A stretch of 35,433 bases of DNA from an uncultured Anaerolineales bacterium (GTDB taxonomy: Bacteria > Chloroflexota > Anaerolineae > Anaerolineales > Villigracilaceae), in assembly GCA_949319575.1 (NCBI GenBank), contig CASGHD010000041.1, positions 1-35,433 of the forward strand, read 5' to 3'. The notes below the pieces were generated by a model, which ran no database searches, was not told where the DNA came from, and saw only the letters and a program-made list of their open reading frames with translations. This document shows positions 1 through 35,433 of the stretch, piece after piece. The first letter of the stretch is position 1, and every line of letters begins with the position of its first letter. The position numbers and the translations under genes are program-made.

Positions 1-96
1 CGAATATTCACGAATACACGAATGCCTCGATAGACTCAACACAAGCACGCGAATGCCCGGCGCGAATTCGAGTATTCGTGGTTTTTATTCGTGGAT
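1..96. repeat. Degenerate inverted repeat rich in CACGAAT/ATTCGTG
   Basis: The stretch holds several copies of CACGAAT at its left end and of the complementary ATTCGTG at its right end (around 9-24 and 68-90), so the two halves can pair imperfectly. It is noncoding and resembles the short dispersed repeats found in other gaps of this window. From about 97 to 178 nothing else is clear. Confidence 0.5.
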
Positions 97-252
97 GGTT
101 TGGGGCGCTATGAGCCTCGATAGCGACTTTGCGTTGTAATATTAGACTTAAGAAACACTCTCTCAGGCTTTCCTTCCTGTGATGAAACCCATCTACCTAC
201 TTTTAGCGCGCCCCCGCTATGAGCAGGAGCATGCCCGCCTCGATCAGAATGT

Positions 253-258
253 TATAAT
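253..258 (+). promoter_or_regulatory. Possible -10 element TATAAT just ahead of the kinase gene
   Basis: A perfect TATAAT lies 10 bases before the ATG at 269. No good -35 hexamer is visible about 17 bases upstream, so this would be a weak or activator-dependent promoter giving an almost leaderless mRNA. It also argues that the kinase starts at 269 and not at the upstream in-frame ATG at 179. Confidence 0.25.
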
Positions 259-268
259 CAAAAAGCTC

Positions 269-1813
269 ATGTTCAAACGTCTGCACGTTCGGTTTGTTAT
301 CCTGTTGGTTGCGCTTACCCTGCTGGCGCTCGCCTCCATCGGAATTGCAACCTGGGATACGCGGATCGCTTCCTCGCAACAAGGATTTGAGAACGCGACG
401 CAAACGACGGATTATCTGCGTGTCGTTCAAATCATATTGCCATGTTGCGCGTTGGCGCTGTTGATCATCAGCGCATGGATCATGCGCCGCTCGGTGTTGA
501 ATCCGCTTCGGGCGTTGAGCGAAGCGGCAAAAAGAATCGGGGAAGATAAACTCGATGAGCCGATTCAGGTTGAAGGTCCAGAAGAGATGCGGGAATTGTC
601 GCGGGCGTTCGATGAAATGCGAATCCGTCTGAACGATACGCGCGGCGAACTTGATCAATGGAAATCCACATTGGAAGAACGCGTTGCCCAGCGGACGCGC
701 GAACTCGAAACGCTGAACGAGATCAGCCGCGAAATTTCTTCGCGGCTCGATGTGCAACAAGTGTTGAACTCGGTCACCGAAAAAGCGCGGACACTGCTTG
801 GCGGCGAAATCGCTTCATTATGTCTTGTGGATGAATCTCAGCATTGGTTGAAACTTCAAACGTTGAGCGGACCGAAACATGCCATCGTTGGCAACACCAT
901 GCGCGCCGATAATCAATTTGCCGACGCCGTGTTGGCGGGCGAAAGCATAATGATCTGCGGAGTCGATTCGTGTCGCGGCGGTTGCCGCATGTTATCGGAT
1001 GAATTTCGAGTCAGTCATCTCGCCGCGCCGCTTCGCATTGGCGATCGCGTCATCGGCGCGTTGTGTGTCGGAAGCCCCGCGCAGAATCAATTCGTCGCCG
1101 AGTCTGCGAATATGTTGACCAAGTTGGCGAACGTCGCCGCGATCGCGTTGGAGAATGCGCGTCTGTTCGCGCAAGCGGGGCGCGTGGCAACTCTTGAAGA
1201 ACGGCATCGCGTTGCCGCGGAGATGCACGACGGCTTGGGGCAAACTTTAAGTTATCTCGGTTTGATGACCGATCAAGTAGTGGATTTTCTTTCGGGCGGC
1301 AAAGAAGGCGAAGCGTTGGAACGCCTCAATAAGACGCGCGAGACCATTGGCAAAGCCACAAGCGATGTGCGCCGCGCAATTAACAAGTTGATGGATGACT
1401 CGCCCGCCAAAAAAGATTTGTGGACTCGTCTGCATGATTCGGCGGACGAGATCGCTTCACAACACGACTTGAAACTGGTCTGGCTTGCGGACGCCGACTC
1501 TGCGCCCGAGCCTTCTCCGCAAACCGCCGAGCAGGTGTACAACATCACGCGCGAGGCGCTGGTTAATGCGGCGCGACATGCCCATGCAAAACAAGTCAGC
1601 GCGCATGTGGGTCGTGACGATGAAAATTATTTTGTGACTGTTGAAGACGACGGCAAAGGATTCGACACATCCCAACCCGCGCCGAGCGGACATTTTGGTT
1701 TGCAAATCATGCAAGCGCGCGCCAAACACGTCGGCGGAAATATCGAAGTGCGATCCACGCCTGGGCAGGGAACGCGCGTTACATTGACTTGGACTTCAGA
1801 GAGAGTGGATTAG
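269..1813 (+). CDS. NarX-like sensor histidine kinase with HAMP and cysteine-rich GAF domain
   Basis: This is a membrane sensor kinase of the NarX/LuxR-partner class, 514 residues from the ATG at 269. It has two membrane helices (about 8-29 and 52-75) separated by only about 20-25 residues, then HAMP, a coiled linker, a GAF domain (about 165-290), a HisKA_3 domain with the phospho-acceptor motif HDGLGQ, and an HATPase_c domain with the N box (NITREALVNAARH) and G boxes (DDGKGFD, GHFGLQ). The GAF domain carries C230-x4-C235-x3-C239 plus Cys185 and Cys266, which could bind an Fe-S cluster. The nitrate-binding periplasmic domain of Escherichia coli NarX is missing. The start at 269 is preferred because the helix begins there and TATAAT precedes it; an upstream in-frame ATG at 179 would add 30 residues. 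The response regulator follows with no gap. Kinase class is secure; the signal is unknown. Confidence 0.88.
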   Translation: MFKRLHVRFVILLVALTLLALASIGIATWDTRIASSQQGFENATQTTDYLRVVQIILPCCALALLIISAWIMRRSVLNPLRALSEAAKRIGEDKLDEPIQVEGPEEMRELSRAFDEMRIRLNDTRGELDQWKSTLEERVAQRTRELETLNEISREISSRLDVQQVLNSVTEKARTLLGGEIASLCLVDESQHWLKLQTLSGPKHAIVGNTMRADNQFADAVLAGESIMICGVDSCRGGCRMLSDEFRVSHLAAPLRIGDRVIGALCVGSPAQNQFVAESANMLTKLANVAAIALENARLFAQAGRVATLEERHRVAAEMHDGLGQTLSYLGLMTDQVVDFLSGGKEGEALERLNKTRETIGKATSDVRRAINKLMDDSPAKKDLWTRLHDSADEIASQHDLKLVWLADADSAPEPSPQTAEQVYNITREALVNAARHAHAKQVSAHVGRDDENYFVTVEDDGKGFDTSQPAPSGHFGLQIMQARAKHVGGNIEVRSTPGQGTRVTLTWTSERVD

Positions 1814-2464
1814 ATGAAGCAAGCCCGCGTATTGCTCGCAGATGACCATGTCCTTTTTCGTGAAGGTCTTGCTGGAATCATTGGCAATCAGCCAGACATG
1901 CAAGTTGTCGGTGAAGCGAATGACGGACTCGAAGCCTTTGTCAAAGCACAAGAGTTAAAGCCTGATCTGATTCTGATGGATGTGCAAATGCCAGGCATGG
2001 ACGGCATCGAAGCGGCGCGCCAAGTCAAACAAGTTCTGCCTGAAACGATCATCGTCATGTTAACCGTCCGCAGTGACGATGAACTGCTTTTCGAAGCGCT
2101 CAAGAATGGGGCGCAAGGTTATTTGCTGAAAGAGATCCGTTCGCAAGAACTTTTGGAAATGCTGCGCGGCGCGTTGCGAGGCGAAGCCGCCATCTCTCCG
2201 ACTCTGGCGGGACGCGTCCTTTCAGAATTTCGGCGGCTGAGCAAAGGCGGGATTGTTGACCAGGAAGACGACAATGGCTTGACCGAACGCGAACAACAGG
2301 TTTTGGTCCAAGCCTCCAACGGCGCGACAGATAAAGAGATCGCCGCCGCGTTGAATATCAGCCTGAACACGGTCAAGACGCACATCCGAAATATTTTGGC
2401 GAAGTTGCACGTCTCCACGCGGCGCGAGGCGGCGAAGGTGGCGCGCCAAAAAGGGTTGTTGTAA
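1814..2464 (+). CDS. NarL/FixJ-family response regulator
   Basis: This 216-residue DNA-binding regulator is the evident partner of the preceding kinase, because its ATG follows the kinase stop codon directly. The N-terminal receiver has the acidic pair in ADDHVLF, the phosphorylation site in LILMDVQMPG and the conserved lysine in GYLLKE. The C-terminal LuxR-type helix-turn-helix reads LTEREQQVL, then KEIAAALNISLNTVKTHI. Length and domain order are normal for NarL-class regulators. It probably controls genes in response to redox or nitrogen-oxide conditions, and the two nar operons downstream are natural candidate targets, but that link is inference. I could not pick out NarL heptamers upstream of them by eye. 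Confidence 0.92.
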   Translation: MKQARVLLADDHVLFREGLAGIIGNQPDMQVVGEANDGLEAFVKAQELKPDLILMDVQMPGMDGIEAARQVKQVLPETIIVMLTVRSDDELLFEALKNGAQGYLLKEIRSQELLEMLRGALRGEAAISPTLAGRVLSEFRRLSKGGIVDQEDDNGLTEREQQVLVQASNGATDKEIAAALNISLNTVKTHIRNILAKLHVSTRREAAKVARQKGLL

Positions 2465-2482
2465 CTCGCCAAAAGACCTGAC

Positions 2483-2511
2483 AAAAAAAGAGCGATGCAT
2501 CGCTCTTTTTT
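2483..2511 (+). terminator. Rho-independent terminator after the two-component genes
   Basis: A near-perfect palindrome with the core GAGCGATGCATCGCTC is flanked by an A run and a T run, starting 19 bases after the regulator stop. The symmetric A/T flanks would let it work in both directions. A structurally similar element sits upstream of each nar operon. Confidence 0.85.
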
Positions 2512-2570
2512 CATTCTAAAGGAATGAGAAAGGAGGGATTTGGCTTCATGTCTTTTTGCAGTACTCTAAA
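2512..2570 (+). promoter_or_regulatory. Copy 1 of an upstream module shared with both nar operons
   Basis: After the terminator come CATTC (2512-2516), GGGATTTG (from 2535) and CAGTACT, in the same order and nearly the same spacing as upstream of the second nar operon (19945-20005). The distance between GGGAT and the AGTA-type block is 19 bases in both. Here the module runs into a broken winged-helix gene tail, so it may be a displaced or orphan control region. Confidence 0.35.
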
Positions 2571-2585
2571 ACCAAATGTCGATGC

Positions 2586-2618
2586 GCAAGTCAATTGCGG
2601 GATGGGCTGAAGAAATAA
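2586..2618 (+). pseudogene. Remnant: last 10 codons of a winged-helix gene
   Basis: Read from 2586, the DNA encodes ASQLRDGLKK and a stop, which matches the C-terminus of the intact winged-helix gene at 7641-8531. The match starts abruptly at about 2585. As at the intact copies, a purine-rich ribosome-binding region and another gene start follow at once. Confidence 0.6.
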
Positions 2619-2632
2619 AGAAAGGATTCCCA

Positions 2633-2836
2633 ATGACAGAAAAAACTGAAGCGCCGCGATGGGTTACAAACGTCATCCACACCTGCATGGGACTGCAGCG
2701 CGGGGAGAAGATTCTCATCGTTGTAGATGAGCCTCTCGGTCACGCGCGCGACGCGCTACTTGCCGAAGCCGCGAAAACCGATCCCGATGGAGTGCAGGTC
2801 ACGTTGTTTCAATCGGGCAGTTCAACACCACAATAA
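2633..2836 (+). pseudogene. N-terminal fragment of an M29-type aminopeptidase
   Basis: The 67-residue reading frame begins at an ATG with AAAGGA upstream. It contains CMGLQRGEKILIVVDEP followed by HARDALLAEAAK, the pattern that opens M29 (AmpS/thermophilic) metallo-aminopeptidases, which are normally 370-410 residues long. It stops after QSGSSTPQ, so the metal-binding part of the enzyme is absent and the product cannot be catalytic. It directly follows a winged-helix tail remnant. The family assignment rests on a short segment and is moderate. Confidence 0.5.
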
Positions 2837-2852
2837 CTAAAAGGAATCATAA

Positions 2853-2949
2853 ATGACAAACAAAAAAACATTTGGGCGCACCCCGCCATTTTCTGAAGAA
2901 TCACGCCTTCACTGCGATTGCATCACAAATCTAATCAATGGAGAATCTC
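2853..2949 (+). other. Possible orphan gene start of unknown identity
   Basis: An ATG at 2853 has a good AAAGGA upstream and opens a 71-codon frame beginning MTNKKTFGRTPPF that runs into the next gene in another frame (to 3068). After about 30 codons it overlaps the lipoprotein gene, so it is either a leader peptide or a truncated gene start like its neighbour at 2633. I see no recognisable domain. Confidence 0.2.
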
Positions 2950-3570
2950 ATGCCCGCATCATACGGAAAATATCTTTTAGCTTTTTCATGTTTTATAGTC
3001 GCAACCGCCTGTTCGCTGATTGCCGTATCGTCACCCGACCCAACAGCCACTCCAACCATGACGGATAGCCTGCCCACAACCATTGAACAGGGGGATCAGG
3101 CAATATATGCATTATTCTTTGCCGATTTCTCTGGAACAACTGCCGTTGTCCGAGAAGACACCTTTGACGACACATACACACAGAATGAGCAGGAGACCAG
3201 GGATTACATCTTGTCCAACTTATCGGATGTTTCCAATGAGACCTTGAATAGTTATATCGAACGTAATGTTGTTTCCAGCAAACTGCCTGCCACCATGAAT
3301 CTGGGTGTGGACTATATTCTTTTAAGTACGCCTGAATTTCTGGAGCTCACCAGCAAATCAAATTGGGGAGAGGTTTTGAAAGAAACCTACCCTGGTTCAG
3401 AAGGTTTCGTTGCCTTCTCGAGGATTGGTTTTAATAATTCCCACACTCAGGCGCTGGTATATGTCACCCGAGTCACCGCGCCTTTGGTAGGCGAGGGTGG
3501 ATATTACCTGCTGGAATACAATGCAGGACAATGGAAGATTATTGGTCAGTTTTTAAATGTGAATACCTAA
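2950..3570 (+). CDS. Putative lipoprotein of unknown function
   Basis: The product is 206 residues from the ATG at 2950, which has GGAGA five bases upstream; an in-frame ATG at 2938 lies too early for that site. It has a lipoprotein signal peptide (YLLAFSCFIVATAC, lipobox ATAC), then a Ser/Pro/Thr-rich linker with PDPTATPTMT. The mature part has no domain I recognise. It contains a segment about opening and reading a value (GVDYILLSTPEFLELTSKSNWG) and ends with YYLLEYNAGQWKIIGQFLNVNT, a style seen in secreted proteins of Chloroflexota. It probably sits on the outer face of the membrane. The neighbours are gene remnants and give no functional clue. Confidence 0.65.
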   Translation: MPASYGKYLLAFSCFIVATACSLIAVSSPDPTATPTMTDSLPTTIEQGDQAIYALFFADFSGTTAVVREDTFDDTYTQNEQETRDYILSNLSDVSNETLNSYIERNVVSSKLPATMNLGVDYILLSTPEFLELTSKSNWGEVLKETYPGSEGFVAFSRIGFNNSHTQALVYVTRVTAPLVGEGGYYLLEYNAGQWKIIGQFLNVNT

Positions 3571-3665
3571 AATAATGTTGTTGGCGCGGGTAACATAGTT
3601 GCGTGATGTCCCGCCAAGCGCCACATCCAATACACTCTGATTACCATCATAAGGAATATGCCGCC

Positions 3666-4412
3666 ATGTCCACTATCCAAAACGTCATTCGTCAAGTCAA
3701 CAAGGAACTCGTCCCGCAATTCGAGGAAAGACTGCGGGGCTTTCTGATTACTCAGGATAAGGATTGGTTGATCGATCAGATCATCCGCCTTGCCCTGGAC
3801 GCGCACAGCTTGCAAGAGATGGATCGAAAGCAACTACAGGATGCCAAGGTGAAGACCCGCGCCGATCGTATCGTTCGCCTGCGTGAGATGGATCTGAATC
3901 CGCAGGTGGTGGCTGCCTTTCTGGAGCGTTACAAATCGTATGACCGCGCGAAACTCATTGACGAGGGATATCTTTTGGCGAGTGCGCCGCCCAAGGGCAG
4001 TGATCTGATTGGGGAGGAATACCGCACCAGAGAAGGACAGATTTTGTTACAGCACGCCAAAGACATTCTCTTCGGGCTTCTTTTTGGCGACGAGAACACC
4101 CAGACTCACTTCAAGCGGATGCAACGTGAGTTGCTCACCTTTGCCTTGCCGCGCTTCAAAGCTGGTGCGCTGGATTTCATGAAAGCATCCACGGAAATGA
4201 GCGCCGCTGGTACCTGGCAAGACCCCGACAGTGTGTCCAATGATGCCCGCGCCGACAACGTGATCATGGAGGTGGAATATGGTGAAATCGAGGGAGAAGG
4301 GATTGGTCACGGAATTGTGCGCGGTTTGAGCCTGATCAACAATCTGGAGGTGAATGAACAAATTCTCTATGCGCGTATGATCAACATCGAACAGAGTACT
4401 TTGATTGAATAA
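3666..4412 (+). CDS. Hypothetical protein, mainly helical
   Basis: The product is 248 residues from the ATG at 3666, with AAGGAATA upstream; an in-frame ATG at 3603 has no such site. It is charged and mostly helical, with no signal peptide or membrane segment, so it is probably cytoplasmic. Notable stretches are KELVPQFEERLRGFL near the start, KTRADRIVRLREMDLNPQVV in the middle and a Gly-rich segment EGEGIGHGIVRGLSLI near the end. I do not recognise a family and assign no function. It stands alone between a lipoprotein gene and a DinB tail remnant. Confidence 0.6.
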   Translation: MSTIQNVIRQVNKELVPQFEERLRGFLITQDKDWLIDQIIRLALDAHSLQEMDRKQLQDAKVKTRADRIVRLREMDLNPQVVAAFLERYKSYDRAKLIDEGYLLASAPPKGSDLIGEEYRTREGQILLQHAKDILFGLLFGDENTQTHFKRMQRELLTFALPRFKAGALDFMKASTEMSAAGTWQDPDSVSNDARADNVIMEVEYGEIEGEGIGHGIVRGLSLINNLEVNEQILYARMINIEQSTLIE

Positions 4413-4439
4413 GTTCGCAGTAGTGACGCGACGCAAACT

Positions 4440-4529
4440 GGAGTCGCTGCCTCTCTCCGCCAGCAGGTCAGTTACTTCGCCGCGCACGAGAGCACGCATC
4501 TTTCGCAAATCAAGGCGTTACGCCGTTAG
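4440..4529 (+). pseudogene. Remnant: C-terminal 29 codons of a DinB-like gene
   Basis: The frame from 4440 reads VSYFAAHESTHLSQIKALRR and a stop. This matches the end of the intact zinc-ribbon/DinB protein at 10795-11661 (ASYFAAHELTHLPQIERL), including the metal-binding H-x3-H pair. No start codon or upstream part of the gene remains. Confidence 0.7.
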
Positions 4530-4588
4530 AAAGCAGTAAAAGACAATCCATGAGACTCCGTTTCTAATCCATTTTTTTGCTAAACACC

Positions 4589-7500
4589 ATGACAAATCCA
4601 CCCACTGGCACTGTCACCTTTCTTTTCACCGACATCGAAGGCTCGACCAAACTCGCGCGTGAACATCCCGAAACATGGGAAGGCGCGCGGGCGTGGCATC
4701 ATGCCATTTTGCGGGAGGCGATTGAATCGAATCACGGTTACGTCTTCCAAATCATTGGCGATTCGTTTTGTACAGCGTTCCATACAGCGGGAGACGCGCT
4801 CCGAGCGGCGATACAGGCGCAGCGCACGTTTTCAACGATGAACGCTTCGCGTGAAGGCGGAAGGATGAATGAGAGCAAGGAAAATTCATCCTTCACAATT
4901 CATCCTTCATCCTTATCTTTAAAAGTCCGCATGGGGATTCATACCGGCGAAGCAGAGTCGCACAACGGCGAATATCGCGGCTATCTCACGTTGAGCATGA
5001 TCCAACGCGTGATGTCGGCGGGACATGGCCGGCAGATATTGTTATCGGGCGCGAGCGAGAATCTCCTGCACGGTCAACTGCCAACGGACGTGTCCCTGCG
5101 CGACATGGGCGAACACAAACTCAAAGACGTTCCTCAACCTGCGCGAATCTTCCAGGTCGTTGCGCCAGATTTGCAAAGTGAATTCCCCGCCTTGCGCGCG
5201 CTGGATGTTTTCCCGAACAATCTCCCCGCGCAATTGACAAGTTTTGTCGGTCGTGAAAAAGAAATTCTTGAAGTCACACAAATGTTGAAGCAATCGCGTT
5301 TGCTCACACTCACAGGCTCAGGCGGCACAGGCAAAACAAGACTCTCATTGCAAGTCGCATCGGGCATCCTTGAACAATTCAAAGACGGTGTGTGGCTCAT
5401 CGAACTCGCGCCCATCTCCGAGCCTGCGCTGGTGCCGAACACGGTGGCAAATGTTTTGCGTTTGCGCGTGGAGGATTCGCGTCCGCTGATGGATGTGGTG
5501 ATGGATTGGCTGCGCGACAAAGAGGCGCTATTCATCCTCGATAACTGCGAACATCTCATTGATGCCTGCGCGCAATTTGCGAACTCTATTCTGCAACTTT
5601 GCCGCGGGGTTCGCATCCTTGCCAGCAGTCGCGAAGCGTTGGGCATCGCGGGTGAAGCCGCGTATCGCGTGCCGTCCCTGCCAACGCCGAACGAACCGCT
5701 GGACATCCATCAACTCGAGACGTTCGACTCTGTGAAGTTATTCATCCAACGCGCGACTCTGACCCTGCCGACGTTTCAACTCACGGATGAGAACGCGTCA
5801 TTCGTCGCCCAAATCTGCCACCGTCTCGACGGCATTCCCCTCGCTATAGAATTAGCCGCGGCGCGCGTCAGGGCGCTTTCGGTGGAGCAGATCGCTGAAC
5901 GGTTGGACGACCGCTTCCGTTTGCTCACGGGCGGAAGCCGCGCCGCGTTGCCGCGCCAGCAGACGTTACGCGCCTTGATTGACTGGAGTTACCAGCTCCT
6001 CAGCGAAGACGAACGGCTCTTGTTCAGGCGGCTGGCGGTCTTCGTCGGTGGCTGGACGCTCGATGCCGCTGAATCAGTTTGCGGCGGGGAGCGAAGCGGG
6101 TTTGACGTCCTGGAGTTGATGACGCATCTCGTGGATAAGTCGCTCGTCAACATCGAACACGGCGCAGGCGAATCCCGTTATCACCGACTCGAAACCATCC
6201 GACAGTATGCGCGCGAGAAATTGTTCGATACCGAGGAAGTTGTTTCACTGCGCGATCAACATCTTGCATATTTCGCGGGGCTTGCCGAACGCGCCGAAAT
6301 GGAATTGCAGGGACGCGCGCAAAGGAAATGGCTGGCGCGGCTGGAAGCGGAACACGACAACCTGCGCGCCGCGTTGGAATGGTCGCTCAAAGCACAGCCC
6401 GAAACGGGTTTGCGAATCGCGGCGGCGCTCAGGGAATTTTGGGATACGCATGGACATCTGACAGATGCGCGCAAATGGCTGGAGACTATGTTGGACGCAA
6501 CAAAAAATATTCCACCAACGCCTGTGCGCGTGAAGGCGATCTTTGCGGCAGCGTTGTTCTCTTCGCGTCAGAGCGATTTGGAAGGATGGAAAGCGCGCCA
6601 AGACGAAGGTCTTGCGCTTGCCGAATCGTTTGACGATACGCGGGGCATCGCGCAGGGACTTGTGTCACACGGTCTCTTCAAAGAATATTTCGAGAACAAC
6701 ATCGAGGCGGCTGAATCATATTACCGCCGCGCGTTGGAGTACGGACGCAAACTGGGCGATAAACTTTTACTCGGTCAGTTGCTAGGACCACTGGCTGGAT
6801 GCGCGCTCAAGCGTTACGAGTATGCGCGCGCGGAGGAAATCTATCGCGAGAGTCTGTCGTTATTTCGGGAAGTGGAAAACACCAAAGAGATTGCAGGCGC
6901 GTTCGGTAACCTGGCGGAGGTGGCATTATCACAGCGCGACTATGAATCTGCGCGCGTCTCTGCCGAGGAAAGTTTGGCGTTGTATCGTGAATTGGACGAT
7001 AAGCATGGCATTGCCACCGCCCTGCGTACGTTGAGCAATGCGTCCCACAATCAGGGCAACATTCGACAAGCGCAAATGGCGGCGGAGCAGGGCGTGATCT
7101 TATTCCGTCAACTTGGCGATCGCGCTTGTCTGGGATTGACTCTCTCCGCGCTGGCGCGGCACATCTACGGTCAGGGTGATGTGGGGCGCGCAGATGAAAT
7201 CGTTCAGGAGGCGGTGAAGGTTTTACATGATGTAGGGGAAATATCGGCGGAGATCGGCGCGCTCGATGTGGCGGGTCGCGTCGCGTTGGCACAGGGAGAT
7301 ATGTTCAAAGGGCAGGAATATTTCCGCGATGGAATATCTCACTTGAAAGACGCAAAAGAAGTCAGCCAACTCCCGTCCCTGCTGGAGGGATGGGCGAATA
7401 TGCTGGCGCGGTCATCACAAACACAAAACGCGATTCTATTGTTGGGCGCGGCGGAGGCGTTGCGTGAGCAAATTCATCTGGCGCGGATGCAGTTCGAGAC

Positions 7501-7624
7501 GGCGGAATATGCCGCGCTTATATCCCTTTTGCGCGGGCAAGTGGATGAGTCAACGTTTGAAAAAACATGGAGGGACGGTCGCGCAATGACGACGGAACAG
7601 GCGATTGAATTGGCTTTGAATTAA
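4589..7624 (+). CDS. Class III cyclase-like / NB-ARC ATPase / TPR regulatory protein
   Basis: This 1011-residue cytoplasmic protein joins three modules. Residues 1-195 are a class III nucleotide cyclase fold with the metal-binding motifs FLFTDIEGST and GDSFCTAF. Residues 215-500 form an AfsR/NB-ARC-like STAND ATPase with Walker A GSGGTGKT (243-250), Walker B FILDNCEHL (Asp318) and a GIPLAIELAA motif. From about 560 on there are TPR-like helical repeats. In the cyclase domain the catalytic Asn expected in the N-x3-R motif reads as Ser (SMIQR), and an extra 15-20 residues encoded by an inverted repeat precede KVRMGIHTGE, so cyclase activity is doubtful. It may act as a signal-dependent switch. 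ATG 4589 is preferred to the TTG at 4577 because homologues usually begin just before the GTVTFLFTD segment. Confidence 0.87.
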   Translation: MTNPPTGTVTFLFTDIEGSTKLAREHPETWEGARAWHHAILREAIESNHGYVFQIIGDSFCTAFHTAGDALRAAIQAQRTFSTMNASREGGRMNESKENSSFTIHPSSLSLKVRMGIHTGEAESHNGEYRGYLTLSMIQRVMSAGHGRQILLSGASENLLHGQLPTDVSLRDMGEHKLKDVPQPARIFQVVAPDLQSEFPALRALDVFPNNLPAQLTSFVGREKEILEVTQMLKQSRLLTLTGSGGTGKTRLSLQVASGILEQFKDGVWLIELAPISEPALVPNTVANVLRLRVEDSRPLMDVVMDWLRDKEALFILDNCEHLIDACAQFANSILQLCRGVRILASSREALGIAGEAAYRVPSLPTPNEPLDIHQLETFDSVKLFIQRATLTLPTFQLTDENASFVAQICHRLDGIPLAIELAAARVRALSVEQIAERLDDRFRLLTGGSRAALPRQQTLRALIDWSYQLLSEDERLLFRRLAVFVGGWTLDAAESVCGGERSGFDVLELMTHLVDKSLVNIEHGAGESRYHRLETIRQYAREKLFDTEEVVSLRDQHLAYFAGLAERAEMELQGRAQRKWLARLEAEHDNLRAALEWSLKAQPETGLRIAAALREFWDTHGHLTDARKWLETMLDATKNIPPTPVRVKAIFAAALFSSRQSDLEGWKARQDEGLALAESFDDTRGIAQGLVSHGLFKEYFENNIEAAESYYRRALEYGRKLGDKLLLGQLLGPLAGCALKRYEYARAEEIYRESLSLFREVENTKEIAGAFGNLAEVALSQRDYESARVSAEESLALYRELDDKHGIATALRTLSNASHNQGNIRQAQMAAEQGVILFRQLGDRACLGLTLSALARHIYGQGDVGRADEIVQEAVKVLHDVGEISAEIGALDVAGRVALAQGDMFKGQEYFRDGISHLKDAKEVSQLPSLLEGWANMLARSSQTQNAILLLGAAEALREQIHLARMQFETAEYAALISLLRGQVDESTFEKTWRDGRAMTTEQAIELALN
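4861..4915. repeat. Inverted/direct repeat inserted in frame in the cyclase domain
   Basis: AAGGATGAAT at 4861-4870 is answered by its exact complement ATTCATCCTT at 4884-4893 and again at 4898-4907, with a further partial copy after that. It encodes low-complexity residues (GRMNESKENSSFTIHPSSLS) in a loop of the cyclase domain without breaking the frame. It looks like a dispersed repeat that landed in a coding region. Confidence 0.6.
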
Positions 7625-7640
7625 GAGTAGGAGATACACC

Positions 7641-8531
7641 ATGAACCTGAATACTATCTGGAATTCTCTCGTTGAAGGTTTCTATCCGCTCGGGAACTCG
7701 GAAATGGAAAAGACCGCCAATGAGTTGGGGGTTGGAGATGGGTGGATTACCTGGCTTTGGGCAAGCTGGCTTTTCGCATCGGAGCCTTTCTCAACGGCTT
7801 CATTCATGCGGATCCGTCCTTATGGTTCGGCGCGCGTGATTGAAGCGCGCTTTGCAGAGGCGGCAAGACAGGGCATTCTGTCTGTCCATTCAGAGGGCGA
7901 ATATCAACGCGCAGAAAAAGGGAAACAGGTTGTAGATCAGATCGTTCAGTCTGCGGAAGAAGTGATTGCCCATCTTCAGCCCATCCCGCCTGCTGAGTTG
8001 CAAAAAATATTAAATTATACAAAGCGGCTTGTCGAAGCAACTCTTGATACGCCAGAACCGCCCTCCAGGTTTGCCATCCTGCGCTATCACAAAAACATAC
8101 ACATCGAACAGGACATGCCATTGCTCCGACTGCTTTTGCATCACGTTGGGTCGCTCGATCAATATCGCGGCGCGGCGCATATCGCTTCATGGGAAGCGTA
8201 CAACATCAAAGGCTACGAATGGAGCGCATTCACATCCATCTGGCGCAAGGAAGCGGACCCATTGGACGCGCTTCACGAGGAAATGGGATCGTCCGTTTTT
8301 ACGCGGGAGGAAATCCTGGAAGCGTTGCGCGATCTTGCGAAGCGCGGCTGGATCGAAGAAGAAATGGGCGTTTATAAATCCACTACGGAAGGCGGCAGAA
8401 TCCGACAGGAGGCGGAAGATATGACCGACCGCCTGTTCTTCGTTCCGTGGTTGTGTTTGAATGAATCCGAATTGGAGGGGTTGTCCAGTCTCGCAAGTCA
8501 ATTGCGGGATGGGTTGAAAAAAGGAGTCTGA
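7641..8531 (+). CDS. Winged-helix domain protein, SCO6745-like (copy 1)
   Basis: The product is 296 residues; GGAG lies upstream of the ATG. It is a soluble helical protein with a C-terminal MarR-like winged helix (about 215-275: FTREEILEALRDLAKRGWIEEE, then STTEGGRIRQEAE). The middle segment DQYRGAAHIASWEAYNIKGYE resembles the D-R-AAH-AW core of the SCO6745-type family known from actinobacteria. It is paralogous to the gene at 9896-10792, with the same N-terminus (MNL-IW) and the same tail (LNESELE-LSSLASQLRDGLK). One base separates it from the decarboxylase-like gene, so the two are probably translated together. The family is moderately sure; ligand and target are unknown. Confidence 0.68.
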   Translation: MNLNTIWNSLVEGFYPLGNSEMEKTANELGVGDGWITWLWASWLFASEPFSTASFMRIRPYGSARVIEARFAEAARQGILSVHSEGEYQRAEKGKQVVDQIVQSAEEVIAHLQPIPPAELQKILNYTKRLVEATLDTPEPPSRFAILRYHKNIHIEQDMPLLRLLLHHVGSLDQYRGAAHIASWEAYNIKGYEWSAFTSIWRKEADPLDALHEEMGSSVFTREEILEALRDLAKRGWIEEEMGVYKSTTEGGRIRQEAEDMTDRLFFVPWLCLNESELEGLSSLASQLRDGLKKGV

Positions 8532-8532
8532 A

Positions 8533-9243
8533 ATGAACTTCATCGAAAGCATGATCTTCGAACCCAAAGGCGGGATGTTCCGCGAGTTTGTGGGGCTCAC
8601 CACTCATTTTGAGCCCAAGGATGTCGCCTTGTATCGGCGCTTGTTGCCTGAGCAATTTGCAATGTCCAGCCAGCCTATCGTCGCAATCTTCCTCGCCGAT
8701 TACTTGCGAGTCTTTCCCTTCCCAATGACCCGCTACCAAGAATGGTCTGTATTGCTCAAAACTGAATGGAAGGGAGAAGCGGGTTGGTACTCAGCAACCA
8801 TGCCAGTTACGAGTTGGGTTCCAATGATTGGAGGGCAATATCTTGGTTTTCCGAAGTTCGTTATTGAAGAAATCTCTTTAAAGCAGAACGGGGAATCTTG
8901 CTCGGCTCGCGCCATATGCAAAGGCTCGACTCAACTAACACTTGAATATCATCAAGGTTTGACACGCCCACTCAACTCGTGGGAGAAGGAGCTGGTGGAG
9001 AACGAATCGTTCTTCAAGGGGAATACCCATCAATTAGTTCCACCAGGGCGGGGACCTCGGGCACAGAAGATCATTATCCGACATGTTGTTAATCCAAAGT
9101 GGTCGCCAGAAGCGGGAATGATCCGAATTGAATCGAACACGAGTGAGTCATGGAAAGGACTCATTCCTGATATAAGTGAGTTTCCTGGAACTTACAATCA
9201 TTTTGTTGGCGGTTTCAATCTGATTGCCGAGAAATTGAACTAA
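8533..9243 (+). CDS. Acetoacetate decarboxylase-like fold protein
   Basis: This soluble 236-residue protein has the length and motif order of the acetoacetate decarboxylase superfamily: MTRYQEWSVLL, then GWYSATMPVTSWVPMIGG, then GFPKFVIEEI. Lys108 in GFPKF aligns with the Schiff-base lysine of the Clostridium enzyme, whose neighbouring lysine is Phe here. The Clostridium enzyme decarboxylates acetoacetate, but many family members act on other oxo-acids or are not decarboxylases, so the substrate is open. The start has AAGGAG upstream and lies one base after the winged-helix stop, which suggests that the regulator-like protein and this enzyme work together. Confidence 0.65.
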   Translation: MNFIESMIFEPKGGMFREFVGLTTHFEPKDVALYRRLLPEQFAMSSQPIVAIFLADYLRVFPFPMTRYQEWSVLLKTEWKGEAGWYSATMPVTSWVPMIGGQYLGFPKFVIEEISLKQNGESCSARAICKGSTQLTLEYHQGLTRPLNSWEKELVENESFFKGNTHQLVPPGRGPRAQKIIIRHVVNPKWSPEAGMIRIESNTSESWKGLIPDISEFPGTYNHFVGGFNLIAEKLN

Positions 9244-9288
9244 CTGCATCATCATCTCGATTGAAACGAACCACAGGAATTCATTGTC

Positions 9289-9357
9289 TTGAGTCGGTCT
9301 GAGTTGGAAGAATTGTTGAGTCTCGCAAGTCAATTGCGGGATGGATTGATGAAATGA
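9289..9357 (+). pseudogene. Remnant: last 22 codons of a winged-helix gene
   Basis: The frame encodes LSRSELEELLSLASQLRDGL, then MK and a stop, matching the C-terminus of the winged-helix gene at 7641-8531 almost residue for residue. The rest of the gene is missing. The stop codon overlaps the ATG of the Nudix gene (ATGA), so the tail keeps the translational junction although its gene is gone. Confidence 0.75.
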
Positions 9358-9851
9358 TCAGCTTACTTGCACATTGGTCCACTGGTCCCGTCCGTCTTCG
9401 GTGGGTCCCGCAACCGAAGAAGTACTCGGAGCCGGTAACGGCCGTACATTGCTTTTGTTTTTGGGATGAACGGATCGTTCTGGTAGACGTGGCGGGGCGG
9501 GGCGTCTCTATTCCGGGAGGCCACATATTGACTGGTGAGAGCCTCCTCGATGGCCTGCAGCGAGAACTAGCCGAAGAGGCATGTATTACCGTGGATTCGC
9601 CAGCATTGCTCGGCGCGGTCGAGTGTGATCATTCGGAGAATCCTGCTTTTGGGCCGAGCCTGGGCTATCCGCGACTTGCCAGTCAATTGCTGTACGCGGG
9701 TACCGTGAACCGGATTCTGCCGTTTGCCGCAAAATATGAAACGTCGAGACGTATTTTCGTGCCGGCGTTGAAGTGTCCTGAGCAATTCAACGAATGGGAT
9801 GCGGTCATGCAGGCCGCATTCGATGGCGCTCTTGCCTGGATGGCTGGCTAA
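9354..9851 (+). CDS. Nudix hydrolase
   Basis: The product is 165 residues. The Nudix box is visible as GGHILTGE, then seven residues, then RELAEEACI (about 55-78), giving the Gx5Ex7REUxEE signature that binds the metal and hydrolyses a nucleoside diphosphate linked to another group. The usual Gly after the EE pair is Cys, a mild deviation. The substrate cannot be read from the sequence. The gene starts on the ATGA overlap with a winged-helix tail remnant and has no other clear ribosome-binding site, so translation may depend on reinitiation or on a weak internal site. Confidence 0.8.
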   Translation: MISLLAHWSTGPVRLRWVPQPKKYSEPVTAVHCFCFWDERIVLVDVAGRGVSIPGGHILTGESLLDGLQRELAEEACITVDSPALLGAVECDHSENPAFGPSLGYPRLASQLLYAGTVNRILPFAAKYETSRRIFVPALKCPEQFNEWDAVMQAAFDGALAWMAG

Positions 9852-9895
9852 CAATCCGATGGGTTGAAATCTGGAAGGCAAATAAGGAGCATGTG

Positions 9896-10792
9896 ATGAA
9901 CCTGAAATCTATCTGGTCTGCGCTCGAAGATGTGTACGATGTGCTCGGCGGCTATGGCTTCGCGGCAATGGATAAAGCCGCCACGGAGATGGAACTCAAG
10001 CCTGATTGGTCAACCTGGCTTTTTGCCATCTGGCTCTTCGGCTCGGAACCCATCACGACCGCGAATTTCATGCGGATTTTCCCGTATGGGCTGGCTCGCC
10101 TGAATGATGAGCGCTTTGCCTCTGCGGTTCAGCATGGATATTTGATTTCGGATGGAAAAAACGGGTGCACCCCCACCGAGTTTGGGATGAAAGCGGCTCA
10201 TAAAGTTTGGCGCGCAGCGGGCGATTCGCTGGCGTCTTTGAAGCCGATGCCCGAAACGCAAATGGAAAAGGCATTTGATTATCTCGCGCGGATTGGCGAA
10301 GCCGCGCTGTCGGCGCCCGAGCCTCCGTCCCACTACGTCATGTCTCACAAGCGCGAAAATTACAAACTCTTTCCAATCCTGTATCCGTTGGAAAGATTCA
10401 TTGTTCTCTTCGGCGAATTAGCCGCCTATCGCGATGATATGTATGTTGCAACGTGGGGAGCGCATGGAGTCGCAGGTCACGCGTGGGAGATACTCGACTT
10501 TCTCTCGAACAGTGATGCAATAACGTTTGAAGACCTGCACAAAAAACTTAGCCGCCGCGGCGTGACGGAGGAAGTCCATGCGGGGGACGTGAGGGAACTC
10601 ATCGAGCGCGGGTGGGCAGAGGAAAACTCAGGCGTGGTCAAAGCCACCGAGGCGGGCAAGCAGGTTCGGGCGGAGGTCGAAGCGGAGACGGAACGTCTCT
10701 TCTTCGCGCCGTGGTCGAGTCTGAATGAATCAGAACTGGAAGAGTTATCAAATCTCGCAAATCAATTGCGGGACAAATTAAAAGGAGTATAA
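9896..10792 (+). CDS. Winged-helix domain protein, SCO6745-like (copy 2)
   Basis: The product is 298 residues; the ATG at 9896 has AAGGAG seven bases upstream, and a longer in-frame start at 9794 would overlap the Nudix gene. It is a paralogue of the 7641 gene with the same layout: MNLKSIWSALEDVYDVLGG, WSTWLFAIWLFGSEPITTANF, the core AAYRDDMYVATWGAHGVAGH and a C-terminal winged helix (about 205-275) ending in LNESELEELSNLANQLRDKLKG. Two bases separate it from the zinc-ribbon/DinB gene, so the pair is an operon. It may regulate or modify the action of its partner, but no ligand is known. Confidence 0.68.
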   Translation: MNLKSIWSALEDVYDVLGGYGFAAMDKAATEMELKPDWSTWLFAIWLFGSEPITTANFMRIFPYGLARLNDERFASAVQHGYLISDGKNGCTPTEFGMKAAHKVWRAAGDSLASLKPMPETQMEKAFDYLARIGEAALSAPEPPSHYVMSHKRENYKLFPILYPLERFIVLFGELAAYRDDMYVATWGAHGVAGHAWEILDFLSNSDAITFEDLHKKLSRRGVTEEVHAGDVRELIERGWAEENSGVVKATEAGKQVRAEVEAETERLFFAPWSSLNESELEELSNLANQLRDKLKGV

Positions 10793-10794
10793 CC

Positions 10795-11661
10795 ATGCAA
10801 AATTCACAATGGTCAGACACCCTCGTTCAACTTCTCTCCCTCGCCCTGCGGCTGGAGAGCGAGGGGCAATACGACATCGCCAAGCTCGCCCGCGCCCAGG
10901 CGGACGCAATCTCCCGCCGCGCCGCGTGGGAATTGAACCTGCCCAACGATAAGGAGACTCTTGCCAGCGACATCGAACGCATCGCCGCTGCGTTGGATGA
11001 CGCCGACTTGCAGTCCGCCTTCCGCGCAGGCGCCTCCGCCCTGACCTCGGGGCGGGTTCCGCTCATCGAGCAGACTCCACACCCCTACGTCTGCCGCACC
11101 TGCGGACATCTGGCTCTCACCAATGCTCCCAAAAAATGTCCAACCTGCGGCGCGTGGGGCGAGACCTTCCAATGGTTCCCGCCCGTCTACTGGCTCGAAG
11201 CGCTCGACCCCGCCGAAGCGTTGGAACAACTGCGTAAGACTCCGCTCGAAGTCGCCGCGCTGATCGAAGGTCTGAGCGAAGATGCGATGACGCGTCCCGC
11301 CCCAGACGGCGGCTGGGCGATCCGCAACGTCGTCTCGCATTTGCGCGACGCGCAGGGCGTGCTTGATTTTCGCATTGACCTGTTCCTCAAAGAGAAAAAT
11401 CCCGTGCTGGAGATGAAGCAAGTCTGGACATGGGCAAAGGACGAGAGCGAACGTCCGCCCTCCACGCGCGAGATATTCGAGACGTATCTATCCACGCGTC
11501 GCGAGGTGATCGCCAAACTCGAAACCATCCCCCTCGCCGATTGGTGGCGCACGGGACGTCACGAAGAGTTTGGGGTTGTATCCATCAAGCAACAGGCCAG
11601 TTATTTCGCGGCTCACGAGTTGACGCATTTGCCGCAGATCGAAAGGCTTATAAACGGATAA
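10795..11661 (+). CDS. Zinc-ribbon and DinB-type four-helix metalloprotein
   Basis: The product is 288 residues in three parts: an N-terminal helical segment (1-90) resembling the start of rubrerythrin-like proteins, a rubredoxin-type knuckle with C100-x2-C103 and C115-x2-C118, and a C-terminal DinB fold (about 135-288) with the usual metal triad, His182 in VVSHLRD and His274/His278 in AAHELTH. DinB-type proteins include thiol-dependent S-transferases and other metal enzymes; which reaction applies here is unknown. Fusion to a rubredoxin-like ribbon suggests a redox or metal-handling role. It is translationally coupled to the upstream winged-helix gene. Confidence 0.78.
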   Translation: MQNSQWSDTLVQLLSLALRLESEGQYDIAKLARAQADAISRRAAWELNLPNDKETLASDIERIAAALDDADLQSAFRAGASALTSGRVPLIEQTPHPYVCRTCGHLALTNAPKKCPTCGAWGETFQWFPPVYWLEALDPAEALEQLRKTPLEVAALIEGLSEDAMTRPAPDGGWAIRNVVSHLRDAQGVLDFRIDLFLKEKNPVLEMKQVWTWAKDESERPPSTREIFETYLSTRREVIAKLETIPLADWWRTGRHEEFGVVSIKQQASYFAAHELTHLPQIERLING

Positions 11662-11666
11662 TCGTT

Positions 11667-11972
11667 ATGGAACATTGGTATTCCAAATCCCTCGGTGATG
11701 GGGTGTGGGCGCCGACTGCCCGCGTGGAAATTGAAAACCTCTTTCAGCCGTCCTTCGAGTCGGCGGGCATGCCGAATGACATGGCGGTCTTCATGCGCGA
11801 AGAGGAGGGACAATTGCACTGCGAATGGATCGCGTATTTTTCACCCGCGGCGGAGCAGATTGCCAAGGCGGCGGACGCGCGTCCGTGCAATCGTCCCGCG
11901 CGATTGGGATTAAGTTTGCTGGCGGGGAATGAAGATTGTTGGTCGGAATTATTTTCAGATGAAGGTGTGTGA
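11667..11972 (+). CDS. Small hypothetical protein
   Basis: The product is 101 residues, acidic, with no signal peptide or membrane segment. The ATG at 11667 lies five bases after the DinB stop codon, so it probably belongs to the same transcript, although a clear ribosome-binding site is not visible. It reads MEHWYSKSLGDGVWAPTARV at the start and EEGQLHCEWIAYFSPAAEQI in the middle. I recognise no family and infer only that it may act with the DinB-like protein. Confidence 0.6.
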   Translation: MEHWYSKSLGDGVWAPTARVEIENLFQPSFESAGMPNDMAVFMREEEGQLHCEWIAYFSPAAEQIAKAADARPCNRPARLGLSLLAGNEDCWSELFSDEGV

Positions 11973-11986
11973 AAGACATTCATTCG

Positions 11987-12051
11987 TAGGTCAGGCTTTT
12001 AGCCTGACATTCTCATGACTCGATCAATTTAGCGGGTTGAAAACCCGCCCT
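11987..12051. repeat. Two short hairpins of dispersed-repeat type
   Basis: The gap holds GTCAGGCT-TTT-AGCCTGAC (11990-12008) and GCGGGTT-GAA-AACCCGC (12032-12048), both perfect stems, in a noncoding stretch. They look like a paired dispersed repeat and could fold in the mRNA; neither is followed by a T run. Confidence 0.6.
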
Positions 12052-12084
12052 ACAAACACCCTCACAATGAACTAATTCTTTTCC

Positions 12085-12114
12085 AAAAAGAGTGATGTAA
12101 CAATCACTCTTTTT
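12085..12114 (+). terminator. Rho-independent terminator upstream of nar operon 1
   Basis: The stem AAAAAGAGTGAT / ATCACTCTTTTT with a six-base loop and a following T run is a textbook terminator and, by symmetry, bidirectional. It closes the preceding cluster. Its flanks (GAG...CTCTTTTTTCATTC) match the elements at 2483 and 19908. Confidence 0.8.
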
Positions 12115-12115
12115 T

Positions 12116-12180
12116 CATTCCAAAGGCGGGATGGGGGAGGATGGGATTACGGAGCGATTCCAAGTATCCTGCAACTACAT
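12116..12180 (+). promoter_or_regulatory. Copy 2 of the shared upstream module, ahead of nar operon 1
   Basis: CATTC (12116-12120), GGGATTAC (from 12143) and TTCCAAGTATCC (from 12158) follow the terminator in the same order as at 2512 and 19945. The spacing between the GGGAT and AAGTA blocks is 14 bases here, five shorter than in the other copies. It is the likely control region of operon 1, but I cannot assign -35/-10 boxes with confidence. Confidence 0.35.
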
Positions 12181-12204
12181 CTTGTTTCATTTTTGAATAC
12201 GTGC

Positions 12205-12615
12205 ATGTCAAAGTCGCGCATCCTATTGATCAGTTCACAGCAACTCTTCGGCGAAAGCATGGAGGTGATTTTACGCGCCGACAGCGACATTGAACTGATT
12301 GGTCCATGGAATTTGAACGAAAAGGATATCTGCAATCGTTTGCTTGAAGAACGCCCGACTGTCGTGGTCATTGCCGACGAGAACCTGCAAAGCGAAACGG
12401 CGGCAGAGCTGACAAAGTCGATCATTGAAAAATATCCGGAAATATCAGTGATCCGCACCGCATTAAACGACAACACTTTTCGGATCGTTTCCACGCACAC
12501 CCTGCCTGCCCGTGGCGATCATCTACTTGAAACAATCCATCGTTGTATCGCCCGAACACAGACAGCAGGCAGGTCAGATGATTCAGAAAATAGTCAGGAG
12601 TCGGTGAACCTATGA
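12205..12615 (+). CDS. Atypical receiver-like protein, first gene of nar operon 1
   Basis: The product is 136 residues from the ATG at 12205; no strong ribosome-binding site is visible and a TTG lies at 12193. It follows the fold of a NarL-type receiver (RILLISSQQLFGESMEVIL, ERPTVVVIADENL, YPEISVIRT, HLLETIHRCI) but has no output domain. The acidic pair that binds magnesium is replaced by Ser-Ser, the phospho-acceptor region reads IADEN, and the conserved lysine is missing. Phosphorylation is therefore doubtful and the protein may be a pseudo-receiver that binds a partner. It is a clear paralogue of the gene at 20155, sharing LFGES and the segment ELIGPW-LNE. The stop overlaps the cytochrome start (ATGA), so it is translated with the respiratory genes. 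Confidence 0.72.
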   Translation: MSKSRILLISSQQLFGESMEVILRADSDIELIGPWNLNEKDICNRLLEERPTVVVIADENLQSETAAELTKSIIEKYPEISVIRTALNDNTFRIVSTHTLPARGDHLLETIHRCIARTQTAGRSDDSENSQESVNL

Positions 12616-13190
12616 ATACTAGAAGTGGTAAGTTTCAGAAGCGAATAGCGCCCTTGCTTATTTCGTTCCTTATGTTTTTACTATTTGGATGCGTCCAAAA
12701 CTCTCAACACGAGCCTCCTCAACCAGCTTCCGTTCAGGCAATTGCGGAGGGGAATATCGAAAACGGGCGAAAGTTGTTCATGGGTTATAAACATTTCGAA
12801 AATGAGGGCCCGCCTTGCATGGGATGTCATAACTTGGGCGAATATGGAATTCTCGGCGGCGGGGCATTGGGACCCGACCTGACAAACGTATCGAGCGAAC
12901 GGAACGATATTGAGCTTGCCTCGGTACTCTCCAATAACCGATGGACCAAATCGCCCGTGATGGAGCCTATTTACAGTCAACATCCGCTGACGGAAAGCGA
13001 ACAGGCGGATTTGATCGCTTTCATGAAATCCTCCGCCGGGGAGCCGCAGGCAGACAAAGAGTGGTTGGTGCTGGGCATCAGTATTCTCGCAACCATTGGC
13101 GCGGCGATCGTGATCGGATTTGTGTATCGGAATCGTCTGCGAAGAATCCGCGCGACGATGGTTGAGGAAGCGGAAAAGGAGTTGTTATGA
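12612..13190 (+). CDS. Membrane-anchored mono-haem cytochrome c of nar operon 1
   Basis: The product is 192 residues. It has a lipoprotein signal peptide with lipobox LLFGC, a single haem motif CMGCH (about residue 70), a possible axial methionine in [20 protein letters not shown], and a C-terminal membrane helix (about 154-172) followed by a basic tail. It should sit on the outer face of the membrane and pass electrons to or from the NarI subunit, as the NarC cytochrome does in the Thermus nar operon. It corresponds to the second domain only of the cytochrome in operon 2. Both ends overlap neighbouring genes by ATGA. Confidence 0.85.
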
Positions 13191-16100
13191 ACTGGATCAA
13201 AGAAATTTCGAACCCGCAAGCGCGGCAGTGGGAGGAGTTTTATCGCAACCGCTGGCAGCATGACCGCGTGGTACGAAGCACGCACGGCGTGAACTGCACA
13301 GGCAGTTGCTCGTGGATGATCTATGTGAAGGACGGCATTGTCACCTGGGAGATGCAGGCGTTGGATTATCCCATCTTACAGCCTGGCATCCCGCCGTATG
13401 AGCCGCGCGGTTGCCAGCGTGGGATTTCGTTCTCGTGGTATCAGTACAGCCCAATCCGCGTTAAGTATCCGTACATGCGCGGCGTGTTGATGGACCTGTA
13501 CCAAAAAGCCAAAGAGGAGCACAAAGATCCCGTCGAAGCGTGGGCAGCCGTCGTTGAGAATGAAGCGGGGCGCAAGTCCTTTCATCAGGCGCGCGGCAAA
13601 GGCGGATTCCGCCGCGTCAAGTGGGAAGAAGCGTTGGAAGTCATCGCCGCATCCACGATCTACACGATCAAAAAATATGGACCCGACCGCATCATCGGAT
13701 TCTCGCCGATCCCCGCCATGTCTATGTTGAGTTATGCGGGCGGAAGCCGCTTCCTGCAAATGCTGGGCGGCGTGAGCATGAGTTTTTACGATTGGTACAG
13801 CGACCTGCCGCCCGCCAGCCCCGAAGTGTGGGGCGAGCAAACGGATGTGGCGGAGAGCGCGGACTGGTACAACTCGAAGTTCATCGCGTCGGTGGGATCG
13901 AACATGAGCATGACGCGCACGCCCGATGTGCATTTCGCGGCGGAAGCGCGGCACAATGGCACGAAGTTGGTTGTGTTCGCGCCAGACTTTAGCCAGGTGG
14001 CGAAGTATGCCGATTGGTGGGTGCCGATCAACGCGGGGCAGGACGGCGCGTTTTGGATGGCGGTCAACCACGTCATCATGAACGAGTTCCATTATAAAAA
14101 TCCGACGCCGTACTTTTTAGAGTACCTGAAAAAATATTCCGACGCGCCGTTCCTCGTTGAACTCAACGAAGTGGACGGGAACTATGTGCCGGGGCGAATG
14201 ATCCGCGCCGCGCACGTGGAACGCACGCGCAACGTGGAAAACGGCGAATGGAAATTTTTGGTGTGGGATGAGATCAGCGACGCGCCGCGAATGCCGCAGG
14301 GCAGTTTGGGTTTCCGCTGGCAACAGCAAAAAGGACAATGGAATCTGGAGCCGAAAGACGGTCTGGATGGAAGCGAGATACGTCCGCAACTTACGTTCTT
14401 CAGTGAATCGAGTGAGCAACTTTCTGTTTCATTTGCGGAGTTCGGCGAAGGCAAAACCTTTCAGCGCAATATGCCTGTGCGTTACATCGAAACCAACGAA
14501 GGCAAAAAAGCGGTCGTCACAATTTACGATCTGTTGATGGCGCAATACGGCGTGGGTCGCGGACTTGAGGGCGATTACCCCGCCGACTACGACGATGAAA
14601 ATTTATCATACACGCCTGCCTGGCAGGAACGCTACACAGGCATTGACCGCCAAACCGTAATTCAATTTGCGCGCGAGTGGGCGATCACCGCCGAAAAGAC
14701 CGAAGGCAAATGCACGGTCATCATCGGCGCGGGCGTCAACCATTGGTATCACAACAATTTAATTTATCGCGCCTGCATCGGCGCGTTGATGCTCACGGGT
14801 TGCGTCGGTCGTAACGGCGGCGGATTGAATCATTATGTCGGTCAGGAAAAACTCGCTCCGATGGCGCCGTGGGCTTCGATCGCGTTTGCACTGGATTGGC
14901 AAAAGCCGCCGCGCCAAATGAACACGCCTTCGTTCCATTACGTCAACACCGATCAATGGCGATATGAACTCGCTCATACCGACCCTCAGCCTGTTTCTCG
15001 ACCTGAGGGTGAGCGCCACCGTGAAATGACTCAAGACCACACGCTTGACGCGAACATCCGCGCGGTGCGCATGGGATGGCTTCCGTCGTATCCGCAGTTC
15101 AACGTCAGCTCGCTGGAAATCGTCAAGATGGCGGAGCAGGCTGGGGCGAAGTCGGACGCGGAAATTCGTCAGTGGGTGGTGGATCAATTGAAGTCGGGCA
15201 AACTTAAGTTTGCCGTACAAGACCCAGACGCTCCCGAAAATTGGCCCCGCTTATGGTTCATCTGGCGCGGCAATGCGTTGAACGCCAGCGCGAAGGGACA
15301 GGAGTATTTCTTCAAACATTATCTCGGCACGCACCATCAACTCATTTCGGAGGAAGTGGATAAGAGCAATTTCAAAGAAGTGACGTATCGCGACGAAGCA
15401 CCCGAAGGAAAATTGGACCTGGTGGTGGACATCAACTTCCGCATGGATACTTCGGCGTTGTATTCGGATATTGTTCTGCCGACCGCGAGTTGGTATGAAA
15501 AGGATGATTTGAACACAACCGACATGCACTCGTTCATTCATCCGTTGTCTGCCGCTGTGCCGCCCTCATGGGAATCGAAAACCGATTGGGATATTTTCAA
15601 AATTCTGGCGGGCAAGATCAGCGAACTGGCAGAGACTCATTTACCTGAACCCGTGCGCGATCTGGTTGCGATGCCGCTTCAACATGATACGCCCGCTGAG
15701 ATGGCGCAACCGCACATCCGCGATTGGGGCAAGGGCGAATGTGAACCCATCCCTGGCGTGACCATGCCAAACTTCGTGTTGACCGAACGCGATTACGTCA
15801 ACTTGGGCAAACGATTTATTTCGCTTGGACCAAAGGTGCAAAAGGAAGGTCTCGCCATTCACGGCATCCATTGGAATGCGGATGACCTGTATCAAGAATT
15901 GTTGGATAGCAAGCCGACGACTTCATGGAACGGTCAGACCTATCCTTCGCTTGCCGTTGCGCGCGATACGGCGAATGTTATTTTACATCTCGCGCCCGAA
16001 ACAAACGGCGAAGTGGCATACCGCGCCTTCCAAGCCGAAGAAGAACGCATGGGACTCAAACTCACCGACCTCGCCGAACCGACGCGCGCCTCGCGTGTGT

Positions 16101-16819
16101 CGTTCAACGACTTGACTCAACAGCCGCGCCGCTTGCTCAACAGTCCCATTTGGTCGGGCATTATGACCGATGGAAGACCGTACTCCGCTTACACCCTCAA
16201 CGTGGATCGACTCGTCCCGTGGCGCACATTGACAGGACGCCAGCATTTTTATTTGGATCACGAAGGCTATCTGGCGCATGGCGAACATTTGCCAACGTAC
16301 AAGCCGCGACCCGATCATATCGCTTTCGACGATTTGGATAAGAGTCACAGCGAAGGCAAGACCGTGAAATTAAATTACCTCACGCCTCACGCCAAGTGGC
16401 ACATCCACTCGAACTATTTCGATAACGACCGCATGTTGACTCTCTCACGCGGACTCGAACCGCTCTGGATCAGCGAGCAGGATGCGAAAACCATCGGCAT
16501 CGTGGATAACGATTGGGTGGAGGCGTACAACGATCACGGCACGACCGTCACACGCGCCATCGTCAGCGCGCGCATCCCTTCGGGAATCTGCTTCATCTAT
16601 CACGCGCCCGAGCGAACCGTGAGCGTGCCAAAGTCTCCGATGCGCGGCAACAAACGCGCGGGCGGACACAACAGCCCCACGCGCATCCGCCTCAAATCCA
16701 TGTTGATGGTCGGCGGCTACGGTCAATTCACCTACGGCTTCAATTATTGGGGTCCGACGGGAGTGAACCGCGACACGTTTATTTTGGTGCGCAAGTTGCC
16801 TGGCGAGCCAGAGTTTTAG
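13187..16819 (+). CDS. narG: Nar-type nitrate reductase/nitrite oxidoreductase, alpha subunit (operon 1)
   Basis: This molybdenum catalytic subunit is 1210 residues, close to the roughly 1250 of E. coli NarG. The FS0 cluster ligands His33, Cys37, Cys41 and Cys76 keep the H-x3-C-x3-C-x34-C spacing, and the Mo-coordinating aspartate is in [12 protein letters not shown] (Asp220). There is no twin-arginine motif, so the enzyme should face the cytoplasm. It works with NarH and NarI, and NarJ assembles it. Nar-type enzymes reduce nitrate to nitrite, but close relatives in Nitrobacter and Nitrolancea oxidise nitrite, so direction is not proved. An insert of about five residues relative to the operon 2 copy (near 14983-15009) includes the inverted repeat CCCTCAG/CTGAGGG. 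The start overlaps the cytochrome stop. Confidence 0.93.
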
Positions 16820-16828
16820 ATAAACGCA

Positions 16829-16861
16829 AGACCTAACAGGTTTTTAAAACCTGTTAGGTCT
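16829..16861. repeat. Perfect inverted repeat between narG and narH (operon 1)
   Basis: The 33-base element has arms beginning AGACCTAACAGG that pair completely around a TTTTTAAAA centre. It lies inside the operon, 10 bases after the narG stop. It could be a transcript-stabilising hairpin or a dispersed repeat; the T run is internal, so strong termination is unlikely. Confidence 0.7.
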
Positions 16862-16882
16862 CACAGAAAAGGATGTGAAATT

Positions 16883-18385
16883 ATGAAAGTACGCTCGCAA
16901 GTTTCAATGGTCTTTCATCTCGATAAATGCATCGGCTGTCACACATGCAGTATCGCCTGCAAAAATATTTGGACCGACCGCCCAGGCGCGGAGTACATGT
17001 GGTGGAACAACGTCGAAACAAAACCTGGCGTTGGCTTCCCCACGCAATGGGAAGATCAGGAAAAATATCACGGCGGCTGGGAACTGGAAGACAAGCCGAA
17101 GAATCCTGAACTGAAATTAAAACTCCAGAACCGCTTGCAGACTTTTGCCAACCTGTTCTCCAACCCCGCCATGCCCACCATGGACGATTACTACGAACCG
17201 TGGACATATAACTACGGCGACTTATTCAACTCGCCGCTTGGTCCCGACCAGCCGACCGCGCGTCCCATCTCGCGCATTGACGGCAAGCCGATTGACATTA
17301 AAGCGGGACCCAACTGGGACGACGACCTCGGCGGCTCGAACATCTACGCGGTGAAAGATCCGTTGTTGGCAGATATGAATCCCGAAGACAGACAGCGTCT
17401 CTTTTCCATCGAGCAACTTTTTTACTTTTACATGCCGCGCATCTGCAACCATTGTTTGAATGCGGCGTGTGTGGGCGCGTGTCCATCGGGCGCAATTTAT
17501 AAACGCGCCGAAGACGGCGTGGTGTTGATCAATCAGGATAAATGCCGCGGCTGGCGCATGTGCGTCTCAGCCTGCCCGTACAAGAAAACGTATTACAACT
17601 GGTCAACGGGCAAATCTGAAAAATGTATTTTGTGTTACCCGCGCCTCGAAACGGGACAAGCCCCCGCCTGCTTCCATTCCTGCGTCGGACGCATCCGCTA
17701 TTTGGGGGTTCTGCTGTACGATGCGGATCAAATTCCAGACGCGCTCAAAGTTCCAGATGAACAACTCGTTCAACGCCAGCGGGAGATGATCCTCGATCCG
17801 TTCGACCCGAAAGTTGTCGCGGCGGCGAAAGAAAGCGGCGTCCCCGACGGCGTGATTACGGCGGCGCAAAATTCCCCTGTGTACAAATACGTCAAAGAAT
17901 GGGAGCTGGCTCTGCCGCTTCATCCAGAATATCGCACACTGCCGATGTTGTTCTACGTCCCGCCGCTTCTGCCCGTCCTCAATGCGACTCAGGAAAACGG
18001 CACACAGCGCGTCGAAACGGACTTGTTCACTTCACTGGAAAAAGCCCGCGTGCCAGTCCGTTATATGTCGCGCACGCTTTCGGCTGGCAACGACGAACTC
18101 GTTATCAAAGCCTATCGCAAGATGATCGCTGTCCGCATTTACAAACGACATGAAACCGTCGGCGATGTGACCGAAGAGGAAGCGAATGCCGCGCTGGAAA
18201 AAGCAGGCATGGGCGCGGAAGAAGCGGAGGCGATCTATCGCCTCACGTCCCTGCCCACCTATCAAGAACGATTCGTCATCCCGCCCTACAGCCGCGAAGG
18301 CGATATCGAAGAGACCTACGATCCGCAACAACGCAAAGCAGAGACTGGCTTCGGCAGGCGGCAGGCTCCGCAGAGAGGGTTGTGA
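16883..18385 (+). CDS. narH: Nar-type oxidoreductase, beta (iron-sulfur) subunit (operon 1)
   Basis: This electron-transfer subunit is 500 residues. Its four Cys groups match E. coli NarH at nearly constant offset: C16/19/22/26, C188/191/196/200, C221/227/231 with Trp224 in place of a fourth Cys (the [3Fe-4S] site), and C248/251/263/267. It carries electrons between NarI haems and the NarG Mo site on the cytoplasmic face. The start at 16883 has AAAGGATG upstream. The last 11 residues after KAETGFG (RRQAPQRGL) are basic and differ from copy 2. narJ follows after three bases. Confidence 0.95.
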   Translation: MKVRSQVSMVFHLDKCIGCHTCSIACKNIWTDRPGAEYMWWNNVETKPGVGFPTQWEDQEKYHGGWELEDKPKNPELKLKLQNRLQTFANLFSNPAMPTMDDYYEPWTYNYGDLFNSPLGPDQPTARPISRIDGKPIDIKAGPNWDDDLGGSNIYAVKDPLLADMNPEDRQRLFSIEQLFYFYMPRICNHCLNAACVGACPSGAIYKRAEDGVVLINQDKCRGWRMCVSACPYKKTYYNWSTGKSEKCILCYPRLETGQAPACFHSCVGRIRYLGVLLYDADQIPDALKVPDEQLVQRQREMILDPFDPKVVAAAKESGVPDGVITAAQNSPVYKYVKEWELALPLHPEYRTLPMLFYVPPLLPVLNATQENGTQRVETDLFTSLEKARVPVRYMSRTLSAGNDELVIKAYRKMIAVRIYKRHETVGDVTEEEANAALEKAGMGAEEAEAIYRLTSLPTYQERFVIPPYSREGDIEETYDPQQRKAETGFGRRQAPQRGL

Positions 18386-18388
18386 TTC

Positions 18389-18943
18389 ATGTTCAAAGAT
18401 TCAACCGCCTCGTTATTCGACTCATTTGCCGCCCTGTTGGAATATCCCTCATCGGATTTCAGCGAACATGCCCAGGAATGTTTGGAGTTGATGAGGTCTC
18501 TCCATCCCGAAGCCGCAGATATGGTCGAGAAGTTTGCCAACGCTGTTGAAAAAAATTCCCTGCAACGAATGCAGGAGTTGTTCACAACAACGTTTGATAT
18601 GCAGCCTGTTTGTTATCCGTATGTTGGTTTTCATTTGTACGGCGAGAGTTATAAACGTGGCGCGTTCATGGCGCAATTGAACGAGGGCTATCACGGCATC
18701 GGCTATTCGGCGGGGCAGGAATTGCCCGACAATCTTTCAGTAATTCTGCGCTTCATCGGATTTGATTCAGAAAACCGCTACAGCGAATTCTCGCAGGCAT
18801 TGCTCAGCGACGGCGTACTGCCCTCGTTGGAAAAAATGCTCAAGGTCTTCAGCGAGGGATCGGAGAATCCATATTTTGCGATTCTCTCCGCGCTTCAATT
18901 ATTTGTCCTCACCACGCTTGAAAAGGAATTGACCCATGACTGA
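18389..18943 (+). CDS. narJ: Nar assembly chaperone (operon 1)
   Basis: This 184-residue cytoplasmic chaperone belongs to the NarJ/TorD family that keeps apo-NarG open for molybdenum cofactor and FS0 insertion. The family signature is visible in YPYVGFHLYGESYKRGAFMA and ELPDNLSVILRFI. It is helical, has no signal peptide and is of typical length. It overlaps narI by 8 bases, which ties the levels of the two proteins together. The copy in operon 2 is diverged but shares the same blocks. Confidence 0.9.
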   Translation: MFKDSTASLFDSFAALLEYPSSDFSEHAQECLELMRSLHPEAADMVEKFANAVEKNSLQRMQELFTTTFDMQPVCYPYVGFHLYGESYKRGAFMAQLNEGYHGIGYSAGQELPDNLSVILRFIGFDSENRYSEFSQALLSDGVLPSLEKMLKVFSEGSENPYFAILSALQLFVLTTLEKELTHD

Positions 18944-19610
18944 CATCCTGCTCTTTGTCGTCTTCCCCTACGTGGCGCTTGCCATCGGAATCGTCGGGAC
19001 GATCTATCGTTACCTGACGAATCAATATTCATTCACGAGTCTATCGTCGCAGTTTCTCGAAAACGATTTGCAGTTTTGGGGGTCCACGCTCTGGCATTAC
19101 GGAATCCTGCCGACCACGATCATTCACATCGCGGGGTTCGCCATCCCCAAAGTCATGGCGGCGGCGCATGGCACGCCTGAATTGCTGTATGTCTCTGAAC
19201 TGGCTGGCAAAATTCTGGGCATCATGGCTTTAGTTGGCGCGGGTATCCTGCTCTATCGGAGACTTACGTCCTCTAAAATTCGCGCCATCACCACGCCCGT
19301 GGATTGGGTTATATTGAGTCTATTATTTGCGCAGGTCTTCTTTGGGCTGATTCTTGCCTTTGTCTATCGCTGGGGCGCGGCGTGGTTTATTTACACCGCC
19401 ACCCCCTGGATGGACTCGCTGGCTTTGTTCCAGCCTGCGCCGCAATTTGTCACCGCCCTGCCTTTGGCGCACAAAGTTCACTTCCTCACTGGCTTTCTGT
19501 TGTTCGCGCTCATGCCGTTCAGTAGACTGGTGCATATCGTAACTGTTCCAGTCTCCTATTTATGGCGCAACTTCCAACTCGTCATTTGGACGCGACGAAG
19601 AGTAATGTAG
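18936..19610 (+). CDS. narI: Nar-type oxidoreductase, gamma (cytochrome b) subunit (operon 1)
   Basis: This integral membrane subunit is 224 residues with five predicted helices. The four haem b ligands are in the expected places, His54 and His64 in one helix (LWHYG, TIIHIAG) and His182 and His200 in another pair (KVHFLTG, RLVHIVT), equivalent to E. coli NarI His56/66/187/205. It anchors NarGH to the membrane and exchanges electrons with quinol or, in this operon, possibly with the co-encoded cytochrome c. The C-terminal basic tail is cytoplasmic. Confidence 0.93.
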   Translation: MTDILLFVVFPYVALAIGIVGTIYRYLTNQYSFTSLSSQFLENDLQFWGSTLWHYGILPTTIIHIAGFAIPKVMAAAHGTPELLYVSELAGKILGIMALVGAGILLYRRLTSSKIRAITTPVDWVILSLLFAQVFFGLILAFVYRWGAAWFIYTATPWMDSLALFQPAPQFVTALPLAHKVHFLTGFLLFALMPFSRLVHIVTVPVSYLWRNFQLVIWTRRRVM

Positions 19611-19619
19611 GTAACTCGG

Positions 19620-19895
19620 ATGTGGAATAAAACAACCCGCATGATTCAGAACGAAGTGCGCGATCTCTTCCCCGCCTATTTTGCCCTCGTCATGGCGACG
19701 GGCATCGTGTCTATCGCCGCCAAACTAGAGAACATGCCGCAGATTGCATAGTCGCTTTTCATCGTCAATATTATTTCCTATATTGTTTTATGGACGCTTA
19801 CGCTGGTTCGCATTTTTAGCAATTTTCCCGGAGTCATTGCCGATCTCGCCAGCCACGAGCGCGGCCACGGATTCTTTACCGCGGAAGCAGCGTAG
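19620..19895 (+). pseudogene. Broken TDT/SLAC1-family transporter gene (N-terminal fragment)
   Basis: The frame reads FPAYFALVMATGIVSIAAKL, the typical opening of tellurite-resistance/dicarboxylate (TDT, SLAC1-like) transporters. It is interrupted by TAG at 19749-19751, then continues in the same frame with FIVNIISYIVLWTLTLVRIF and DLASHERGHGFFT before a second stop at 19893. Only about 92 of some 330-350 expected codons remain. It begins ten bases after narI and may once have been part of that operon. Without suppression of the stop no useful product is expected. Confidence 0.75.
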
Positions 19896-19907
19896 AACTA
19901 ATTATCC

Positions 19908-19944
19908 GAAAAGAGGTTGATAAATTATCAAATCATCCTTTTTT
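19908..19944 (+). promoter_or_regulatory. Palindrome TTGATAA-A-TTATCAA, terminator-like or regulator site
   Basis: TTGATAAATTATCAA (19917-19931) is a perfect 7-base inverted repeat set in AAAAGAGG ... CCTTTTTTC. The flanks match the terminators at 2483 and 12085, so it may be a weakened terminator. The core also looks like an FNR/CRP-family half-site pair (TTGAT...ATCAA), but with five spacer bases, not the usual four. Either role is possible. Confidence 0.45.
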
Positions 19945-20005
19945 CATTCTTCATGAAGTAGAAAGAGGGATTTGAATATTTCGTCTTTTCAAGTATTTTC
20001 AAGTA
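19945..20005 (+). promoter_or_regulatory. Copy 3 of the shared upstream module, with TTTTCAAGTA direct repeat
   Basis: CATTC (19945-19949) and GGGATTTG (from 19967) are followed by two exact tandem copies of TTTTCAAGTA (19986-19995 and 19996-20005), ten bases apart, so a dimeric protein could bind the same face of the helix. The order and spacing match copy 1 at 2512. It probably controls operon 2. Confidence 0.4.
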
Positions 20006-20064
20006 ACTTTCATGCGATTGGTTTGATTACCTTACGCTTTCAAAGTTGAGATGCCAACCGCGAA

Positions 20065-20088
20065 GCGCGCTGAACGCGCAGTTTTTTC
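20065..20088 (+). terminator. Leader hairpin with T run ahead of operon 2
   Basis: GCGCG-CTGAA-CGCGC is followed by AG and six T residues, inside the leader 67 bases before the first gene. It could terminate or attenuate transcription. The stem is only five pairs, so this is tentative. Confidence 0.35.
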
Positions 20089-20154
20089 TTTTTGTTTGAG
20101 CACCCGAGAAGTCTTGGGTAAAGCGGTTGCGCCATTCACTATGAGATATAGATC

Positions 20155-20550
20155 ATGCCCAGCCATCGCGTCATGTTGGTATGCTCCCGCCACCTCTTTG
20201 GCGAAAGCATCGAGAACCTCTTGCGCGGCGCCGACGAGGTGGAATTAATCGGGCCATGGGACTTGAACGAGGACGTCTGCGCGCGAATCGGGGAATTTCG
20301 ACCGAATGTAATTGTAATTGCCGATAAAGATACTCGAGGCGAGGAAAGCGCCCGCCTCATAACCGCGATTGTTGAGCAATATCCCGAATTACCCGTGATT
20401 CGCGCGAATCTGGACGAAAATGTTGTCCGCGTATTTTCAACGCGCCTATTGCCGGCGCGAGGCGCCGACCTGCTGGAAACCATCCGCAACCTGCCCGCTG
20501 TGCCTGCGGGTAAATTATCCGCAACGAGAGGAGCGAACAATGAGGAGTGA
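20155..20550 (+). CDS. Atypical receiver-like protein, first gene of nar operon 2
   Basis: The product is 131 residues and is a paralogue of the protein at 12205. It follows the receiver fold (HRVMLVCSRHLFGESIENLL, RPNVIVIADKDT, YPELPVIRANLD, DLLETIR) with no DNA-binding domain. The magnesium-binding acidic pair is replaced by Cys-Ser, the phospho-acceptor region reads IADKD, and the conserved lysine is absent, so it is probably a pseudo-receiver. It overlaps the cytochrome gene by 11 bases. Its repeated position as the first gene of a nar operon suggests a role in control or assembly of the complex; that is inference. Confidence 0.72.
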   Translation: MPSHRVMLVCSRHLFGESIENLLRGADEVELIGPWDLNEDVCARIGEFRPNVIVIADKDTRGEESARLITAIVEQYPELPVIRANLDENVVRVFSTRLLPARGADLLETIRNLPAVPAGKLSATRGANNEE

Positions 20551-21400
20551 TAGTGGAAAGCCTTCCTCCATCCCGATAAAAATCGCGCTTGCGCTATTGC
20601 AGGCGATGACGCTTATATTCGTCATTACCAGCGTCGTGTTTGCCGTGCCTCCGGCGCAAGCGCCCGATGGAGAGGCGTTATTTACGTCGAAAGGTTGCAT
20701 TGCCTGCCACACCATCGGCGGCGGCGACCTGGTAGGTCCCGACCTTTCGGGCGTAACCAAGGTCCGCACGGAAGAGTGGCTTACAAAATGGCTGACGGCG
20801 CCAGACCAGATGTTGACGAGCGACCCGGACGCCCAGGCGTTATTGGCGCAATATAACAATGTTCCCATGCCGAATTTGGGATTGAAGCCCGACGAGGTGG
20901 CGGCGTTGATCGTCTATTTGGGCGGCGGCGCGACGACAGGTAATACAGCGATTGGACTCGCCGCAGGCGACGCGACGAGCGGCAAAGCATATTTCGTCGG
21001 CGATGAGCGTTTCGAGAATGGCGGACCTCATTGTATCTCCTGCCATAGCGTGGCGGGGATCGGCGCGCTGGGCGGTGGAAACCTAGGTCCCGACTTGACA
21101 ACGAGCGGCTTTGTCAAATCGGATGCCGCGTTTGCCACATTTATGGGCGCGCCGTCCACGCTAACGATGGGCGCGATCTGGAAGAACACGCCATTGACGG
21201 CGCAAGAGCAAGCGGATCTGTACGCGTTCCTGAGCAAGGCAACAGTCACCCAGCGCGAGCCAAGCGCCTTATTGCAGATCGCATTGCTGAGCGTCGCTGG
21301 CGCGGCGGCGCTGATCGTTCTGGCGCAAGTCTATTGGGGCAAACGATTACGAGGCGTGCGCAAACCGATGATCGAACGGACGCTGGCGGCGAAGAAATAA
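20540..21400 (+). CDS. Membrane-anchored di-haem cytochrome c of nar operon 2
   Basis: The product is 286 residues from the ATG at 20540, which has GAGAGGAG upstream. An N-terminal membrane or signal segment (about 16-36) precedes a first haem domain with CIACH and the methionine segment NVPMPNLGL, then a second domain with CISCH, and a C-terminal membrane helix (about 247-266) with a basic tail. The second domain matches the whole mature cytochrome of operon 1 ([12 protein letters not shown] versus [23 protein letters not shown] versus [11 protein letters not shown]). It likely connects the Nar complex to periplasmic electron carriers, like Thermus NarC. Confidence 0.87.
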
Positions 21401-21405
21401 GAACA

Positions 21406-21438
21406 AGACCCTAAAGGTCTCTAAGACCTTGAGGGTCT
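21406..21438. repeat. Inverted repeat between cytochrome c and narG (operon 2)
   Basis: Two 15-base arms, AGACCCTAAAGGTCT and AGACCTTGAGGGTCT, pair with one mismatch around CTA. The element lies six bases after the cytochrome stop and just before the narG ribosome-binding site, so it may affect narG translation or mRNA processing. Confidence 0.65.
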
Positions 21439-21461
21439 GGCTACCTACGGAGGCATCGAAC

Positions 21462-24400
21462 ATGAGTTGGATTCAAGATTTGGTCAACCCGCAAGCCCGC
21501 CAGTGGGAGGAGTTTTATCGCAACCGCTGGCAGCACGATAACATCGTCCGCAGCACGCATGGCGTGAACTGCACGGGCGGATGTTCGTGGCAGGTCTACG
21601 TGAAGGACGGCATTATCACCTGGGAAATGCAGCAGGTGGATTATCCGCTGTTGCAGGATGGACTGCCGCCCTATGAGCCGCGCGGCTGTCAACGCGGTAT
21701 TTCCGCCTCGTGGTATGTCTACAGCCCGATCCGCGTGAAATATCCATATGCGCGCGGCGCGCTGCTGGATTATTGGCGTGAGGCGAGGTTCAAACTCGGA
21801 CCCGTCGAGGCGTACGCCTCCATCATGGAGGATGAAGCGAAGCGCGAGCGCATCCAAAAAGCGCGCGGCAAAGGCGGATTCCGCCGCGCGAACTGGGACG
21901 AAGTGTTGGAGATCATCGCCGCTTCGATGCTCTACACCGCGAGGAAGTACGGTCCCGACCGCGTGTTCGGCTTCTCGCCGATTCCAGCCATGTCGTATCT
22001 TTCCTATGGCGGAGGTTCGCGCTTCCTGCAATTGTTCGGCGGCGTGAACATGAGTTTCTACGACTGGTACGCCGACCTGCCGAACGCCTTCCCCGAAATC
22101 TGGGGCGACCAGACCGACGTATGCGAAAGCGCCGACTGGTACAACAGCAAATATATCGTCTCGATGGGTTCAAACTTGAACATGACGCGCACGCCCGATG
22201 TGCATTTCATCTCCGAGGCGCGGCACGAAGGCGCGAAGTTCGTCGTCTTTGCGCCGGACTTTTCGCAAGTGGCGAAATACTCCGATTGGTGGATCCCCGT
22301 CAAAGCCGGGCAAGATACGGCGATCTGGATGGCGGTCAACCACGTCATCTTGAAGGAATATTATGTGGATCGCCAGGTCCCGTATTTCGTCAACTACTTG
22401 AAAGAAAACACGGACATGCCGTTCCTGATCGAGTTGGAGAAGGACGGCGACGGCTATAAGGCGGGGCGTTACATCCGCGCCAACACCGTGAAACGCTACA
22501 AAGACGTGGAGAACGGCGAATGGAAATTCCTTGTCCACGACGCGAAGGTGAACGCGCCGCGAATGCCGAAGGGCGCGGTAGGCGACCGCTGGAGCAAGGA
22601 AAAGGGCAAGTGGAATATCAAGATGGAAGACGGGTTGGACAATGCCCCCATCGAGCCGACGCTTTCATTTATGGATTCGCAGGATGAAACGGCGAGCGTC
22701 GCGTTCTATGAGTTCGCCGAACAAAAGACCGCCATGCGCGGCGTCCCCGCGAAGTGGATCGAAACCGAAGACGGCAAGAAACTCGTCACCACCGTGTTCG
22801 ATCTGGTCATCGCGCAGTTCGGCGTGGGTCGCGGACTGCCGGGCGATTATCCGCAGAGTTACGACGAAGTCGGCGCGTACACGCCCGCGTGGCAGGAATC
22901 GTACACGAACATCGGACGCGATACGGTGATCCGCCTGGCGCGCGAGTTCGCCTCCAACGCCGAAGCGACCAACGGCAAGTCCATGATCATCGTCGGCGCG
23001 AGCATCAATCACTGGTACAACAACAACCTCGCCTATCGCGCTCCGATCTACGCGCTGATTTTGTGCGGGTGCTGCGGAGTCAACGGCGGAGGGATGAACC
23101 ACTACGTCGGTCAGGAAAAACTGACTCTGGTCGCGCCGTGGACGAGTCTCGCGTTCGCCCTCGACTGGCAGAAGCCGCCGCGTCAGCAGCAATCCCCAAT
23201 TTGGCATTATACGAACAGCGATCAATGGCGCTACGAAGGCGACTTCACCGAGTACGCGCACATCCCGCCCAAGACGAAATGGGCGAAAGGCCACGCGATG
23301 GATTTGGCGGCGGCGGCGGTGCGCATGGGCTGGATGCCGTACTTCCCGCAGTTCAAGATCAATTCTCTCGAAGCGGCAAATCAAGCCGAAGCCGCGGGCG
23401 CGAAATCTCCCGAAGACGTGGCGAAGTGGGCGGCGAAGCAACTCAAAGACGGCAAACTCGAATTTTCGGTGGACGATCCCGACGCGCAAGAGAACTGGCC
23501 CCGCGTCTGGATCATCTGGCGCGGCAACGCCATTCAATCCAGCGCGAAGGGACACGAATTCTTCCTGCGCCACTACCTCGGCACGCACGATAACATCATC
23601 GCGGAGGAACACGCGAGAGACAAGGTCAAGACCGTCAAGTTTAGCGAGCCGGCGCCGCGCGGCAAAATGGACCTGGTGGTGGACCTCAACTTCCGCATGG
23701 ACTCGTCCGCGCTGTATTCGGACATCGTCCTGCCCGCCGCGTTTTGGTACGAGAAGAACGACCTGAACTCTACCGACCTGCATTCCTTCGTCCACCCGCT
23801 TGGGCAGGCTGTGCCGCCCGTATGGGAATCGAAGACCGATTGGGAAATTTTCAAAGCGTTTGCGAAAAAGGTCAGCGAACTTTCAGCGGATGTTTTCCCC
23901 GAGCCTGTTAAAGACCTGGTGATGACTCCGTTGATGCACGATACGCCCGACGAACTCTCGCAGCCCGACGTAAAAGATTGGCGCGCGGGCGAATGCGATC
24001 CTATTCCCGGCAAGACCATGCCGCGCTTCCGCATGGTGGAGCGCGATTACGCCAATATTTACAACAAGTTTATCTCGTTGGGGCCCAACATCCGCGCGGA
24101 CGGCGTCAGCGGCAACGGCGTACATGTTCCGGTTGCGGAATTCTACGATGAACTGCTGAAAAATCCCGTCGGCGGCTCGCCCGACCCGCGTCACATGCGC
24201 TGCGTGGAATGGGGCGGCAACAAATATCCGTCGGTGGAAGACGCGCTCGACGCGGCAAACGTCCTGCTCTTCCTTGCGCCCGAAACGAACGGCGCGGTCT
24301 CCTACGCGGCGTTCAAGCATGAGGAGGAAAGAGTCGGAATGCCGCTGGCGGATTTGGCTGAAGATGTGCGCGGCGTCCGCATGACCTTCTTCGATTTGAC

Positions 24401-25118
24401 TCGCCAGGTGCGGCGGACGCTCATCAGCCCGTGCTGGAGCGGCATCGTCAACGATGGACGCGCCTACTCTGCCTGGTGCATGAGCGTGGAGCGCCGCGTC
24501 CCCTGGCGCACGCTGACGGGACGCCAGCACTTCTACATTGACCATCCCTACTACATGGACTTCGGCGAAAACCTGCCGACGTTCAAGCCGAAACTTGTGG
24601 CGAAGCCCGGCGACTGGAAGAAGATCGGCGACATCGTGAACAGTCCGCTGGACGATAAGAGCCTGATCCTCAACTACATTACGCCGCACGGCAAGTGGAA
24701 CATCCACTCGACGTACAAGGACAACCACCGCATGTTGACTCTCTCGCGCGGCATGGATCCTGTCTGGCTGAACGACAAGGAAGCCGAAAGCGTCGGCATT
24801 GTGGACAACGACTGGGTCGAAGTCCACAACGACAACGGCGTGGTCGTGACGCGCGCGGCAGTCAGCGCCCGCGTCCAGCCTGGCACGTGTTTGTACTATC
24901 ACGCGGTCGAGCGCACGATCTTCATCCCCAAATCGCAAATTCGCGGCGGAAAACGCGCGGGCGGTCACAACAGCCTGACGCGCACGCGCATCAATCCCGT
25001 TGAACTCGCGGGCGGTTACGCCCAGTTCACGTACGGCTTCAATTATTGGGGACCCATCGGCGTCTTCACCCGCGATACATACTGTGTGGTGCGGAAGATG
25101 GAAAAATTGGAATGGTAA
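21462..25118 (+). CDS. narG: Nar-type nitrate reductase/nitrite oxidoreductase, alpha subunit (operon 2)
   Basis: This second catalytic subunit is 1218 residues from the ATG at 21462, which has GGAGG nine bases upstream; the longer frame from 21429 begins inside the inverted repeat and is rejected. FS0 ligands His33, Cys37, Cys41 and Cys76 are intact, and the Mo aspartate lies in [12 protein letters not shown]. No twin-arginine motif is present, so it faces the cytoplasm. It is colinear with the operon 1 copy but clearly diverged, and by eye it uses more C-ending codons, which would fit an older duplication or separate acquisition. As with copy 1, nitrate reduction and nitrite oxidation cannot be told apart here. 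Confidence 0.93.
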
Positions 25119-25126
25119 ATTGATTT

Positions 25127-25199
25127 CCCTCATCCCCAGCCCTTCCCCTGCAGGGGGAAGGGAGTTCCTTCTCCCTTCGGGAGAGGGTTAGGGTGAGGG
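25127..25199. repeat. Compound inverted repeat between narG and narH (operon 2)
   Basis: Outer arms CCCTCATCCCC and the complement-like GGGTGAGGG enclose two inner hairpins, CTTCCCC-TGC-AGGGGGAAG and CTCCC-TTC-GGGAG. This composite design is typical of a dispersed repeat in bacterial genomes. It fills nearly the whole intergenic gap within the operon. Confidence 0.75.
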
Positions 25200-25217
25200 A
25201 ACACAAAGGAGTCAATC

Positions 25218-26735
25218 ATGGATATTCGCGCGCACGTTTCAATGGTCTTCCATCTCGACAAGTGCATTGGCTGTCACACGTGCAGTATCGCCTGCAAGAA
25301 CATCTGGACCGATCGCAAAGGCACCGAGTACATGTGGTGGAACAACGTGGAAACCAAGCCCGGCACCGGCTACCCCACGCAGTGGGAAGACCAGGAAAAA
25401 TACAAAGGCGGCTGGCAAAGAGACGAGAACGGAAAGATCCATCTCCGCCTCCACAACCGCGCGGGCGGGCTGACCAACATTTTCTATAACCCCGCCCTCC
25501 CGACCATGGACGATTACTACGAACCCTGGACGTACGACTACGAGAATCTCTTCAACGCGCCCGAAGGCGACGATCAGCCCACCGCCCGCGCCGTCTCGAT
25601 GATCACGGGCAAGCCGATGGACAGCATCGAAGCGGGTCCAAATTGGGACGACGATCTGGGCGGCTCGCCCGTCTACGCCAGCAACGACGTTAATCTCGAT
25701 AAACTCACCGAGGAAGAACGCGAGCAACTTAACGAGATCGAGCGCGTCGTTTTCTTCTACCTGCCGCGCATTTGCAATCACTGTCTCAACCCCGGCTGTG
25801 TCGCGGCGTGTCCCGCGGGCGCGATCTACAAACGCGGCGAAGACGGAATCGTTTTGCTCTCGCAGGAAAAATGCCGCGCCTGGCGCATGTGCATTTCGGG
25901 CTGCCCCTACAAGAAGACCTACTTCAACTGGGCGTCGGGCAAATCTGAAAAATGTATTTTGTGCTACCCGCGCCTCGAATCGGGACAACCCCCCGCCTGC
26001 TTCCACTCCTGCGTGGGACGGATTCGCTATTTGGGAGTCCTGCTCTACGACGCGGATCAAATCGAAAAGCGCGCCTCCGCGCCCGACCATGAACTGGTCG
26101 CCGCGCAACGAGACATGATCATGGACCCGTTCGACCCTGCCGTCATCGCCGCCGCGAAAAAAAACAAGATATCGGACGCGATGATCGCCTCTGCGCAGAA
26201 TTCGCCCGTCTACAAGTTCGTCAAGAAGTGGCAGATCGCGCTTCCGCTTCATCCCGACTTCCGCACCCTGCCCATGCTTTACTACGTCCCGCCCATGCTG
26301 CCCGTCCTTGCCAAGACCAAAGACGGCAACTACGACGTGGACGGCTTGGAAAAGGAAGGCTTGCCCGCCATGCTCAGTTCGCTGGAGAAGGCGCGCATGC
26401 CCATCAAATACATGGCAAGCCTGTTCTCGGCGGGCAACGTTCCGGTTGTGGAAGAGGTCTATCGCAAGTTGATCGCCGTGCGTATTTTCAAACGCGCGCA
26501 AAAGGTCAAGGATTACCAGCAAGCCGAAGTGGACGCGGCTCTCGCGCAGGGTAAGACCAACGCCGAAGAAGTCGAAGCCATCTTCCGCCTCACGTCGCTC
26601 CCAACCTACGAGGAGCGCTTCGTCATCCCGCCGCTTGGGCGTGAAGTCGCCGTCGAAGCGTGGGAATCCCCGCTCGACCGCAAGCGCGAAGCGGGTTTCG
26701 GCGTCCGCAATAAGATTGCGAAGCGGAAATTTTAA
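25218..26735 (+). CDS. narH: Nar-type oxidoreductase, beta (iron-sulfur) subunit (operon 2)
   Basis: This electron-transfer subunit is 505 residues. It is highly similar to the operon 1 NarH from the first cluster motif (CIGCHTCSIAC) on. The second group reads CNHCLNPGCVAAC, the third CRAWRMCISGC with the Trp that marks the [3Fe-4S] site, and the fourth CILCYPR with CFHSCVGR. AAAGGAG stands upstream of the ATG. It should pair with the NarG of the same operon. The C-terminal 15 residues (AGFGVRNKIAKRKF) differ from copy 1. Confidence 0.95.
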   Translation: MDIRAHVSMVFHLDKCIGCHTCSIACKNIWTDRKGTEYMWWNNVETKPGTGYPTQWEDQEKYKGGWQRDENGKIHLRLHNRAGGLTNIFYNPALPTMDDYYEPWTYDYENLFNAPEGDDQPTARAVSMITGKPMDSIEAGPNWDDDLGGSPVYASNDVNLDKLTEEEREQLNEIERVVFFYLPRICNHCLNPGCVAACPAGAIYKRGEDGIVLLSQEKCRAWRMCISGCPYKKTYFNWASGKSEKCILCYPRLESGQPPACFHSCVGRIRYLGVLLYDADQIEKRASAPDHELVAAQRDMIMDPFDPAVIAAAKKNKISDAMIASAQNSPVYKFVKKWQIALPLHPDFRTLPMLYYVPPMLPVLAKTKDGNYDVDGLEKEGLPAMLSSLEKARMPIKYMASLFSAGNVPVVEEVYRKLIAVRIFKRAQKVKDYQQAEVDAALAQGKTNAEEVEAIFRLTSLPTYEERFVIPPLGREVAVEAWESPLDRKREAGFGVRNKIAKRKF

Positions 26736-26742
26736 AGTGATT

Positions 26743-26848
26743 AAACACAAAGGACACGAAGCCTGTCCTGAGCAAAGTCGAAGGGTACGCAAAGGTTTTA
26801 AAGATTTTCCTGCGCGTCCCTTTGTGACCTTCGTGTTTAAAAAGAATT
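26743..26848. repeat. Imperfect inverted repeat with a nested 22-base element, narH-narJ gap (operon 2)
   Basis: The outer arms (AAACACAAAGGACACGAAG and its complement-like CTTTGTGACCTTCGTGTTT) form one repeat. Inside the left half, at 26762-26783, lies a second element beginning CCTGTCCTGAGC and ending GTCGAAG. It is preceded by GAAG and itself ends in GAAG, as if it had inserted with a short target duplication. A second copy of the 22-base element is at 35109. Confidence 0.7.
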
Positions 26849-26864
26849 TCGCGGAGAACCCCTA

Positions 26865-27473
26865 ATGTACACCGAAACCGAAATGCGAAGCCTCTACCAA
26901 TGCTTTGCCCACATGTTGGAATACCCCGCGGGCGGCGCGCTCCAAGCCGCGCTCAAAGCGCGGGGACTCTTGCTGGATAAAGACCCCGCCTCCGCCGCGC
27001 AGTTGAAGGAGTTTTATGACTACGCCGCCACGCTTTCGCCGGGCCGTTTGGAAGAAGTTTACACAGGCACGTTCGATTTGGACGCGGCTTGCCATCCCTA
27101 CGTCGGCTATCACCTCTTCGGCGAGACGTACAAACGGAGCATCTTTCTCGTCGAGTTGAAGCAGCGCTATGCCGCCGAAGGCTTCGTCTTCCCCGATAAC
27201 GAACTGCCCGACCATCTCGCCGTCATCCTGCGCTTCCTTTCCGTCGCGCGCGACGAAACGCAGGCGCAGGAAATCGCCCGCGACGCGCTTCTGCCAGTGT
27301 TGGATCGCATGACGGGACGCGCCAAGTCCGCAGGTTTCGACGAGGACGAGAATCCCGACGCGCCCAAAGAAGAGTCCAAAAAGCGCACCCAGTTCCACGG
27401 CGTGTTGGAGGCGCTGCGCTCCATCCTGCAAATTCAATTTCAAGTTCTGAACGTTTTGGAAACAACCGCGTGA
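26865..27473 (+). CDS. narJ: Nar assembly chaperone (operon 2)
   Basis: This 202-residue NarJ/TorD-family chaperone serves cofactor insertion into NarG. The conserved blocks are YVGYHLFGETYKRSIFLVELK and NELPDHLAVILRFL. It is a little longer than copy 1 because of an acidic/basic linker near the C-terminus (DEDENPDAPKEESKKR). Unlike operon 1, where narJ overlaps narI, here a repeat-filled gap of about 100 bases separates them, so coupling has been lost. Confidence 0.9.
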   Translation: MYTETEMRSLYQCFAHMLEYPAGGALQAALKARGLLLDKDPASAAQLKEFYDYAATLSPGRLEEVYTGTFDLDAACHPYVGYHLFGETYKRSIFLVELKQRYAAEGFVFPDNELPDHLAVILRFLSVARDETQAQEIARDALLPVLDRMTGRAKSAGFDEDENPDAPKEESKKRTQFHGVLEALRSILQIQFQVLNVLETTA

Positions 27474-27479
27474 GAGAGG

Positions 27480-27552
27480 TTAACCGCGAAGCACGCGAAG
27501 ATCGCGAAGAAAACCTTTAAATCTTTGCGTGCTTGGCGGTCTTCGCGGTTCA
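27480..27552. repeat. Inverted repeat between narJ and narI (operon 2)
   Basis: AACCGCGAA (27482-27490) is matched by TTCGCGGTT (27542-27550), with inner repeats of GCGAAG and GCGTGCTTGGCGG-type sequence. It belongs to a different sequence class from the other operon gaps. Confidence 0.65.
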
Positions 27553-27575
27553 AAGAATTCCACAAGGAGCAACTT

Positions 27576-28247
27576 ATGTTCGATAACGCCCTATTCATCG
27601 GCTTCCCGTATGCGACGGTCGCCATCGCGATCGCCGTCACCGCCTACCGTTTCTTCTTCGACCCGTATTCGGTCTCCAGCCAGTCGTCGCAGTTTCTCGA
27701 GAACCGCAAATTGTTTTTCGGCTCGGTGCCGTGGCACTACGGCGTGATTACCGTTTTGCTGGCGCACATCACGGCGTTTCTCTTCCCCGGGTTATGGGGA
27801 CTCTTCACCGCCAACCAGACGCGCCTCTATATCCTGGAAATTATCGGGCTTGCGTTCGCGCTCATGGCGACGGTCGGGCTGATCGTCCTCTTCTACCGCC
27901 GCCTGACCGACGCCCGCGCCAACGCGGTTACCTCCGAACTCGACTGGATCCTATTGTTCTTCCTCCTGCTTCAGGTCGCGCTTGGTTTTTGGGTCGCTTA
28001 TTATTACCGCTGGGGTTCCGATTGGTTCCTGCACACCGCCGCCCCCTGGCTCCTATCGCTACTCAAATTCCAACCCGATATATCGTCGGTCGCGGCGCTT
28101 CCGTTCTGGGTTAAGTTCCACTTCCTCAACGGCTTTGTGATCGTCCTGCTCCTGCCCTTCACGCGCCTTGTGCATTTGCTGGTATTCCCGCTCTCGTATT
28201 TGTGGCGCGAACATCAAGTCGTCATCTGGAATAAAGCGCGGCATTGA
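27576..28247 (+). CDS. narI: Nar-type oxidoreductase, gamma (cytochrome b) subunit (operon 2)
   Basis: This membrane subunit is 223 residues from the ATG at 27576, with AAGGAG nine bases upstream; an upstream in-frame start at 27525 would begin inside the repeat. Haem b ligands are at the same positions as in copy 1: His54 and His64 (PWHYG, LLAHITA) and His182 and His200 (KFHFLNG, RLVHLLV). Five membrane helices are predicted, with a short cytoplasmic tail. It is the last gene of operon 2; no nitrate transporter or cofactor gene follows before the strand changes. Confidence 0.93.
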   Translation: MFDNALFIGFPYATVAIAIAVTAYRFFFDPYSVSSQSSQFLENRKLFFGSVPWHYGVITVLLAHITAFLFPGLWGLFTANQTRLYILEIIGLAFALMATVGLIVLFYRRLTDARANAVTSELDWILLFFLLLQVALGFWVAYYYRWGSDWFLHTAAPWLLSLLKFQPDISSVAALPFWVKFHFLNGFVIVLLLPFTRLVHLLVFPLSYLWREHQVVIWNKARH

Positions 28248-28267
28248 CGACCTTGCATTTTCAGAAT

Positions 28268-28343
28268 CGGGACGCTGATTCACGCAGAAAACGCAGATTT
28301 TCTCTCTTTAGATCAGCGTGAGTCAGCGTTTTTCTGCGCCCCA
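28268..28343. repeat. Inverted repeat of ACGCTGAT/ATCAGCGT type after operon 2
   Basis: ACGCTGATTCACGCAGAAAA at the left is matched imperfectly by ATCAGCGTGAGTCAGCG and TTTTTCTGCG at the right. It lies between the end of operon 2 and the convergent minus-strand gene, so it may act as a bidirectional stop, but the T run is weak. Confidence 0.6.
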
Positions 28344-28378
28344 ATTTTATTTCCGATAAAGTCTACCCTCTCGTTGAT

Positions 28379-28750
28379 TCAAGAGAAAGTCCCGTCTTTC
28401 AAAAATCGCTCGAAACCTTTCTTCGTTAGCGCGGCAAGTTCTTTGAATAATTCAGGCTCAACCTGTTTGAAGTTGAAGCAGGATTTCCCTTGCATGTGTT
28501 TTTTCAATGCGGGGCTGATATCTTTAAGTAAATCAGGGTACATGTAGACGGGCATGAGATAGAAGGAAACGTAATTCTTCTTCACTTGCGCCGAACCGAA
28601 GAATAGATTTTTCTTCCATTGTTCGCTGTACGAACCGTCGAGATAGAACACGTTTTGATTATCCATTTTGACGGTGAGTTTAGGCGCGTAGGGCTTGAGT
28701 ATCTTTTTTAGGTGTTCGAAGACAGAGGGGAAGTCGGTTCGCGCGGGCAT
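28379..28750 (-). CDS. DUF1801-like small protein
   Basis: The product is 123 residues from the start at 28750, with AGGAG five bases upstream; the longer frame reads through inverted repeats and is rejected. It is soluble and basic, with the pattern FEHLKKILKPYAPKL, VSFYLMPVYMYPDLL, LKKHMQGKSCFNFK and LTKKGFERFLKDG, which resembles DUF1801/YdhG-like proteins. Their biochemical role is not established. The gene stands alone, flanked by inverted repeats. The family call is moderate. Confidence 0.62.
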   Translation of the reverse strand: MPARTDFPSVFEHLKKILKPYAPKLTVKMDNQNVFYLDGSYSEQWKKNLFFGSAQVKKNYVSFYLMPVYMYPDLLKDISPALKKHMQGKSCFNFKQVEPELFKELAALTKKGFERFLKDGTFS

Positions 28751-28759
28751 TGGCGCTCC

Positions 28760-28788
28760 TTCTTCCAGCAGTTGAACAGCTGGAAGAA
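28760..28788. repeat. Inverted repeat TTCTTCCAGC / GCTGGAAGAA
   Basis: A perfect 10-base stem encloses AGTTGAACA. It is a variant of the CCAGCAGTTGAA-type element found next to it at 28808 and again at 30685. Confidence 0.65.
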
Positions 28789-28807
28789 CAAAGTAGGTTT
28801 TTATTTT

Positions 28808-28838
28808 GATGCGCCAGCAGTTGAACTGCTGGCGCATC
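28808..28838. repeat. Perfect palindrome centred on CAGTTGAACTG
   Basis: The 31-base element has arms GATGCGCCAGCAGTT/AACTGCTGGCGCATC around a single G. It sits 9 bases past the stop of the downstream-facing lipoprotein gene at 28847 and may double as its transcript end, though no T run follows. Confidence 0.75.
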
Positions 28839-28846
28839 ACTTGTTC

Positions 28847-29407
28847 TCACGGTGAAACAGCATTCACACGGATATAGAGCGGGTCGCCAAAGGCGAAACC
28901 ATCGGGAGCGAAAGCCTGCCAGGCGGATTCATATTCGCCGTCGGTAAATGGCGCGGTGAAATCGATTTGGATAACGGCTTGCGCGCCTGCGCGGGATGGG
29001 AAGAGCGAAATTTCCCCGGGCGCGCCCAAGTCTGCGCCGCCGATGTGGATGAAGCGATAGCCCGCGTTCCAGTCGCAGGTGCCGCTGTTTTGCACAAGCC
29101 ATTGCTTGTCGATGGTTGCGCCGTAGGTGACGAAGGAGTTGTCGGGTATGGTCAAGTCTTCGATAAAGTTGAGATCATTGACGCAGGTTTTTGCATCCAA
29201 AGTCGGCGCGATGGTTGGCAAGGGCGTGGATTGGATCGTTACCACGTTTTGTGTGGGGTTGATAATGAATGTGGGTTCGATGAACAGGGATTGGGAGGTT
29301 GGCGGAACAAACGGGGTGGGCGTATCCGCAGACGAGCAGGCTGAGGCGAGGAAAATGACGGGGAGGAGAATCAGGCTGAGAACGCGAAAGAGGCGAGAGG
29401 ATTTCAT
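28847..29407 (-). CDS. Lipoprotein with NBR1-Ig-like domain
   Basis: The product is 186 residues. A lipoprotein signal peptide (lipobox LASAC) is followed by a Thr/Pro-rich linker (TPTPFVPPTSQ, STPLPTIAPT), then an Ig-like domain of the NBR1 type (about 75-183): IPDNSFVTYGATIDKQWLVQN, SGTCDWNAGYRFIHIGG and FTAPFTDGEYESAWQAF. Such domains bind other proteins or cell-surface material and are common in secreted proteins of Chloroflexota. It lies 46 bases downstream of recA beyond a terminator, so it probably has its own promoter. Confidence 0.82.
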   Translation of the reverse strand: MKSSRLFRVLSLILLPVIFLASACSSADTPTPFVPPTSQSLFIEPTFIINPTQNVVTIQSTPLPTIAPTLDAKTCVNDLNFIEDLTIPDNSFVTYGATIDKQWLVQNSGTCDWNAGYRFIHIGGADLGAPGEISLFPSRAGAQAVIQIDFTAPFTDGEYESAWQAFAPDGFAFGDPLYIRVNAVSP

Positions 29408-29411
29408 AAAT

Positions 29412-29441
29412 CAAAAAGGGCGGACGCATACGTCCGCCCTT
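29412..29441 (-). terminator. Terminator after recA
   Basis: On the minus strand the 11-base perfect stem AAGGGCGGACG / CGTCCGCCCTT has a four-base loop and is followed by TTTTT. It starts 13 bases after the recA stop codon and ends just before the next gene start. Confidence 0.68.
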
Positions 29442-29453
29442 ACGAGTCGAGTC

Positions 29454-30566
29454 TTATTCTTCGTCTGAGCTGCCGCCGCCGTCGTCGCCTCCGCCGATTT
29501 CGATGGGCATGGCGATTTCGCCGCTCATCGCTTTCTGGCGGACAACGCCGTCAATCTCAGCCATGAGCGCGGGATTGGAGCGGAGGAAATCCTTCGCGTT
29601 TTCGCGTCCCTGACCGAGGCGTTGGTCGCCATAGGAGAAGAACGCGCCGCGCTTCTGGACGATCTCGAACTTGGTCGCCAGGTCGAGGATGTCGCCGGAG
29701 CGTGAGATGCCTTCGTTGAACATGATGTCGAATTCGGCGGTGCGGAACGGGGGCGCGACCTTGTTCTTGACGACTTTGACGCGCGTGCGGTTGCCGATGA
29801 CTTCGTCGCCGACTTTGATGGCTTGGATGCGGCGCACGTCGAGGCGCACGGAGGCGTAAAACTTGAGGGCGTTGCCGCCTGTGGTGGTTTCGGGGTTGCC
29901 GAACATCACGCCGATCTTCGAGCGGAGTTGGTTGGTGAAAACGACGGCGGTTTTGGTCTGGTTGATGGCGCCGGAGAGTTTGCGGAGCGCCTGCGACATG
30001 AGCCTTGCTTGCACGCCCATGGTGGCGTCGCCCATGTCGCCTTCGATTTCGGAGCGTGGCACGAGCGCGGCGACCGAATCCACGACAACGATGTCCACGC
30101 CGCCGGAGCGGACGAGGGTTTCGGTGATCTCGAGGGCTTGTTCGCCGGTATCGGGTTGTGAAACGAGCAGGTTATCAATATCCACACCCACGCGCGCGGC
30201 GTAGACCGGGTCGAGGGCGTGTTCCATGTCTATGAAGGCGGCGGTGCCGCCCAGTTTTTGCACTTCGGCGATGATGTGCTGGCAGATAGTGGTCTTGCCG
30301 GAGGATTCGGGCCCGTAGATTTCAATCACGCGTCCGCGCGGGATGCCGCCCACGCCGAGGGCAATATCAAGCGAGAGCGAGCCGGTGGGGAAGGTCTCGG
30401 TCTGCATGTGTTGCGCTTCGCCGAGGCGGATGATGGAACCGTCGCCGTAGCGTTTGAGGATGTCTCCGAGCGCTTTGTCTAGCACGGCGCGCTTGGCGCC
30501 ATCCACGTTGCGGGAGGGTTGTTCTTGTACTTCGGCGGCGGATGCTTTTGATTTTCGAGGGGACAT
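29454..30566 (-). CDS. recA: Recombinase A
   Basis: RecA forms filaments on single-stranded DNA, drives strand exchange in homologous recombination and triggers LexA self-cleavage. The product is 370 residues from the start at 30566. This start is preferred to the one at 30572 because GGAGA lies nine bases upstream of it. Walker A reads GPESSGKTT, and the family blocks [28 protein letters not shown] and [22 protein letters not shown] are all present. The C-terminus is Gly- and Asp/Glu-rich, as is usual for RecA. It is transcribed alone from a recognisable promoter at 30615-30642. Confidence 0.97.
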
Positions 30567-30614
30567 GTTCATTTCTCCAATACATTGTAAGGGTCTAAAA
30601 TGTGTGTAGCCGAG

Positions 30615-30642
30615 AGTATAGCACAGATGTTCTGACCGTCAA
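30615..30642 (-). promoter_or_regulatory. recA promoter with possible LexA box
   Basis: On the minus strand TTGACG and TATACT are separated by 16 bases, a good sigma70-type promoter that would give a leader of about 40 bases. Between the hexamers lies GAAC-ATCT-GTGC (plus-strand 30621-30632), one base from the GAAC-N4-GTTC LexA site known in Gram-positive bacteria. The LexA site of this organism is not known to me. Confidence 0.6.
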
Positions 30643-30684
30643 GGGTCATTGCAAGTGGCTCTCTGGGAATTGCCATGATTGTTA

Positions 30685-30707
30685 CGCCAGCAGTTGCACT
30701 GCTGGCG
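30685..30707. repeat. Inverted repeat CGCCAGCAGT-TGC-ACTGCTGGCG
   Basis: A perfect 10-base stem of the same class as the element at 28808. It lies between recA and the convergently placed end of the M23 peptidase gene region; the rest of this 180-base gap holds only the recA promoter. Confidence 0.75.
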
Positions 30708-30752
30708 GGCGGTTCATCACGGCAACTCGTAAAGACCCTTGCAAGTTTCAGG

Positions 30753-31892
30753 TTACGGCACAGGTGTCGCCGTTGTTGGAAGAAAATTCAACGTCGGCAC
30801 AGGCGGCGGGGTCAGTTGGAAACCATCTTTATCTGTAAACGTGAAGTACGTCACCTGTCCCGGGAAGATCTCCACAAAGAACTGCATATCCTTGTCCTTG
30901 TATTCCATCAGGATTTTATAGATCCCCGCCGGCAGGTCGCTCAACACCAAATTTTCCTGATAATACGGGTCGGCATTGACCGACCCTTCCGCGTACGTTA
31001 ATACCTTTCTCAACGGCACTTCGGAGGGCAATGGGCGCGCCTCGACAGAGTATTGATTCAACAACTTGCCTTTTTCATCGGTGACGCGCCCCACCAACAC
31101 GCCCCAACCCTGGGGCGGCGCCATCCACAACTCCGGGTTGAACGTATTGTAGAACGAGTTTTTCCCCAAGCGGATCTCAAAATGCAAATGGGGACCCGTC
31201 GTCGCGCCGGTGTCGCCCACCAAGCCGATCACGTCACCGGTGTCCACTTGTTGACCCTCCACAGCGGTAATCGCGCTCATGTGCGCGTAAATCGTAAACA
31301 GGGATTGCCCCTTGTAACCAAAATCGTGACGGATCACCACTGCCAGCCCATACGGGTCCGATTCATTGCCGGGCACTTCGGTATACAAGCCCCAACCCGC
31401 AGAGACAACCGTGCCGGCTCCCGCCGCCAGGATGGGCGCGCCCTCCGCCGCGTCGATATCCACACCGGTGTGCACGATGTTCGGCGCGAAGAACACGCCT
31501 CCGTAGCGATATTCTGCCAGTGGCCAGTTGACATTATCCGCCGCGATGGGGCGGGCGAAGTAAAAATGATCATACGATGAAACAGCCCAGGGGATCGGGT
31601 ACAGAGGCGGACGCCAGCCTGAGACCGGTTCCGCGCCGGGCGTCGGCAGAATGAATCGAAACGGCTCAATGGTCGGACGCGGCGTCGCTTCGAACTCAAT
31701 TGGCAGTTGATCCGCCTCCCCGGCGATCACCGCCGTTGGAGTTGGGCTCGCGCTGCCTGACAATGCGGGAGCGCAAGAGGCGAGCAAACTGAGAATCACC
31801 CAGCCAAAAATAAAATGCAATCTCTTGCTCTTCCAGCGCGTGGAGCGAAACAGGAGCCGCCTCACGAACCCTACATTCAAAATCTTCTTCAT
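30753..31892 (-). CDS. M23-family peptidase lipoprotein
   Basis: The product is 379 residues. A long basic N-terminus leads into a membrane segment with lipobox LASC (Cys40), then a Pro/Thr-rich linker. The M23 (LytM) domain, about 110-250, has the zinc ligands His141 and Asp145 (HTGVDID), His204 (YAHMS) and His235/His237 (GPHLHFE), all needed for cell-wall endopeptidase activity. The C-terminal 130 residues form an Ig-like module (GRVTDEKGKLLNQYSVE, LSDLPAGIYKILME). It probably acts at the cell surface during wall turnover. Its ATG overlaps the stop of the beta-propeller gene (ATGA), so the two are co-translated. Confidence 0.88.
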   Translation of the reverse strand: MKKILNVGFVRRLLFRSTRWKSKRLHFIFGWVILSLLASCAPALSGSASPTPTAVIAGEADQLPIEFEATPRPTIEPFRFILPTPGAEPVSGWRPPLYPIPWAVSSYDHFYFARPIAADNVNWPLAEYRYGGVFFAPNIVHTGVDIDAAEGAPILAAGAGTVVSAGWGLYTEVPGNESDPYGLAVVIRHDFGYKGQSLFTIYAHMSAITAVEGQQVDTGDVIGLVGDTGATTGPHLHFEIRLGKNSFYNTFNPELWMAPPQGWGVLVGRVTDEKGKLLNQYSVEARPLPSEVPLRKVLTYAEGSVNADPYYQENLVLSDLPAGIYKILMEYKDKDMQFFVEIFPGQVTYFTFTDKDGFQLTPPPVPTLNFLPTTATPVP

Positions 31893-33739
31893 GGAATGAT
31901 CGTCGGCGGCGTGACCGTTGGAATCGTGGTATTCGTTGGGATTGGCGTAGCCGTTGGCGCAATCGTTCGGGTGATCGTCGGCGTTAACGATGCCGTCAAC
32001 GTGATGCGCGGCGTGCGGGTCAGCGTGATGGTCGGCGTGTGCGTGGAAGTGACGGTCGGCGTAAACGTGGGCGGGAGCAGGCGCGTTGGCGTGAGCAACA
32101 CATCCGGCGGATAGAGTTGTAAAAGCGCCGAATAAAAATCAAGCCCATCGGTCAGCGCGAATTCGGTGAAGCGCGCCCCGCGATAAAACGTCCGCCAGTT
32201 GGGGAGCGCCGGGACGCGCTCCCAGCCGTATTGGCGAGCGAGCGAGGTCACATCCACCCAATACCCCGCAGGCACGGCGCTGTATTTTCCGCCTTGTTCG
32301 TATACTTTCGGGTCGAGGTTATAACGCGCTGAGAGGTCCCACGGGTTCGAATGAAGCGGCTCGCCGAGCGAACCATCCTGCGCCTGCGCGCGGATGTACA
32401 ACCGCCAATACGTTTGCGCTCCGAAATCTTCGCGCACGGCAACCATCCAGCCGGCGTTGGTCATCAACGAATTGATCGCGAACGCCCGCCCGGTATAGAG
32501 CCACGATTCTTCAAAACCTGGGTCAAGCGACGTGGTGATCGGAACGTACGCATTTTCGAGGCTGGCGAGCGCGTCCCAACCCGATTCAAGAATGACGCGG
32601 TCGCGCAAGCCATTGAACGCCTCGTCCACCCGGTCGCTCAGTTGCGGATACGGCGCCTGCGCGTTGTCCAAACTCACGAGCGAATCGCGCCCCGCGCCCT
32701 CGGAGGACGAGGCAATGTTCGACACCCACAGCGGGGATGGGGTAATTTGCGCGTTTTGTTGAACGATCGCCGGCAACGGCTCTGGCAGGATCAGGTTTGC
32801 CCAGTTGAAGCCTCGCAGTGAGCTGGGAAATTCTGTCAGAGGTTCCAGCAGGTTTCCATCCAATGAATAATTCGCCAGATAGGTTTCGTTCGGCGTGTTG
32901 AACGTGGTGATGAAATCATCCCCAGACGGATTCCATGCGGGATAATCTCCATCCGCAACCCAAACGGCGGGCGCGTTGCGCGTTGAATCCCAGATGTAAA
33001 TTCCGCTTCGCCCCACATTCTGGCTGGATGCCGCCCACATCAGCCGCGTCCCATCCTGCGACCAAAGCGGATGCGATTCTGCCGCGTCTGCGGTGTTGCT
33101 CAGGTTGGCGTAGCGCGTATCGTCCGTTTTATCCAGGTCGGCGAGGATGATCTCGCCATCCGACACAAAAACGATCTGACGCCCGCCCGGCGACCATGCC
33201 GGCGAATGGTCTGCGGTTGCCGAGGAGGTTAATAAAATCGCGCCCTCCCTCGGGTTCTCAGCCGGACCAATGACAACCTCAAGGCTGTCCTCGAGGTATG
33301 CCTCGAAAGCGAGAAATGAACCGTCTGGCGACCAGGTCGGCGCGCCTTCATATTCGGGGGTGTTGGTGAGGCGGGTCACCTCCCCGCTGGAGGCGTCGAA
33401 GAGGTAGAGGTCCCAGTTTCCACTGCGGTTGGAAGCGAATGCGATCCGCTTTCCATCCGGGCTGATGGCGGGGGTGATATCGTCCCACTTGTCGCCGGTC
33501 AAACGCGTGAGCGGCATCTGGTTCGGGATGTAAGCGAAGAGATGGGCATAGCCGTTCTCCTCGATCGAAAAGACGATCACCTCCCGCGCCCCGGCGGGAA
33601 CTGCCGGCGCAGAATCTGCCGTGGAGGCGAGTTGCGGTATCACCTGTGGAGTGGATGTATCCTCGATGGGTTGCAGGCACGACGAGAGAAACAGGAGAAG
33701 GGAAAAAAAGAAAATTAATCTGGCAGAATATTTGCGCAT
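31889..33739 (-). CDS. Beta-propeller (TolB/PD40-like) lipoprotein with Thr-rich tail
   Basis: The product is 616 residues. The signal peptide ends in lipobox LSSC. Residues about 45-330 contain PD40/WD40-like repeats typical of TolB propellers (ITPAISPDGKRIAFASNRSG, GAPTWSPDGSFLAFEA, DHSPAWSPGGRQIVFVS, SHPLWSQDGTRLMW). The middle (about 350-540) has no recognised domain but is rich in aromatic residues. The last 60 residues are almost all Thr, Pro, Ile and Ser, probably an extended wall-spanning linker. It likely lies outside the membrane and may work with the M23 peptidase encoded immediately downstream. Confidence 0.82.
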   Translation of the reverse strand: MRKYSARLIFFFSLLLFLSSCLQPIEDTSTPQVIPQLASTADSAPAVPAGAREVIVFSIEENGYAHLFAYIPNQMPLTRLTGDKWDDITPAISPDGKRIAFASNRSGNWDLYLFDASSGEVTRLTNTPEYEGAPTWSPDGSFLAFEAYLEDSLEVVIGPAENPREGAILLTSSATADHSPAWSPGGRQIVFVSDGEIILADLDKTDDTRYANLSNTADAAESHPLWSQDGTRLMWAASSQNVGRSGIYIWDSTRNAPAVWVADGDYPAWNPSGDDFITTFNTPNETYLANYSLDGNLLEPLTEFPSSLRGFNWANLILPEPLPAIVQQNAQITPSPLWVSNIASSSEGAGRDSLVSLDNAQAPYPQLSDRVDEAFNGLRDRVILESGWDALASLENAYVPITTSLDPGFEESWLYTGRAFAINSLMTNAGWMVAVREDFGAQTYWRLYIRAQAQDGSLGEPLHSNPWDLSARYNLDPKVYEQGGKYSAVPAGYWVDVTSLARQYGWERVPALPNWRTFYRGARFTEFALTDGLDFYSALLQLYPPDVLLTPTRLLPPTFTPTVTSTHTPTITLTRTPRITLTASLTPTITRTIAPTATPIPTNTTIPTVTPPTIIP

Positions 33740-33751
33740 TGAAAATTTCGA

Positions 33752-34114
33752 TTAACCAGGATCAGGCTGGGGCGGTTTCACATCGAAGGAAAATGTTACC
33801 GGTTCCTGCGCAGGCCCGTCGGGATAATACAATTTCGCCTCCAGCGTGTACGGATTCTTCAACTCCTCATCGCGGATGTGCATGGTGAATTCGAGTTTCC
33901 ACCCCATCGGCTCGACGATGCTTGTGGAGGCGACTTCTGCGTCATCCGCATCTTTCAGCGCCACTTCGATGTGCGGGCGTTTTTGAAACGGCGTAACTTC
34001 GATGTTGACTCGCAAGCGATACCCATCCGGGTAGGGTTCCGCCGCGAGCGCTGTGATCCGCGTCTCCACCGGCGTCATGCGTTTTAAATTATCTTCAGGG
34101 AAAAAGAAATCCAT
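33752..34114 (-). CDS. Hypothetical protein, beta-rich
   Basis: The product is 120 residues from the ATG at 34114 (MDFFFPEDNLKRMTPVETRI). A longer frame starting at 34192 is made of 8-base repeat units and is rejected as coding. The rest is predicted beta-strand (YRLRVNIEVTPFQKRPHIEV, KNPYTLEAKLYYPDG), consistent with a small Ig-like or C2-like fold without signal peptide. It lies 12 bases before the beta-propeller gene, so it heads a three-gene operon. I do not recognise a family. Confidence 0.6.
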   Translation of the reverse strand: MDFFFPEDNLKRMTPVETRITALAAEPYPDGYRLRVNIEVTPFQKRPHIEVALKDADDAEVASTSIVEPMGWKLEFTMHIRDEELKNPYTLEAKLYYPDGPAQEPVTFSFDVKPPQPDPG

Positions 34115-34116
34115 AG

Positions 34117-34171
34117 TAGTTTGGTAGTTTGGCAGTTTGGTAGTTTGGTAGTTTGGTAGTTTGGTAGTCGG
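34117..34171. repeat. 8-base tandem repeat TAGTTTGG, about six copies
   Basis: Units of TAGTTTGG run from 34117 to 34164, with one unit reading CAGTTTGG, and a truncated unit follows. They stand immediately upstream of the minus-strand gene starting at 34114, where a change in copy number could alter promoter spacing. Confidence 0.85.
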
Positions 34172-34251
34172 ATGGTCAGGGAGAGTCGTCAAAGATTATC
34201 AAGGGCAAAAACTCAAAGATCTCTGCGTTCTCCCTCCGTAGCGCCGAATCT

Positions 34252-34279
34252 TCTACTCTCTACTCTCTACTCTCTACTC
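34252..34279. repeat. 7-base tandem repeat TCTACTC, four copies
   Basis: Four exact copies of TCTACTC run end to end in the gap before the stop of the ParB-like gene at 34289. It is noncoding on both strands. Confidence 0.85.
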
Positions 34280-34288
34280 GCCTTCTTT

Positions 34289-35143
34289 TCACTCATCAAA
34301 CAAAAACGTCGCCTCCGCATACAGGCGCACGCCCTTCTTCATCACGCGCTCGTCCACCCACTTCTTGAGATATTCTCTTTTGTATTCAATCGGCTTGCCG
34401 CTCGACAACTCGTGCAATGGATAATTCAAATGCAACGTGCGCGGCGAAACGGTGAAACGCGTGATGCCGGTGGGCAGGACGATTTTTCGACCCGCAAGTT
34501 TAAGCAGGGTGCGAATCTTGAACCGCGGAAAGATGATCAGCGCGGTCAGGTCCTTGTGAACTTCGCGGAACGGTTCAATGAACGTCTGGCTGGTGCGGTC
34601 GAGCGACGCGGAGGTCTTGTAGGCGTTCACAATCGCATGAAGGGTGGCGATATGATTCGCAAGGTCTGTGGGTTCTTCCAGGAGTAAGTACAACTTCCCA
34701 TCAGGCAAGCGCGCGTTGACAGGCGCGTACTTCGGCGCGTCCACCGATTTGTGCGTGTCGACTTTTACAACATCCACGCCTTTCAACTTGCGAAGTTCGC
34801 TCATCAACGACTTCGGGCTCATTCCCCAGACAACGTGGTTCCACGTTTGTAAATTTACATTTTGATCATCCGCTTCCACCAGCTGCGCCACGAGGTGTGG
34901 AAATTCCAACTCATGCAACGAAGTGACTCGGTTCGCGCCGTCCAGCACCATGTATCGTTCCGTGCCATCCGTAAGCGGCATCACGATCGGAGGGTTTCGC
35001 AAAACGCCGGCGCCACGCAACTTCTCGATCAGCGGCGCGCTTCTCTGCGCGTCGTGGTCTTCATGCAAGATCAAACTTTCGATGGGCAAAATATCGAGGC
35101 GGGGCAAGCCTGTCCTGAGCGAAGTCGAAGGGTTTGGAATCAT
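34289..35143 (-). CDS. ParB/Srx-fold protein, possibly SbnI/SerK-like
   Basis: The product is up to 284 residues. The N-terminal third has a ParB/sulfiredoxin-like fold: LPIESLILHEDHD, LRGAGVLRNPPIVMPL and the nucleotide-binding-like motif YMVLDGANRVTSLHELEFP. This resembles the serine kinases SbnI and SerK more than chromosome-partition ParB, since no helix-turn-helix is evident. The C-terminus has FPRFKIRTLLKLAGRKIVLP and a conserved-looking VSPRTLHLNYPL. Residues 3-13 (NPSTSLRTGLP) are encoded by a dispersed 22-base repeat, so the true start is uncertain and may lie just downstream. Function is inferred from fold only. Confidence 0.62.
   Translation of the reverse strand: MIPNPSTSLRTGLPRLDILPIESLILHEDHDAQRSAPLIEKLRGAGVLRNPPIVMPLTDGTERYMVLDGANRVTSLHELEFPHLVAQLVEADDQNVNLQTWNHVVWGMSPKSLMSELRKLKGVDVVKVDTHKSVDAPKYAPVNARLPDGKLYLLLEEPTDLANHIATLHAIVNAYKTSASLDRTSQTFIEPFREVHKDLTALIIFPRFKIRTLLKLAGRKIVLPTGITRFTVSPRTLHLNYPLHELSSGKPIEYKREYLKKWVDERVMKKGVRLYAEATFLFDE
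35109..35130. repeat. Second copy of the 22-base element
   Basis: The same element as at 26762 (CCTGTCCTGAGC ... GTCGAAG) with one base changed. It is preceded by CAAG and ends in GAAG, again as if AAG had been duplicated at insertion. It overlaps the 5' end of the ParB-like gene. Confidence 0.75.
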
Positions 35144-35181
35144 CGGGCGAAGGATACCACAGGAGGCTGAGCGTTTTCAAC

Positions 35182-35433
35182 TTACAAAAGTTTCAACGCG
35201 GTGTCAAAATCCTGCGGGTGCTCGGCTTTGAATGTGAGTCTTTCGTGAGAGATCGGATGTGTGAACGTCAACGACCACGCGTGCAACGCGGGGCGCGAAA
35301 TAATATTCGTTTCCTCGGCCCCATACAGGATGTCTCCCACCAGTGGATTTCCCAACGCATACGCATGGACTCGTATCTGATGCGTTCTGCCCGTCAACGG
35401 TTTCGCTTCGATCAAAGCCGCGCTTCGACTCCA
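35182..35433 (-). CDS. RluA-family pseudouridine synthase, C-terminal part (gene continues past the edge)
   Basis: The visible 83 codons run off the end of the window on the minus strand. They contain the family's C-terminal signature PLTGRTHQIRVHAYALGNPL, then VGDILYG, and end with HAWSLTFTHPISHERLTF. RluA-type enzymes convert uridine to pseudouridine in rRNA or tRNA. The catalytic HRLD-type motif lies upstream, outside the window, so the target RNA cannot be predicted. The stop lies about 40 bases before the ParB-like gene start. Confidence 0.88.
   Translation of the reverse strand, partial: WSRSAALIEAKPLTGRTHQIRVHAYALGNPLVGDILYGAEETNIISRPALHAWSLTFTHPISHERLTFKAEHPQDFDTALKLL

Follow-up and report, generated by a model that had tools for sequence, protein, structure and literature searches.

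Both nar operons in a 35,433-nucleotide stretch of Anaerolineales DNA (the window, by which we mean the whole stretch analyzed) begin with a gene for a small receiver-like protein, here called psR. psR is probably a regulatory component of a two-component system and not an accessory of the Nar enzyme. With less assurance, we lean towards regarding it as the single-domain pseudo-receiver component of a regulatory cassette, with negative feedback as the likeliest mechanism. Such a cassette would run in the order histidine kinase, NarL-type regulator, promoter block, psR and respiratory operon.

Two receiver-like proteins at the heads of nar operons

The kinase and regulator genes, the two nar operons and the promoter blocks of the window all lie on the plus strand. 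A sensor histidine kinase gene (179..1813; HAMP, GAF, HisKA_3 and HATPase domains by Pfam) is followed by the gene of a NarL-type response regulator with an intact receiver and a LuxR/GerE DNA-binding domain (1814..2464; Pfam Response_reg 8.5e-29, GerE 3.1e-17), which lies 9.7 kb from psR1. Both nar operons have psR first, then cytochrome c, narG, narH, narJ and narI. Operon 1 comprises psR1 (12205..12615, encoding P0001), cyc1 (12612..13190), narG1 (13187..16819), narH1 (16883..18385), narJ1 (18389..18943) and narI1 (18936..19610). Operon 2 comprises psR2 (20155..20550, encoding the paralogue P0002), cyc2 (20540..21400), narG2 (21462..25118), narH2 (25218..26735), narJ2 (26865..27473) and narI2 (27576..28247). 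Both narG genes score over the TIGR01580 cut-off. narH1 was named by eye from its sequence and gene order and is conserved in relatives; narH2 and the narJ and narI genes were assigned from their reading frames and order.

An earlier note on this DNA had described the two psR proteins as keeping a NarL-type receiver pattern without the magnesium-binding acid pair, the conserved lysine or an output domain, and these observations held. Both reading frames are present and their products are 52% identical over 112 residues (E 3e-42), with LFGES and ELIGPW-LNE in common and an output domain in neither. The magnesium-binding acid pair is replaced by Ser-Ser in P0001 and by Cys-Ser in P0002, and no conserved Lys is found near its place in either protein. 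psR1 overlaps the start of cyc1 by 4 nt at its stop (ATGA) and psR2 overlaps cyc2 by 11 nt. Profile alignment extends the list of losses: the acceptor column holds Ala in both proteins, with an Asp one place later, and both lack the Thr/Ser with which strand 4 ends. When P0001 and P0002 were compared with Pfam and NCBIfam, no model scored over its cut-off, the lowest E-value being 0.001 for P0002 with the MadR regulator model.

The kinship with NarL-type receivers was borne out by a profile of 32 members, which matched PDB sequences of solved NarL/FixJ-type receivers (VraR/LiaR 1.6e-8, DevR 1.3e-7, E. coli NarL 1.7e-5). The four best matches stop at strand 4, and a few weaker ones extend further (3b2n, CheY). 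Taken singly, just one of the 32 members is picked up by the Pfam receiver model at E 0.01, so that ordinary annotation would probably miss these proteins. Assignment to the B12-binding domains was rejected (Pfam E 0.087 for P0002; one of the 32 members at 0.0079).

We compared 74 psR domains with 52 full regulators from the same loci. Both magnesium-binding acids are present in 2 of the 74 psR domains as against 48 of the 52 regulators, the acceptor Asp in 20 as against 50, and Ser/Thr at the end of strand 4 in 18 as against 41; the acid pair, Asp and Ser/Thr occur all together in 0 of 74 psR and in 40 of 52 regulators. The psR acceptor column holds Ala in 25 members, Asp in 20, Val in 7, Glu in 6 and other residues in the rest. 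Asp with Ser/Thr but without the pair is found in nine psR, and in 24 an acid lies no more than one place from the former pair. A Lys lies somewhere in the conserved-Lys stretch of 14/74 psR, a stretch that is unscorable as the alignment breaks there even for regulators. At the same time psR has newly conserved positions (Leu105 in 72/74, Asp104 in 65, Leu85 in 60, Ile109 in 57 and Asn88 in 53) and keeps the alpha1 motif LFxExLxxLL. The 74 members have no conserved Cys set, the Cys of profile column 10 occurring in 17/74 and that of column 42 in 10/74.

A tree of strands 1-4 placed the regulators (50 of the 52, two with many gaps being left out) in one group with a support of 0.993, apart from all 74 psR, a split that would fit a single origin of psR. 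Given this clean separation and the acid pair in only 2 of the 74, we rejected the idea of an ordinary truncated NarL gene; the earlier note had named truncated regulators with intact phosphorylation residues in close relatives as an observation that would refute its own reading, and these were not seen. In 9 of 10 psR pairs, hand-picked as close pairs, dN/dS was 0.05-0.25, the tenth pair being saturated: psR is under purifying selection. The homologues in other genomes, the low dN/dS and the profile match to NarL/FixJ-type receivers together argue that the resemblance is more than chance.

Structure prediction, proposed in the earlier note together with a profile search, pointed like the latter to a receiver-like fold; in the predicted models helix 4 is missing. 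AlphaFold2 was run twice on five sequences with shallow alignments, and both models have the element order strand-helix-strand-helix-strand-helix-strand-strand-helix, that is (beta-alpha)3-beta-beta-alpha, with the last two strands (4 and 5) joined in a hairpin by a two-residue turn. Mean pLDDT was 81.4 (pTM 0.78) for the P0001-first model and 69.5 for the P0002-first model. The best Foldseek matches are receivers (VraR E 4.2e-3, LiaR E 5.9e-4), with TM-scores near 0.5. Helix 4 is thus predicted to be gone from psR, and strands 4 and 5 to form a hairpin.

psR combines receiver homology with missing active-site residues, as pseudo-receivers do, and the (beta/alpha)5 topology of pseudo-receivers is not seen in the two AlphaFold2 models. 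As far as they are described in PMC12632262, the six minor pseudo-receiver families all share this topology, so that a lost helix 4 would be a departure. These Pfam families comprise, by the same description, receiver relatives whose models lack active-site residues (PMC12632262); for the window proteins only PF06490 (FleQ) appears, below cut-off at E 0.063.

The regulator gene, the presumed target operons and a promoter-like block

The 74 psR copies are not a random sample; they were selected on the strength of their match, mainly from high positions in score-ranked lists, with most long DUF166-type frames left out. To count adjacency, we ran profiles against six-frame translations. For 46 of the 74 psR (42 of the 68 having at least 1.2 kb upstream), the same strand carries a NarL-type regulator gene no more than 600 nt upstream; a regulator is that close to 17 of the 697 remaining genes in these loci that encode 100 aa or more. 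The regulator gene lies 0.8-11 kb upstream of another 8 psR, and for 20, some of them near contig ends, the sequence read holds no same-strand NarL-type regulator. A kinase gene precedes the regulator in 38 of the 46 psR-regulator pairs. The distance matrices of psR and regulator correlate with a rho of 0.48, which includes a contribution from shared genome ancestry (largest value in 5000 permutations, 0.20), and psR and regulator have the nearest neighbor in common in 24 of the 46 pairs (mean 1.0 and maximum 6 in 2000 permutations). Where one genome has psRs in different operons, these pair in some cases with psRs of the matching operon type in other genomes (L050 with L051, L094 with L078). 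psR tends to travel with the regulator gene.

Median gaps are 1 nt between kinase and regulator (37 cases), 191 nt between the regulator stop and the psR start (46 cases), and 26 nt between the psR stop and the next gene (69 cases, 45 of them below 60 nt). These gaps indicate that the operon behind the regulator starts with psR and that psR stands outside the kinase-regulator unit. Apart from nar, psR heads a variety of operons. We scanned 40 of the 41 non-nar next genes, a few of them 2-4 kb behind psR, leaving out that of L055 (4.5 kb away); the 25 of 49 families listed include molybdopterin oxidoreductase (13), COX2 (4), FAD_binding_2 (4), several cytochrome c, multicopper oxidase (2), SCO1 (1) and AFOR (1). 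Several downstream genes encode large proteins without a redox domain; 4/40 carry SdrD_B repeats and look like genes for large secreted proteins.

In front of psR, many loci carry a conserved promoter-like block. That of operon 1 (12063..12176; 79 bits with the R1 model and found in the genome search) consists of GAACTAATTC, AAAAAGAGTGAT-N6-ATCACTCTTTTTTCATTCC, a GGGATT box and a TATCCT -10-like box. In the conserved order, GAACTAATTC comes first and is followed by ATCACTCTTTTTTCATTC, for which a matching left arm is often present, by a GGGATT-like box and lastly by a -10-like box, TAnnCT. GAACTAATTC is a near-palindrome, GAAYTARTTC, and is, beside the further block sequence ATCACTCTTTTTTCAT, a candidate part of the regulator site. 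The block of operon 2 lies at 19891..20002 (R1 55 bits, likewise found in the genome search), and another copy (2485..2574; R1 46 bits) lies directly 3' of the regulator gene with no psR after it. This copy now precedes an unnamed 86-aa frame, with about 9.5 kb of other genes before psR1; many relatives have psR where the window has the 86-aa frame, behind regulator and block.

A block profile recognizes the block before 32/74 psR, on which it was itself partly trained. Of the 23 nar-type copies read, 20 have it, the exceptions being L046, L049 and L052; among the psR-less nar loci it is present in L059 only. A sequence-only block model was searched in nine whole genomes, with up to 150 first-look candidates scored per genome. 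The window genome (150 of 275 candidates scored) has three sites, all at this locus (2485, 12063, 19891). There are two sites each in G351 and G389, before both psRs of either genome; in G179 two full-length sites lie upstream of psR and one short weak site elsewhere, and G314 has a block before each psR plus one extra. One site was found in G233, one weak site in G280 (between the regulator and a psR-like 121-aa frame), none in G223, and two weaker ones in G130, one of them directly behind a regulator without psR. At this last locus (L126, 10304-11162) a regulator 56% identical to that of the window is followed by the block and a 1317-aa gene with no psR; the second block of G130 precedes a 1270-aa gene. 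At gathering scores, the window holds no known Rfam elements.

Proposed feedback on the kinase and competing explanations

We propose that the phosphorylated regulator would activate the promoter block and that psR would be made together with the respiratory enzyme. Without phosphorylation, psR would then bind the kinase dimerization domain through its kept alpha1/alpha5 face, as a FixT/Osp-like anti-kinase; as a second choice, it might form a heterodimer with the receiver of the regulator. Signaling would be damped once the operon is on. FixT/Osp-like feedback inhibition seems to us the likeliest mechanism, and we consider the chances evenly balanced that psR does exert negative feedback by binding kinase or regulator. 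According to the account in PMC12632262, NarL/FixJ regulators dimerize on alpha1-alpha5, and psR is predicted to keep this face and to have lost alpha4. Against the cassette reading stand the 20/74 psR without a regulator in view (G103 and G030 among them), the 8/74 with a regulator 0.8-11 kb off, the distance of 9.7 kb in the window and the systems that lack psR (G061 operon 1 and one G130 site), as well as the 20/74 that keep the acceptor Asp and the recognition of the block before no more than 32/74 copies.

FixT, like psR a single-domain receiver relative, feeds back on the kinase-regulator pair governing micro-oxic respiration in rhizobia, where it is described as inhibiting autophosphorylation of the O2-sensor kinase FixL (PMC7078487). 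psR differs from it in having lost helix 4 (as predicted) and in heading the respiratory operon itself, and its anti-kinase role is putative; Caulobacter FixT moreover has a 4-Cys Fe-S motif that has no conserved counterpart among the 74 psR. The regulator of the FixT system belongs to the NarL/FixJ family. Osp of Rhodobacter sphaeroides is by its description a single-domain receiver-like protein that, like psR, lacks the acid pair and Lys; it inhibits CckA and is activated by CtrA, the regulator that it opposes and for which sites are present upstream (PMC9430884). Unlike psR, Osp as described there has retained the acceptor Asp and a (beta/alpha)5 topology, and its target is a hybrid kinase phosphorelay. 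What psR offers by way of the regulator control described for FixT and Osp is a candidate, namely the promoter-like block before 32/74 copies and at three sites of the window genome. In CmrRST of Clostridioides difficile a pseudo-receiver is encoded together with a kinase and an ordinary regulator, as outlined in PMC12548384 and PMC12632262, and heterodimers and simple dosage are among the options named for CmrT (PMC12632262). psR, by comparison, is a bare domain encoded outside the kinase-regulator unit. CmrT belongs to the OmpR family and has an output domain.

psR might instead be a third component that senses for itself, binding a ligand or responding to redox state and tuning the kinase both ways, comparable to NreA acting on NreB or to FixT with its Fe-S motif. 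In NreABC of staphylococci, as presented in PMC8139620, a third protein modulates the kinase-regulator pair controlling the nar operon; this protein, NreA, is a GAF-domain nitrate receptor, unrelated in fold to psR with its receiver-like fold and profile. The fold of psR does resemble ligand-binding Rossmann-like domains, weak B12-binding-type matches occur, and ligand-binding pseudo-receivers are mentioned in PMC12632262. However, a conserved Cys set and a recognizable ligand motif are both missing, and we regard such a sensor as unlikely. We are still more skeptical of a constitutively active output protein, whose amount would be raised by the kinase-regulator pair and which would act elsewhere than on that pair, as in one of the models given for CmrT (PMC12632262). 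The position of psR as first gene of the presumed target operon would suit it, but there is no output domain, and the conserved alpha1 resembles that of the regulator, which favors binding inside the system.

The earlier note had suggested a dedicated non-phosphorylated partner of the respiratory complex. The protein does appear dedicated and phosphorylation-dead; a partnership with the enzyme complex found no support. Searching 396 Anaerolineae genomes for narG (TIGR01580) gave 37 matches in 32 genomes, of which 30 copies were assessable and seven, at contig ends or in fragments, were left out. psR stands before the cyc-nar genes at 20 of the 30 (one frameshifted, in G030), so that the gene does recur at the head of nar operons, and its absence from all other nar operons, which the note had named as a refuting result, was not observed; at 10 of the 30 it is missing. 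In nine of these ten loci, the 1.8-7.9 kb read before cyc holds no NarL-type regulator, with a partial kinase match in one of them (L064). The tenth, operon 1 of G061 (L059), has kinase, regulator and promoter block with no psR in front, and the psR of G061 heads operon 2. One of the psR-less loci, L066 of G227, encodes a NarG 91% identical to NarG2 of the window and has cyc, with no NarL-type regulator in the sequence read; this nar operon was possibly transferred without its control. From these psR-less loci, L066 included, the Nar enzyme does not seem to need psR.

A role as accessory or maturation partner of Nar itself could draw on the first place of psR in 20 of the 30 operons, on its overlap with cyc in the window and on G103 and G030, where psR heads nar operons with no regulator in the 7.4 and 9.8 kb read. 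Against it, members of the family also come first in operons for cox, flavoproteins, cytochromes and other molybdopterin enzymes, a third of the assessable narG copies (10/30) do without psR, and psR co-varies with the regulator; the constant association with narGHI expected of a NarJ-like accessory was not found in this survey, psR being absent at 10/30 and present before non-nar operons. We therefore hold a Nar partner to be very unlikely and retain a regulatory role. psR is not indispensable to the regulatory system either, as operon 1 of G061 and one G130 site keep regulator and block without it.

Many loci have a stem-loop followed by TTTTTT upstream of psR, and an AmiR/NasR-like antiterminator acting on this element would be conceivable. 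We judge this highly improbable: the window proteins have no ANTAR domain, the promoter-like -10 box comes downstream of the stem-loop, and L006, L079, L043 and L057, among other loci, keep the right half of the stem-loop without its left arm, so that it behaves as a DNA element. A leader attenuator was rejected because the left arm is missing in several loci. A decaying, functionless duplicate of the regulator gene, for which the lost catalytic residues and the frameshifted copy in G030 might speak, is practically dismissed by the dN/dS of 0.05-0.25 in 9 pairs and by the new conserved positions (Leu105, Asp104, Leu85, Ile109 and Asn88).

Distribution of the family

When a profile of five close members was run on the 396 Anaerolineae genomes, its strong matches fell in nar loci; outside these the matches were weaker, and many of them were ordinary regulators. 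The broader 32-member profile gave more matches, and those listed include 16 frames of 375-434 aa. The one frame of these 16 that was checked for a fusion (L058, 7291-8409) has a psR domain followed by DUF166 (PF02593, E 1.6e-51) and lies directly behind a NarL-type regulator. A search through 400 genomes of the phylum at E 1e-14 listed seven standalone copies from outside the class, in five genomes; five of the seven have a same-strand NarL-type regulator within about 2.3 kb upstream and two do not.

Tentatively, and at somewhat long odds, psR may represent a new receiver family of changed topology, found mainly in Anaerolineae, that is the usual third part of a portable kinase-regulator-promoter-psR cassette. 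The cassette would be placed before nar, other molybdopterin enzymes, cytochrome oxidase, flavoprotein reductases and multiheme cytochromes alike, and psR would report operon output via protein contact. On this same tentative reading, psR would form a previously unnamed family among the receiver relatives. The open-licence PubMed Central literature, largely judged from titles and abstract openings, yielded no account of psR genes heading nar operons, or any other respiratory operons, in Chloroflexota; the literature case for novelty is weak.

In a 2025 review, the on/off switching of bacterial pseudo-receivers is called a mystery (PMC12632262). psR provides a large natural set of pseudo-receivers, often beside a kinase, an intact regulator, a candidate operator and a target operon, and thereby defined partners to test. 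It also points to respiratory operons in uncultured Anaerolineae for which two-component control is probable, in a phylum, Chloroflexota, for which we found little in print on respiratory control.

Two smaller features of the window may be added. Read by eye, the kinase (179..1813) has two membrane helices with a short loop between them and clustered cysteines in its GAF domain (CGVDSCRGGC), and on these grounds it probably does not sense extracellular nitrate as NarX does. Positions 19615-19895 hold a gene remnant with an in-frame stop, which by eye we take to be that of a membrane transporter of the TDT/TehA kind.
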